A DNA stretch of 47,196 nucleotides from Candidatus Omnitrophota bacterium (GTDB taxonomy: Bacteria; Omnitrophota; Gorgyraeia; Aquiviventales; Aquiviventaceae). Below, piece after piece: positions 1 through 47,196 of the stretch. The stretch is from the NCBI GenBank assembly GCA_016209275.1, contig JACQWM010000042.1, positions 1 to 47,196 of the forward strand, in the 5' to 3' direction. Every line of letters begins with the position of its first letter. The stretch's first letter is position 1. Below the pieces are notes generated by a model that was given only the letters and a program-made list of their open reading frames with translations, was not told the DNA's origin and ran no database searches. The translations under genes and the position numbers were made by a program.

Positions 1-3000
1 GGGTTACGGTGTTCTGGAACGTGCCGGTCGGGGTCCACTGGATGGTGCAGGCCGCGCCTACGACACAGGTCACCCCGCCATCCGGCGCATTCAGCACCAG
101 CTTGCCGGTGATCTCAAAGGGATTCGCGGAGTTATCACCCACCGCCGGGTTATTGGCATCCTCCACCCGCACCTTGATGATGTTGCCCAAGATCTTGTTA
201 GGAACCGTCCATGGGTAACTCCCATTGGGATTGCCAGCACTCACCGTGCCGGAATCATCGATGATGTTCGGGTAGCTGGTGCCGCTATCCGTGGAGTAGT
301 AGAGCTTGACGTTCGTGATGTTGCCGGTCTTGGTCCAGGTGATGGAGTACGGATCGCCCACGAACAGCTCGATGCCGCTGGCATCCGGCGCACTGAGGAT
401 CAACTGGCCCTTGACCGTGAAGACGGCGTTGGACTTATCGTTGACCACCGTGTAGCTGACCCCCTCGACCTTGATCTTCATGTTGGGGCTGGTCGGCACG
501 GTGTTGTCGATGAACCAGGCGTAGGGGCTCGCGGTGGCCGCAATCCCGGACGTGGTAATCTCGTTCCAGGTCGGGGTCGTGCTGTTGCCATCGGCGGCAT
601 AGTAGAGTTTGACCGTCTTGCCGGCGGTGGCCCAATCCCCCCTCTTGGTCCAGGTGATGTTGTAGGTCGAGCCCACATCCCAGGACTGGCCGCCGTCCGG
701 GGCGGTCAAGTCGAGGAAGCCGCGGATCTCGGCATTGTTCAAGCCCACGTTGATGGTGTCGGCATTGTTCGGATCGCTGACGCGGACCTTCAGGCTGGTG
801 GTGAGGGTTGCGGGGACGTTCCAATCGCACGTCCCGGCCCCGGAGGGGGCCAACCCATCATTGGTCCCGCCGCAATACGGCGTCGTCTCATCAATCACCG
901 TCCAGTCGCTCCCGCCGTTGAGCGAGTACTCAATCTTCACGTTCGGGAAGTTCGTCGGGTTCCCCCCGACGGTCCAGGTGACCGCCGTGGGGGTCTCCGC
1001 CGTCACCGGCACCCCGTTCTCCGGCGCGGTCAACTCCAGCACCGCCTTGATCGCGAAGGTGTTGGATTCATGCTGAACCACGTAGGGATAGGCCTCGCTG
1101 TTGCTGTCGGTGGCCTTGATCTTGTACTGCAGGCCGAGGGCATCCGGAATGTCCGCTTCCAGCCAGGTGTAGGTCTCCAGCGCCCCCACGGCATTGACCG
1201 GCGTGTGGGTCGTAATGAGGGTGTAGGTGGAGCCGTTGTTGCTGGAGTAGTAGAGCTTCACACTCGCCACCGAGCCGGTGCGCGTATAGCTAATCGCCTG
1301 CGAGGCGGCGTTGACCGCGACGTTGGCCGGCATCGGCTCTAAGACGAGCTTGCCCGCGATATGGAAGACCGGCGAGTCGTCGATCACATTGGCATTGCCA
1401 TTGTCCGTCACCCGGATCACCACGTTCTCGGAGATCGCATCCGGGATATTGTCCCAGGTGTAGCTGCCGGCCCCGGCGGTGAGGGTCACGGCACTCGCCC
1501 CGGCCCCCAAGGTGGTCCACGTCCCCCCGCTCTTGGAGTATTCGAGCTTGACCGAGCTGACCGTATTCGCCACGGTGCTGGTGCTGGTGATATTGACCAC
1601 ATGGCCGTTCGTGCCAACCACCAAGTCAGTCAATCCCTGACTGTCGATGTCCCCGGTGGGAACCGCCACGGTCAAGACCGGCCGAATCGAGAAGGTGTTC
1701 GTGGAAGTATCCGTGACGCTGGTGTAGCTGGGGTTATCATGCGTGATGCGCACCTTGGCCGCCTCGGTCTTGACATCCGGGATCGGGTTCCAGACGTAGG
1801 TTTGGTTGCCATTGCCGTTGGTCGCCAACTGCCCGGCGGTCAGCGTGGCAATCGGCTGCCAGGCCAGACCGTCATAGTATTCGAGCTTGATCGGGTTGAC
1901 CTGGCCGGTACCAGTCCACTTGATCTCTTGGCTCGTCCCTTTATTCCAGACAAGGCCAGCGTCCTCAGGCTGGGTCAAGGTCAGCACCCCATAGATGTTG
2001 TTGACGGAGGCGGAGGTCTTGACCACGCCGGTAAAGTTCGGATCGCGCACGCGCACCTTCAAGGCAGTGGTAATTTCGCTGGCGGTGGGGGTCCAACTGC
2101 CATAGGATGTCGGCGACCCATCGGTGCCTGGGGCGGCCGCGCTGGTAATCAACTGCCAAGTCGGCGAGGTCGAGTCCCCATCCAGCGCATACTCCAACGT
2201 CAAGTTATTCGGGAAGCTGCCGGTGGGCGTCCATTGGATATTGCACGCCGTGCCCACCGAACAGGTCACCCCGCCGTTGGGCGCGTTCAAGGTCAGGGTG
2301 CCGCCGATCTTGAAGGCATTGGTGGAGATGTCAAAGACATCGGTGTTGCCGGCATCGACGATCTTGACCTTCCGATTGGCCCCGATGCTATTGGGCACCG
2401 TCCAGGAGTAGCTGCCGTTGGGGTTGCCAGCGCTCACCGTGCCGGAATCATCGATGACATTCGGGAACGTCGAACCGTTGTCCGTGGAGTAGTAGAGCTT
2501 GACGTTGGTGATGTTGCCGGTCTTGGTCCAGGTGATGGAGTAGGGATCGCCCCCGCGGTACATTTCAATCCCGGCCGCATCCGGCGCACTGAGGATCAAC
2601 TGGCCCTTGACGGTGAAGACGGCGTTGGACTTATCGTTGACCACCGTGTAGCTGACCCCCTCGATCTTGATCTTCATGTTCGGGCTGGTGGGCACGGTGT
2701 TGTCGATGTACCACAGATACGGGCTGCTAGCCGCCGCCACGCCCGTGGCAATCTGCGCCCAGGTCGGGCTCGTGCTATTGCCATCCGGGGCGTACCAGAG
2801 CGAAACCGTCTTGCCGGCCGTGGCCCAATCGCCCTTCTTGGTCCAGATGATGTTGAAGGTGGAGCCCACATCCCAGGACTGGCCGCCATCCGGGGCGGTC
2901 AAGTCGAGGAAGCCGCGGATCTCCACGTTGGTGCCATCACCCACGTTGATCGTATCGGTGTTGTTGGGATCGCTGACGCGCAGCTTCACGGTCGTGGTCA

Positions 3001-6000
3001 ACGTATTCGGCACGTTCCAGCTGCAGGAGCCCGCTCCGGCCGGAGCAAGACCATCATCGACCGTGCCGCAGGCTTCCTGGATCGGATTCCAGGGGCCGGC
3101 GATGCCGTTAACCGAGTATTCGAGCTTGACGTCCGTCAAGCCGGTCGGGCTGCCGCCGATGCTCCAGGTGACACTCGCTGGGGTCTCCGCCGTGACCACC
3201 GCGCCATTCTCCGGGGCGGTCAGGTCCAGCACGGCCTTGATGGCGAACTGGTTGGAGACATCTTGGACGATGTAGGGATTCGCCTCGCTGTTGCCATCGG
3301 TGGCCTTGACTTTGTACTGTAAGCCCAACGCATCCGGCATCGTGGTCCAAGCCGGAGCGTACGTGCCCGGAGAAGAGTGGGGATTCGTGCTGATCAACGT
3401 GTAGTTGCTGCCGTTATCCGAGGAGTAGTACAACTTTACTGAGGTAATCGTGCCGGTCGTGGTATACGTAATCGCCTGGGTCTTGGGCGTTACCGGGACA
3501 TTTGCTGGCATCGCCCCTAACTGGATCTTTCCGGCAATATGGAACACGGGCGAGTCATCCAGCACATTCGCATTACCGTTGTCGGTCACGCGGATGACCA
3601 CGTTCTCGCTGATCGCATCCGGGATGTTATCCCACGTGTAGCTGCCCACACCATTCGTGAGGGTCACGGCATTTGCCCCAGCGCCCAGCGTGGTCCACGT
3701 CCCGCCGTCCTTGGAGTATTCCAGCTTGACGGAGCTGACCGTGTTCGCCACAGTGCTGGTGCTGGTCACATTGACGACATGGCCGTCCGTGCCAACGACC
3801 AAGTCGGTATCCCCTTGGCTGTCGATATCGCCGGTCGGCACCGCCACCGTCAGCACCGGGCGGATGGAGAAGGTGTTGTCGGACTCATCCGTGACCACCG
3901 AGGAGAAGTTCGTGTCATCATGCGTCACGCGGACCTTGGCCAGCTCGGTCTTGATGTCCGGGATCGGGTTCCAGGTGTAGGTCTGCACGCCATCGCCGTT
4001 GGTCGTCAACTGCCCCGCGGTTAAGGTGGCCATCGGCTGCCAGGCGGTGCCGTCGTAGTACTCCAGCTTGATCGGATTCACATTACCGGTGCCGGTCCAC
4101 TTGACCTCCTGGCTGGTCCCCTTGTTCCAGACGATGCCGGTCAGATTCGGCTGGGTCACCACCACATTGCCGCGGATCTTGTTGTTCGAAGACGATTGCA
4201 CCGTCACATCGCCGGCATTGGCAGGGTCCAGCGCCCGGACCTTCATCTGTGCGCTGATTTTATCCGCCGCCGGGCTCCAGCTTGAGTACGTCTGTAGCTG
4301 CGTTGTGGTGCCGGCCGCCACGGTGGCGATGGTGGTCCAGGTAGGGGTCGTCGTGTCCGCGTCAAGCGTGTAGTCCAGCCGGACATTGGTCCACGTGCCG
4401 GTCGGCGTCCACTGAATCGTGCAGGTTGAGCCCACCACACAGGTGACACCGCCTGTCGGCGCTCCTAACGTAAGCTTGCCCACGATCGTAAACGGATTAG
4501 TCGAGGTGTCAACCACATCCGAGTTGCCGGCATCAACGATCCTGACCTTCATGACGTTGCCGAGGATCTTATCCGGCACCGTCCACGGGTAGGTTTGATC
4601 GGAGGCGTTCACGGTTGCGCTATTATCAATGACGTTCGGGTAGTCCGTGCCGCCATTCTGCGAATAAAAGAGATTGACCTTGAACGTGCCGGTGGCGGTC
4701 CAGGTGATCGACTTTGGATCGCCGACTTTCAAGGGCTGGGCTTCGTTATCCGGCGCGGTCAAGTTCAGCACGCCCTTGACCGTGAAGTCCGCCTGCGAGG
4801 CGTCGTTGACGTAGGCGGCATCGGCAATGCTCTCAATCTTGATGCGGTACAGCTTGGAGGTCTGGCTCGGGATCGTCCAGTCGTACTTCGGCCCGCCTGA
4901 GCCTTCGAGGTTGTTGTAGGCGATCGGGTTTTGCACCGTCACCGGCCAGGTCGAGCCGCTGTTCAGGCTGGCTAAGATTTGCAGGTTGCCGAGGTTCCCT
5001 CGATAGGTCCAGGTGATGGGGATGTTGCCTGCCCCCACCGTGTAGGTCTGACTCTCCGCCAAGGTCAAATCCACAACGCCCTTCACATGGAACGCCGCGG
5101 TCTCATACGCCACCGTGTTGTCAGTCGCATCCTCGATGCGCAGCTTGACGTTCGTGCTGATCAGATCCGGCACTTCCCAGGAGCAGTTGAGGTTCGAGGC
5201 GGTGACCTGGTTGCAGGGCGCTGCCAACTGGACGAATGCCGCGCCATCCTTGGAGTAGAACAGCTTCACGTTGGCGATGTTGCCGCTCTTGGTCCATTGG
5301 ATCGTGTGGTTGGTGGTCGCGTCACCGGCCTTGCTGACCTTCACCGCGCTGGCGTTGATGTTGGAGCCGCTGGGATTGCTGATTTGCAGCTTGCCCTTGA
5401 TGGTCAGATTGCCGCCAGTCACCAGCACGTCGTTCGGGAACGCGTTGCTGCGCACACGAAACTGCACCTGATTGCCGATCGCATCAGGAATATGTCCAAA
5501 CAGCGACCAATCCAGCCCGTTGCCATTGCTGATATTGCTGGCAATCGTGCCACCCCCTGATGGGGGCCAGGTCGTGCCGCCATCCGTGCTATACAGCACA
5601 TCCACGGTGTTGACGGTGCCGTCAGTCGCCCACGTCATCGCCGGCGTGTCCTCGCCGACGTAGAGCGTTTGGCCTCCGCTCAAGTTCAACGTGCGCAATT
5701 TGGCTTTGATGACAAAGGCCGGAGAAATCGAGTTGATCGACCCATCGCTGCGGGCTTGGATCTTGACCATAAACTGCGCATTCTTCGCGTCGGCGATCGC
5801 GTTGGTCGGAATCGGATCCCAGTTGTACGCCTGGGCCGACGCATCCAGCACGGTGGGTGTTCCCACAATCGTGCCGGTGAAGCTTTGGCCGTTATCAATG
5901 GAGTACAACAGATCCACGTTCCCCAGCGCCCCGCCCAGCGGAGTCCACGTAATCGCCCCGATGCCGCCAAGCTCCCAGACGCTGGAGCCATTCGGCGTGT

Positions 6001-9000
6001 TCAGCGTCAGATTGCCCTTGATCTGAAAGAGCGCAGAATCCGCCTTGGTGTTGGTCTCATCACCCACCAGCTCGACGCGAATCCGCATGGTGTTGTAGAT
6101 CACATCGGCGTCAGGAACCACCCAGGTGCAGGATTGCGTGCTCGCCGGCAGCACCGCGGAATCAGGGTTAGGGTTGGTGCACATGGCGTCATTCCAGGCC
6201 GTGCCATCCTTCGAATACCGAACGCGCACATCGCTGGCCCAGCTTGATGGCGAGGACGCCCAGGTGATCGTCGCCGTGTTGCCGATCAGGTACAGCGACT
6301 GGTTAGTCTGAACGTTCGTGATATTACCCTTCAAGGCAAACGCCTGGGTGACCCCTGCGGTTCCGGTCACCGGGTCAGGCTCGGTGGTTTTGTAGACTTT
6401 GATTTTGCATGTGCTGCATTGCTGATCCGGAATATTGGTCCAGTTGTAGGCTCCTGCTGACGCATTGAGCGTAAAGCCCGGGGTCGGATAGTCCAGGGCC
6501 ACGATGTTCACGGTGCAGTCCACATCGTTGCCGGTGGGTGTGAGGCAGATGTACACATTACCGATGCTGCCTGAGGGGGTCCAGGTGATGGAGAAGTTGC
6601 TTCCGACGCGCAGCGTATCGCTGGAGGTCGGAGCGGTCATCAAAATCTTGCCCTTGACCGTGTACGGCCCGAATTGGTCATACACCAGATCAACATTCGC
6701 CTCTTCTGCCACGCGAATGCCGACGTTGGTCCCAATGATGTCCGGCGGATTCCAGGTATAGAGGGTGGTGGGATCGGCCACAGGACTTAAGCCCGTCGCG
6801 GTCGTTGGTGTGGTCATGGTGACCCAGCAGGCATTCGCCCACGCATTGTCCTTGCACGTGCTGTAGCTCGTGGTGTATTTGATGGCCACGTTGGTCAAGC
6901 CGCTGCCACCGCCGATGTCGATCGTGATAGGTTGCGCCTGGCCCACGCGTAACGTGGTCGTGGTCACAGGACTATGCATGGCGACCGAGGCGATGATGCT
7001 CAAGAAGCCATCGCCGGCATCAGGACCCGTGTCAAATATAGTCGAGCTGCCGCTCTGCATGACTTTGATCTTGACGGCCGCGCTCTGGGGAGTATTGGAA
7101 GGAATCGGATTCCAGTCGTAGCAGAGCTTGCCGCTCGCGCACCGATTGCTGGTTTCACAGCCATTGGCGCCTGTGCCCGCATAAAAATGCGTGGCATCAT
7201 TGGCCCCAAGGGTCAGATTGGTCGCAATGGCCGTATAGGCCCCACCGCTGACGTTGTACAGCACATCGACGTTGTTCACATCGCCGGTCGTGGTCCATTG
7301 AATCGTCCGGCATCGTCCCACCGGCCATTGGTCGGTGTCAATCGGCTTCTCGACCGTAATCTGCGGCCGGATTTCAAAATTCGGGCTTGAGACGCCAAAG
7401 ATGCCATTGTTCGCATCGGTCGCCGCCGTCGCCAGCTCTGTCCGAATCGTGAATGTCGTCGCGGGATTATTCGGAATAGACGGCCACGCATATCCCGTAC
7501 CCCCAGCGCTGGGCGTAAACCCGCGCTGCATGGTGCCGCCGGTTCCGGCTCCAGGATTGGTGGACCCATTCAAGGTATAGTGGGTGGCATCTACATTGGT
7601 AATCGTCCAAAAGCTATTGTTGGCCGAAACGCTGTTTCCCGTGATCCAGACTTTATCGTTCGTTGCCAATCCATGGGCCGAAGCTGTCGTCACCTGGACA
7701 GGCGTTGCCGCTGAGGTTGAGCTAATCGTCACCGCGGCAGGCAGGTTGCTGTCAAATGCGGCATTTTTGTAGAGTTTCAGCAACACAACCCCATTGTCAT
7801 CTAAGTTGCCGACCTTGCTCCACGTGATCGTGCGCGTGGTCTCGCCGACATAACACAAGTTGCTGGGACAATCTGGATTGGTCGCACTCACACTCCCTCG
7901 AATCGTAAAGTCCGCATTAGACGCATCGCAGTTTCGCTTAGTGCAGTCGCTCGCAGACAACGTCGTGTCCATGAGGCGTATGCGCGCGGTGGTCACATCG
8001 GTATCCGCAGCATCAATGGCGGCTTGAATGGTGCTCCAGGTGGCGTCGTTCCAGGCATACGCATCAGCCCCAGCCGACACGCCGGTCGCAATCTTCGTCG
8101 TCTTGTAGGCCCCGCCGCTATTGAGTGACAACTCAATCGTGAGCGCGTGGGCCGCGGCATCCGCGCTATGCTTCCAGGTAATCGGCGCGGTTTGGCCGAC
8201 CTGCCAGACCTCTCCACCGTTGGGTTGGAGCAGAGTGATCGGCGGGAACTGCGCCACGAAGTACTGCAAGTCGGCGACGAGGGGGGCGGCGATGACCGCC
8301 TGCACTGAAGCCGACCGGAACGAGTAGAATGTGGACGTGTCGGAGACATCCGCCACAACAGCCATGTCATCCGCAAGGGCTCTGGCGGCGTTTGCAGCAC
8401 CAATGTTGGTTGGCGCCGTCGACGCAACCAACACGATCATTCGATCGAGGTGCTCCAGTGGTGCCGTGCTGAGCGTTGTTGTCTTCGCTTTAATGTAGGT
8501 GCCGTTCGTCGTGCAGTCATCGGCCCCGCCGTTGCCGGTTGATCCGTTCAGCGTGAAGGTATTCGCGCCCGTGTTCGTGATCACCCAGAGTCCATTGGCG
8601 GTTGGATTACCTGCCGTACCCACGGTCGAACCGCTGATATGCACCATGTCCCCGGTGCTTAGTCCATGAGACGTTGAGGTAATGATGATCGGTCCGGCGT
8701 TGCTGTTGTCACAATTGGTCCATGAAGTGGTTCCGCCGCCGGACGTCCATTGCTGCGTGCCGCCTTGGACCAAAGTGGTTGTGGTTGAGGTGTCACCGCC
8801 AGTCAGATCAACCACGTAATACCTCGTCACGGCTTCGGTGCCGGCAGTGCTTTCCGTCCCGCCTCGCGTGAAGGTCAGTGTTGTGGCATTGGTGATCGCC
8901 CCACGGGCAATGTACAGTTGGTCATGCCCTGCGGCCGCCGTGCTAAACGCCGTGGAATACGGAAAGAGCAGCGCACTGGCGCCGCTGTTGGTCAGGGCTG

Positions 9001-9865
9001 GACTCAGCGCGCCGGAGTTGGTTGGCAATGGCCCGCCGCTATCAGGATCAGCGCCGCTGTTCGTCATGGTTTGATTCGCTGAGTCAGTCGCTACTGGGAA
9101 ACCTATCTGTCCGGTTTGCACCGTAGCATCGTAATTGAACTCAATCACCTGCCACACAATCTGGATCGCTTTTGTTCCCGAAGCGCGATAGCGCGTCAGC
9201 AGCATATTGCTGGAATCAGTGAAGGTGGGCAGCAACATGAGCTGGTTCGTCTGCGTCGAGGTGGTAAACGATGCGCGCGTATTGATGATTGGCACGGCCC
9301 GGCAGGGATAGGTCGATGGGCTGCAGTTGCTGCCATCCGGCTTGGTCACGCTGAGGCTCGTCGGCATCGTAATCGTTTTTGTCAGTTGATTCGACTGCAT
9401 ACTGGAAATGCCTCGCTGCACGCTCACCCCATCCTCAAACTCCACCACCTGCCAGCCGACTGAGGAAAACACCGTGCCTCCGGCGCGGTCAATAGCAATC
9501 GTGTCATTATCCTCAAACTGCCCGGTGAAAAACTGATTCTGATCCGCAGCGACTGATTCAACGAGGGAGGACAGCAAGATGATCGATTTGGCCTGATTGA
9601 TTGTTCCGCCAATGCTGGTCGTCTGCACGGTATCGTCCGCGTCAAACACCACTTTGCCGCGGTAGACTTTCTTGATCTGCGAGGCTTCAAGGTCCGTCAG
9701 ACCAAGAGCCTCCTTAATGGTCTGGAATGGTTGCGGGGCCCATGTCGGAATCGGCAGCGGCACGCCGTTGAAGGTGAGCGCAAATGCCAGCGCGCCGCGA
9801 ACCACTTTCATCCACGGCCTGTGGAAGAACGACCACGATGCGGGATAGGCTCCGCCGTCGTTCAT
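1..9865 (-). CDS. Giant repetitive exported protein, partial (C-terminus beyond left edge)
   Basis: The minus-strand frame from ATG 9865 stays open to the window edge, giving 3288 codons without a stop in my translation. The start follows a strong ribosome site (AAGGAGGTGAG) and overlaps the upstream stop as ATGA. The N-terminus has basic residues then a hydrophobic stretch (about residues 19-45), consistent with export. Residues about 60-270 hold two related segments centred on WQVVEFEDG and WQVIEFNYD. Residues about 390 and 740 carry HGLSTGD/HGLATND motifs resembling FCCH-like beta domains. From about residue 540 onward there are about 26 Ig-like domains of about 100 residues with a pattern like VGxxxxITW, NVKLYYS, YSWTVPD, resembling bacterial Kre9/KNH (PF10342) repeats. 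Domains 12-18 and 19-25 form two copies of a 7-domain unit and domain 26 opens a third. An adhesin or surface-layer role is inferred. Confidence 0.9.
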   Translation of the reverse strand, partial: MNDGGAYPASWSFFHRPWMKVVRGALAFALTFNGVPLPIPTWAPQPFQTIKEALGLTDLEASQIKKVYRGKVVFDADDTVQTTSIGGTINQAKSIILLSSLVESVAADQNQFFTGQFEDNDTIAIDRAGGTVFSSVGWQVVEFEDGVSVQRGISSMQSNQLTKTITMPTSLSVTKPDGSNCSPSTYPCRAVPIINTRASFTTSTQTNQLMLLPTFTDSSNMLLTRYRASGTKAIQIVWQVIEFNYDATVQTGQIGFPVATDSANQTMTNSGADPDSGGPLPTNSGALSPALTNSGASALLFPYSTAFSTAAAGHDQLYIARGAITNATTLTFTRGGTESTAGTEAVTRYYVVDLTGGDTSTTTTLVQGGTQQWTSGGGTTSWTNCDNSNAGPIIITSTSHGLSTGDMVHISGSTVGTAGNPTANGLWVITNTGANTFTLNGSTGNGGADDCTTNGTYIKAKTTTLSTAPLEHLDRMIVLVASTAPTNIGAANAARALADDMAVVADVSDTSTFYSFRSASVQAVIAAPLVADLQYFVAQFPPITLLQPNGGEVWQVGQTAPITWKHSADAAAHALTIELSLNSGGAYKTTKIATGVSAGADAYAWNDATWSTIQAAIDAADTDVTTARIRLMDTTLSASDCTKRNCDASNADFTIRGSVSATNPDCPSNLCYVGETTRTITWSKVGNLDDNGVVLLKLYKNAAFDSNLPAAVTISSTSAATPVQVTTASAHGLATNDKVWITGNSVSANNSFWTITNVDATHYTLNGSTNPGAGTGGTMQRGFTPSAGGTGYAWPSIPNNPATTFTIRTELATAATDANNGIFGVSSPNFEIRPQITVEKPIDTDQWPVGRCRTIQWTTTGDVNNVDVLYNVSGGAYTAIATNLTLGANDATHFYAGTGANGCETSNRCASGKLCYDWNPIPSNTPQSAAVKIKVMQSGSSTIFDTGPDAGDGFLSIIASVAMHSPVTTTTLRVGQAQPITIDIGGGSGLTNVAIKYTTSYSTCKDNAWANACWVTMTTPTTATGLSPVADPTTLYTWNPPDIIGTNVGIRVAEEANVDLVYDQFGPYTVKGKILMTAPTSSDTLRVGSNFSITWTPSGSIGNVYICLTPTGNDVDCTVNIVALDYPTPGFTLNASAGAYNWTNIPDQQCSTCKIKVYKTTEPDPVTGTAGVTQAFALKGNITNVQTNQSLYLIGNTATITWASSPSSWASDVRVRYSKDGTAWNDAMCTNPNPDSAVLPASTQSCTWVVPDADVIYNTMRIRVELVGDETNTKADSALFQIKGNLTLNTPNGSSVWELGGIGAITWTPLGGALGNVDLLYSIDNGQSFTGTIVGTPTVLDASAQAYNWDPIPTNAIADAKNAQFMVKIQARSDGSINSISPAFVIKAKLRTLNLSGGQTLYVGEDTPAMTWATDGTVNTVDVLYSTDGGTTWPPSGGGTIASNISNGNGLDWSLFGHIPDAIGNQVQFRVRSNAFPNDVLVTGGNLTIKGKLQISNPSGSNINASAVKVSKAGDATTNHTIQWTKSGNIANVKLFYSKDGAAFVQLAAPCNQVTASNLNCSWEVPDLISTNVKLRIEDATDNTVAYETAAFHVKGVVDLTLAESQTYTVGAGNIPITWTYRGNLGNLQILASLNSGSTWPVTVQNPIAYNNLEGSGGPKYDWTIPSQTSKLYRIKIESIADAAYVNDASQADFTVKGVLNLTAPDNEAQPLKVGDPKSITWTATGTFKVNLFYSQNGGTDYPNVIDNSATVNASDQTYPWTVPDKILGNVMKVRIVDAGNSDVVDTSTNPFTIVGKLTLGAPTGGVTCVVGSTCTIQWTPTGTWTNVRLDYTLDADTTTPTWTTIATVAAGTTTQLQTYSSWSPAADKISAQMKVRALDPANAGDVTVQSSSNNKIRGNVVVTQPNLTGIVWNKGTSQEVKWTGTGNVNPIKLEYYDGTAWQPMATLTAGQLTTNGDGVQTYTWNPIPDIKTELAKVRVTHDDTNFSSVVTDESDNTFSIRPVLTVAVPTGDIDSQGDTDLVVGTDGHVVNVTSTSTVANTVSSVKLEYSKDGGTWTTLGAGANAVTLTNGVGSYTWDNIPDAISENVVIRVTDNGNANVLDDSPVFHIAGKIQLGAMPANVPVTPKTQAITYTTTGTITSVKLYYSSDNGSNYTLISTNPHSSPGTYAPAWTTMPDALGLQYKVKATDGNSEANPYIVQDVSNQFAIKAVLDLTAPENGAVVTAETPASVTWSIGGSPTGLTDVKLEYSVNGIAGPWNPIQEACGTVDDGLAPAGAGSCSWNVPNTLTTTVKLRVSDPNNTDTINVGDGTNVEIRGFLDLTAPDGGQSWDVGSTFNIIWTKKGDWATAGKTVSLWYAPDGNSTSPTWAQIATGVAAASSPYLWYIDNTVPTSPNMKIKIEGVSYTVVNDKSNAVFTVKGQLILSAPDAAGIEMYRGGDPYSITWTKTGNITNVKLYYSTDNGSTFPNVIDDSGTVSAGNPNGSYSWTVPNSIGANRKVKIVDAGNTDVFDISTNAFKIGGTLTLNAPNGGVTCSVGTACNIQWTPTGSFPNNLTLEYALDGDSTSPTWQLITSAAAPGTDGSPTSYGSWTPTASEITTALKVRVRDPNFTGVVKTSASVNNIYGVLTLTQPEDAGLVWNKGTSQEIKWTGTGQVNPIKLEYYDGLAWQPIATLTAGQLATNGNGNQTYVWNPIPDVKTEAAKVRITHDNPSYTSVTDTSTNTFSIRPVLTVAVPTGDIDSQGLTDLVVGTNGHVVNITSTSTVANTVSSVKLEYSKSGGTWTTLGAGASAVTLTAGAGSYTWDNIPDAISENVVIRVTDNGNANVIDDSPVFHIAGKLVLEPMPANVAVNAASQAISYTRTGSVASVKLYYSSNNGSTYTLITTHTPVNAVGALETYTWLEADIPDALGLQYKIKATDSNSEAYPYVVQHESNTFAIKAVLELTAPENGVPVTAETPTAVTWTVGGNPTNFPNVKIEYSLNGGSDWTVIDETTPYCGGTNDGLAPSGAGTCDWNVPATLTTSLKVRVSDPNNADTINVGLNNAEIRGFLDLTAPDGGQSWDVGSTYNITWTKRGDWATAGKTVKLYYAADGNSTTPTWNEITTSGIAATASPYAWFIDNTVPTSPNMKIKVEGVSYTVVNDKSNAVFTVKGQLILSAPDASGIELFVGDPYSITWTKTGNITNVKLYYSTDSGTSYPNIIDDSGTVSAGNPNGSYPWTVPNKILGNIIKVRVEDANNPAVGDNSANPFEITGKLVLNAPDGGVTCVVGAACTIQWTPTGTFQNTVT
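107..2302 (-). repeat. 7-domain super-repeat, copy B (2196 bp)
   Basis: This block inside the giant gene encodes seven Ig-like domains (732 residues) and matches the neighbouring block 2303-4480 domain for domain. Stretches near 414-720 and 2609-2916 look about 90 percent identical by eye at a fixed offset of 2196 bases. The next unit starts at 106 and leaves the window. Confidence 0.85.
2303..4480 (-). repeat. 7-domain super-repeat, copy A (about 2178 bp)
   Basis: This is the upstream partner (in coding direction) of the 107-2302 block. It has the same order of domain openings: LTLGAP, VVVTQP, LTVAVP, IQLGAMP, LDLTAPEN, LDLTAPDGG, LILSAPD. It is 18 bases shorter, so small in-frame indels have accumulated. 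The domain before it resembles the seventh domain of the unit, suggesting older amplification. Confidence 0.85.
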
Positions 9866-10287
9866 TGCGCCTCACCTCCTTCTGAAAGGTTGGGAGCGTC
9901 TGGCACAACCAGTGCGGCTTTCATCAGCGTGATTTTGGTGGCCACCCGTTTCGACTTGGTCTGGTCGTAATCCGTCTTGTCCTTAAAAATCGTCTCGCGA
10001 TACTCCACGTCTACATAATCCCCAAGATGAAGATCTTTGAGCGATTTGATCGCGACAAGCTGCGCTTTATCATCCAGCGGAAAGGCCATCTCGATGCCAT
10101 CTGTGGATTTCGCGCTCTGCGGGCTTTCCACGGCGATGAATTTCGCGCCGACACCGCTGACCAATCCGGTCACATGCTTATACGCCACCTGCTCTTCTTT
10201 GACGGCAGCCTCAGGCGCGGCTGACGCGGCCGCCATGCCCACTCCGAAGGCCACCACGAGTGCGGCCACCATGCGGTATCTGTTCAC
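9862..10287 (-). CDS. Small exported protein, unknown function
   Basis: This encodes a 141-residue protein with a clear signal peptide (MNRYRMVAALVVAFGVGMAAASA). The mature part is small and beta-rich in appearance, with VTGLVSGVGAKFIAVES, LGDYVDVEYRE and KRVATKITLM segments. These resemble OB-fold or DUF5666-like periplasmic proteins, but I cannot assign a family firmly. Its stop overlaps the start of the giant gene (ATGA at 9862-9865). It begins one base after the stop of the RAYT-fusion gene, so the three genes are almost certainly co-transcribed. A role in export or anchoring of the giant protein is possible but only inferred from position. Confidence 0.85.
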   Translation of the reverse strand: MNRYRMVAALVVAFGVGMAAASAAPEAAVKEEQVAYKHVTGLVSGVGAKFIAVESPQSAKSTDGIEMAFPLDDKAQLVAIKSLKDLHLGDYVDVEYRETIFKDKTDYDQTKSKRVATKITLMKAALVVPDAPNLSEGGEAQ

Positions 10288-10288
10288 C

Positions 10289-11581
10289 TTAAATCTCCTT
10301 GCGGTGCGTCTGGTCCTTGAGGACCCCGACGAAGGTGTATTCTTCAGGCGATTTGCCGGTGTCTTGATGCGTCAGCACGCCTCGCATGACTTGGTCGCGC
10401 CATTCGCCCCGCCAGCGCACCACGGCCCCGGAGGGTTTGCTCTGCATCGTCTCCCAGACCATCTCTCCGTTGGCATTGCGGGTCGCGGTATAGTTGGACG
10501 AGGGGAAGCCTTGCGCGCTAAACAGGCTGGACGCAATCTCATGATCGGTGAACGCCAGATGATCGTGTTTCGCCGCTGTTCCGCTTGCCGGCGAAAGAGA
10601 GCTCAGCGTTAAATCCCAGGCCGTACCCTCAAGGCTGGCCCGCTGGTTGAACATGGCCAGTTGCGCCGAGGTGGCCTCAGCCCGCCGCAGGCTGCCGATC
10701 GATTTCAAGAAAACCGCCGCCGCGTGCTCTTCTTGCCCGATGACGTTGACATTCGCGCGGAACGTTGAGACGGTCTTTACTGAAAGGATGACCGACACAA
10801 CGGCTACTGCGGTAACCGCCAGAGCGGCTGTCACCATTGGAGACTTGGTGGCAAAGCGACCCAGTGACCCAGTGGTCGTGTCATGGCCACCTGGCCACCT
10901 GGCCACCTGGCCACCACCTGTCGTTTCTTGTCTCTGGCGTCGTTGCTCTTCAACCCGCCGCAGAAATTCCTCGGACCCGACCACCGGCCGCTCCATCGCC
11001 TGCTGCCACTGCCGCAACTCTTGCGCCGTCAATGACGCCATCGCCTGCTCGTATGTCTGCCCTGGATGCGTTCGGCTCAGCATATCTTGGACCTCCCGTA
11101 CCTCGCCGCTCGTGATCGGCCCGATTGACGATCCGTTTACGGCGAGGTAGCTGGGATAGCTGCTCCACGCATAGGCGCCGAAATCCTGTGCAACACCCGC
11201 CGCGTTCGGCAGTTGGTGCAGCACAGCCGTTGCATACAGCACTGAGGGCGCTTTTTCCATCAAGGTCATGGCAAACCGCGAGCGAAAGATGTGTCCCGTG
11301 TGGTCATGCCGCTTCCCCACATATTTGGTGTAGCGCGAATTGAGCGCATGCATGATGGCCGACACCGTGGCCCCGTTGGTCGGCTCCAGCAGCAGGCGAA
11401 CCTCACTGGGCAGCAGGACAAAGGCATAGAGCCGGAAGCTAAACCGCTGCTTGGCTTCTTGGAGGAATTGGAGGTAGGTCTCGTAATCTTGTGTCTCGCG
11501 GAACAGAGGGACCCCCTCCATCGCTTGGGATGTCACCGCATAGAGGGCTCCTTCGATATGGACTCTCACCGGCCTCGGCAT
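10289..11581 (-). CDS. Degenerate RAYT (REP-associated transposase) domain fused to a membrane segment and a periplasmic domain
   Basis: The protein has about 430 residues. Residues 1-145 look like a RAYT/Y1 transposase (PF01797 type): EGALYAVTSQAM, LFRETQDYETYLQFL, SRYTKYVGKRHDHTGHIFRSRF. The Tyr-containing helix is kept, but the HUH metal motif, normally like PNHVHLL, reads PSEVRLL near residues 57-63, so both histidines are gone. A linker (about 200-246) includes a GGGQVARWPGGH stretch encoded by an 8-base repeat. Residues about 248-268 are a transmembrane helix. Residues about 316-422 match a domain shared with the proteins at 19725-20369 and 25517-26173 (LxGTxW, DxLxF, VWE, GxV, FxG). 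Predicted topology puts the RAYT part in the cytoplasm and the C-terminus in the periplasm. Transposition is unlikely; a domesticated nucleic-acid-binding or sensing role is inferred. Confidence 0.85.
   Translation of the reverse strand: MPRPVRVHIEGALYAVTSQAMEGVPLFRETQDYETYLQFLQEAKQRFSFRLYAFVLLPSEVRLLLEPTNGATVSAIMHALNSRYTKYVGKRHDHTGHIFRSRFAMTLMEKAPSVLYATAVLHQLPNAAGVAQDFGAYAWSSYPSYLAVNGSSIGPITSGEVREVQDMLSRTHPGQTYEQAMASLTAQELRQWQQAMERPVVGSEEFLRRVEEQRRQRQETTGGGQVARWPGGHDTTTGSLGRFATKSPMVTAALAVTAVAVVSVILSVKTVSTFRANVNVIGQEEHAAAVFLKSIGSLRRAEATSAQLAMFNQRASLEGTAWDLTLSSLSPASGTAAKHDHLAFTDHEIASSLFSAQGFPSSNYTATRNANGEMVWETMQSKPSGAVVRWRGEWRDQVMRGVLTHQDTGKSPEEYTFVGVLKDQTHRKEI
10884..10915 (-). repeat. Four perfect 8-bp tandem repeats inside the RAYT-fusion gene
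   Basis: The unit TGGCCACC (plus strand) is repeated four times without mismatch. It lies in the linker between the RAYT domain and the transmembrane helix. The unit length is not a multiple of three, so gain or loss of one unit would shift the frame before the membrane segment. Confidence 0.9.
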
Positions 11582-11590
11582 CTCAGAGTG

Positions 11591-11622
11591 CTCCCAACTC
11601 CCAGCTCTTAGCTCCTAGCTTG
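11591..11622. repeat. 7-bp tandem repeat, degenerate (CTCCCAA/CTCTTAG/CTCCTAG type)
   Basis: Four successive 7-base units (CTCCCAA, CTCCCAG, CTCTTAG, CTCCTAG) sit immediately upstream of the RAYT-fusion start. It belongs to a heptamer-repeat class seen at several other places in the window. Confidence 0.7.
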
Positions 11623-11626
11623 CGAA

Positions 11627-11745
11627 GTGCCAGGCACCGCATCTGGTCCCAGCCTAGAACCGCCCCATAAAGAAGAAGGAAGATGCCGACAGTGCCAGGC
11701 ACCGCCATGACGCGCGCCTGACACTGAAGCTGTTGTGCCTGGCAC
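11627..11745. repeat. Cluster of four GTGNCAGGCRC palindromic repeats upstream of the RAYT gene
   Basis: Copies are at 11627-11637 (GTGCCAGGCAC), 11692-11702 (the same), 11714-11724 (GTGTCAGGCGC on the minus strand) and 11735-11745 (GTGCCTGGCAC). Each is a near-perfect short palindrome starting with GTG. RAYT genes are typically flanked by REP palindromes, so these are the natural candidates for the cognate repeats. The same core is inserted in two coding genes at 13379-13422 and 14716-14762. Confidence 0.75.
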
Positions 11746-11759
11746 CCGGAGCCGGGCAC

Positions 11760-11787
11760 AAAAAAACTACGGCTGGGAAAGCCGTAG
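11760..11787 (-). terminator. Intrinsic terminator between riboswitch and RAYT-fusion gene
   Basis: Read on the minus strand, CTACGGCT pairs perfectly with AGCCGTAG across a 5-base loop and is followed directly by seven T residues. It lies downstream of the riboswitch and upstream of the first gene, so it is a second point where transcription could stop. Confidence 0.75.
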
Positions 11788-11892
11788 CTCCGCTTCCGCC
11801 ACACTACGTGGCGGACCCGCCAAAGTTCTGTGGCGGGGGGACTCATTTGATTCGCGTACCACTTCCAAGAACTCATTCAGCACCCCATCAAC
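11788..11892 (-). ncRNA. Structured leader segment with two strong hairpins, unassigned
   Basis: On the minus strand this leader segment contains CCCGCCA/TGGCGGG and TCCGCCAC/GTGGCGGA hairpins in direct succession, just before the 11760-11787 terminator. It lies between two intrinsic terminators. It may be part of an extended expression platform or a second RNA element; I do not recognise an Rfam class. A 97-residue reading frame crossing it is mostly hairpin sequence and is not believable as a gene. Confidence 0.5.
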
Positions 11893-11924
11893 AAAAAACG
11901 TCCTCCGCAAAGCGAAGGACGTTT
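11893..11924 (-). terminator. Riboswitch expression-platform terminator
   Basis: On the minus strand AAACGTCCT (11924-11916) pairs with AGGACGTTT (11904-11896), nine perfect pairs, followed by a T run to 11893. The left arm can instead pair with GACGTT at 11933-11928 to form a six-pair antiterminator. That same segment is the 3-prime strand of the aptamer P1 helix. The layout predicts that ligand binding favours termination, though the P1 helix has mismatches and this is inference. Confidence 0.85.
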
Positions 11925-11927
11925 CTC

Positions 11928-12076
11928 AACGTCTGGCAACCCGGCTATCCCACCCCCTGCTGGTGCGCCGAAGGCGCACGCTGCAATGCAGCGGTCGCTT
12001 TTAGCGACGCCAGCAGGGGGTGGGACCCGTGGCTTTGCGTCCCCCGCTTACGCGGGGTTTGCCCTGAACAGTGGTT
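11928..12076 (-). promoter_or_regulatory. Cyclic-di-GMP-I (GEMM-I) riboswitch with an expanded, three-hairpin P3 arm
   Basis: On the minus strand the hallmark GEMM elements occur in order: CAGGGCAAACC (about 12066-12056), P2 stem CCCCGC-GTAA-GCGGGG with a GNRA loop (12057-12042), GACGCAAAGCC (12041-12031), the P3 arm, and AGCCGGGTTGCC (11946-11935). P1 can form between AACCACTG (12076-12069) and CAGACGTT (11935-11928) with a 2x2 mismatch. The GGG after CA is the form usual for c-di-GMP rather than the cGAMP-type variant. P3 is unusual: a perfect 16-bp stem (11948-11963 with 12010-12025) encloses three consecutive 15-nt hairpins of 6 bp each. It lies between a promoter and the RAYT-fusion/giant-protein operon. 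Confidence 0.92.
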
Positions 12077-12114
12077 TCGCTTGTCAAATAGACTCTGGCT
12101 CTAACTCTGCCTAG

Positions 12115-12144
12115 ACCATACCTGAACCGGTGTTTGGCTGTCAA
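12115..12144 (-). promoter_or_regulatory. Sigma-70-like promoter for the riboswitch operon
   Basis: Minus strand -35 TTGACA (12144-12139), an 18-base spacer and -10 TATGGT (12120-12115) place a start near 12108, about 30 bases before the first conserved aptamer residues. Confidence 0.7.
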
Positions 12145-12244
12145 GGCTCGGCCAGACTTTTTTCCCAGATTTTTGAAAGTGGAATCGCTCCGAAGCAAAG
12201 CTCTACTCGTCTTGCCTGGACACAGCTTACGGTTGCCGCCTGCC

Positions 12245-12276
12245 TGTCAGCGACGGCGCGTGTCAGCGACGGCGCG
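12245..12276. repeat. Tandem duplication of a 16-bp unit next to a promoter
   Basis: TGTCAGCGACGGCGCG occurs twice head to tail, ending at the base before a TTGACA box. It could be an operator-like duplication or simple slippage. Confidence 0.7.
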
Positions 12277-12305
12277 TTGACAATTGCTCTGCCTCATGCT
12301 AAGCT
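12277..12305 (+). promoter_or_regulatory. Candidate promoter for the DUF5678/retropepsin pair
   Basis: TTGACA at 12277-12282, a 17-base spacer and a weak -10 TAAGCT at 12300-12305 precede the start codon at 12328. The -35 box is perfect and the -10 poor. Confidence 0.45.
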
Positions 12306-12327
12306 CCCTAATGAGGAGATAAATGTC

Positions 12328-12576
12328 ATGTCAAAACTCGCGAACGGAAAACATCGCCTCCCTCGATCATCTCGAGCTGACCAGACCTGGATTCGCCAGC
12401 ATTTGGAGGAGTTGGTCGACAAATACGCCGGCCAATACGCCGTGGTGGCACAGGGTGATCTCTTCGTGGGATATGACCCTGTCGATCTTGAAGCGAAAGC
12501 GCGTCGAAAACATCCCAGGACGATCCCATCGGTCCTCCGCGTTCCTCGACCCGAAGACTTCACGTGCGCGCTATAA
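12328..12576 (+). CDS. Small DUF5678-like protein
   Basis: This encodes 82 residues. The start ATG at 12328 is chosen because AGGAGAT lies 8 bases upstream; an earlier ATG at 12323 is in another frame. The sequence (WIRQHLEELVDKYAGQYAVV, then a GDLFVGYDPVDLEAKARRKHP segment and VLRVPRPEDF) resembles DUF5678, a family of short proteins of unknown function. They carry a kinked helix ending in K(Y/H)PG and a VPRPE-like tail. Its last 13 bases overlap the next gene, which encodes a retropepsin-like protein, so the two are translated together. The pair may act like a small accessory module, but no function is established from sequence. Confidence 0.75.
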   Translation: MSKLANGKHRLPRSSRADQTWIRQHLEELVDKYAGQYAVVAQGDLFVGYDPVDLEAKARRKHPRTIPSVLRVPRPEDFTCAL

Positions 12577-12986
12577 CCTTCCCGTATGGCCTCTATCGCG
12601 GGCTTCCAAGTCCGCTTATCCCTGTGCAATTCCGCGGTCCTCGCGACTGGAAAGAAGTCTGGGTCTATGTCGATTCCGGCGCGTTTCTGTCGATCCTGGC
12701 TGAGGCAGAAGCCAGACTGCTTGGGCTGACGCTGGAAGAAGGGAAACTGACGTACTCGATTGTCGGCGATGGCAGTTTGATCCCCGTGTACATCCATGAA
12801 TTGTCCATCCGAATCGGCCCGTCTGAAGTGAGAGCACGTATTGGCTTTTCGCCACGCCTGGGAGTGGGATTCAACCTCCTGGGACGACAGGATATCTTCA
12901 CCGCGTTTGACGTCACTTTCAGCGATTTCCGACGGCAGGTGATCTTTGCGCCCGTTGGGAAGAAGTCCCATTCGTCCGGCGCCTAG
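12564..12986 (+). CDS. Retropepsin-like aspartic protease
   Basis: This encodes 140 residues starting at GTG 12564; no in-frame ATG is near. The catalytic loop is VYVDSGAFLSIL (Asp at about residue 37), the DSG form of the retroviral-type D(T/S)G motif. The C-terminal FNLLGRQDIF matches the hydrophobic-hydrophobic-Gly motif that ends such domains. Proteins of this size are single-domain and act as dimers. No signal peptide or membrane segment is visible, so it is probably cytoplasmic. It follows the DUF5678-like gene with a 13-base overlap. Its substrate is unknown. The family call is fairly secure; activity is inferred. Confidence 0.8.
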   Translation: MRAITFPYGLYRGLPSPLIPVQFRGPRDWKEVWVYVDSGAFLSILAEAEARLLGLTLEEGKLTYSIVGDGSLIPVYIHELSIRIGPSEVRARIGFSPRLGVGFNLLGRQDIFTAFDVTFSDFRRQVIFAPVGKKSHSSGA

Positions 12987-13071
12987 CGCCGTTCCAACGA
13001 TCTCCGCCGAAAGCCTCCCGTATCGTCCAGCAGGAACGGCACTCGCTGCGGAGGATGGGTATAATGAGGTC

Positions 13072-14406
13072 ATGTACTCCCTCCTGCTCATCGGTGCTAT
13101 CCTTTGCGCCTACGCCAACAGCCTGACTGGCCCCTTCCTGTTTGATACCCTGCTCGGGACGACGCAAAATCCCCTCATCCTCTTCCCTCATTGGCCAAGC
13201 TGGTCTGAACTGATCACGCCACCCGTCACCGCCGGGCGCCCTATCATTGTGTTGAGTCTGCTCGCGAATGCCGCCATCGGTGGGCTCTCACCCATCGGCT
13301 ATCATGTCGTCAACCTCGCCATCCACATCACGGCTGCGTTGGTGCTCTACGGACTGGTACGTCACACCCTTGCTCTCCAAAAAGTGACAGGCACTTTTTC
13401 AAAAAAAGCGCCTGTCACTTTTGCGGACGCTAATCGCATCGCGTTCGTCGCTGCCTTGCTCTGGGGTCTCCACCCACTGCAGACCCAAAGTGTCACCTAT
13501 ATTATTCAACGCGCCGAGTCGCTCATGGGGCTGTGCTATCTGTTCACTCTCTACTGTGTCTGTCGCAGCGCGACCGCAGCAACGCCACACCGCTGGTGGT
13601 GGATGGCTTTTATCAGTTGTGTCCTAGGCATGAGCACGAAAGCCGTGATGGTCACCGCGCCTCTTCTCACCTTGCTCTATGATCGCGTGTTCTTGGCCGG
13701 CTCCTGGGGGGAGGCCGTGCGGCGACGAGGCCTGTTGTATCTGGGACTGGCAGCCACGTGGGGGTGGTTGGCGTATTTAGCCATAGCGAGCGGGTCCGCC
13801 ACGCAAGGCAACGCGGGTCCAGCGATTTCGATCACGCCACTGGAGTACCTCCGAAGCCAGCCAGGCGTGATCCTGCACTACCTGAAGCTGATCGTCTGGC
13901 CCGATCCGCTCGTGTTCGACTATGTCTGGCCGGTCGCGACCACGGCACGCGCCATCTGGCCACCAACGATCGTGCTCGGTCTCTTGATAGCTCTCATCAT
14001 CGTGGCGTGGCGATTCGCACCCGCAATCAGTTTTTTTGGCATTGCGTTCTTTCTGCTGCTGGCTCCGACGTCGACCATCTTCCCCATCGCTGATCTGGCC
14101 GCCGAACACCGTCTGTACCTGCCGCTAGCTCCCGCCGTGCTGCTTGGCATCCTCGCGGCAGATCGCGTGCTTCCTCGACGAATCGGCATGTGGCTCGCCG
14201 TCTTCTTCGTCGTAACCTGGGGAGGACTCACCCTGCGGAGGAATATGGACTATCGCAGCGAAGAGGGCATGTGGCGCGACGTCGTGGCCAAGCGTCCCCT
14301 TAATGCCAGAGCGCAGATCAATCTTGGGATGGTGCTGATCAAGCAAAAGCGCATCGACGAGGGGAATCGGTATCTGCAGAAAGGGCTGCAGCTCAGGCAG
14401 GAATGA
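13072..14406 (+). CDS. TMTC-like multi-pass membrane protein with short TPR tail
   Basis: This encodes 444 residues. ATG 13072 starts directly with the first membrane segment (MYSLLLIGAILCAYANSLTG); upstream in-frame sequence is hydrophilic and lies within the previous gene. About ten hydrophobic segments follow, with family landmarks GPFLFD, SPIGYHVVNLAIH and HPLQTQSVTYIIQRAESL. The tail (about 405-440) holds one TPR. The family resembles eukaryotic TMTC O-mannosyltransferases and bacterial TPR glycosyltransferases that use lipid-linked sugars. The usual loop motif FL(W/F)DD is FLFDT, with one Asp missing, so activity is doubtful. A palindromic repeat is inserted at residues about 104-118. 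A perfect TATAAT ends 6 bases before the ATG, so a leaderless mRNA is possible. The stop overlaps the next gene (ATGA). Confidence 0.8.
   Translation: MYSLLLIGAILCAYANSLTGPFLFDTLLGTTQNPLILFPHWPSWSELITPPVTAGRPIIVLSLLANAAIGGLSPIGYHVVNLAIHITAALVLYGLVRHTLALQKVTGTFSKKAPVTFADANRIAFVAALLWGLHPLQTQSVTYIIQRAESLMGLCYLFTLYCVCRSATAATPHRWWWMAFISCVLGMSTKAVMVTAPLLTLLYDRVFLAGSWGEAVRRRGLLYLGLAATWGWLAYLAIASGSATQGNAGPAISITPLEYLRSQPGVILHYLKLIVWPDPLVFDYVWPVATTARAIWPPTIVLGLLIALIIVAWRFAPAISFFGIAFFLLLAPTSTIFPIADLAAEHRLYLPLAPAVLLGILAADRVLPRRIGMWLAVFFVVTWGGLTLRRNMDYRSEEGMWRDVVAKRPLNARAQINLGMVLIKQKRIDEGNRYLQKGLQLRQE
13379..13422. repeat. In-frame palindromic repeat insertion (REP-like pair)
   Basis: Left arm AAAAGTGACAGGCACTTTTT and right arm AAAAAAGCGCCTGTCACTTTT are inverted copies with one mismatch in the core. 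Each arm is itself a small dyad (GTG..CAC). It encodes KVTGTFSKKAPVTF in frame in the TMTC-like protein and shares its core with repeats beside the RAYT gene. Confidence 0.8.
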
Positions 14407-16457
14407 AAATCCCTAAGATGCTGTTGCTCTGTCTTGCAATCCTCGTGGTCTACGCTAACAGTTTGACCGGCCCCTTCCTCTTTGACAGCGTCCTTGGCAT
14501 CACAGAGAGCGCTGTCTTGCGAGCATCATGGCCAGGGTGGCACCAACTGCTCACCGCCCCGGCGGCTGGAGGACGGCCGCTCCTCACCTTGAGCTTGTGG
14601 CTGAATTATGCTTTGCACGGGCTCTCGCCATTCGGGTATCACCTGGTCAACCTGCTGACCCATCTCAGCGCCACGCTGCTGCTCTATGGCGTGGTCCGCC
14701 GCACCCTTCAACTTCAAAAAGTGTCAGGCACTTCTGGAAGGCCAAAAGTATCTGACACTTCTACTTCTACGGATGCTGAGCGCATCGCCTTCGCTACCGC
14801 CCTGCTCTGGAGCCTGCATCCGCTACAGACCCAGAGTGTCACGTACGTGATTCAGCGCGCAGAATCGTTGATGGGGTTGTGTTACCTGGCCACGTTGTAC
14901 TGCGTCTGTCGAAGCGCATCATCGATGAAGCCACGGCCGTGGTGGGTCCTGGCGATGATCAGCTGCGCAGCCGGCATGAGCAGCAAGGCTGTCATGATCA
15001 CCGCTCCGCTGCTCACCCTCATGTACGATCGCGTCTTCCTGGCTGGCTCATGGAGATCTGCGCTTCGACAACGAGCGCCGCTGTACGTTGGCTTGGCAGC
15101 CACCTGGGGATGGCTGGCATATCTCATTCAGGCCAGCGGCGCAGCGTCCGAAGGCAGCGTCGGAGCGTCGGTCATGGCCCCCCTCGCGTACTTGCGTAGC
15201 CAGCCTGGCGTGATGCTGTATTATCTGAAGCTGATCGTCTGGCCTCATCCGCTGATCTTTGATTATGCCTGGCCTGCCGCGTCAACCATCCCCGCCGTCC
15301 TGTGGCCTGCGCTGGCTGTAGCACTCCTGCTGCTGCTCATCGCACGAGCGTGGAAGCGATCCCCTGCTTTGGGTTTTCTGGGTATTTCGTTCTTCCTCTT
15401 ATTGGCACCCACCTCAACGCTGTTTCCGATCGCTGACGTGGCCGCGGAGCATCGGCTGTACTTGCCGCTCGCACCGGCGATTACGCTCCTCGTGCTCATT
15501 GGCCGACGGCTCCTGCCACAGCGAGTCGCACCCTGGGTCGCTATCATGCTCGCCGTATCCTGGAGCGGGCTCACCATCCTCCGGAATCTTGACTATCGCG
15601 ATGAAACACGGATCTGGCAGGAGACCATCGCAAAACGCCCCCTGAACGCCCGCGCCTACAATAACCTGGGATTAGCGCTTCTGAAACAGGCCAGGACCGA
15701 TGAAGCGATGGTGGCGCTGCGCGAATCGATACGCCTGAATCCGAATCGGCCTGAGGCGTATCAAAACCTTGGCAACGCATTCGTGGGAAGCGGCAACCTC
15801 GATGAGGCGATGCGCGCCTACGATGACGCGCTGCGGATCAAGCCGGATTTTGCCGAAGCGCACATGAGTGCTGCGAACATCTTGGTCCTGCAGGGCAAGT
15901 TGGATGAGGCGATCCGTCGCTACAAAGAAGCGGTCCAGATGAAGCCTGGGGACGCCGCCATCCACATCAATCTCGGCACCGCGCTCGCACTCCAAGGCCA
16001 AGTCGATCAGGCCATCACGCAATTCCGAGAGGTCCTCCGTATTGATCCCTCCGCGGCGCTGGCGCATTACAAGCTCGCCAATCTCCTGGCCAAACAGGGG
16101 CAACGAGCAGAGGCGATCATGCATTACCAGCGCGTGCTGCGACTCAGCCCTCGCCATGCCGACGCCCACAATAATCTGGCCGCGCTCTTGGCCGAGGATG
16201 GCAAGTTCAACGAGGCTGAGGATCACTACCGGCAAGCCCTGGCCATCAAGCCAGAATACGCAGAAGCGCACAACAACTTCGGCGTGCTCTTAGCGCAGAT
16301 CGGGCGAGCAGAAGACGCGAAGGCGCACTTCGAGGACGCGTTACGATTGAAGCCGAACTATCCTTCCGCCCACAACAATCTGGGCCTCCTCCTCCAGAGC
16401 CAAGGCAAGATGGAAGAAGCTCAGCAACATTTTGAGCTCGCTCCCCTTGCCCAGTAA
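14403..16457 (+). CDS. TMTC-like membrane protein with eight C-terminal TPRs
   Basis: This encodes 684 residues and overlaps the preceding paralogue by ATGA. Residues 1-395 form about ten membrane segments matching the upstream gene closely (GPFLFD, SPFGYHLVNLLTHL, HPLQTQSVTYVIQRAESL, FFLLLAPTSTLFPIADVAAEHRLYLPLAPA). Residues about 415-680 are eight consecutive TPRs of the AYNNLGLALLKQ type. The layout is that of TMTC-type O-glycosyltransferases, which act at the cytoplasmic membrane with TPRs probably selecting protein substrates. The acidic loop motif reads FLFDS, missing the second Asp of the usual DD. A decayed palindromic repeat lies at residues about 105-124, exactly where the paralogue has its insertion. 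The pair arose by tandem duplication; in the upstream copy only one TPR remains. Confidence 0.82.
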   Translation: MKIPKMLLLCLAILVVYANSLTGPFLFDSVLGITESAVLRASWPGWHQLLTAPAAGGRPLLTLSLWLNYALHGLSPFGYHLVNLLTHLSATLLLYGVVRRTLQLQKVSGTSGRPKVSDTSTSTDAERIAFATALLWSLHPLQTQSVTYVIQRAESLMGLCYLATLYCVCRSASSMKPRPWWVLAMISCAAGMSSKAVMITAPLLTLMYDRVFLAGSWRSALRQRAPLYVGLAATWGWLAYLIQASGAASEGSVGASVMAPLAYLRSQPGVMLYYLKLIVWPHPLIFDYAWPAASTIPAVLWPALAVALLLLLIARAWKRSPALGFLGISFFLLLAPTSTLFPIADVAAEHRLYLPLAPAITLLVLIGRRLLPQRVAPWVAIMLAVSWSGLTILRNLDYRDETRIWQETIAKRPLNARAYNNLGLALLKQARTDEAMVALRESIRLNPNRPEAYQNLGNAFVGSGNLDEAMRAYDDALRIKPDFAEAHMSAANILVLQGKLDEAIRRYKEAVQMKPGDAAIHINLGTALALQGQVDQAITQFREVLRIDPSAALAHYKLANLLAKQGQRAEAIMHYQRVLRLSPRHADAHNNLAALLAEDGKFNEAEDHYRQALAIKPEYAEAHNNFGVLLAQIGRAEDAKAHFEDALRLKPNYPSAHNNLGLLLQSQGKMEEAQQHFELAPLAQ
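14716..14762. repeat. Second in-frame palindromic repeat, degenerate
   Basis: AAGTGTCAGGCACTT (left) and AAGTATCTGACACTT (right) are inverted copies with two core mismatches. The repeat encodes KVSGTSGRPKVSDTS and occupies the same place in the protein as the 13379-13422 insertion. The repeat therefore either predates the gene duplication or marks a shared target site. Confidence 0.75.
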
Positions 16458-16499
16458 CCTGGCGGTCGACGTTAGCTATAGGCTTTCGTGTTATTCGAC

Positions 16500-16763
16500 C
16501 TATCGCTTGCGGTAGGCATCGCGCCGATGCCGCACATGCGCGATGGTAATCAGCTTGGCGTTGTCGTCAATCACGTACAGGACCCGGTAGTCTCCAACTC
16601 GCACGCGGTACTCGTGCGCTGAGCCTTCGAGCTTGGTGCATCCATGTGGACGCGGCGTCCCCTCCAACTCCAAAATCGCTGCGTCCACCTTCCTGACAAC
16701 CTCAGGAGGCAGGCGCTTGACATCCCGCTGGGCGGCGGAAGCGATCTCAACTTGGTAGGACAC
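16500..16763 (-). CDS. RelE/ParE-type toxin
   Basis: This encodes an 87-residue protein of the RelE superfamily, which cuts ribosome-associated mRNA. Visible features are YQVEIASAAQRDVKRLPPEV, then GDYRVLYVIDD and HVRHRRDAYRKR. The last carries the basic and Tyr residues expected near the RelE active site. Length and charge are typical. It starts 3 bases after the antitoxin gene stop, the usual antitoxin-first order for Phd/YefM-RelE pairs. A decayed copy of its 3-prime end lies at 17299-17356. Family call is secure; toxicity is not shown. Confidence 0.92.
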   Translation of the reverse strand: MSYQVEIASAAQRDVKRLPPEVVRKVDAAILELEGTPRPHGCTKLEGSAHEYRVRVGDYRVLYVIDDNAKLITIAHVRHRRDAYRKR

Positions 16764-16766
16764 GGC

Positions 16767-17018
16767 TTATAGTCCAAGCGTCTTGCGAAACGCCCGATAG
16801 GAAAGCCGCTTGCCAGGCTCAGCCAGCGCCCTCTGGATGGTTTCGTGGTCGAGTTTGTCCTCAAGTCGCTGCAGCGTTTCCAGGTCTTCCATCGGCACAA
16901 CCGCGGCCATGTCCTTGCCGCCACGCCGGAAGACCACAATCCGTTCCCCTCGATAGGACACGCGGTTGAGCGTATCGGCGAAATGCTCACGCGCCTCAGT
17001 TGCCGTCAAGCGCACCAT
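16767..17018 (-). CDS. Phd/YefM-type antitoxin
   Basis: This encodes 83 residues with the Phd/YefM fold signature: TATEAREHFADTLNRVSYRGERIVV, then KDMAAVVPMEDLETLQRLE. The N-terminal half forms the dimeric DNA-binding part that represses the operon; the C-terminal half (about 55-83) wraps and neutralises the toxin. The toxin gene follows by 3 bases. The first codon is preceded by GGGAGGGGGAAG on the minus strand, a good ribosome site. A fragment of its 3-prime end recurs at 17357-17402. Confidence 0.92.
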   Translation of the reverse strand: MVRLTATEAREHFADTLNRVSYRGERIVVFRRGGKDMAAVVPMEDLETLQRLEDKLDHETIQRALAEPGKRLSYRAFRKTLGL

Positions 17019-17110
17019 CTTCCCCCTCCCTCTCTATGCCTCTAAACGTACAAAATAGCTTGATGTACATCCAGTACTAATATACCCGCTTCGCCTGGTT
17101 ACGTCAAGGG

Positions 17111-17268
17111 TCACTTGCGCAGCATGGCATGGGGGTCGTCGAGCAACCGCAGATTTTCACGCGTGGAAGTCGCTGAAGGATCCAGAGCGAGGACGCGCTC
17201 CCAGCAGCGGCGGGCCTCCTCGACGCGGCCCACCGAGTAGTAGGCCACCCCTAGATTATTGAGCGCGA
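17111..17268 (-). pseudogene. TPR-protein 3-prime fragment (relic)
   Basis: On the minus strand this reads ALNNLGVAYYSVGRVEEARR, then a segment ending TRENLRLLDDPHAMLRK and a stop. It is almost identical to the last TPR of the protein at 17941-19716 up to TRENLRLL, but has a different tail. There is no start or upstream part; the left junction is fused to a toxin-antitoxin fragment. It is a leftover of a duplication. Confidence 0.8.
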
Positions 17269-17298
17269 CGTTAGTTATAGACTTTCGTGTTATTCGAC

Positions 17299-17402
17299 CT
17301 ATCGCTTGCGGTAGGCATCGCGCCGATGCCGCACATGCGCGATGGTGATCAGCTTACGAAACGCGCGGTAGGAAAGCCGCTTGCCAGGCTCAGCCAGCGC
17401 CT
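17299..17402 (-). pseudogene. Decayed second toxin-antitoxin copy (in-frame deletion scar)
   Basis: Minus strand 17402-17355 matches the antitoxin 3-prime end (LAEPGKRLSYRAFRK) and continues without frame change into the toxin 3-prime end (LITIAHVRHRRDAYRKR, stop 17301-17299). The antitoxin stop and most of the toxin are deleted. The flanking bases after the stop also match those after the intact toxin gene. No start codon is linked to it, so it is presumably inert. Confidence 0.8.
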
Positions 17403-17434
17403 TGAAGCATCTCCGGTTCTTCTATTGTCATCGC

Positions 17435-17695
17435 TCATTTCAGAAAGTGTCCGAGACCCACCAGAAGGCTTAAGAATTTTGTCAGTTCCTCAGGGCTGAG
17501 GTGGGTTTGTCGCAAGATCGCCCGTAAGGTCCCAATCGCCAATTCCTTATGTTGTGGGACGACAGTGGTGAGAACTCGATCGGTGGTACGTTTCTGAAGG
17601 ACAGCGTGGCTTCCCCGTTGGCGAACAAGTAGGAAGCCAGCTTTCTCAAGTGCGCGGACCAAGTCAGAGCCGGAGAGCGCCGGCAGCTTTGCCAT
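17435..17695 (-). CDS. hicA: HicA-type mRNA interferase toxin
   Basis: This encodes 86 residues from ATG 17695, which overlaps the last base of the hicB stop (TAATG). The sequence LSGSDLVRALEKAGFLLVRQRGSHAVLQK contains the HicA double-stranded-RNA-binding-like fold with the catalytic His in GSHAVL. VPQHKELAIGTLRAILRQ is the second family landmark. HicA cleaves mRNA and is held inactive by HicB. The C-terminal tail (LSPEELTKFLSLLVGLGHFLK) is longer than in the smallest HicA proteins. The gene order is HicB first, then HicA. Confidence 0.92.
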   Translation of the reverse strand: MAKLPALSGSDLVRALEKAGFLLVRQRGSHAVLQKRTTDRVLTTVVPQHKELAIGTLRAILRQTHLSPEELTKFLSLLVGLGHFLK

Positions 17696-17910
17696 TACGT
17701 GGCGATGTCGAGGGTGGTCAACAGCGGGGGCTCGGTCGGCAGATGAACTTCCGAGGCTTCGGCCGTCTCCAGGTACAACTGGACGGCTTCTCGCAGGTTC
17801 GCCAGCGCCACATCCACTGTCTCTCCTTGACTGGCAACGCCCAACTCGGGACACAGCGCAACGTACCAGCGGCCTTCGTGTTCGATGATTGCAGAGAGTT
17901 TATAGGTCAT
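17695..17910 (-). CDS. hicB: HicB-type antitoxin
   Basis: This encodes 71 residues. ATG 17910 is preferred over ATG 17916 because AAGGAG lies 6 bases before it and touches the other. The sequence has the partially degraded RNase H-like HicB fold: YKLSAIIEHEGRWYVALCPE, then GVASQGETVDVALANLREAVQLYLE. The C-terminus lacks an obvious DNA-binding domain, so autoregulation may depend on the complex or be absent. The stop shares a base with the hicA start. Confidence 0.9.
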   Translation of the reverse strand: MTYKLSAIIEHEGRWYVALCPELGVASQGETVDVALANLREAVQLYLETAEASEVHLPTEPPLLTTLDIAT

Positions 17911-17929
17911 GAGCATCTCCTTCAGCGCA

Positions 17930-17958
17930 ACTATAACACATCAGTGGGTGCTATTCAA
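17930..17958 (-). promoter_or_regulatory. Candidate hicBA promoter overlapping the upstream gene end
   Basis: On the minus strand TTGAAT (17958-17953), a 17-base spacer and TATAGT (17935-17930) precede hicB. The -35 box lies within the last codons of the TPR glycosyltransferase gene, so the module would be transcribed on its own. Confidence 0.6.
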
Positions 17959-19716
17959 CAGTCGCAGATTTTCACGCGTGGAAGTCGCTGAAGGATCCAG
18001 AGCGAGGACGTGCTGCCAGCAGCGGCGGGCCTCCTCGACGCGGCCCACCGAGTAGTAGGCGGCCCCCAGATTATTGAGCGCGGCGGCATACGAACCATTC
18101 AACGACAACGCCTTCTGAAACGCCTCAATCGCCTGCTCGGAGCGCCCTGACTTCAGGTAGGCTCCCCCGAGGTTGTTGTACACCTTCGGGTTGTTCGGAT
18201 TGATCGACAGCGCTTGCTGATGCGCCGCGATGGCCTCCTCGAATCGCTCCAGATGATCGTAGGCCGTTCCGAGATTATCGTACGCCTGATCAAATGACGG
18301 GTTGACGCGAACCGCCTCCTGAAATTCCTTCACGGCCGCCTCGAGTTTGCCCTGATCCAGATACAGGCTTCCGAGCTCGTTATGAGCCCGGAAGCTTTTT
18401 TCCGGCGCGCTTTCGATGGTGAGTCGAAAGAATCGCTCCGGATCGCCCCAGATGGCATTCTGCTGCATCGTCACCCATCCATAGCCGCACAGCACCAGCG
18501 CATACAGGCCCAGGGCGAGCCGCCGCATCACCTGCTGTATCGATGGGCGAAGCGAATTGATCCAATCGGCGGCTCCCCCGACGACGGCCAGAAACAGACC
18601 GATGCTCGGCAGAAACATCCAGTGGATGGCCATGGTGGCATTGATCGGAATCAGATTCGCTGAAGGTAGCAGGCTGACGAAAAACCAGGCAAGACCAAAC
18701 GCAACCAGGCGCGACCGCCGCCTGGCCCACCAGCCAATGGCTGCCACGGCAGCCAGGGCGACCACTGACAAGAACGTGCGCGGCTCAAACAGGCTGACCG
18801 CAAATGGCACGTGCTTTTCCACCAGCACCTGCTGCGGGACCATCAGCAATCCGATCAGCCTCACGAACGCTTCGCCGCTGGTGAGCAAGCGGATCCACAA
18901 CGGAGGCGCTTGGACGATGGCAGCACTCGGAAAGTGCAGCACCGACAGGCGCAGCGCGCCATAGATGGCGAGGGCCACCCAAAACGGCGCGGTCATGCGC
19001 TGAGAGCCGATTCGCGTCACCGCCAGCACGGTCATCAAGAACAAAGGGAAAATGACCGCGAGTTCTTTTGACAGCAAGGCCAACACATACGAACTCACGG
19101 AGGCCGCCATGAGCCGCCAGCGAAGCCATGATGCCTGCGGCGTTCGCGACGCCAACATGACCAGGATGAGCGAGAGCAGCATCAGCGCCGTCGCTTGGAT
19201 ATCGGCCCGTCCGGCAATGTAGGCGACCTGTGCCCCCATCACCGGATGGATCAAAAACAACGCGCTGATGAGGAAGGCGATCCCGCGGCGCTGAAAGACC
19301 ACGGTGATCATCACGAACACCAGGAAGGCGCAGATCACGTGGAAGGCGATGCTCGTGAGATGATAGCCGAGCGGATTGGTCTTCCAGATGGCGTACTCCG
19401 CCATCAGCACGAGGGATTGCAGCGGCCGGTAGAAATTGCTCACCCCGCCAGTGCTGTAATACAGATGATGGGTGAACAGGTCCGGCAGGAAGTGGAAACC
19501 CTTGATGAAGTAATTATTGACGATCAGGTAGGGATCATCCCACAGGAAAGGATTGCGCAGGATGTTGCGATAGACGATCGCGCCGAGGATGAGGAGGAGG
19601 CACGCGACGCCAAGCCATGCGCGCGAGGAAGCGTCGGGTAACACCCCTGAGGGATGCGTCGCTGGAACTGGGTGCGGCTGGTGAGCGAGGTGCTCGCGGC
19701 GTTTCGCTTCACCCAT
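17941..19716 (-). CDS. TMTC-like glycosyltransferase with C-terminal TPRs
   Basis: This encodes 591 residues. After a short basic cytoplasmic N-terminus, about ten membrane segments follow from residue 33. The first periplasmic loop keeps the family motif FLWDDP (Asp 60-61), unlike the two relatives at 13072-16457. NPLGYHLTSIAFHVICAF and FLIHPVMGAQVAYIAGRADI are further landmarks. Residues about 435-585 contain four to five TPRs. The protein probably transfers sugar from a lipid carrier to exported proteins, with TPRs recognising acceptors. It is last in the secretin-gene run and starts 8 bases after the preceding stop, so its substrates may be the exported proteins of that run; this is inference. 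Confidence 0.85.
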   Translation of the reverse strand: MGEAKRREHLAHQPHPVPATHPSGVLPDASSRAWLGVACLLLILGAIVYRNILRNPFLWDDPYLIVNNYFIKGFHFLPDLFTHHLYYSTGGVSNFYRPLQSLVLMAEYAIWKTNPLGYHLTSIAFHVICAFLVFVMITVVFQRRGIAFLISALFLIHPVMGAQVAYIAGRADIQATALMLLSLILVMLASRTPQASWLRWRLMAASVSSYVLALLSKELAVIFPLFLMTVLAVTRIGSQRMTAPFWVALAIYGALRLSVLHFPSAAIVQAPPLWIRLLTSGEAFVRLIGLLMVPQQVLVEKHVPFAVSLFEPRTFLSVVALAAVAAIGWWARRRSRLVAFGLAWFFVSLLPSANLIPINATMAIHWMFLPSIGLFLAVVGGAADWINSLRPSIQQVMRRLALGLYALVLCGYGWVTMQQNAIWGDPERFFRLTIESAPEKSFRAHNELGSLYLDQGKLEAAVKEFQEAVRVNPSFDQAYDNLGTAYDHLERFEEAIAAHQQALSINPNNPKVYNNLGGAYLKSGRSEQAIEAFQKALSLNGSYAAALNNLGAAYYSVGRVEEARRCWQHVLALDPSATSTRENLRLLNSTH

Positions 19717-19724
19717 CCGCGTTG

Positions 19725-20369
19725 CTAGAACCAGCCGCGCTTTTTCTTTTTTTCCTGTGCTGCGTGGGGGGATGTCGCCGCCGGTGCCGAGGGGGGCGCG
19801 GGCGGTACAACCACGGCCGAAGGTGGCGGCGGGGTTGCTGGCGGTGGCGTGACCGCTTCAGGATTCACAGGAACCGGTGGTGCCGCCGGCGGAGCTGGCG
19901 GTGTGGGAGTTTGACTCGGATCAATCACCTTGCCGCTCGTTTCAGTGCCGGAAAACTCGTAATCCATCGGCTTGCCTTTGGCCGGGGCCTCGCTGATCAC
20001 CCCCTGAAGGCTGCCGCCGCGGAACTCCCCGTGCAACCGCACGATGCCAAGCTTCTCATCCGAGAGGGTCGTGTCCCACACCGGGGTCTGGGCATTCGGA
20101 AACGTCAGCGAATAATTAGAATTGGCATAGCCGGCTTTTGTCAATCGCTCGGAGACCACGCCCCATTTCGTAAACGTCAGCGTGTCCTTCTGGGATCTGC
20201 CTTTCGACTCCGACGGGGACTGCATGTCGACCGTCCAGACGGTCCCATCGAGCTGGGCTCGCACATTCTTTTCCATCTGCTGCGCATCGGCTGCCATCGC
20301 CGCTGATGCCCTCGCCATCCCGACCACTATTGCAAGCGCCATCCATCGACCCGCGACGTTCCGCCCCAT
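19725..20369 (-). CDS. Exported protein with the shared domain and Pro-rich tail
   Basis: This encodes 214 residues. ATG 20369 is chosen over upstream codons because AGGAGGAAACGCA precedes it and it opens a proper signal peptide (GRWMALAIVVGMARASAAMA). Residues about 35-145 match the C-terminal domain of the RAYT fusion and of the protein at 25517-26173: LDGTVW, KDTLTF, SERL, NYSL, VWD, GIVRLHGEF, GVI, YEFSGTETSGK. The C-terminal 60 residues are rich in Pro, Ala, Thr and Val, end in a basic KKKKRGWF, and look like an extended linker or wall/membrane-associated tail. The domain is not one I can name; a small beta-barrel is plausible. Confidence 0.85.
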   Translation of the reverse strand: MGRNVAGRWMALAIVVGMARASAAMAADAQQMEKNVRAQLDGTVWTVDMQSPSESKGRSQKDTLTFTKWGVVSERLTKAGYANSNYSLTFPNAQTPVWDTTLSDEKLGIVRLHGEFRGGSLQGVISEAPAKGKPMDYEFSGTETSGKVIDPSQTPTPPAPPAAPPVPVNPEAVTPPPATPPPPSAVVVPPAPPSAPAATSPHAAQEKKKKRGWF

Positions 20370-20420
20370 TGCGTTTCCTCCTGATAGATTCAGGTTGCGG
20401 TCCATGTACATGTTGTTGCC

Positions 20421-20449
20421 AGTATACCACAAGGCCAAAGCCGACAACA
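20421..20449 (-). promoter_or_regulatory. Candidate extended -10 promoter before the 19725-20369 gene
   Basis: Minus strand TGGTATACT (TG-n-TATACT) at 20429-20421 with a weak TGTTGT 17 bases upstream. It lies in an 82-base gap, the widest between adjacent genes in this run, and would allow separate expression of the last two genes. Confidence 0.5.
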
Positions 20450-20451
20450 GA

Positions 20452-22260
20452 TCACTCCGGCGGGGTCCCGGCGAAATCAACGTCGGTCTCATCGCGGTCT
20501 TTCACCGTCACCTTCGCCCCGGTCGGGTTGAAGCTCACCGCCCGCAGCTTGACGGCAGCCCCGAGCGTGGTCTCGCGCTTGAGCTCGTAGGTCGGCGTGA
20601 CTTGGTAGGTGCCAGGGCTGACACCCTTGAGCAAGTAATACCCCTTCGCATCCGTCTTAGCGTGTTGCAGGGTCGTGCCGAAGGCCGAGAGGGTGACGGT
20701 GGCGTCCCGAAGTGGTAGGCCGGTGGAATAATCCTGGATGTATCCTGAGATCGAGACGCTCATTTCGCGGACCGTGACCTCAAGCGTTTCCGTGGTGATC
20801 AGAGCCCCGTCGGTCGCCTTCAGACTGATGGTGTAATGGCCTGATTGGTCAAACCGCGGCGACCAGGTGAGGAGCCCGGTCCGATCGGATCGGTCTTCGA
20901 AGGCCGCGCCATCCGGCAGAGGTTTCGCGGAGAGATACACCGCGTCTTCATCAGCATCAACGGCGCGCACCGCCAGTTTCAGGCTGCGCCCTTCATCCAC
21001 GGTCTGGGGCTTGATGGGATCGAACACCGGGGCCCGGTTTTGCGTGTCGTTGACCGTGATGGTGATTTTGGCCGTGGCGCACAGCGGCTCGGGGTCGCAG
21101 ACCTCCACGCGCACCCGGTCATACACCGTCTTCGGCTCGGCCAGGGTGGCAATCTTGGGGCCGGGGCTGCCGCTGATCGTGCAGGTGGCGCTGTCGAACT
21201 TCGTCCACGGCGGAAGCCCTGAGACTTTGCAGATCAAGGGGTCGTCTTCGGGATCGCTGGTCACAAACCTCGCCGTCAGCGGCTCGGCTTCATCGACCGT
21301 CTGATCGCCGGGCGAGTCGATCTGCGGCGGGCTGTTATGATCGGTGACCGTCACCGCCCACGGACTTTTCGTGCAGAGGGGTTCGGGATCGCAGATGCTG
21401 AAGACCACGTCATAATCTTTCCTGGGGGATTTCTTCGAGCATTCCTGCGGGCCGGGAATGCCGTGCAGCTCGCCGGTCTTCTCATCAAGATGCAGCCACT
21501 CGGGCAGCCTCAGCGCGGTGTAGCGCAAGGGATCGCGCGCCCCGTCCGGATCCTTGGCGCGGATCGCCAGGGAGACCGGCTGCAGCTCCTTCAGCGTCAA
21601 GGGAGCGAGCGGTTCAACGACGGGCGGGCGGCTCGGGTTGGACAGTTTCACGATCACCGGATGGGAGCTGGCCATGTTCTTGGCGCGGTCAAAGGCGCGG
21701 GCCACGAGCGAGCAGCGGACGTTCGGCAGCGTCGTCGAATCCCATGACACCACATAGGGAGCCGTGGTGGCCTCTCCCACCGCTTCCCCATTCACCAGAA
21801 ATCTGACAGCGGCGATGCCGATGATGTCGCCGGCCTGCGCCTCCAAGGCGACCACGCCGCCGATCGCCGAGCCCTCCGCCGGGCTGCTCCACGCAACGCT
21901 CGGCGGCGTGTTATCGACGGTCACGGAGCATCGCGACGACAGCGCGGTCCCCGAGGCTCTGTTGCGAGCCCGGGCCGTCAAGACGTAGGGCCCGTCGGCT
22001 GCTCGGCGCGTGTCCCACTCCACGCGGTACGGCGGCAGCGCGTCAGCCCCGAGCACCTCGCCGTCAGCTAGGACGGTGACATGATCAATGGCCTCCGCGG
22101 TGTTGACGCGCACGGCGATGGTGACGACGCCTTTGAGCGCGTCGCCTTGGCGCGGTTCGGTGATCGTGAGGGAGGGCTCTTCGGCCTCGGCGGGGACGGT
22201 CAGGCACGCCCCGGTCGCCGTCAACAGCAGCACCATGGGGAGAACGCGATGAGGAGGCAC
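20452..22260 (-). CDS. Exported Ig-like protein with C-terminal carboxypeptidase-regulatory domain
   Basis: This encodes 602 residues with an N-terminal signal sequence (VLPMVLLLTATGACLTVPAEA); a lipoprotein cysteine at 19 is possible but the lipobox is poor. Residues about 28-215 hold two Big_7-like Ig domains (ITEPRQGDALKGVVTI; WSSPAEGSAIGGVVAL, PYVVSWDS). Residues about 220-505 hold three cadherin/He_PIG-like domains (PPVVEPLAPLTL, PPQIDSPGDQTVDE, APVFDPIKPQTVDEG). Residues about 510-600 are a CarboxypepD_reg-like beta-sandwich (ISGYIQDYSTGLPLRDATVT, TDAKGYYLLKGVSPGTYQV). It probably sits in the periplasm or on the surface. It starts 3 bases after the stop of the coiled-coil gene. Confidence 0.85.
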   Translation of the reverse strand: MPPHRVLPMVLLLTATGACLTVPAEAEEPSLTITEPRQGDALKGVVTIAVRVNTAEAIDHVTVLADGEVLGADALPPYRVEWDTRRAADGPYVLTARARNRASGTALSSRCSVTVDNTPPSVAWSSPAEGSAIGGVVALEAQAGDIIGIAAVRFLVNGEAVGEATTAPYVVSWDSTTLPNVRCSLVARAFDRAKNMASSHPVIVKLSNPSRPPVVEPLAPLTLKELQPVSLAIRAKDPDGARDPLRYTALRLPEWLHLDEKTGELHGIPGPQECSKKSPRKDYDVVFSICDPEPLCTKSPWAVTVTDHNSPPQIDSPGDQTVDEAEPLTARFVTSDPEDDPLICKVSGLPPWTKFDSATCTISGSPGPKIATLAEPKTVYDRVRVEVCDPEPLCATAKITITVNDTQNRAPVFDPIKPQTVDEGRSLKLAVRAVDADEDAVYLSAKPLPDGAAFEDRSDRTGLLTWSPRFDQSGHYTISLKATDGALITTETLEVTVREMSVSISGYIQDYSTGLPLRDATVTLSAFGTTLQHAKTDAKGYYLLKGVSPGTYQVTPTYELKRETTLGAAVKLRAVSFNPTGAKVTVKDRDETDVDFAGTPPE

Positions 22261-22263
22261 GGA

Positions 22264-25200
22264 CTATTGCAGCGGCCGGGCGATGAGCAAATCGCCCTTA
22301 TGGATGGGCTGCGCGGGGGTGGGCCGGTTCATGATCTGGGCGACGGCAAATCCCTGGCCATCGAGCTCGGTCAACTGCGCCGTCGCCACCGGGTGCTGGT
22401 CCTGCGATTCGAGCGCAATCGTCGCCCCCTGCTTCGCCCAATTCGCCCCGGGGAGTGCGAGCACGAGAAAATCGTCTTCCTCATTCACCTGGAACACCTT
22501 AACCTCGGTCCGGCCGCCGGAGGGCTCGGCGATCGGCGGCGTATCGCCCGATGACGGCTGCCCCACCACCACCTGGGGCGGCTCACCGCTTAGCACCTCG
22601 CCGGGGCTCGTGCCCTGCTGCAAAAGCGACACGACTGATTCCGCCTGCTTCAACTGATTTTCGCGCTGCTCAAGCTGCTTCGCCAGCTGCTCGCGGAAAT
22701 TCCGATTCTGCTCCTGATCCTTCACCCGATCGCCGAGCTCGGCGCTGATCTTCGTGAGCATCTCATGCGCTTCGGAGAGCTCCCGTTGCAGCCGCTCGAC
22801 CCGCTGCTCCATGCCCTGCTTCTCAATGGTCGCTTGCCGCTGATCCTCCTGCGTCTTGGTATCGAATTGCTTCAGCTGCGCGCTCACGCGCTCCAAGTCG
22901 CGCGAGATCGTGTCTTTGTCCGTCTGCAGCTGCATGATCTGCCGCTGTTGGGACGACGTGGTGTCCTGCAGCTTCGTGTAGTCGGCCTTGATGTAGCGGA
23001 GGCCTTTAAGCTCTTCCGACATCTCATCGGCCGCCTGCTTGGCGATGCGCAGCCGCTCGGTCAGATTCGCCTGATCTTCCTGCCGTTCGCTGACGACCTT
23101 TTTCAGATCCGCCAACTCCGTTTCCCGGGCTTTCAGCGTCTGCTCAAGCACTTGCGCCTTCACCGCGCTACTCGACTGCGCGCCATCCAGCTCCGCCAAG
23201 CGCCGCTGCGCTTCCACGAGCTGGGTATCGCGCTCCTTCAAGCGCTCCTCCACCATCTCGCGGAATTTCTGGGCCTCGTCCCGGCCGGCTTCATAGGCGT
23301 GGAGTTTTTCCGCCGCGCCCGCCATCGCCACCTCGAGCCTCGCCTTCGCCTTTTGCAATTCAGCCGTCTGGGACGAGAGGAGCTGCTCCCGGTCCCGCAA
23401 TCTGGCCAGCTCATCCTCGCTCTGATGGAGCAGCCCCTCGCGCTTGGCAAAGCTCTCGCGCGTGGTGGCCAGCTCGAAATCGCGCTCTTTCAGCAGGGAG
23501 GTTTTCTCCTCAAGCTCCTTGGTGAGCTGCTCCTGGTTCTTGCTCCCCGTCAAGAGCGCTTCCTGCAGCTTGGCGATCGACTGCTGATTCTGCGCATCGA
23601 GCTGCGCCGACGCATCTTTCAGCGCGGCCAACTGCTGCGTGAGATCCGCGTTGGCGGCCCGCGTTTTGGCCAGTTGCTGCGTGAGCTGCTCGACCTGGGT
23701 TTGGAGTGCCGACGTGGTTTGCGCGGCGCGCTGATCCGCTGTTTGCTGCTCCTGTTGGGCGGCCGCATACTGCTGCTGCAGCGCCGTGTACGCCTCATCA
23801 AGCTTCTTCAGCTGCCCTTCGCGATCCGTCAAGCGCTGCGTCGTTGTTGCCAGCTGATCCTGAAGGCCTTTGACGGCCTTCCCGGCTTCGACCAGCTGCT
23901 GCTGCGCCGCCTGCTGAGTCGTGGTGACTGCCGCCAAGCGCTGGGCCAGGTCATCCTTCTGCTGCCGCACGGCGGCCGCCTGATCCTGGAGGGCGGCTCT
24001 GGCCTTCTGCTCCGTCGCCAGTTCCTTGTTGGCGCGTTCGATCTGTCCCTGCGCGCCCTCGAGCTGCTGCGAGAGCGTCTTGCCGTGGTCCTGCAGCGCA
24101 TCCCGGTCCTTCGCCAACTGCTGTGTGAGCTCCTGCGCCTTGCTCAGCGAGCGTTTCACCGCCTCGAAATCATTGCGTTTCACCGTCGCCTGAGCCAATT
24201 CCGCTTTCGTGTTGTTCAGCGTGTTCGTCAGCTGGAGCGCCTGATCGTTGAGGGCCCGGTTGCGGGCATCCGCCTCGCTCAACTGCGCGTGGAGCTTCCG
24301 CTGCTCGCCCTGCAGATCGGTATACTGCCCATCGAGGGTGGCGTGCAAATCCCGCAGTTGCTGCATCTGCTCATCGCGCTGCCCCATGCGCTCTTTGAGC
24401 GCGGCGAGGTCGTCTTGGAGCACCACATTGGCTTTGCCGCGCACCTCCAGCTCATCGAGCAACGCCCGCTGCTGCTGCTGCAGCTCGCTCATGCGATCGA
24501 CGAGGCCCTCGTAGGTCTTCTTCGCATCGGCGAGCTGCTGCGACATCCCCTCGCGGGCTGTCCGCTCGCTCGCCAACTGCGTTTGCAGCCCGGCGGTGTC
24601 TTTGGCCGAGGCCGCCAGCTGCTGTTTCACCGCTGACAGCTCGGTGGCCGTCTGGGCTTTCTCCTCGGCGAGCGACTTCAGGTTGCGCTCCGCCGTCGTG
24701 ATCACCCGCTGCAGCCGCTCGATCTCATTGCGATCCACCTTCAACCGACCGATGTCCGCCTTGGCTTTCTCCAACTGGTCCTGCGCCTGGGCCACCTGCT
24801 GCGAGAGCGACGCGTTCTCATCCTGAAGCTGCTGCGCGCGCGAAGAGGTGCGGGCGAGCTTCTCATTCGTCGCCTGAAGATCGGCGCGGAGGCGCTCGAG
24901 ATCTTTGCCCAGCCGCGCTTGGGTGTCTTCGGCGAGCTGCTTGGCCGATGTCAATGCTGAGGTCGTTTTCGCCAGCGCGTCTTCGCGCCCCGCCAATTGG
25001 TCGCGGGCTGTTTTCAGCGCGCCGGCTGTCTCCTGAGACGTGGCGCGGACCGCGGCCAACGCCTCCGTCGCCGCGGTGAGCTGCCGCTCAAGATCCTCGG
25101 CGCTCGCGCGCGACTGGACCAGATGGGCCGCCGCTTGCTCGAGCTCCTGGGTCTTGCCGTCAAGCGACTTCTGCAGCAGCTGCTGCTGGGACTGCAGCGA

Positions 25201-25503
25201 TTGGAGTTGCTCTTGCTGTTGATCCCGCTGAGCGGCGATGGCCGCCAGCTGCTCCTCGGCGGTCCCCACGGCGCGCTTGAGGCGATCGACCTCGCGGCCG
25301 CGCTCTTCCAGGGTCGTCGTCAACTGGCGCAGAGCATCATAGACGGATCCTTCCACTGCGCCATCCGGAGCCGCTGATGCGGCGGCCGCCGTGTCATTCG
25401 ACCGCTCGGCTTGCCCTGCCGGAGGGAACCACGCCGCGAAGAGCGCGCCGGCAAGCAGGCATCCAAGCACAACCATGACCATCGATCGGTGACGCGTGAG
25501 CAT
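22264..25503 (-). CDS. 1079-residue exported coiled-coil protein
   Basis: ATG 25503 is chosen because it begins a clear signal or anchor sequence (RSMVMVVLGCLLAGALFAAW) and has AAAGGT 7 bases upstream. Residues about 60-975 are one nearly unbroken coiled coil rich in Gln, Leu, Ala, Glu and Lys with heptads such as LQSLQSQQQLLQKSL. If straight it could span well over 100 nm. Residues about 1000-1079 form a compact tail: VKVFQVNEEDDFLVLAL, GATIALESQ, VATAQLTELDGQGFAVAQI, IHKGDLLIARPL. This looks like a small SH3-like beta-barrel. It lies between exported proteins in the secretin run, so a periplasm-spanning or filament role is inferred. It is not an SMC protein; there are no nucleotide-binding motifs. 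Confidence 0.88.
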   Translation of the reverse strand: MLTRHRSMVMVVLGCLLAGALFAAWFPPAGQAERSNDTAAAASAAPDGAVEGSVYDALRQLTTTLEERGREVDRLKRAVGTAEEQLAAIAAQRDQQQEQLQSLQSQQQLLQKSLDGKTQELEQAAAHLVQSRASAEDLERQLTAATEALAAVRATSQETAGALKTARDQLAGREDALAKTTSALTSAKQLAEDTQARLGKDLERLRADLQATNEKLARTSSRAQQLQDENASLSQQVAQAQDQLEKAKADIGRLKVDRNEIERLQRVITTAERNLKSLAEEKAQTATELSAVKQQLAASAKDTAGLQTQLASERTAREGMSQQLADAKKTYEGLVDRMSELQQQQRALLDELEVRGKANVVLQDDLAALKERMGQRDEQMQQLRDLHATLDGQYTDLQGEQRKLHAQLSEADARNRALNDQALQLTNTLNNTKAELAQATVKRNDFEAVKRSLSKAQELTQQLAKDRDALQDHGKTLSQQLEGAQGQIERANKELATEQKARAALQDQAAAVRQQKDDLAQRLAAVTTTQQAAQQQLVEAGKAVKGLQDQLATTTQRLTDREGQLKKLDEAYTALQQQYAAAQQEQQTADQRAAQTTSALQTQVEQLTQQLAKTRAANADLTQQLAALKDASAQLDAQNQQSIAKLQEALLTGSKNQEQLTKELEEKTSLLKERDFELATTRESFAKREGLLHQSEDELARLRDREQLLSSQTAELQKAKARLEVAMAGAAEKLHAYEAGRDEAQKFREMVEERLKERDTQLVEAQRRLAELDGAQSSSAVKAQVLEQTLKARETELADLKKVVSERQEDQANLTERLRIAKQAADEMSEELKGLRYIKADYTKLQDTTSSQQRQIMQLQTDKDTISRDLERVSAQLKQFDTKTQEDQRQATIEKQGMEQRVERLQRELSEAHEMLTKISAELGDRVKDQEQNRNFREQLAKQLEQRENQLKQAESVVSLLQQGTSPGEVLSGEPPQVVVGQPSSGDTPPIAEPSGGRTEVKVFQVNEEDDFLVLALPGANWAKQGATIALESQDQHPVATAQLTELDGQGFAVAQIMNRPTPAQPIHKGDLLIARPLQ

Positions 25504-25516
25504 GAGGGGACCTTTG

Positions 25517-26173
25517 TTAGTGATGACCCTGCGGTGTCGTTGGAGCCTCTGTGGCGATCCCAAGCGGCATCGCCGCCGTGGCCGTTGCCGGCAGGCGCAC
25601 TGTCTTGCCGCTGGTCTCCGCCCCTGAGAAGGAAAAATCTTGGTGGGCTTCTCCGCCGGCGCGCTTGCTGAACACCCCGCGGATGGCATTGCGCTGCAGC
25701 TCAGCGTGCCAAAACACGATCCCAGCGGCCTCGCTGCGCATCATGGATTCCCACACCAGCGCCTCGCCTTCCCCAAAGCTCAACGTATACTTGCTCGCCG
25801 CAAACCCCTCTGCGGCGAGCCGCTCCGAGGCCACCTTGCCGTCGTCGAACATGAGGATGTCTTTCTGGGAGGGCGCTGGCGATGCCGGCCTAAGCGGGGT
25901 GACGTCGATCCGCCATCGCGTGCCGCCAAGCTGCGCGTTCAGGTGATCCAGCGGAGAATCCGGCGCAGCCATCGGCGTCGGTGAAATCACAGGCTGCGCC
26001 GCCACTGGAACCGTCGGCTCGTCCGCGGCGTAAACTGGCAGCGCACTAGAGAACCACAGAAGGGCCGCAGCAACACCGCTTACCCTAGCAGAGATCGTGG
26101 ATCGTGGATCGTGGATCGTGGAAGAACCAGCACCTTCAAATCCACCATCCACCATCCACCATCCATGATCCAT
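25517..26173 (-). CDS. Exported protein with the shared domain and repeat-encoded N-terminus
   Basis: This encodes 218 residues starting at ATG 26173, which shares a base with the upstream stop (TAATG). The first 28 residues are encoded by 7-base tandem repeats (MDHGWWMVDGG and STIHDPRSTIS) and precede a normal signal sequence (VSGVAAALLWFSSALPVYA). No better start codon is seen between them. Residues about 80-200 match the domain of the RAYT fusion and the 19725-20369 protein: LGGTRW, KDILMF, SERLAAEGF, YTL, VWES, GIVFWHAEL, GVF, FSFSGAETSGK. Function unknown; periplasmic or outer-membrane location is inferred. Confidence 0.85.
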   Translation of the reverse strand: MDHGWWMVDGGFEGAGSSTIHDPRSTISARVSGVAAALLWFSSALPVYAADEPTVPVAAQPVISPTPMAAPDSPLDHLNAQLGGTRWRIDVTPLRPASPAPSQKDILMFDDGKVASERLAAEGFAASKYTLSFGEGEALVWESMMRSEAAGIVFWHAELQRNAIRGVFSKRAGGEAHQDFSFSGAETSGKTVRLPATATAAMPLGIATEAPTTPQGHH

Positions 26174-26175
26174 TA
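26094..26175. repeat. Two facing 7-bp tandem repeat blocks
   Basis: GATCGTG is repeated four times (about 26096-26125) and a TCCACCA/TCCATGA-type heptamer four to five times (about 26143-26172). The two blocks face each other as a rough inverted repeat and form the start of the 25517-26173 gene. Confidence 0.8.
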
Positions 26176-27210
26176 CTCCAGCCGCTCTTTCGCTTCCCAC
26201 GCTCTCCATGACGCAATGTACTGCTGCGCCCAGTTGGCTTGCGCCCCCTCGGGGCTGAGGACGAGATACTGCCGCAGCAGCGTGGTGGCCCGCCCGCGAT
26301 CCGGCAGGAGCTCGTCATAAATCACCCCCAGATAGTAATCGGAGTCGGCGTCATCGGGCTTCAGCTCGATCGCCTTCTGAAACTCGGCGGCCGCGCGGGG
26401 GAAATCCCGGCGCTTCGAAAACATGACCCCCATATTATAGTGGGTGTCGCCCAAGTCTTTGATCAGGCGCTCATGCTCGCGCGTCAAATCCGCCAGGTCG
26501 CCGGGCAGGCGCTCCACCTTCCTCTTGAGCGTCTTATTGTCGGATAAAAGCTGCGCATAGCGCTCCTGCAGCGGCTCGTAGCGCTGTTTCAGCTTGGCGA
26601 AATCCTGCTGGATGCTCGCGCGCTCCTTCGCCACCTGATCCAGCGTGCGGGAATTTTTCGCCAGCGACGCCTCAAGCTGCTTGCGCTTTTTTTCCGCGTC
26701 GGCCAGCTGCTGCTTGAGGCGTTTTTCTTCGGTGCGCTTTTGGACCCGATCCTGCAGCGCTACCACCGACTGCTGCAGGGCGGCCCGCTCGTTGATGAGA
26801 AACTCCCGGTCCTTCACCAGCTCCTGCTGCTGCGTTTCCAGCGGGCCCAACCGATGCAGGAGGGCCAGCCGCTCGGCTTCTGATCCGCGGAACATGTCTT
26901 CGAAGAGCTGCCGCTGCGTGTCGGCATCCTGCTGAGCCTGCGCCATGTGCTTGACCTGGGCCACGAGATTATCCCGATCGGTCGCCACGAGCTGCAAATT
27001 CTTCGTCAGCTGGGCCTGCTCCGCCTGGAACTGATTCAATTGCTCCTGCGTGAGCACCTCATGTTTTTTCAAGTCGAGCTGTTCGGAGCGCAGGCGGCGC
27101 AATTCGCCCATCAGGCGCCAGGCGGTATGGCCGGCCGCCACGATGGCCAGCCCGATCACGATGACGACGCCCACCTCTCGCCATGTGGTGTTCCCGCGGC
27201 GTTCGGTCAT
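26173..27210 (-). CDS. Membrane-anchored coiled-coil protein with C-terminal TPR
   Basis: This encodes 345 residues. A single membrane helix (VGVVIVIGLAIVAAGHTAW, about 13-31) is followed by a coiled coil (about 32-240) and two TPR-like units (about 245-330: YNMGVMFSKRRDFPRAAAEFQKAIELKP, then DYYLGVIYDELL). The start overlaps the secretin stop by four bases (ATGA). Proteins with one membrane helix, coiled coil and TPR often serve as assembly or pilotin-like factors in secretin systems, but no specific family is recognised. The coiled coil probably lies in the periplasm beside the secretin. Confidence 0.83.
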   Translation of the reverse strand: MTERRGNTTWREVGVVIVIGLAIVAAGHTAWRLMGELRRLRSEQLDLKKHEVLTQEQLNQFQAEQAQLTKNLQLVATDRDNLVAQVKHMAQAQQDADTQRQLFEDMFRGSEAERLALLHRLGPLETQQQELVKDREFLINERAALQQSVVALQDRVQKRTEEKRLKQQLADAEKKRKQLEASLAKNSRTLDQVAKERASIQQDFAKLKQRYEPLQERYAQLLSDNKTLKRKVERLPGDLADLTREHERLIKDLGDTHYNMGVMFSKRRDFPRAAAEFQKAIELKPDDADSDYYLGVIYDELLPDRGRATTLLRQYLVLSPEGAQANWAQQYIASWRAWEAKERLE

Positions 27211-28946
27211 CGGCGGCGCGGCTCCGCGCGCGAGGGCTGCTTGGACAGCACCGGAGCGTAGTCGCGGTACTCCAGCACGCGCCCCGACTCATCGCCGGTC
27301 ACCAGCTTCTCGCCTCCCAGGATGTGCGGGGTGATGAAGACCACGAGCTCGGTCAGCGTTTTGCTGTGATTGGCCTGCTTGAAGAGGATGTCGCCGATGA
27401 TGGGGATGTGGCCCAGCCAGGGGATCTGCTCATCCGTGTTCTTTATTTCCTCTTTCCGCAGGCCGCCGAGGACCACCGTCGTGCCGTCCGCCACCATCAC
27501 ATTCGTTTCGGCGGTAGAGGTATCCACGATGGGGATTTTGTTGTTGCTCGGCGTGGTGAGCGTGCGGACGACGCTGGAGACCTCCGGCTTGATTTTCATC
27601 GTCACAAACCCGTCTTGATTGATGGTCGGGGTGACCGCCAGCTGGATCCCCACATCGATAAACTGCACGTCCTCCGCCGTCGTCGACGTGGTCTGGCCGG
27701 TCGTGGTCGTGCTCGTGATATACGCTTCGCGAGTGCCCACGTGGATCTTGGCTTCCTGGTTCTCCGTCACCATCAGGCGCGGATTGGAAATAATCTGCGT
27801 TTTGCCGAGGGTTTGCAGATAGCGGAACAATTCATAGCCTGTGGTGTTGATGGTGGTAAAGGCGAGCTTGCCCAGATTCGCTCGGGTCGGAGCCTTGGTG
27901 CCCGTCGGACCGGTTCCGGTGCTGCTGCTTAACCCCAACAGCGCGTTCAGGTCCATCCGAGTCACGGAGGGAACTTCGCTCGGCGGGGTGCCGCTCACCG
28001 CTGAGCGAAAATCTCCTTTCTTATCCACGCCGTGAAATTTAATATTGGTGAAGACCTGGTCCCAATCGACACCGGTGATATGGTCGTCATTGTACTGCAC
28101 TTTCACGATTTTCGAGTCGATGAGCACCTCGCGGGTCTTGCGATCGATCATGCGGATGAGCGCTTCCAGCTCATCCATGCGATCCGGCAGGGTCTTCAGG
28201 ATGACCTGATTGCTGCGCTCATCGGCCTTCACGAAGCCCAGCTTATTGGCCTCGAGCTGGTCCTTGAGCCGCTCCTCGACGTCCTTCGCCTTCGCGTACT
28301 TCAAATCGATCACCCGGGTCATGCCGCCCTTCTCCAGTGTGGCGAGGGCCAGCTCCATCTTCTGCAGCGTCTGCGGCGTGTCCATGACCATGACGGTCCC
28401 GGTGTCTTCATCGACGAGCAGGCGGCCGACTTCGCTCTTTAAGGTATCCAGGAGGTTGAAGGCCTGCTGGGGGATGGCATATTGCAATCGGAAGGTCCGC
28501 ACCTGGCGCAGGTCGGCGAATTTCTTGCCGTACAGCGCGCGATATTCCTCCTCGGTCATGATGTTGTACACATCGCCCTGCCGGTCATACGCGAGGCTAT
28601 TGCTGCGCAGGATCAGCTCGAAGACATCGCGGATCGGCACATCGGTCAAAAACAGATTCACGCGTCCGGAGACGTTTTTGCTGATGGCGATGTTCAGGCC
28701 GCCTTTGGACGCCAGGTATTTCAGCGCATCGGTGGCGTCGGTGGAGCGCAAGTCCAGGGAGACGCGCTCATTCATGCCCAAGAGGGACGTCTGGGCGGGG
28801 GCTGGCTCCGCCGGCAAGGCGGCCACTTCCACCGGCTGGTCATCCGCCGCGCCCGCGCGCACCCACGTCAGCCATAAGAACGTGGCGCTGATCAGCGACG
28901 CAGCGCCCACAATCCTCCACGGGGAAATCTGTCGCTTACTGGCCAT
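27207..28946 (-). CDS. Secretin (PilQ/GspD family outer-membrane channel)
   Basis: This encodes 579 residues with an N-terminal signal sequence (about 10-34). Residues about 60-125 are an N0/STN domain (VSLDLRSTDATDALKYLA, GRVNLFLTDVPIRDVFELIL). Residues about 145-275 are two N-domains (RTFRLQYAIPQQAFNLLD; RVIDLKYAKAKDVEERLKD). Residues about 370-550 form the secretin core with IISNPRLMVTENQEAKIHVG, IDVGIQLAVTPTIN, TTVVLGGLRKEE and PWLGHIPIIGDILFK. The domain set is closest to PilQ/GspD-like secretins; there is no AMIN domain. It forms a multimeric outer-membrane pore. Upstream lies a GspC/PilP-like partner and an ExeA-like ATPase; downstream genes overlap by four bases. Confidence 0.95.
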   Translation of the reverse strand: MASKRQISPWRIVGAASLISATFLWLTWVRAGAADDQPVEVAALPAEPAPAQTSLLGMNERVSLDLRSTDATDALKYLASKGGLNIAISKNVSGRVNLFLTDVPIRDVFELILRSNSLAYDRQGDVYNIMTEEEYRALYGKKFADLRQVRTFRLQYAIPQQAFNLLDTLKSEVGRLLVDEDTGTVMVMDTPQTLQKMELALATLEKGGMTRVIDLKYAKAKDVEERLKDQLEANKLGFVKADERSNQVILKTLPDRMDELEALIRMIDRKTREVLIDSKIVKVQYNDDHITGVDWDQVFTNIKFHGVDKKGDFRSAVSGTPPSEVPSVTRMDLNALLGLSSSTGTGPTGTKAPTRANLGKLAFTTINTTGYELFRYLQTLGKTQIISNPRLMVTENQEAKIHVGTREAYITSTTTTGQTTSTTAEDVQFIDVGIQLAVTPTINQDGFVTMKIKPEVSSVVRTLTTPSNNKIPIVDTSTAETNVMVADGTTVVLGGLRKEEIKNTDEQIPWLGHIPIIGDILFKQANHSKTLTELVVFITPHILGGEKLVTGDESGRVLEYRDYAPVLSKQPSRAEPRRR

Positions 28947-29620
28947 TATTTGAGGACGATTTCTTCGCCTTCATAGGAGACCACCACGCCGCGCTGGTCG
29001 ATGGCACGCACGGTCAGGCCGTTGATTTGATCGCCGACTTTCACGAAATAGGTGCGCTTCTCTTCGCTGTGCTCGATGAGCGCTTCTGGCGAGGCCCCGC
29101 GGTTGATGCCGACGACGGACAGCACCCCGGTCAGCTGGGTGAGCTTATTTTTCACTTCCTCATCGGAGCGCCCCCCGCTTGAGCGAGCGCTCAGCGCAAA
29201 CGGGTTGCGCAGGGCGAGCGCTTCCCGGTACTCCGAAAGCTCCTTGAGGCGGTCCCCCTCGGGGTTCGGCGATTGCGCCGCGGAGGATTCCGGCCCCACC
29301 GCGGGAGAATGCGAGGCGATCACCGGCGGATGCCGCTCGGTCAGCCATACGCTCCAGACCACGTACGCGCCCAACAGGATCAAGGCGACCCAGAGGAGCC
29401 GCTCGATAAGCCGAAGCCGAGCGAGCAGCGCATCGCTGGTCGCGCGCTGCGGCAACGGCCAGGCCCAGCGGCGCGCCTGGGCCAGTTGCGCCTTCAGCTG
29501 CTCCGTCATCCGCTCAACATACCGGCCGCCGCGCTGAGGCGGCTGAGGCGTAGCGGGGGCTGTTGAGCCTTCAATCATACGGAGGAGCTGCTCTTCTGCA
29601 GTCTCCTTACTGGGAACCAT
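28946..29620 (-). CDS. GspC/PilP-like inner-membrane protein
   Basis: This encodes 224 residues. A cytoplasmic part is followed by one membrane helix (LLWVALILLGAYVVWSVWL, about 74-92), a Pro/Ser linker and a C-terminal beta domain (about 155-224). The latter has LTGVLSVVGINRG, RTYFVKVGDQINGLTVRAID and GVVVSYEGEEIVLK, like the HR domain of GspC and PilP that docks on the secretin. The stop overlaps the secretin start (TAATG). The start at 29620 has GGAGGCGGG before it and overlaps the ATPase gene by 46 bases; ATG 29578, with an ATGA overlap but no ribosome site, is the alternative. Confidence 0.82.
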   Translation of the reverse strand: MVPSKETAEEQLLRMIEGSTAPATPQPPQRGGRYVERMTEQLKAQLAQARRWAWPLPQRATSDALLARLRLIERLLWVALILLGAYVVWSVWLTERHPPVIASHSPAVGPESSAAQSPNPEGDRLKELSEYREALALRNPFALSARSSGGRSDEEVKNKLTQLTGVLSVVGINRGASPEALIEHSEEKRTYFVKVGDQINGLTVRAIDQRGVVVSYEGEEIVLK

Positions 29621-30444
29621 CCCGCCTCCAATTCCTGCTGCACCAAATCATCCACCAGCTCGCCATCCACGACGCGCCGTTTCTGCATGACGAGCGTCCG
29701 CAGCGCCTTGTGCGCCATCATCGCAATGCGCCGCGGGTAGCCGTCCGAATACTCGAAAATCGCCTCAACTGCCTCGTCAGTAAACAGGGTCAGCGGCGAG
29801 CGGTAGCCGGCCTCTTGCAGCCGAAAATGAATCATCTCGCGCGTCTGCTCAAGCGACAGCGGCGAGAGCTCGCACCGAAAGCTGATCCGGTCCATGAGAT
29901 TGCGCATCCCCGTCACCAGGGGCAGCAGCTCCATCTGCCCCATGAGGACCAGCTGCAGCAATTTCACCTCATTGGTTTCATAGTTGAGCAGGATGCGCAA
30001 GGCTTCCAATGACAGCGCATTGAGCTTGTGCGCCTCGTCGATGATGAGCACGACGGTCTGCCGCTCGCCGACGCTTTTGTGCAAGAGAAACCGTTCTAGC
30101 ACTTCGCGGTAGTCCACCAGCGTGGGTGCGGCCGCCGTCATGCTGACCCCCAGCGTGCGGATGAGGGCGCTGAAAAACAGATCCTCCGACGGATAGGTGG
30201 GATCGAGCACCATGTGAAAGATGAAGCCCTCGCGATCCCGCAGCATTTGGATCAGCTTGCGGCCCAAGGTGGTCTTGCCGGTCCCCACATCGCCTAGCAC
30301 GATGCTCAGGCCCCGTTTGAGCCGAAACTCGATGAGGAGATTGGCCAGGGCGGCGCGATGCTTATCGGATTGGTAGAAGAAGGCAGGATCAGGACTTGTG
30401 GAAAACGGTTCTTTCTCGAGCCCAATGACGCGGTAGTAGCTCAT
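29575..30444 (-). CDS. ExeA/GspA-like AAA ATPase
   Basis: This encodes 289 residues. Walker A is GDVGTGKT (51-58) and Walker B is VVLIIDEAH (131-139), followed by a sensor-type segment (LVLMGQMELL) and a C-terminal lid (YPRRIAMMAHKAL). The family includes ExeA/GspA, which helps secretins pass and assemble through the cell wall, and related transposition ATPases; YYRVIGLEKEPFSTSPDP is a typical ExeA opening. It lacks the C-terminal peptidoglycan-binding domain of full-length ExeA and has no membrane helix. It is first in the secretin run, after a likely promoter at 30466-30494. Confidence 0.93.
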   Translation of the reverse strand: MSYYRVIGLEKEPFSTSPDPAFFYQSDKHRAALANLLIEFRLKRGLSIVLGDVGTGKTTLGRKLIQMLRDREGFIFHMVLDPTYPSEDLFFSALIRTLGVSMTAAAPTLVDYREVLERFLLHKSVGERQTVVLIIDEAHKLNALSLEALRILLNYETNEVKLLQLVLMGQMELLPLVTGMRNLMDRISFRCELSPLSLEQTREMIHFRLQEAGYRSPLTLFTDEAVEAIFEYSDGYPRRIAMMAHKALRTLVMQKRRVVDGELVDDLVQQELEAGWFPVRRLQKSSSSV

Positions 30445-30465
30445 AAGTGCTTGATCTTACGTTTA

Positions 30466-30494
30466 CTTGTAACAAAATTATGCACCCTTGTCAA
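30466..30494 (-). promoter_or_regulatory. Promoter for the secretin gene run
   Basis: Minus strand TTGACA (30494-30489), 17-base spacer, TACAAG (30471-30466), about 20 bases before the ExeA-like start codon. The -35 is perfect, the -10 weak. It overlaps the end of the upstream LysE-type gene. Confidence 0.6.
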
Positions 30495-31108
30495 CCTTTG
30501 CTCATCGGCAGCCCCACCCCCAAGATGATCAACCACGCCGCGATCCCGGCCATGATGAGCCGATAGGTCCGGTCGGTGCAATACGCCTTGCCTTTTTCAA
30601 CCGACAACGCGATGCCCCACGACCACGACACATCCGCCGCGGCATGACCGAGCAAGACGGCCGCAAGGCCCCGCCATCCGGCGAGCATCCCCTGGACGAG
30701 CACCGCCGCCCCGATCGTCGCCCACCACACGATAAACCCCGGGCTGACGATGCTAAACACCGCCCCCCCGAGCCACGGTCCGCCGTGAAAGGCGACGGCC
30801 GCCTGATGCCGCAGCGAAAAATGCGGCAGCTGCGTGAGGATCATAGCGCCCATGACGATCAACCCGATCGCCCCCACCCACACCATGATGGCGCGGAACG
30901 TGGATGAGACCAGCAGCTGCCGGCACCCGAGGAGAATCAGCGCGACGAAGCACAGCTCGAGCAGCAAATGGCCGACGGCCACCTTCACCCCGGTCCACCG
31001 CCCCGCATGCAGCGCTTCAGAGACGGTGTGGAGAAACAGCGGTCCAGGCAGCATGGCGCCTGAGAGGCCCGTGGTGAACCCGACACCAAAGAGAATGAGT
31101 AAACCCAT
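30491..31108 (-). CDS. LysE-type exporter
   Basis: This encodes about 205 residues with six hydrophobic segments. The N-terminal GVGFTTGLSGAMLPGPLFLH is the LysE/RhtB-family opening (G-x-x-x-P-G-P). The later SIVSPGFIVWWATIGAAVL carries the second conserved loop. Members export amino acids or other small cationic metabolites; the substrate is not predictable here. GTG 31111 lies next to ATG 31108; I use the ATG. It begins right after the peptidase gene stop, so it belongs to the transcript running from 33734. Confidence 0.9.
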   Translation of the reverse strand: MGLLILFGVGFTTGLSGAMLPGPLFLHTVSEALHAGRWTGVKVAVGHLLLELCFVALILLGCRQLLVSSTFRAIMVWVGAIGLIVMGAMILTQLPHFSLRHQAAVAFHGGPWLGGAVFSIVSPGFIVWWATIGAAVLVQGMLAGWRGLAAVLLGHAAADVSWSWGIALSVEKGKAYCTDRTYRLIMAGIAAWLIILGVGLPMSKG

Positions 31109-31111
31109 CAC

Positions 31112-32263
31112 TCAGTCGAAAATGCCTCGATCCGCTTTGGCCCAGGTGGAGGGCGCGAAGTGTTCGTTGTAGGCCAACTCCGCCGTCCGGCCTTTGGAGA
31201 GCGCTTCAAGAAACGCGAGCCACCGCCCTCGGCCGTAGCGCTTCACCAGCTCCTCAACGACGACGCTCGCCTCCACATACGCATGCGCGATATCCTCGGT
31301 GCTCGAGGGCTGCTGAAAATGCCGATCCAGCCATTTCAACGGAATCCACTGGGCGCGTTCCCTGATCCGCCGCTCGATCCGGTCGCGCTCCGGGCTGCTC
31401 AACAAGCCCCGCTCCATCGCCTGGGCAAACCCTTCATGGACCCAGGTCGGCAGCCGGCGGCCGTACAATTCTTGAAGGAACGCATGCGTCAGCTCGTGCA
31501 TGATGAGGTCGGGAACGTAGGGGGCATCCAAGTCTTCGGCGCTGAGCCGAATCCGGCCGTCATAAAATCCGACGGCCCAGTCGCGCTGGTAATAGGTGCG
31601 GTGCAAATCTCCCCGGCTATACACCAGGACGGTCAGGTGCGGGGGGGCGTCCCCGAAGACCTCGCTGAGCCGAAGATGCGCCTTCTCCAGCGTCGCCACG
31701 AGGGCCTCGCGATCGAACGATTCGTTGGGGGCCGCGCGAATCACGAAATGCGGCGATTCGCTATTGGCGAATGTGCGTTCGATGAGCTGATCGCGCTGGG
31801 CTTGGGCGATCCGCTCCACGACGCTGCGCCAGGCGGCCTCGGGGATCTTCCCTTGCGCCTGCTGCCAGGCGGCGATCGCCTCGGAGAATCGGCTCATGCG
31901 GAAATACAAGATGTCCCCCAGGCGGACCCAGGCTTTCCCGTTCTTGGCCTGCAGCTCGACGGCCTCCTCGAGCAGATCGACCGCCTCCTGCGGCTTGCCC
32001 TGCTGGTCCACCCCCAGCGACCAATCGGTCAAGATGCTGGACAGGTTCTCCTTGACGTGGGCGTCGCGGGGAGCCATCGCCAGCGCTTGGCGAAGATAGT
32101 CCGCGGCAATTTCGAAATCCCCGCTTTGCGCCGCCGTGACCCCAAGGTTGTTCAACCGGGAGACTTTCGCAGGCAGCGAGGATGGAGAGGAGTCTTCGAG
32201 GGCCCACGCCGCGGCGGCAACGCCGCCCAGGACGACCATCGTCCATAGGCTAAGGCGTCGCAC
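31112..32263 (-). CDS. Exported TPR protein with MA-like metallopeptidase domain
   Basis: This encodes 383 residues from GTG 32263, chosen because AGAGG lies 7 bases upstream and a signal-type helix (TMVVLGGVAAAAWALED) follows at once; ATG 32239 is an alternative. Residues about 35-165 contain three TPR-like units (LNNLGVTAAQSGDFEIAADYLRQAL). Residues about 190-370 form a peptidase MA/DUF1570-like domain with the zinc motif HELTHAF and a downstream Glu-containing segment (WVHEGFAQAMERG). It likely acts in the periplasm. Its upstream neighbour is a histidine kinase whose stop overlaps the ribosome site of this gene. Confidence 0.85.
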   Translation of the reverse strand: MRRLSLWTMVVLGGVAAAAWALEDSSPSSLPAKVSRLNNLGVTAAQSGDFEIAADYLRQALAMAPRDAHVKENLSSILTDWSLGVDQQGKPQEAVDLLEEAVELQAKNGKAWVRLGDILYFRMSRFSEAIAAWQQAQGKIPEAAWRSVVERIAQAQRDQLIERTFANSESPHFVIRAAPNESFDREALVATLEKAHLRLSEVFGDAPPHLTVLVYSRGDLHRTYYQRDWAVGFYDGRIRLSAEDLDAPYVPDLIMHELTHAFLQELYGRRLPTWVHEGFAQAMERGLLSSPERDRIERRIRERAQWIPLKWLDRHFQQPSSTEDIAHAYVEASVVVEELVKRYGRGRWLAFLEALSKGRTAELAYNEHFAPSTWAKADRGIFD

Positions 32264-32273
32264 GGTGCGGCCT

Positions 32274-33734
32274 CTACGACGCCGTTGGAAAGGCAGGATT
32301 GAGCGGAATCGCGAAGAGAAAACGGGAGCCCTGCTTGCCGTCGCTTTCAGCCCAAATGCGGCCTTGATGCAGCTCGACGATTTCCTTGGCAATGACCAGC
32401 CCCAGGCCCGTGCCGCTCATGTCGCTGCCGGCGCGCTCGCCGCCGACTTGCTGGAATTTGCTGAAGAGCTTCGGCAGATCCTCAGGGGTAATGCCGATGC
32501 CGGTGTCAGCGACGCTGACTTCCAGCATCCGCTCCTCAGGAATGAGCTTCACTTCGATCGTCACCCGCCCCTGGTTCGGCGTGAACTTAATCGCGTTGCC
32601 CACGAGATTCGTGAGCACCTGGGTCATGCGGTTGGGGTCGCACACCACATTCGGCAAGCCCTCCGGCACGCGGCGCACCAGGCTGATGGCCTTCGTGCCC
32701 GCCCACGGCTCGAGCGACTCGGCCACCTGTGCGACGATCGCGCTTATCGACGCCGTCTCGGGGCGCAGCGCCATTTTCCTGGCTTCCAGCTTCGAAAGAT
32801 CCAGCAGATCGTTGATCAGGGTATTGAGGCGATCCAGGTTGCGCTGGATGATGCCGGCGAAGTTCTGCTGCTCGCCATTGAGCGGGCCGGCCACCTGATC
32901 CGTCAGGATGGAGAGGGCGTGGCGCATGGCCACGAGCGGCGTGCGCAGCTCATGGCTGACCGTGGAGACGAAATCAGATTTGAGCTGCTCGATCTCCCGC
33001 TGCTTCGTCACGTCGCTGAGCATCGCCAGCATCCCCACCGTCTTGCCGTTTTCATCGGTGATCATGGCATGGCTCGCGCGCAGGACCCGCTTGGTGCTCT
33101 CCTGCTTGGCGTCGAGCACGATCTCCTGCGCGCCGTCGTTGCGGTTGCCCTGCACGAGCGAGAGCAGCTGCTCATCGCCGAGGCCCTCTTGCAGCGGCCG
33201 GCCGATCCGGTCTTTCTGCCGCACCGACAGCAGCCGCTCGGCCGCCGAGTTCATCATCACCACATCGCCCTTATTGTTGATGACGACGAGCCCCTCCGCG
33301 ATGCTCTCCAGCACGGCGCTGGTTTGCTTCTTCTCCTGCAGCGTCTCCTGATACTTGCGCTGGAGGGCCGAGGCGGTCCGCTTGGTTTCCTCCAGCTGAC
33401 GGCCGTAGTGGTGGGTCAGGTCGCGCTTAACGGTTCCCACATGATCGTCCATCGCCCGCTGCACGATGTCGGTCACAGTCCGGGCCACGCGCTGGCGCTG
33501 TTGGGATGAGCCGGGCAATTGCTTCAGCTGCTCGAGAATCACCGGGGCGAGCTGGGTGGGAGGCAGCGTGGCCGAGGAGGCGGCTCCTCCCCCGGAGCGC
33601 TCCCCCTCGCCCTCAAACTGCTCTCGGCTGCTCCGCTGGGAATAGCGGTAGAGGAGCACGCCGATCACCAAGGCGATGGCGGCCACACCGGCAACGATGA
33701 AGGTCAGCGACACTTCACTCGTGGGCACTGGCAT
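32274..33734 (-). CDS. PAS-containing sensor histidine kinase
   Basis: This encodes 486 residues. One membrane helix (about 9-30) is followed by a long cytoplasmic helical segment, a PAS domain (about 138-245: LESIAEGLVVINNKGDVVMMN), a HisKA domain with FVSTVSHELRTPL (His 261), and a HATPase domain with N-box NLVGNAIKF, DTGIGI and GTGLGLVIAKEI. The short N-terminus leaves no periplasmic sensor, so the signal is probably sensed by PAS or by a membrane partner. No response regulator is adjacent. The gene ends 11 bases before the metallopeptidase start. Confidence 0.95.
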   Translation of the reverse strand: MPVPTSEVSLTFIVAGVAAIALVIGVLLYRYSQRSSREQFEGEGERSGGGAASSATLPPTQLAPVILEQLKQLPGSSQQRQRVARTVTDIVQRAMDDHVGTVKRDLTHHYGRQLEETKRTASALQRKYQETLQEKKQTSAVLESIAEGLVVINNKGDVVMMNSAAERLLSVRQKDRIGRPLQEGLGDEQLLSLVQGNRNDGAQEIVLDAKQESTKRVLRASHAMITDENGKTVGMLAMLSDVTKQREIEQLKSDFVSTVSHELRTPLVAMRHALSILTDQVAGPLNGEQQNFAGIIQRNLDRLNTLINDLLDLSKLEARKMALRPETASISAIVAQVAESLEPWAGTKAISLVRRVPEGLPNVVCDPNRMTQVLTNLVGNAIKFTPNQGRVTIEVKLIPEERMLEVSVADTGIGITPEDLPKLFSKFQQVGGERAGSDMSGTGLGLVIAKEIVELHQGRIWAESDGKQGSRFLFAIPLNPAFPTAS

Positions 33735-33737
33735 CCG

Positions 33738-33772
33738 ACTGTGTGCTATCTGCTATTGGCTATCTGCTGCTT
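33738..33772. repeat. 7-bp tandem repeat (CTATCTG/CTATTGG type)
   Basis: Successive heptamers CTATCTG, CTATTGG, CTATCTG, CTGCTTT lie between the histidine kinase start and the end of the DUF2934-like gene, and encode that protein's last residues. Confidence 0.75.
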
Positions 33773-33952
33773 TTGTGAGCGGCGCCGCTGGCGAACAATC
33801 TGCTCCGCGCGAAACCAGTCTTCTTGGTCATGCCCGTGCTCGCAGCCCCGCTGCGCAAACAATTCGTAGGCCACGCGGGCGATCTCCTCGCTCTTCGGCG
33901 TGGTTGACGCTTCGCTCTCCGAGAACGCTTTTAACACTCCCTGACGGGCCAT
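33746..33952 (-). CDS. DUF2934-like small protein
   Basis: This encodes 68 residues; ATG 33952 is chosen because GGGAGG precedes it by about 6 bases. The core EEIARVAYELFAQRGCEHGHDQEDWFRAEQIV matches DUF2934, a short helical family of unknown function common in environmental bacteria. The C-terminus (KQQIANSR) is encoded by a 7-base tandem repeat, so the tail may be repeat-derived. It is in line with the histidine kinase gene 12 bases downstream. Confidence 0.82.
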   Translation of the reverse strand: MARQGVLKAFSESEASTTPKSEEIARVAYELFAQRGCEHGHDQEDWFRAEQIVRQRRRSQKQQIANSR

Positions 33953-33971
33953 GCGCACCTCCCTCTGTTGA

Positions 33972-34187
33972 TTATTGCACCACGCGATGATGGAGCCAAA
34001 AAAACACGCCTACCAGAATGCCGATCGACACCGCGTTGAGCACGAGCAGCCGGACCCAGAAGTGCTGCCGCGCGCGCCGATGCCGTTTCCAAAGGAACGC
34101 TGTCCCGCCCCATGTCGCCGCGCGCGCAAAGCACCAGAGCGCTAATTTCAACGGCGAGGTGATCCACAACCATGCAGGGATGGCCAT
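33972..34187 (-). CDS. Small membrane protein, unknown
   Basis: This encodes 71 residues from ATG 34187, preceded by GGGAG; an upstream GTG at 34205 is the alternative. It is basic, with a hydrophobic segment at about 5-30 and a stronger membrane helix near the end (LLVLNAVSIGILVGVFFWL). No family is recognised. It starts after the stop of the 34202-34723 gene and precedes the DUF2934-like gene. Confidence 0.65.
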   Translation of the reverse strand: MAIPAWLWITSPLKLALWCFARAATWGGTAFLWKRHRRARQHFWVRLLVLNAVSIGILVGVFFWLHHRVVQ

Positions 34188-34201
34188 GACGCGATGCTCC
34201 C

Positions 34202-34723
34202 TCACACCGCCTCAGGCTCCCGCTCCGCCCAGCGCTTGATCTTGGCTGAGAGCTCCTCAATGGAGAGCCCGAGCGCATCGGTGGTGTGCTTGATGACTTC
34301 AGCTCGCCACGCCGGCAGATCATCCTGGAGCTGTTTCAGCACGGCATCGCCACCCGTCCCCAGGCTCTGGTTCAGGCGGTGAGACAGCTCCTGGATTTGC
34401 TCCGGCACGGTAAACAGCTGCGCATACCGCAACCCGCTGCCATCCTTCGGCAAGCGGAGCCCCTCGAAGAACAGCCGCAGGAGCGCGAGATTGATGTTGG
34501 TGGCATCGGCTTCGCAGCGCTCCAGCGCCTTCCAAATATGCTGCGTGGCCCAATAGCGGAAGAGCAATCCCAGCTCCCTTCTGAGTGTTTTCTGAAACAA
34601 CAGCCGGCCGGTCTCCGGCGCTTCGGGAACCGCTCGGCCTGCCTGTGCTTGAGAGGTGTCGATCACTTGGCTGCAGGCGAGAAACAAATAGAGCGCTCGG
34701 ACCTGAATTTCTTGTGGTGTCAT
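34202..34723 (-). CDS. Hypothetical helical protein
   Basis: This encodes 173 residues, mostly alpha-helical with no membrane segment or signal peptide. Visible features are a helical N-terminus (IQVRALYLFLACSQVID) and a C-terminal helix (ALGLSIEELSAKIKRWAERE). I recognise no family. It is the first gene of a minus-strand group that continues to the LysE-type gene, and is divergent from comF. A TTGACG box at 34770-34765 and TATAAG at 34742-34737 lie upstream but are spaced too far apart to be a convincing pair. Confidence 0.75.
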   Translation of the reverse strand: MTPQEIQVRALYLFLACSQVIDTSQAQAGRAVPEAPETGRLLFQKTLRRELGLLFRYWATQHIWKALERCEADATNINLALLRLFFEGLRLPKDGSGLRYAQLFTVPEQIQELSHRLNQSLGTGGDAVLKQLQDDLPAWRAEVIKHTTDALGLSIEELSAKIKRWAEREPEAV

Positions 34724-34796
34724 AGTGGTAGAGACTCTTATAGCCTACAGAATGCGTTCTACCCCGTCAAGCCTTTCTCATGTAACGGACAGTCCA

Positions 34797-34825
34797 TTGA
34801 CGCATCAAGATGCCCGTGTTATGGT
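34797..34825 (+). promoter_or_regulatory. Candidate promoter for the ComF-like gene
   Basis: TTGACG (34797-34802), 17-base spacer, TATGGT (34820-34825). The predicted start would be only a few bases before ATG 34835, so either the mRNA is nearly leaderless or another promoter is used. Confidence 0.45.
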
Positions 34826-34834
34826 GGAGTTTCT

Positions 34835-35563
34835 ATGCTTGCATCCCTGATTGGCCTGCTCTACCCCAACGCGTGCCTGCTGTGCCGGGCTCCGCTGCCC
34901 TCCCGGAGGACCGATCGCCATCTGCTCTGCGGCGCATGCCAGCAGCGGCTCCCGCGCACGAGGGCCCCCTACTGCGTGCGCTGCGGCGCGCCGCTTGCCG
35001 CAGCCTTCGATGCTATCGTGCGATGCCGCGCATGCCGCGACCGCCCTCCGGCGTTTGAGATGGCGCGCGCCCCATTGCAGTACGCCGGAACCGGCCAAAC
35101 CCTCCTCCGCCAGATCAAATACCACCATCGCTGGCGGCTCTCCCGATGGCTGGCTAACGATATGGCCGCATTGGCCGCGTCGGCCTTTCCGCTCGAGGCG
35201 ATCACGCTCCTCGCCCCGGTTCCTGCGCATTGGCTCAAGCGCAGGATGCGCGGGGCCCATCCGACGGACGAATTAGGCCGCGACATCGCTCGCCTGCTCC
35301 AGAAACCGTACGCGGCCTCGGCCCTTCGCTGCGTGCGATGGACCCGGGCGCAACATCACTTGCCGTCGCCCGGCGCGCGGTGGCGAAATGTCCGCCATGC
35401 CTTCGTGGCGCAACCGCGGCTGGTCAACGATCGCGCCGTCCTCCTCATTGATGATGTCATGACAAGCCGGGCCACCGCCCATGCGTGCGCTGCCGCGCTC
35501 AAAGAGGCCGGAGCCCGAGCCGTCTACGTGCTCACCGGGGCCAGAACTCCATTACATGAGTAG
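34835..35563 (+). CDS. ComF-family phosphoribosyltransferase-like protein
   Basis: This encodes 242 residues. The N-terminus has two CxxC pairs (ACLLCRAPL, LLCGACQQRL, YCVRCGAPL, CRACRD), a zinc-ribbon typical of ComF. The C-terminal half is a phosphoribosyltransferase fold with the PRPP loop AVLLIDDVMTSRATAHACA. ComF proteins act in DNA uptake with the ComFA helicase or in less defined purine-related roles. The start at ATG 34835 has GGTGGAG 6 bases upstream. It is followed after 18 bases by lptF. Confidence 0.93.
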   Translation: MLASLIGLLYPNACLLCRAPLPSRRTDRHLLCGACQQRLPRTRAPYCVRCGAPLAAAFDAIVRCRACRDRPPAFEMARAPLQYAGTGQTLLRQIKYHHRWRLSRWLANDMAALAASAFPLEAITLLAPVPAHWLKRRMRGAHPTDELGRDIARLLQKPYAASALRCVRWTRAQHHLPSPGARWRNVRHAFVAQPRLVNDRAVLLIDDVMTSRATAHACAAALKEAGARAVYVLTGARTPLHE

Positions 35564-35581
35564 AGCTTTCTGCTTCCTCGG

Positions 35582-36673
35582 ATGAAGACGCTGCGCACGT
35601 ACGTCTTGCTCGAGCATGTGGGGCCGTTCTTCGTCACGCTGGGGGGCTTGACGGCGGTACTGCTGGTCGGCAACATCGTCAAGTTCGCCGATCTCGTCAT
35701 CTCCAAGGGTGTGAGCCTCTTCGATATCCTCCGGTTGATGATCTACCTGGTCCCCTTTTTGCTCAGTTTCACGGTCCCGATGGCCTGCCTGGTCGCGATG
35801 ATCCTGGCTTTCGGGCGCCTGAGCAGCGACTATGAGCTGATTGCGATGCGCGCCTCCGGCGTGGCCCCCTTTCGGCTGGTGCTGCCGATGGTCATGGTGG
35901 GGTTGGTCCTCAGCGGCTTCATGCTGGTCGTCAACGATCGGCTCGTCCCCATGTCGCACCTGGCGTTCCGCCGGCAGCTCAAGGCGATCGGGATGAAGCA
36001 ACCCACCGCGTATCTGGAAGCCGGCACCTTCATCAAGGATTTCCCGCCGTATGTGATCTACGTCTATCATGTGGAGGGACGGCGATTGGACAACGTCCGG
36101 ATCTACCAACCGCAAGCCAACGGCCCCACCCGGACGATCATCGCCGATCGGGGACGCTTCGAGCAGCTGCCGGATAAACGCGGCGTCCAGTTGAAGCTCT
36201 CCGACGGGACGATGGATGAGTGGGATCAATTCCATCCCGGCGCGTTCTATAAAACGGTCTTCAAGGAGTACGCCATGAACTTGCGCTCGGGACAGGAAGA
36301 CCCCTCGCAGCTGCGCAAGAAACTGCGGGAGATGACGTTCAAGGAATTGATGGCCGAGCGCACGCGCCTGGGCGCCGAAGGCATCGACGGGCTCCCGATC
36401 AGCCTGGAGCTGCATCAAAAAATCGCCGGCGCATTCGCCGTGCTGATCTTCGCGATCTTCGGGCTGGCCCTCGGCCTGCGCTTGCATCATCATGAGCGGC
36501 TGATCGCCTACGTGTGGGTGCTGGGGATCTTCATGGCCTACTACCTGCTGAATATCGGAATGAATGCCATTGCGCTGAAAGGCTGGCTCTCGCCGATGGC
36601 GGCCATGTGGGCGCCCAACCTCCTCGGCGGGCTCATCAGCGCGCCCCTGCTCGCGCGCGCCGTCCGCCACTGA
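35582..36673 (+). CDS. lptF: LPS export permease LptF-type
   Basis: This encodes 363 residues of the YjgP/YjgQ family with six membrane segments (three at about 15-115, three at about 275-360) around a periplasmic beta-jellyroll (about 125-265). The opening RTYVLLEHVGPFFVTLGGL and the segment LSSDYELIAMRASGV are family landmarks. With LptG and the LptB ATPase it extracts lipopolysaccharide from the inner membrane. The order and 1-base spacing to the next gene fit the usual lptF-lptG pair; which paralogue is F and which G is assigned by position. Confidence 0.92.
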   Translation: MKTLRTYVLLEHVGPFFVTLGGLTAVLLVGNIVKFADLVISKGVSLFDILRLMIYLVPFLLSFTVPMACLVAMILAFGRLSSDYELIAMRASGVAPFRLVLPMVMVGLVLSGFMLVVNDRLVPMSHLAFRRQLKAIGMKQPTAYLEAGTFIKDFPPYVIYVYHVEGRRLDNVRIYQPQANGPTRTIIADRGRFEQLPDKRGVQLKLSDGTMDEWDQFHPGAFYKTVFKEYAMNLRSGQEDPSQLRKKLREMTFKELMAERTRLGAEGIDGLPISLELHQKIAGAFAVLIFAIFGLALGLRLHHHERLIAYVWVLGIFMAYYLLNIGMNAIALKGWLSPMAAMWAPNLLGGLISAPLLARAVRH

Positions 36674-36674
36674 C

Positions 36675-37787
36675 ATGCGAATTCTCGATCGGTACGCCGT
36701 CAAGCAGCTCATCCCGGTGTGGATCTGGTGTCTCATCGTCTTCATTTTCTTGAGCTGCCTGATTGACATTTTTGAGCGCCTGGACGACATTCTCCGGTAC
36801 CGCATTCCGCTGCGCACCCTGGCCCAGTATTATCTGAACTTTATTCCCTTCATCTTCGTGAAGGCCTCGCCCATTGCGTTGCTGCTCTCCGGCTCGTTTG
36901 TGGCCTCGCGGCTCTCGCGGTATCAGGAGCTGCTGGCCATGAGCGCCTCCGGGACGAGCTTGCTGCGGGCTAGCATCCCGTTTCTGTTTTTGGGATGGCT
37001 CGTCAGCCTGGCCGTGTTTCTGGTGAATGACCGGGTGATCCCGAAGACGGCGGTGGCGTACGAGCAGATCAAGGAGGCGCATTTCCGCGGCAAAAAAACG
37101 GATGCCCCGATCCACAATGTCGCCGTCACCGACGCATTTAATCGCCTCTATCACGCGCGGATGCTGGAGGTGGAGCAGAAGGAGCTGACGGAGCTGACGA
37201 TTCTTGAGCACGATCTCAAGAACCGTCCGCTGAAAAATTTGCACGCGGAGCGCGCCATCGAAACGCCGCACGGATGGCTGCTATTGAACGGCACGATTTA
37301 CCGCCTCAACGCGAAGGGCCTGCTGCAGGGAGAACCGGAGTTCTTCGTCGAGCGGCTGTTGAGTTACCCGGTGACGATCGACACCTTCAGGAATCCCCAG
37401 GCGCGGCCGGAGACGATGCGGTTCGGCCATCTGCGCCTCTTGATCGCGCGGCTGAAATCGATCAACATCACGAACGTGCGGGAGTTTCAGGTCGCCCTCT
37501 GGTCGAAGCTGACGATGCCGCTGATGAACGTGATCGTCTGCCTGCTGGCGTTTGCCGGCTCCACCCAGCCCCAATTGCGCGGCAATCTCCGAGGGCTGGG
37601 AATGAGCTTAGGATGGGGGCTGCTCTATTACGTCGGTGTGGGATTCGGCGAGGGGCTGGCCAAATCGTTTTACCTTGCGGGCGTTCCCTGGCGCGGGCTG
37701 CAATTTCCTCCCGTCATCGTCGGCGCGCTGCTGCCTCATGCCCTGGCGGTGTGGTGGGCCCTCCGCCTGCTGAGGCGAAACCCCTAA
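36675..37787 (+). CDS. lptG: LPS export permease LptG-type
   Basis: This encodes 370 residues with the same plan as the upstream gene: membrane segments at both ends and a central periplasmic domain (about 125-275). Landmarks are RYAVKQLIPVWIWCLIVF, LSRYQELLAMSASG and the coupling-helix region. It partners LptF and LptB in moving lipopolysaccharide to the Lpt bridge. Its presence supports a diderm with LPS-like lipid. It starts 1 base after the lptF stop and ends 5 bases from the convergent ahcY stop. Confidence 0.92.
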   Translation: MRILDRYAVKQLIPVWIWCLIVFIFLSCLIDIFERLDDILRYRIPLRTLAQYYLNFIPFIFVKASPIALLLSGSFVASRLSRYQELLAMSASGTSLLRASIPFLFLGWLVSLAVFLVNDRVIPKTAVAYEQIKEAHFRGKKTDAPIHNVAVTDAFNRLYHARMLEVEQKELTELTILEHDLKNRPLKNLHAERAIETPHGWLLLNGTIYRLNAKGLLQGEPEFFVERLLSYPVTIDTFRNPQARPETMRFGHLRLLIARLKSINITNVREFQVALWSKLTMPLMNVIVCLLAFAGSTQPQLRGNLRGLGMSLGWGLLYYVGVGFGEGLAKSFYLAGVPWRGLQFPPVIVGALLPHALAVWWALRLLRRNP

Positions 37788-37792
37788 CGCAG

Positions 37793-39118
37793 TTAGGTGC
37801 CCAGTTCCCAGCTCGAGAGATACTCCTCTTGCTCGGGGGTGAGCGTGTCGACCGAGACCCCCATCGCCTTGAGCTTCAGCCGCGCGATCTCCTGGTCGAT
37901 TGCCTTCGGCACGGGATACACGTGCGGGGCGATCCGCCGCGCTTCCCGTTTCAGGTACTCGGCCGCCAGGGCTTGATTGGCAAAGGACATATCCATCACG
38001 CCGGGCGGGTGCCCTTCGGCGCATGCCAGGTTGACCAGCCGGCCTTCGGCAAGCACATTGATCGTCCGGCCGTTTTTCAGCAGGAACTGATCGATCCCGT
38101 TGCGCGCCGTGTGATGCCGCTTGGAGAGCCGCCGCAGCTCCTCGAGATTGATTTCGACATCAAAGTGGCCGGAGTTGGACACGATCGCCCCGTCTTTCAT
38201 GCGCAGGAAATGCGGCTGCCGCAAGACATCGCTGCAGCCGGTCACCGTCACAAAGATATCGCCGAGGGCCGCCGCCGAGGCCATCGGCATCACCTCAAAC
38301 CCATCCATCACCGCTTCCAGGCCTTTCACCGGATGAATCTCCGTCACGATCACGCGGCCCCCCATCCCCTTCGCCCGCTGGGCCAGGCCCTTGCCGCACC
38401 AGCCGTAGCCGGCCACCACGAAGACCGAGCCGGCGATCAACCGGTTGGTCGCGCGCAAGATTCCATCGATGGTCGATTGGCCAGTGCCATAGCGGTTATC
38501 AAACAGGTGCTTCGTGTCCGCGTCATTCACCGCAATCACCGGATACCGCAGCTTGCCTTGCGCATCAAGGCTTTTCAGGCGGATCACCCCCGTCGTCGTC
38601 TCTTCGGTGCCTCCGATGACGGAGCCCCCGAAGCGCTCCGGCTGCTTGTGGATCGTGGAGACGAGATCCGCGCCGTCATCCATCGTGATGTGCGGCTGCC
38701 CTCCCAGCACGCGCTCGATATGCTGGTAATACGTGCGGCGATTCTCGCCGCGGATGGCGTAGACCGAGATGCCGAAATCGCTCACCAAGCTGGCCGCCAC
38801 ATCATCCTGGGTGGAGAGCGGGTTCGAGGCGCATAACGCGATCTGCGCCCCGGCCGCCTTGAGGGTGAGCATGAGATGCGCAGTTTCCGTCGTCACATGC
38901 AGGCAGCACGCCACCCGCAGGCCGGAGAGCGGCTTCGTCTTGGCCGCCCGCTGCCGAATCGACAGCAGCACCGGCATCTGCCCTTCGGCCCACTCGATTT
39001 TTGACCGCCCGGAGGCGGCGAGCCGCGGATCTCGGATATGGGACAGCGCTCCGTGGCGGGATGGCCCTCGCGCGCGGCTCATGGATCGTGGCTCAAGCAC
39101 CATTGCTTCGTTGGGCAT
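37793..39118 (-). CDS. ahcY: Adenosylhomocysteinase
   Basis: This encodes 441 residues. It cleaves S-adenosylhomocysteine to adenosine and homocysteine, completing the methylation cycle with MetK. Motifs seen are [15 protein letters not shown] near the start, [11 protein letters not shown], an [10 protein letters not shown]-like loop ([14 protein letters not shown]), [17 protein letters not shown], the NAD loop [10 protein letters not shown], and the C-terminal dyad tail ending EYLSSWEL. Start ATG 39118 has AGGAG 6 bases upstream. It overlaps the metK end by 26 bases. Confidence 0.97.
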
Positions 39119-40325
39119 CGAGGCTCCTGAGATTCATTCGCGGCGACGTATGGTGAGTATGCGGCTTGTGACCTGCCGGGTGATGGTGCCGCGCCGCCCG
39201 CTTCATCTCTGCCACGCGGTCCAATTCCTCCCAGGTGAACCCCTCTTCGGTGCGGCCGAAATGGCCGTAGGCCGCCGTCTTCAAATAGATCGGCCGGCGC
39301 AATTTCAACGTCTTGATGATGCCGACGGGGGTCAGATCAAACAATTCTCGAACGATGGCGACCAGGCTCTGATCGGAGAGCTTGCCGGTGCCGTGCGTGT
39401 CGATCATCAAGGACACCGGCTCCGCCACGCCAATGGCATAGGCCAGCTGAATCTCGCATTGATCCGCCAGCCCGGCGGCGACCAAGTTCTTGGCCACATA
39501 GCGGGCCATGTAGGCGGCCGAGCGGTCCACCTTGGTCGGGTCCTTGCCGGAAAACGCCCCGCCGCCGTGGCCGATGACGCCGCCGTAGGTATCCATGATG
39601 ATTTTCCGTCCGGTCAGGCCCGTATCGCCCATCGGCCCGCCCACCTCGAATCGCCCGGTGGGATTGACGAAAATCTTCGTCTTCCGATCGAGCCACTGCT
39701 TGGGCACGATCGGCTCAACCACCAGCCGTTTCATGTCCGCGCGGATGCGCGAAAGCGAAACGCCCCCCTGATGGTGGGCGCTGACCACGACGGCTTCCAC
39801 ACGGCCGACGCGCCCGTCGTGATACTCGATCGTCACCTGGGTCTTGCCATCCGGCAGCAGGTAGTCCACGAGCTGTTGCTTGCGGACCTCGGAGAGGCGC
39901 CGGGAGAGGCGATGGGCGAGCATGATCGGCAGCGGCATGTACTCCGGCGTCTCATTCGTGGCATAGCCGAACATCATGCCTTGATCGCCGGCCCCCCCGG
40001 TGTCAACGCCGAGCGCGATATCCGGCGATTGCGACTGGATCGATGTCGCCACACCGCAGGTTTCATAGGCGAAGCCGTGCTCCGGCTCGACGTAGCCGAT
40101 CTTATGGATCGTCTCGCGCACGATCTGGGGAATTTCGATGTAGCACGAGGTGGTGATCTCCCCGGCCACAAAGGCCAGGCCGGTCGTCACCAGCGTTTCG
40201 CACGCCACCCGGCCATTGGGGTCCTTTTCATAAATCGCGTCCAGCACGGCATCGGAGATCTGATCCGCAATCTTATCCGGATGCCCCTCCGTGACCGACT
40301 CCGACGTGAACAGATGACGTTTCAT
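39093..40325 (-). CDS. metK: S-adenosylmethionine synthetase
   Basis: This encodes 410 residues. It makes S-adenosylmethionine from methionine and ATP. Motifs seen are [34 protein letters not shown] and [19 protein letters not shown]. The ribosome site AAAGGAGG is strong. The protein is a little longer than usual: a His/Pro-rich tail ([13 protein letters not shown]) follows the normal end and continues into the overlap with ahcY. Confidence 0.98.
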
Positions 40326-40339
40326 CAGACTTCCTCCTT

Positions 40340-40377
40340 TTCTCCCCAGCTCCTAGCTCCCAGCTCCTCGCTTCCTG
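40340..40377. repeat. 7-bp tandem repeat (AGCTCCT/AGCTCCC type)
   Basis: Heptamers AGCTCCT, AGCTCCC, AGCTCCT, CGCTTCC span the metK leader and the end of the nucleotidyltransferase gene, encoding its last residues (TRKRGAGS). Confidence 0.8.
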
Positions 40378-41117
40378 GTTGAAGTCGTCGTCCAGGTCTT
40401 CACGATAGCCTCATACGCCTTGATGGTACCGATGTCATGCCACTCACCGGGCATCTCAACACCATACACCGGGCTCCGCCGTGCTAGCCACTGAATGAAA
40501 AAGCCTGGCGCATCGGCGTTGCCCTCCTTCAAAAACGCCCCGATCATCGCCCTGATGGCCGCTGGAAGATAATACACGCAGACGGCGACTTCGGCCGATG
40601 GCGGCTGCGGCGATTTTTCCGCAAATTGCGTGATGCGATGCTCCGCATCGCGCACGACCACCCCGCATTGGGTGGCGACGTCCCTCGAGGGCGCATGCCA
40701 CAAGGCCACACTGGCATGCGGGAGCATCCGCTGAGCCTGGGCGGCGAAACAGCTCATCGACCATCGAAACAGGTTATCCGTCCCCACCACGAGCAGATCA
40801 TCCTGCGCTTCGACGTCGCGGTGCGCCAACGCCAGATCGCGAATGGCTCCGAGGCGCGTTTCGGCGGTCATCGTTCCATCGTTGATGATCTCCACGTCGG
40901 TCTGCCGGGCCGATCGCCGCCACGCCTCGAATTGCGCCGCAAATCGCCCGTTGCTCACGAGCAGGATGCGCCGAACATCCGGCACCTCTCGGACCGCGCG
41001 CACGACCTCATCTAAGATCACGCCGCGGCCTAAGCGCAGCAGCGTTTTGGGCCGATCCGTCGTGAGGGGATACAGCCGTGTGGCGTATCCCGCCGCCAGC
41101 AACACCGCAGTGATCAT
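40353..41117 (-). CDS. Sugar-phosphate nucleotidyltransferase-like protein
   Basis: This encodes 254 residues with a Rossmann-type NTP-transferase fold. The N-terminal loop AVLLAAGYATRLYPLTTDRPKTLL is the classic signature of GalU/RfbA-type enzymes, and VVGTDNLF holds a likely metal-binding Asp. The C-terminal EWHDIGTIKAYEAI is also typical (W-x-D-I/V-G-T). It joins a sugar 1-phosphate or related alcohol phosphate to a nucleotide; the substrate is uncertain. It lies between metK and enzyme I, separated from enzyme I by a heptamer repeat. Confidence 0.9.
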   Translation of the reverse strand: MITAVLLAAGYATRLYPLTTDRPKTLLRLGRGVILDEVVRAVREVPDVRRILLVSNGRFAAQFEAWRRSARQTDVEIINDGTMTAETRLGAIRDLALAHRDVEAQDDLLVVGTDNLFRWSMSCFAAQAQRMLPHASVALWHAPSRDVATQCGVVVRDAEHRITQFAEKSPQPPSAEVAVCVYYLPAAIRAMIGAFLKEGNADAPGFFIQWLARRSPVYGVEMPGEWHDIGTIKAYEAIVKTWTTTSTRKRGAGS

Positions 41118-41150
41118 GCCCCACTCACTTACTCACTCAATCACTCAACC
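41113..41150. repeat. 7-bp tandem repeat (CTCACTN type)
   Basis: CACTCAC, TTACTCA, CTCAATC, ACTCAAC follow each other in the 23-base gap between enzyme I and the nucleotidyltransferase and run slightly into both genes. Confidence 0.7.
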
Positions 41151-42883
41151 AGGGCGGGAGCCACTTGCTTCAAGCTCGCGAGCAAGAAGGCTTCCACTTC
41201 TTTTGCCGTCTTCAGCGTCAACGCCTCAGCCACCACCGATTGGGCGTATGAATATTCCACCGAGCGGATCACCTGTTTGACGATCGGCAGCTGGACCGGC
41301 GAGGTGGAAAACTCATCCAGCCCCATGCCCAACAGGAGCAGGGCGAGCGACGGCTCGCCGGCCATTTCCCCGCACATGCCCACCCAGATCTTCGCCGCAT
41401 GGCCGACCTCGATGATCTGCTTGATCAAGCGCAGAATCGCCGGGTGCGTCGGCTCGTAGAGGTAGGCGATTTTTTCATTGACCCGGTCCACGGCCAGCGA
41501 ATACTGAATCAGGTCATTGGTGCCGATCGAGAAAAAGTCCACCTCGCTGGCGAGCAGGTCGCACGTCAGGGCCGCTGAGGGCACTTCAATCATGGCCCCC
41601 ACCTCCATGGTCTTGGCCATGGGCACGCCCTCGCGGGCGAGCTCCTGCTTGACCTCGCGCAGAATTTCGTTGGCGCGGCGCAGCTCCTCAATGCCCGAAA
41701 TCATCGGATACATCATCTTCAGATTGCCGGCGACACTCGCCCGCAGGATCGCCCGTAACTGCATGCGGAAGATGTCGGGCCGAGCAAGGCTGAACCGGAT
41801 CGCGCGCCATCCCATGAACGGATTGATTTCCGAGGGCAGCTGCAGCGGGGAGAAAAATTTATCGCCGCCTAAGTCCATCGTCCGGATGATCACCGGATGG
41901 GGTGCCACCTGCTCCACGACCTGGCGGTACGCCTCGTACTGCTCCGCTTCCGTGGGAAAGTCATTCCGGTTGAGGTACAAAAACTCCGTGCGGAACAACC
42001 CGATGCCTTGCGCGCCATGCGCGATGACCGAGGGGACCTCATCCGGCAGCTCGATATTCGCCGACAGCATGATCGCGCGGCGATCCAAGGTTTCCGCCGG
42101 AAGATCTTTCACATGCAGCAGCTGGCGATTGATTTCCTGATGGCGCCGCTGCTCCACCTCATAGCGCGCAATGGTCTCGGCATCCGGATCGATGAGCACT
42201 TCGCCGCGCGTGCCGTCCACGATGACGAACTCGCCCTTCGCAATTCGCTTGGTCGCTCCTTCGACTCCGACCACGGCAGGGATCTCCAGCGATTTCGCCA
42301 TGATCGCCGTGTGGCTCGTGCGGCCGCCGACATCGGTGACGAAGGCGATCACATGCTGCCGATGCATCTGCGCGGTCTCGGACGGCGAGAGATCATGGGC
42401 CACGACCACCATCGGCTCTTCGAGGTGGGCGAGCGTGCCGTGCGGGCGCCCGAGCAAGTTGCGCAGCACCCGCCGCCGGACATCATCGATATCCGCGGTG
42501 CGCTCGCGCAGATACTCGTCTTCCGTTCGGGAAAACGCCTTCAGATGCCTGCGGATCACCTCGTCAAAAATGGCTTCGACATTCACATGCTGGCGCTTCA
42601 GGCCGTTGATGATCTCCTCGCGCAGGGCCTGATCCTCCAGCACCAGCAGATGGGCGTTGAGGATTTCCGCGTGCTCCTGGCCGAGATCCTCGGAGAGCTT
42701 CTTCTGGATCGTCAGGATCTGGTGGCGCGTCTTGATGAACGCCTCTTCAAGCCGCAGCACCTCATACGGCACTTGATCCTCGGCGATCGCCCGGCGCGGC
42801 ACCGACACATCCTCGCTATCGAAGAACAGGGTCTTGCCGATGGCAATACCGGGCGCGGCAGGAATGCCTTTAAGGTGGATCAT
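41141..42883 (-). CDS. ptsI: PTS enzyme I
   Basis: This encodes 580 residues, the normal length. It takes phosphate from phosphoenolpyruvate and passes it to HPr. The phosphohistidine is in VGGRTSHTAIMA (His 191), the PEP-binding barrel has GIGLFRTEFLYLNR, GWRAIRFSL and a Cys-containing VGMCGEMAGE loop. No GAF domain is present, so it is the sugar-type EI, not PtsP. Its start overlaps the ptsH stop by four bases. No permease genes are near. Confidence 0.97.
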   Translation of the reverse strand: MIHLKGIPAAPGIAIGKTLFFDSEDVSVPRRAIAEDQVPYEVLRLEEAFIKTRHQILTIQKKLSEDLGQEHAEILNAHLLVLEDQALREEIINGLKRQHVNVEAIFDEVIRRHLKAFSRTEDEYLRERTADIDDVRRRVLRNLLGRPHGTLAHLEEPMVVVAHDLSPSETAQMHRQHVIAFVTDVGGRTSHTAIMAKSLEIPAVVGVEGATKRIAKGEFVIVDGTRGEVLIDPDAETIARYEVEQRRHQEINRQLLHVKDLPAETLDRRAIMLSANIELPDEVPSVIAHGAQGIGLFRTEFLYLNRNDFPTEAEQYEAYRQVVEQVAPHPVIIRTMDLGGDKFFSPLQLPSEINPFMGWRAIRFSLARPDIFRMQLRAILRASVAGNLKMMYPMISGIEELRRANEILREVKQELAREGVPMAKTMEVGAMIEVPSAALTCDLLASEVDFFSIGTNDLIQYSLAVDRVNEKIAYLYEPTHPAILRLIKQIIEVGHAAKIWVGMCGEMAGEPSLALLLLGMGLDEFSTSPVQLPIVKQVIRSVEYSYAQSVVAEALTLKTAKEVEAFLLASLKQVAPALVE

Positions 42884-43173
42884 TTTCGTCGCTTCGGAAT
42901 CGGGAGCTCCGGCAATGGCGTCGTCACTAACTCGACGAGCTGGGCTAAGGCCTCCTCGGCATCAACGCCCTCGGTCACAATCGCAATCCGCGACGCCGGC
43001 CCGGCCGCCAGGGTGAGCAGCCCCATGATAGACTTGCCATCAACGATTCTGCGGCCTTTTTTCACCGTGACGGAGCTCTGAAACGCTTTGGCCAGCTGCA
43101 CGAAGAGGGCGGCCGGCCGCGCGTGGAGCCCTTGCGGATGAATCACGCTCACCGTCTGCTTCGCGATCGCCAT
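42880..43173 (-). CDS. ptsH: PTS phosphocarrier protein HPr
   Basis: This encodes 97 residues from ATG 43173, which shares one base with the GH57 stop. The active His is in HPQGLHARPAA (His 17 here, His 15 in the standard numbering). A regulatory Ser is kept in GKSIMGLLTLAAG (Ser 48, standard Ser 46). It may therefore be a target of HPr kinase, which is not in the window. A short basic tail (PIPKRRK) is present. Confidence 0.96.
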   Translation of the reverse strand: MAIAKQTVSVIHPQGLHARPAALFVQLAKAFQSSVTVKKGRRIVDGKSIMGLLTLAAGPASRIAIVTEGVDAEEALAQLVELVTTPLPELPIPKRRK

Positions 43174-45227
43174 CAGCCGGTCCCAATGCTCCACCGAAGG
43201 CGGCACTGCCAATCCACCAAGCCCTTCGGCGCGCGCGCATGCTCCAAGGTCCAAAAACAGATCACACATAACCCCTGATAGGTCCGCTCCAATCCCTCTT
43301 CGGATTCCGAGATCGTGTCAATGGGGAAATGGTACAGGAGCGCCGGCGGATCAATCGTGAGGTGGACGGACACGCGGCTAAAACCCTCCCGAAGCTCAAA
43401 GGTATGCGTCTGCTGCTGCCCCGCGGCTTCCAGGTAGCGATCATCGCGAAGCCCTAGAGTGAATTCGATCCCGATCGCCGCAACATTCAGCCGCTCCACC
43501 GCGTACCCGCAGTCAACGCCGCGGTCAGAGAGCGCAATCGTCTTGCGGATGCTCCCCCCCTCGTGCGACCGGACGAGGGCCAGGGCCGGAGAGCGCTTGG
43601 CCCGCGCCGGCGCGCGCTGAAACGCCCCGCCCGCCCACAACTGCTGCTCCGCCCAGGCAGAGCGCTGCACCTCGGCCAGCGAGGGCACGCGCTGCAGCCC
43701 ATAATCAACAAACCCGCTGCGCCGGTGATCATCATAGGTGATGCGCGCCTCAAGATCGGCGTCTTTGGCGCGCAAGAGATCGTGAATGCTCGCCGGGCTC
43801 GCGGCGGCCGCGACGGCTTGCGGATGCTTCGCCGTGAGTTGCCGGTGATACAGCTCCGGACGCCGGGTCAGCGTGTCGAGCAGATTGATCCGCGGGCCGA
43901 ACACGCTCCATTCGGTGATCGTCCCGCCATCGGCCGGATCCACGACGGCCGACATGGTCTTCGCCGTCAGGATGGTCTCCTCCTGGCCGTCGCCATCCGC
44001 ATCCTCGTCAGACGAGGAGGGTCTGGCCCCGTCGCTGCGGCGCAGCAAATCCTCCGCGGCAATGAGATGGCGATACACGGCCCGGCGAAGATGCGACAGA
44101 TACAAGCCCCCGAAGACCCCGTGCCAATAGGCGCAGTTGCACTGGCCGGCGTACAACTCCTCACGTGCCTGATTGAGTAATTTCGAATTTCGAATTGCGA
44201 ATTGCGAATTGCTCTTTTTCTTCGACTTATTCGACATTCGACATTCGTCATTCGACGTTGTCTGGAGTTGGCGGCTCACCCGCAGCATCTTCTGCTGCAT
44301 CGCATTGGCTTCGGGATATTTCGTGAAAAAATTCCGAAAATTGCCGCCGGACCACTCCAGCATTTCCTCATAGCTGCCGCACGGCAAATAGACGCGCCCG
44401 CTCGGCGGTGTGTGCGCGAGATAGTCCTGGAACGTCGCCGTCTTGAGCCACGCCTGTTCCTGCTCTAAGACGCTGAAGAAGCGCTCGAGCCATCCTTCCT
44501 CATACACCCACTGGTGCGTCTTCGGCCACAAACCGAACTTTTCCCCGTCATCCGCAAACGTGATCGCCGCTGGCCGCTCGCGCGGAAGACCCCGCAGAAA
44601 ATCCACCGTGGTCTCCACGGGCTTAAACGGCAGCCAATACCGCAACCGCTTCGAGGCGGGAAAGACCGTGACGACCGCTCCGCCGTATTCGGTGGCATAC
44701 GCGCCCAGCACATCCCATCCGCCCTCATCGTGGATCTGCAGCGCGCGCGGCAGAAACGGCTGTGCCGGCAGAAATTGATTCGTGTCGACCATCGTATAGC
44801 GAACACCTGCCGCTGCGAGTGTTGCCGGCAGCTCCGGCTCCCAGACGCGCTCGGTCAGCCACAACCCTGCGGCGTCTGGCTGACCTAAACCGGCAAGCGC
44901 GGCGCGCATCTTGGCCAGCTGTCCTTGCCGGTCGGCCTCGGGAATCAGCGGGAGGATCGGCTCGTAGTAGCCGGAGACCAGCAATTCCACCTGGCCGCGG
45001 CGGACCAGCGAGGACACCCGGGTCAAAAATTCCGGGTGGTGCTCCCGCAGCCAGTCCAGCAGGCAGCCGCTGTAGTGGAGGGCCAAGCGCACGCGGGGAT
45101 GTCGAGCCAGCACGCGAAGGAACGGGTCATACGATTTCTGGTAGGCCTCTTCAAAGACGAACCCAAAGTTGCCGACCGGCTGATGGCAATGAATCGCCAT
45201 CAGCAGCGTGACAGGCGTTTGGCTCAT
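43173..45227 (-). CDS. GH57 alpha-glucanotransferase/amylase with in-frame repeat insertion
   Basis: This encodes 684 residues. The N-terminal GH57 barrel has AIHCHQPVGNFGFVFEEAY, the nucleophile in GLWLTERVWEPEL (Glu about 126) and the acid in TFADDGEKFG (Asp about 226). Residues about 360-684 are the DUF1925/DUF1926 beta domains usual in 4-alpha-glucanotransferases (GQCNCAYWHGVFGGLYLSHLR). The enzyme remodels alpha-1,4-glucans in the cytoplasm. Residues about 322-349 (TTSNDECRMSNKSKKKSN and following) are not part of the family; they are encoded by two 7-base repeat blocks. Starts and stops overlap YvcK and HPr genes. Confidence 0.93.
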   Translation of the reverse strand: MSQTPVTLLMAIHCHQPVGNFGFVFEEAYQKSYDPFLRVLARHPRVRLALHYSGCLLDWLREHHPEFLTRVSSLVRRGQVELLVSGYYEPILPLIPEADRQGQLAKMRAALAGLGQPDAAGLWLTERVWEPELPATLAAAGVRYTMVDTNQFLPAQPFLPRALQIHDEGGWDVLGAYATEYGGAVVTVFPASKRLRYWLPFKPVETTVDFLRGLPRERPAAITFADDGEKFGLWPKTHQWVYEEGWLERFFSVLEQEQAWLKTATFQDYLAHTPPSGRVYLPCGSYEEMLEWSGGNFRNFFTKYPEANAMQQKMLRVSRQLQTTSNDECRMSNKSKKKSNSQFAIRNSKLLNQAREELYAGQCNCAYWHGVFGGLYLSHLRRAVYRHLIAAEDLLRRSDGARPSSSDEDADGDGQEETILTAKTMSAVVDPADGGTITEWSVFGPRINLLDTLTRRPELYHRQLTAKHPQAVAAAASPASIHDLLRAKDADLEARITYDDHRRSGFVDYGLQRVPSLAEVQRSAWAEQQLWAGGAFQRAPARAKRSPALALVRSHEGGSIRKTIALSDRGVDCGYAVERLNVAAIGIEFTLGLRDDRYLEAAGQQQTHTFELREGFSRVSVHLTIDPPALLYHFPIDTISESEEGLERTYQGLCVICFWTLEHARAPKGLVDWQCRLRWSIGTG
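44184..44262. repeat. Two 7-bp tandem repeat blocks inside the GH57 gene
   Basis: Left block repeats CGAATTG/CGAATTT (about 44185-44212), right block repeats TTCGACA/TTCGTCA (about 44228-44258), separated by a T-rich spacer. They are read in frame as NDECRMSNKSKKKSNSQFAI and similar. Confidence 0.85.
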
Positions 45228-46585
45228 GGCAGCGGCATGGGGGCTGCCGTCGCCTCATCAACCGGCTGGCCGGGCGGCGGCTCAGGCGACGCCATCGGAG
45301 CGCCGATCGACAGGGCAGGCCTCGGCGGCGCCGGCGGCCGATGGCGAGCGCCAGTGACCAGCTGTATCACGACCTTCGCCACTTTGTCGGGATCGTGCCG
45401 CACGTAGTTTTCGGTGTTGATGATATTGCCGGAGACCACCTGATAGCCCATTTCGCGAATTCGCCTGATATCCGCCTCCACCGGAAACGCGTCTTCCTCG
45501 CGGTATTTCTCCAGCAGCAGCGGCGGCACCGGCTCGGTGTTCACGAGACACACGTGGAGCAGGCCGGGGTTGGTATGCGTGATGAGGGCGCGCACATGAT
45601 CGCTGGCCTTAAAGCCCGAGGTCTCGCGCGATTGCGTCATCACATTGCAGATATACGCCTTCAGCGCCTTGGATTGCACGATCGCATCCACCATGTGCTC
45701 AACGAGCAGGTTCGGAATGATGCTCGTAAACAAGGAGCCGGGCCCCAAGATGATCACCTGCGCGTCATGGATGGCCTGCAGCGCTTCGGTGGAGGGGCGG
45801 CACCCGGCCGGCTCAAGGTAGATGCGGCGAATCGGCACGGTCGCGTGCGAAATATTCGTTTCCCCCTGTGTGACGGTGCCGTCCTCATGTTCGGCGACCA
45901 AGCGCACTTTGGCGTTGGTCGATGGGACCACTCGCCCGCGGATCGCCAGCACCTTGCTGGACGCCTGAATGGCGCGCTCAAAATCTCCCGTGATCTTGGT
46001 CATCGCCGTCAAAAACAGATTGCCGAAATTGTGGCCCTTCAGCGCCGAGTCTTCGGCAAAGCGATACTGAAACAGCTGCTGCATCAGCGGCTCGGTATCG
46101 GCGAGTGCCACGAGGCAGTTGCGGATATCCCCGGGCGGGATCATGTCAAACTCCTTCCGCAAGCGCCCGGAGCTGCCGCCGTCATCCGCCACCGTCACGA
46201 TCGCGGTGATATTGGTCGTGTAGTGCTTCAAGCCATGCAGCAAGGTGGACAGGCCGGTGCCGCCTCCGATCACGACGACTTTCGGCCCTTTCGTCAGATG
46301 CCGGCGCTGGAAGACGACATCCACGAGATCCTGGGTGTGCTCCGGAGCGACCACTTCCAGCAGCGAGCGCACCAACAGGCCCACGCCGAACACCAATGAC
46401 AACAGGCCGGTCAGCAGAATGCTGAGGCTCGTCAGCCGAAGCCAAATGCTGCCTTCGACCGTCAAGAGCCCCGTCCCCATGCCGAAGAGAAAGAGCCCGG
46501 CGATGGCGAGAAACAGCCAGCGCTTGACCTGCATGCCGGGGTAGAACCATTTCAGGAATCTGAGCGGATTGATCATGAACGTCAC
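45224..46585 (-). CDS. yvcK: YvcK/CofD-like protein with N-terminal membrane anchor
   Basis: This encodes 453 residues. Two membrane helices (about 24-72) precede a YvcK-type Rossmann domain with VVIGGGTGLSTLLHGLK, TVADDGGSSGRLR, PPGDIRNCLVAL and GHNFGNLFL. YvcK proteins link central carbon metabolism to cell-envelope synthesis and may bind nucleotide sugars. The membrane-anchored form is less common than the soluble form. A Pro/Ala-rich tail follows residue about 415. It overlaps the GH57 and EIIA genes by four bases each. Confidence 0.93.
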   Translation of the reverse strand: MTFMINPLRFLKWFYPGMQVKRWLFLAIAGLFLFGMGTGLLTVEGSIWLRLTSLSILLTGLLSLVFGVGLLVRSLLEVVAPEHTQDLVDVVFQRRHLTKGPKVVVIGGGTGLSTLLHGLKHYTTNITAIVTVADDGGSSGRLRKEFDMIPPGDIRNCLVALADTEPLMQQLFQYRFAEDSALKGHNFGNLFLTAMTKITGDFERAIQASSKVLAIRGRVVPSTNAKVRLVAEHEDGTVTQGETNISHATVPIRRIYLEPAGCRPSTEALQAIHDAQVIILGPGSLFTSIIPNLLVEHMVDAIVQSKALKAYICNVMTQSRETSGFKASDHVRALITHTNPGLLHVCLVNTEPVPPLLLEKYREEDAFPVEADIRRIREMGYQVVSGNIINTENYVRHDPDKVAKVVIQLVTGARHRPPAPPRPALSIGAPMASPEPPPGQPVDEATAAPMPLP

Positions 46586-47055
46586 GGGCGACGAGCGTCC
46601 TCGTCCTGGATGATCTTCGCGACCGTCTTTTCATCTTTCGCGTTGCGGAGGCTGTCGCGGAAATGCTTATCTTTGAGCAGCCGGGAGATCCGCGCTAAGG
46701 CTTTGAGGTGTGGCCCGGCGGAATCTTCCGGGGCGACGAGGAGGAAGAACAGATGCACCGGCTCGCCGTCGAGCGAGTCGAAATCAACACCTTGCCGGGA
46801 AATGCCAAACGCGGCCACGAGCTTGCCCACGCAATCGGATTTGCCGTGCGGGATGGCCACCCCCTGCCCAATCCCCGTGGAGCCGAGCGACTCGCGTTTC
46901 AGCAGGGTCTGCACCAGTTTCGCGACGTCTTTGTCTTTGATCGCGCCAGCGCTGACGAGCAGTTGCGTCAGCTCCCGGATGACCGCTTCTTTATTTTGGT
47001 GCGCTTGGAGATTCACGCTAACGGCCCGATCGTCCAAAAATCCCATCATGTGCAT
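46582..47055 (-). CDS. ptsN: PTS EIIA of the fructose/nitrogen type
   Basis: This encodes 157 residues. The active His is in GVAIPHGKSD (His 70), and HLFFLLVAPEDSAGPHLKALA is the second landmark. With HPr and EI in the same gene chain and no EIIB or EIIC, it resembles EIIA-Ntr and is probably a signalling endpoint. GAGAGGG precedes the start. The symbol is by resemblance to PtsN. Confidence 0.93.
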   Translation of the reverse strand: MHMMGFLDDRAVSVNLQAHQNKEAVIRELTQLLVSAGAIKDKDVAKLVQTLLKRESLGSTGIGQGVAIPHGKSDCVGKLVAAFGISRQGVDFDSLDGEPVHLFFLLVAPEDSAGPHLKALARISRLLKDKHFRDSLRNAKDEKTVAKIIQDEDARRP

Positions 47056-47120
47056 GGCAACCCTCTCAGCTAAAGAATGTGGAGCGGGAGATCCCGCCGA
47101 TATCTTCTACGATTGAAAAT

Positions 47121-47195
47121 TGGAGCGGGTGATGGGATTTGAACCCACGACTTTCACGTTGGCAACGTGACGCTCTACCACTGAGCTACACCCGC
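47121..47195 (-). tRNA. tRNA-Gly (GCC)
   Basis: On the minus strand the acceptor arms GCGGGTG and CACCCGC, D-loop AGCTCAGTGGTAGAGC, anticodon loop TTGCCAA and T-loop TTCAAAT fold as a tRNA. The anticodon is GCC. CCA is encoded. It lies 65 bases upstream of the EIIA gene on the same strand. Confidence 0.97.
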
Positions 47196-47196
47196 A

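Follow-up and report, generated by a model that had tools for sequence, protein, structure and literature searches.

RAYTs are a leading example of domesticated bacterial transposases, and their cellular job is unsettled. In the window (the whole stretch of 47,196 nucleotides analysed here, from a Candidatus Omnitrophota bacterium), one open reading frame raises the question of what a RAYT does once its catalytic residues have been replaced and it has been joined to a membrane helix. The original prediction saw in it a domesticated transposase that serves as a DNA or RNA binder at the membrane, possibly reading REP-like hairpins or the riboswitch hairpins upstream. The reading that we favor, to which we give somewhat less than an even chance, is that of a membrane-bound autoregulator that binds palindromes in its own control region, acts over a c-di-GMP switch and gates a giant surface protein. 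The protein and its parts, together with two proteins that share its C-terminal domain, are located as follows:

10289..11581 (-): fused protein of 430 aa (P0001), RAYT, transmembrane helix and beta-barrel C-domain (ORF, orthologues, alignments)
11144..11581 (-): RAYT (TnpAREP/Y1 transposase-like) domain, aa 1-146 (NCBIfam NF047646, AF2, Foldseek 4ER8)
11390..11410 (-): former HUH motif, aa 58-64, PSEVRLL, His60->Glu and His62->Arg (alignments)
11222..11224 (-): former catalytic tyrosine position, now Val120 (state ERV, alignment)
10916..11143 (-): helical extension of the RAYT domain, aa 147-222 (invariant alignment columns, AF2 helices)
10772..10840 (-): transmembrane helix, aa ~248-270 (hydropathy, helix 248-315 in the model)
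10313..10633 (-): C-terminal 8-stranded beta domain, aa ~317-423 (family searches, AF2)
19725..20492 (-): exported protein with a C-domain like that of the fused RAYT (C-domain recurrence)
25517..26209 (-): a further exported protein with such a C-domain (C-domain recurrence)

The frame at 10289-11581(-) opens with an ATG and has no internal stops. The NCBIfam model REP_Tyr_transpos matched aa 6-140 (E=2.7e-12) with 46.8 bits, below its RAYT equivalog cutoff of 80 bits, and Pfam Y1_Tnp scored 22.7 bits for a cutoff of 23. An AlphaFold model, for which the window sequence and the sequences of related loci were the input, gave the RAYT domain a pLDDT of ~95, followed by a long helix (248-315) and a confident beta domain (320-423). 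The top PDB fold match in Foldseek was 4ER8, the complex of TnpAREP with a REP hairpin (rmsd 2.1 A, TM 0.77 by target, E=6e-7). A PDB sequence search using the fused-protein profile returned no match, and a search of a viral fold library returned no useful one. Profile, model and fold match thus all bear out the RAYT-type N-terminus that had been proposed. The proposed loss of the HUH motif was likewise recovered when the canonical HUH/Tyr residues were placed via the 4ER8 alignment: the two histidines are now E60 and R62, and the catalytic Tyr is V120. Since the RAYT fold is present but the catalytic residues are replaced and the score falls below the cutoff, we class the protein as a pseudoenzyme derived from a RAYT and do not count it among the RAYT transposases. 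Within the helical extension, G202-S203..F206 are conserved in the alignment. We also considered, and rejected, a start further upstream that would give a leader peptide or an extended N-terminus in frame with the ATG, as the frame is open only in some relatives and in L010 a stop abuts the ATG.

The transmembrane helix that had been noticed is a single hydrophobic helix (aa ~250-268, mean Kyte-Doolittle 2.50), and one TM-like segment was present in 57 of the 59 membrane RAYTs described below. The positive-inside signal is modest (39/59, with 7 ties); from this layout we infer a topology with the RAYT domain in the cytoplasm and the beta-barrel in the periplasm. No family name was available for the C-domain in Pfam, NCBIfam or PHROGs, and its fold matches were weak lipocalin-like barrels, none at E<=0.001, so that no ligand is claimed. 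A 7-row alignment of this domain was too diverse for patterns, and a 4-row version was usable. The domain was correctly recognised as one shared with exported proteins: the 1.8-Mb genome holds copies in the fused gene and in ORFs 19725-20492(-) and 25517-26209(-), both with N-termini that resemble export signals, and none elsewhere. A basic-aromatic tail (KKKKRGWF, KKKKGWFR, KKRWWQW; noted at 19725-20492(-)) closes several of the exported C-domain proteins and is possibly a sorting or anchoring signal.

A single-protein search of the genome contigs found no relative. Full-length orthologues were retrieved from six other genera of the same GTDB family (31-40% identity), and a search across the phylum (384 genomes) yielded ~30 full-length fusions, along with another group that has a RAYT domain and a membrane helix. 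The loci taken in this search gave 59 distinct membrane RAYTs, nearly all from Omnitrophota; one relative, L068, is labelled Ratteibacteria. Presence is patchy, with matches in 12 of the 79 genomes at least 95% complete under a stricter search, two of the 12 partial only. In a tree of the RAYT domain, a phylogeny that had been proposed along with the original prediction, the 59 membrane RAYTs formed one clade (support 100/98) versus 19 ordinary RAYTs. Both HUH histidines were kept in 19/19 ordinary RAYTs compared. Within the membrane-RAYT clade HUH was intact in 30/59 and lost in 29/59, the tree requiring five or more changes; none of the 7 members in the window's GTDB family had kept both His, and the catalytic Tyr was retained by many relatives of the window copy. 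HUH loss, central to the original prediction, does not therefore define the family, half of which keeps the motif. Instead, these comparisons indicate that the membrane fusion is common to the whole clade and that catalysis decayed several times inside it. At one locus (L126, G149:C20) two membrane-RAYT genes stand in tandem, both HUH-lost and each with its own c-di-GMP-I riboswitch.

These data bear directly on the idea that the gene is a decayed transposase, that is, a pseudogene frozen by a chance fusion, for which the loss of HUH and Tyr would speak. Against it, the ORFs are intact in dozens of genera, as is that of the window copy, which also has its full leader, the leader and operon are conserved across relatives, and the catalytic residues were lost selectively. 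Specifically, from intact to HUH-lost members conservation fell from 1.00 to 0.03 at H60, from 1.00 to 0.48 at H62 and from 0.90 to 0.00 at N124. Further columns that collapse in HUH-lost members are K42, Q46, F88 and Y139, and R3, R6, Y84, K86, G96, R102, F103, E109, H122 and S141 are at least 0.93 conserved in the same members. This pattern is one of catalysis lost and surface retained, and not one of general decay. An isolated decay of the window copy is excluded by the orthologues and the 59-member clade, and for the membrane-RAYT family as a whole decay is in effect refuted, leaving it scarcely credible. With one clade of 59 in which HUH was lost in several lineages, the domestication put forward in the original prediction is supported over chance decay.

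Upstream of the gene lies a leader whose features, in the order of transcription, are:

12115..12144 (-): promoter-like TTGACA - 18 nt - TATGGT upstream of the aptamer (inspection only)
11931..12072 (-): c-di-GMP-I (GGC variant) riboswitch aptamer with a long loop insert (Rfam)
11892..11925 (-): first terminator hairpin directly after the aptamer, AAACGTCC...GGACGTTTTTT (fold; present in orthologous leaders)
11760..11789 (-): second terminator-like hairpin with T7, CTACGGC...GCCGTAG TTTTTTT (sequence, fold)
11735..11745 (-): leader palindrome 1, GTGCCAGGCAC in sense orientation (exact match)
11714..11724 (-): degenerate palindrome GTGTCAGGCGC, 2 mismatches (sequence)
11692..11702 (-): leader palindrome 2, GTGCCTGGCAC in sense orientation (exact match)
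11627..11637 (-): leader palindrome 3, GTGCCTGGCAC in sense orientation, starting 56 nt before the ATG (exact match)

The leader thus runs from the aptamer through two terminator-like hairpins and three exact GTGCCWGGCAC palindromes plus one degenerate copy to the start codon. The aptamer scored 63.2 bits with Rfam RF03167 (gathering score 59) and 67.4 bits with RF01051 (gathering score 35), and is a predicted c-di-GMP-I riboswitch of the GGC variant. Promoter-like boxes similar to those of the window are found in orthologous leaders, and a hairpin comparable to the second terminator-like one in the leaders of six family orthologues. A riboswitch was called by Rfam at or above threshold at 44/58 membrane-RAYT loci, and at several loci without a call the aptamer is visible, interrupted by an insert. 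The window's own 1.8-Mb genome (G000) holds 20 c-di-GMP-I riboswitches versus 1-6 in ten relatives from other families. At L106 (G199), a fused RAYT has a leader without an Rfam riboswitch or palindrome, and the gene is instead followed by a c-di-GMP-I riboswitch. Palindromes (GATATC-containing, GTGCCTGGC-type) are found in the variable loops of c-di-GMP riboswitches at L054, L059 and L063 (own genome) and at L145 and L034 (G026), as if REP-like elements insert into riboswitch loops and leave the aptamer unbroken.

The leader palindromes are far more frequent than expected by chance. Exact GTGCCWGGCAC occurs three times in the window (0.04 expected) and four times in the 1.8-Mb genome, three of the four in the fused gene's leader. 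A palindrome with at most one mismatch lies within 250 nt upstream of 45/59 membrane RAYTs versus 1/19 ordinary RAYTs, and the 78 leader sites observed at this threshold compare with 0.2 on average, and never more than 2, for the whole set in base-shuffled leaders. GTGCCAGGCAC-type palindromes precede nearly all C-domain members. In 9/25 relatives examined the genome has one exact copy and the fused gene's leader has one, so that the sole genomic copy is the leader copy; in G077, G120 and G168, genomes of members that lack the C-domain, both genomic GTACCACGTAC copies flank the promoter and riboswitch, ~210 bp apart. The REP-like palindromes foreseen upstream are therefore largely confined to the control region of the membrane-RAYT gene family. 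A clear palindrome close to the gene is absent at L087, at L106 and in some members without the C-domain. The sister group without the C-domain has the GTRCCACGYA(C) type in seven members and the C-domain members have the CAG/CTG type; palindrome type and domain architecture change together.

Two observations separate these palindromes from the riboswitch. No such palindrome was found at the 19 other c-di-GMP-I riboswitches of the window's genome or at the other riboswitches in single-palindrome relatives, and at L068 and L117 palindromes are present where an Rfam riboswitch was not found. On the basis of these loci we reject the idea that the palindromes are a riboswitch part. For the same reason the c-di-GMP-I riboswitch, whose hairpins had been suggested as a possible ligand, is more probably a control layer of its own than what the protein binds. 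In G026, an ordinary RAYT (L027) adjoins a GTGCCWGGCAC-type palindrome with 36 genomic copies, many of them in doublets, and REPs often occur in doublets. Taken with the palindrome-free riboswitches and with L068 and L117, this association ties the palindrome to the RAYT, of which it would be the candidate recognition sequence. At a further locus (G019:C37; L009, L025), an HUH-intact ordinary RAYT and then GTGTCWGACAC palindromes lie directly upstream of a fused gene's promoter.

Downstream, the fused gene heads an operon, and the window also carries T2SS/T4P-like genes:

9862..10287 (-): second operon gene, 141-aa exported protein that abuts the fused gene's stop (ORF; same order in relatives)
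2..9865 (-): third operon gene, giant repeat protein of >3288 aa with Kre9_KNH-like Ig repeats, running off the contig (ORF; relatives)
26173..30444 (-): T2SS/T4P-like genes of the same cluster, namely ExeA-like AAA ATPase, GspC-like, secretin and coiled-coil TPR protein

Where a C-domain locus has sufficient sequence downstream, the order fused RAYT, ~150-aa exported protein and giant protein is almost always found. G021 has the complete giant protein (5987 aa), which reaches >3000-5800 aa in other relatives. Long spurious ORFs lie on the + strand opposite the giant gene at 2-9865(-). A similar T2SS/T4P-like order, judged by N-termini and lengths, occurs near the fused gene at L066, L069, L071 and L038. 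The T2SS-like cluster of the window also contains a 1141-aa coiled-coil protein (22264-25689(-)), and in other genomes, too, coiled-coil-like proteins are encoded upstream of the fused gene. Giant ORFs of Omnitrophota were linked to attachment and predation in a survey of the phylum (PMC10066038), the main text of which makes no mention of a riboswitch, c-di-GMP or transposase; the upstream control module is new relative to that text. In a survey of TnpAY1 (PMC6006769) the word 'membrane' is absent, and unexpectedly long proteins were set aside. Among the papers searched, none combined Omnitrophota with a riboswitch.

In the autoregulator reading, the retired REP transposase would be the nucleic-acid-binding part of a membrane-bound one-component regulator, with the RAYT domain in the cytoplasm, anchored by a single helix, and the beta-barrel domain in the periplasm. 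Several GTGCCAGGCAC copies (GTRCCACGYAC in the sister group) would be bound, both in the vicinity of the promoter and within the transcribed leader, and occupancy of copies on one DNA face would block or tune transcription of the operon. In some relatives, the ~210-bp stretch carrying promoter and riboswitch might be looped. Such an operon would have two gates: the first would be c-di-GMP through riboswitch and terminator, and the second the RAYT protein. The periplasmic barrel of this protein may respond to the condition of the envelope or of the secretion machine. As its output, the operon would yield the small exported protein and the downstream giant protein.

The main rival of this reading places the RAYT domain on leader-RNA hairpins, or on single-stranded DNA behind RNA polymerase, so that the giant-operon transcript would be held at the membrane, serving either co-translational export or a post-transcriptional control of the protein's own translation. 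Known RAYTs bind hairpins (4ER8; PMC8266576), in single-stranded form and not as double-stranded operators (PMC8266576). Most of the palindromes are found past the terminator and before the start codon, within the transcribed leader, and the next genes code for exported and giant proteins. In addition, sense-strand palindrome variants comprise 15 C>T versus 1 G>A changes, which keeps G-U pairing, and the center base at up to one mismatch is A in 64 copies versus T in 14, an A-centered preference. This strand asymmetry suggests that one strand is recognised and suits a hairpin no less well than a symmetric operator; against that, 9/15 of the wobble-keeping changes fall at the outermost pair (C11T), which may merely be less constrained.

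The spacing of the copies points in the other direction. Distances between neighboring copies cluster at 21, 31-32, 42-43, 53-54, 64-65 and 210-212, with a vector strength of 0.58-0.64 at 10.5 bp, the highest among the periods tried. A jitter null gave P=0.0014 for this phasing with loci collapsed at 60% identity to 20 clusters, in a test conceived after the spacings had been seen and on loci that share ancestry; at coarser collapsing the phasing was not significant, with too few clusters. Near multiples of 10.5 bp, the spacing favors double-stranded DNA as the target form, although it is suggestive only. Furthermore, at L095 and in several members without the C-domain one palindrome lies upstream of the promoter and outside the leader RNA. 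Because of these upstream palindromes we lean toward DNA over RNA as the RAYT target, with both models standing, and consider the holding of a transcript at the membrane unlikely, with a real share of the probability.

The neighboring genes invite two other explanations. The RAYT domain could be a passive scaffold in an envelope machine that exports the giant protein in T2SS-like fashion, with the palindromes as relics of the REPs that flanked the ancestral transposase gene or as a third hairpin of the riboswitch's expression platform. The gene does belong to, or lie close to, a cluster of secretin, GspC-like and ExeA-like genes, the palindromes come soon after the terminator, and REPs normally accompany RAYT genes (PMC8266576). 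Yet relics would hardly be kept phylum-wide at 25-40% protein identity and on the upstream side only, nor would they be expected to change together with the protein subgroup; other riboswitch leaders do not have the palindromes, and the non-catalytic RAYT residues are strictly conserved. We regard a passive scaffold as quite improbable. The HUH fold binds single-stranded DNA. Together with the T2SS/T4P-like neighbors, this could point to a machine for DNA uptake or release in which the protein binds single-stranded DNA at the membrane, but the partner conserved alongside it in the operon is a giant exported protein, no competence genes were recognised among the neighbors scanned, and the private palindromes would be left without explanation. 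A part in DNA traffic is accordingly given very little weight.

The HUH-intact to HUH-lost RAYT series lies in one clade and one genomic setting with the palindrome conserved throughout, and provides a natural series in which evolution would have separated binding from cutting. In addition, the fused RAYT offers the giant proteins of Omnitrophota a testable candidate regulator and an input from c-di-GMP; control of these proteins is absent from the main text of the phylum survey (PMC10066038). That the fused RAYT stands for a new class of transcription regulator, integrated in the membrane and derived from a transposase, combining an HUH pseudoenzyme, a periplasmic barrel, phased palindromes, looping of promoter and riboswitch, and giant-protein operons throughout Omnitrophota, is a tentative proposal that we hold to be rather doubtful.

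With regard to known systems, the third operon gene resembles the giant ORFs of Omnitrophota (PMC10066038) in coding for a very long exported repeat protein. As in c-di-GMP-I (GEMM) operons, including RF03167, an aptamer and then one or more intrinsic terminators precede an envelope-related operon; unlike in them, a RAYT-type palindrome array follows the terminator and the first gene is RAYT-derived. The protein shares with RAYT/TnpAREP (E. coli TnpAREP, PDB 4ER8) the N-terminal fold and short palindromes nearby, and the GTGCCWGGCAC core is also found beside the ordinary RAYT of the same phylum in G026. It differs from them in the fused membrane helix and exported-type barrel, in the HUH and Tyr lost from the window copy, and in the c-di-GMP riboswitch upstream. 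The palindromes differ as well, since they lie on the upstream side only, are confined to the gene's own control region in most genomes and, with four genomic copies of which three are in the leader, are not dispersed as REPs. ToxR and CadC are membrane-integrated one-component regulators with a cytoplasmic DNA-binding domain, one TM helix and a periplasmic domain. Although there is no family relationship, and the binding domain of the fused protein is HUH-type and not a winged helix, the layout proposed for it would be like theirs, with multiple candidate sites near its own promoter.
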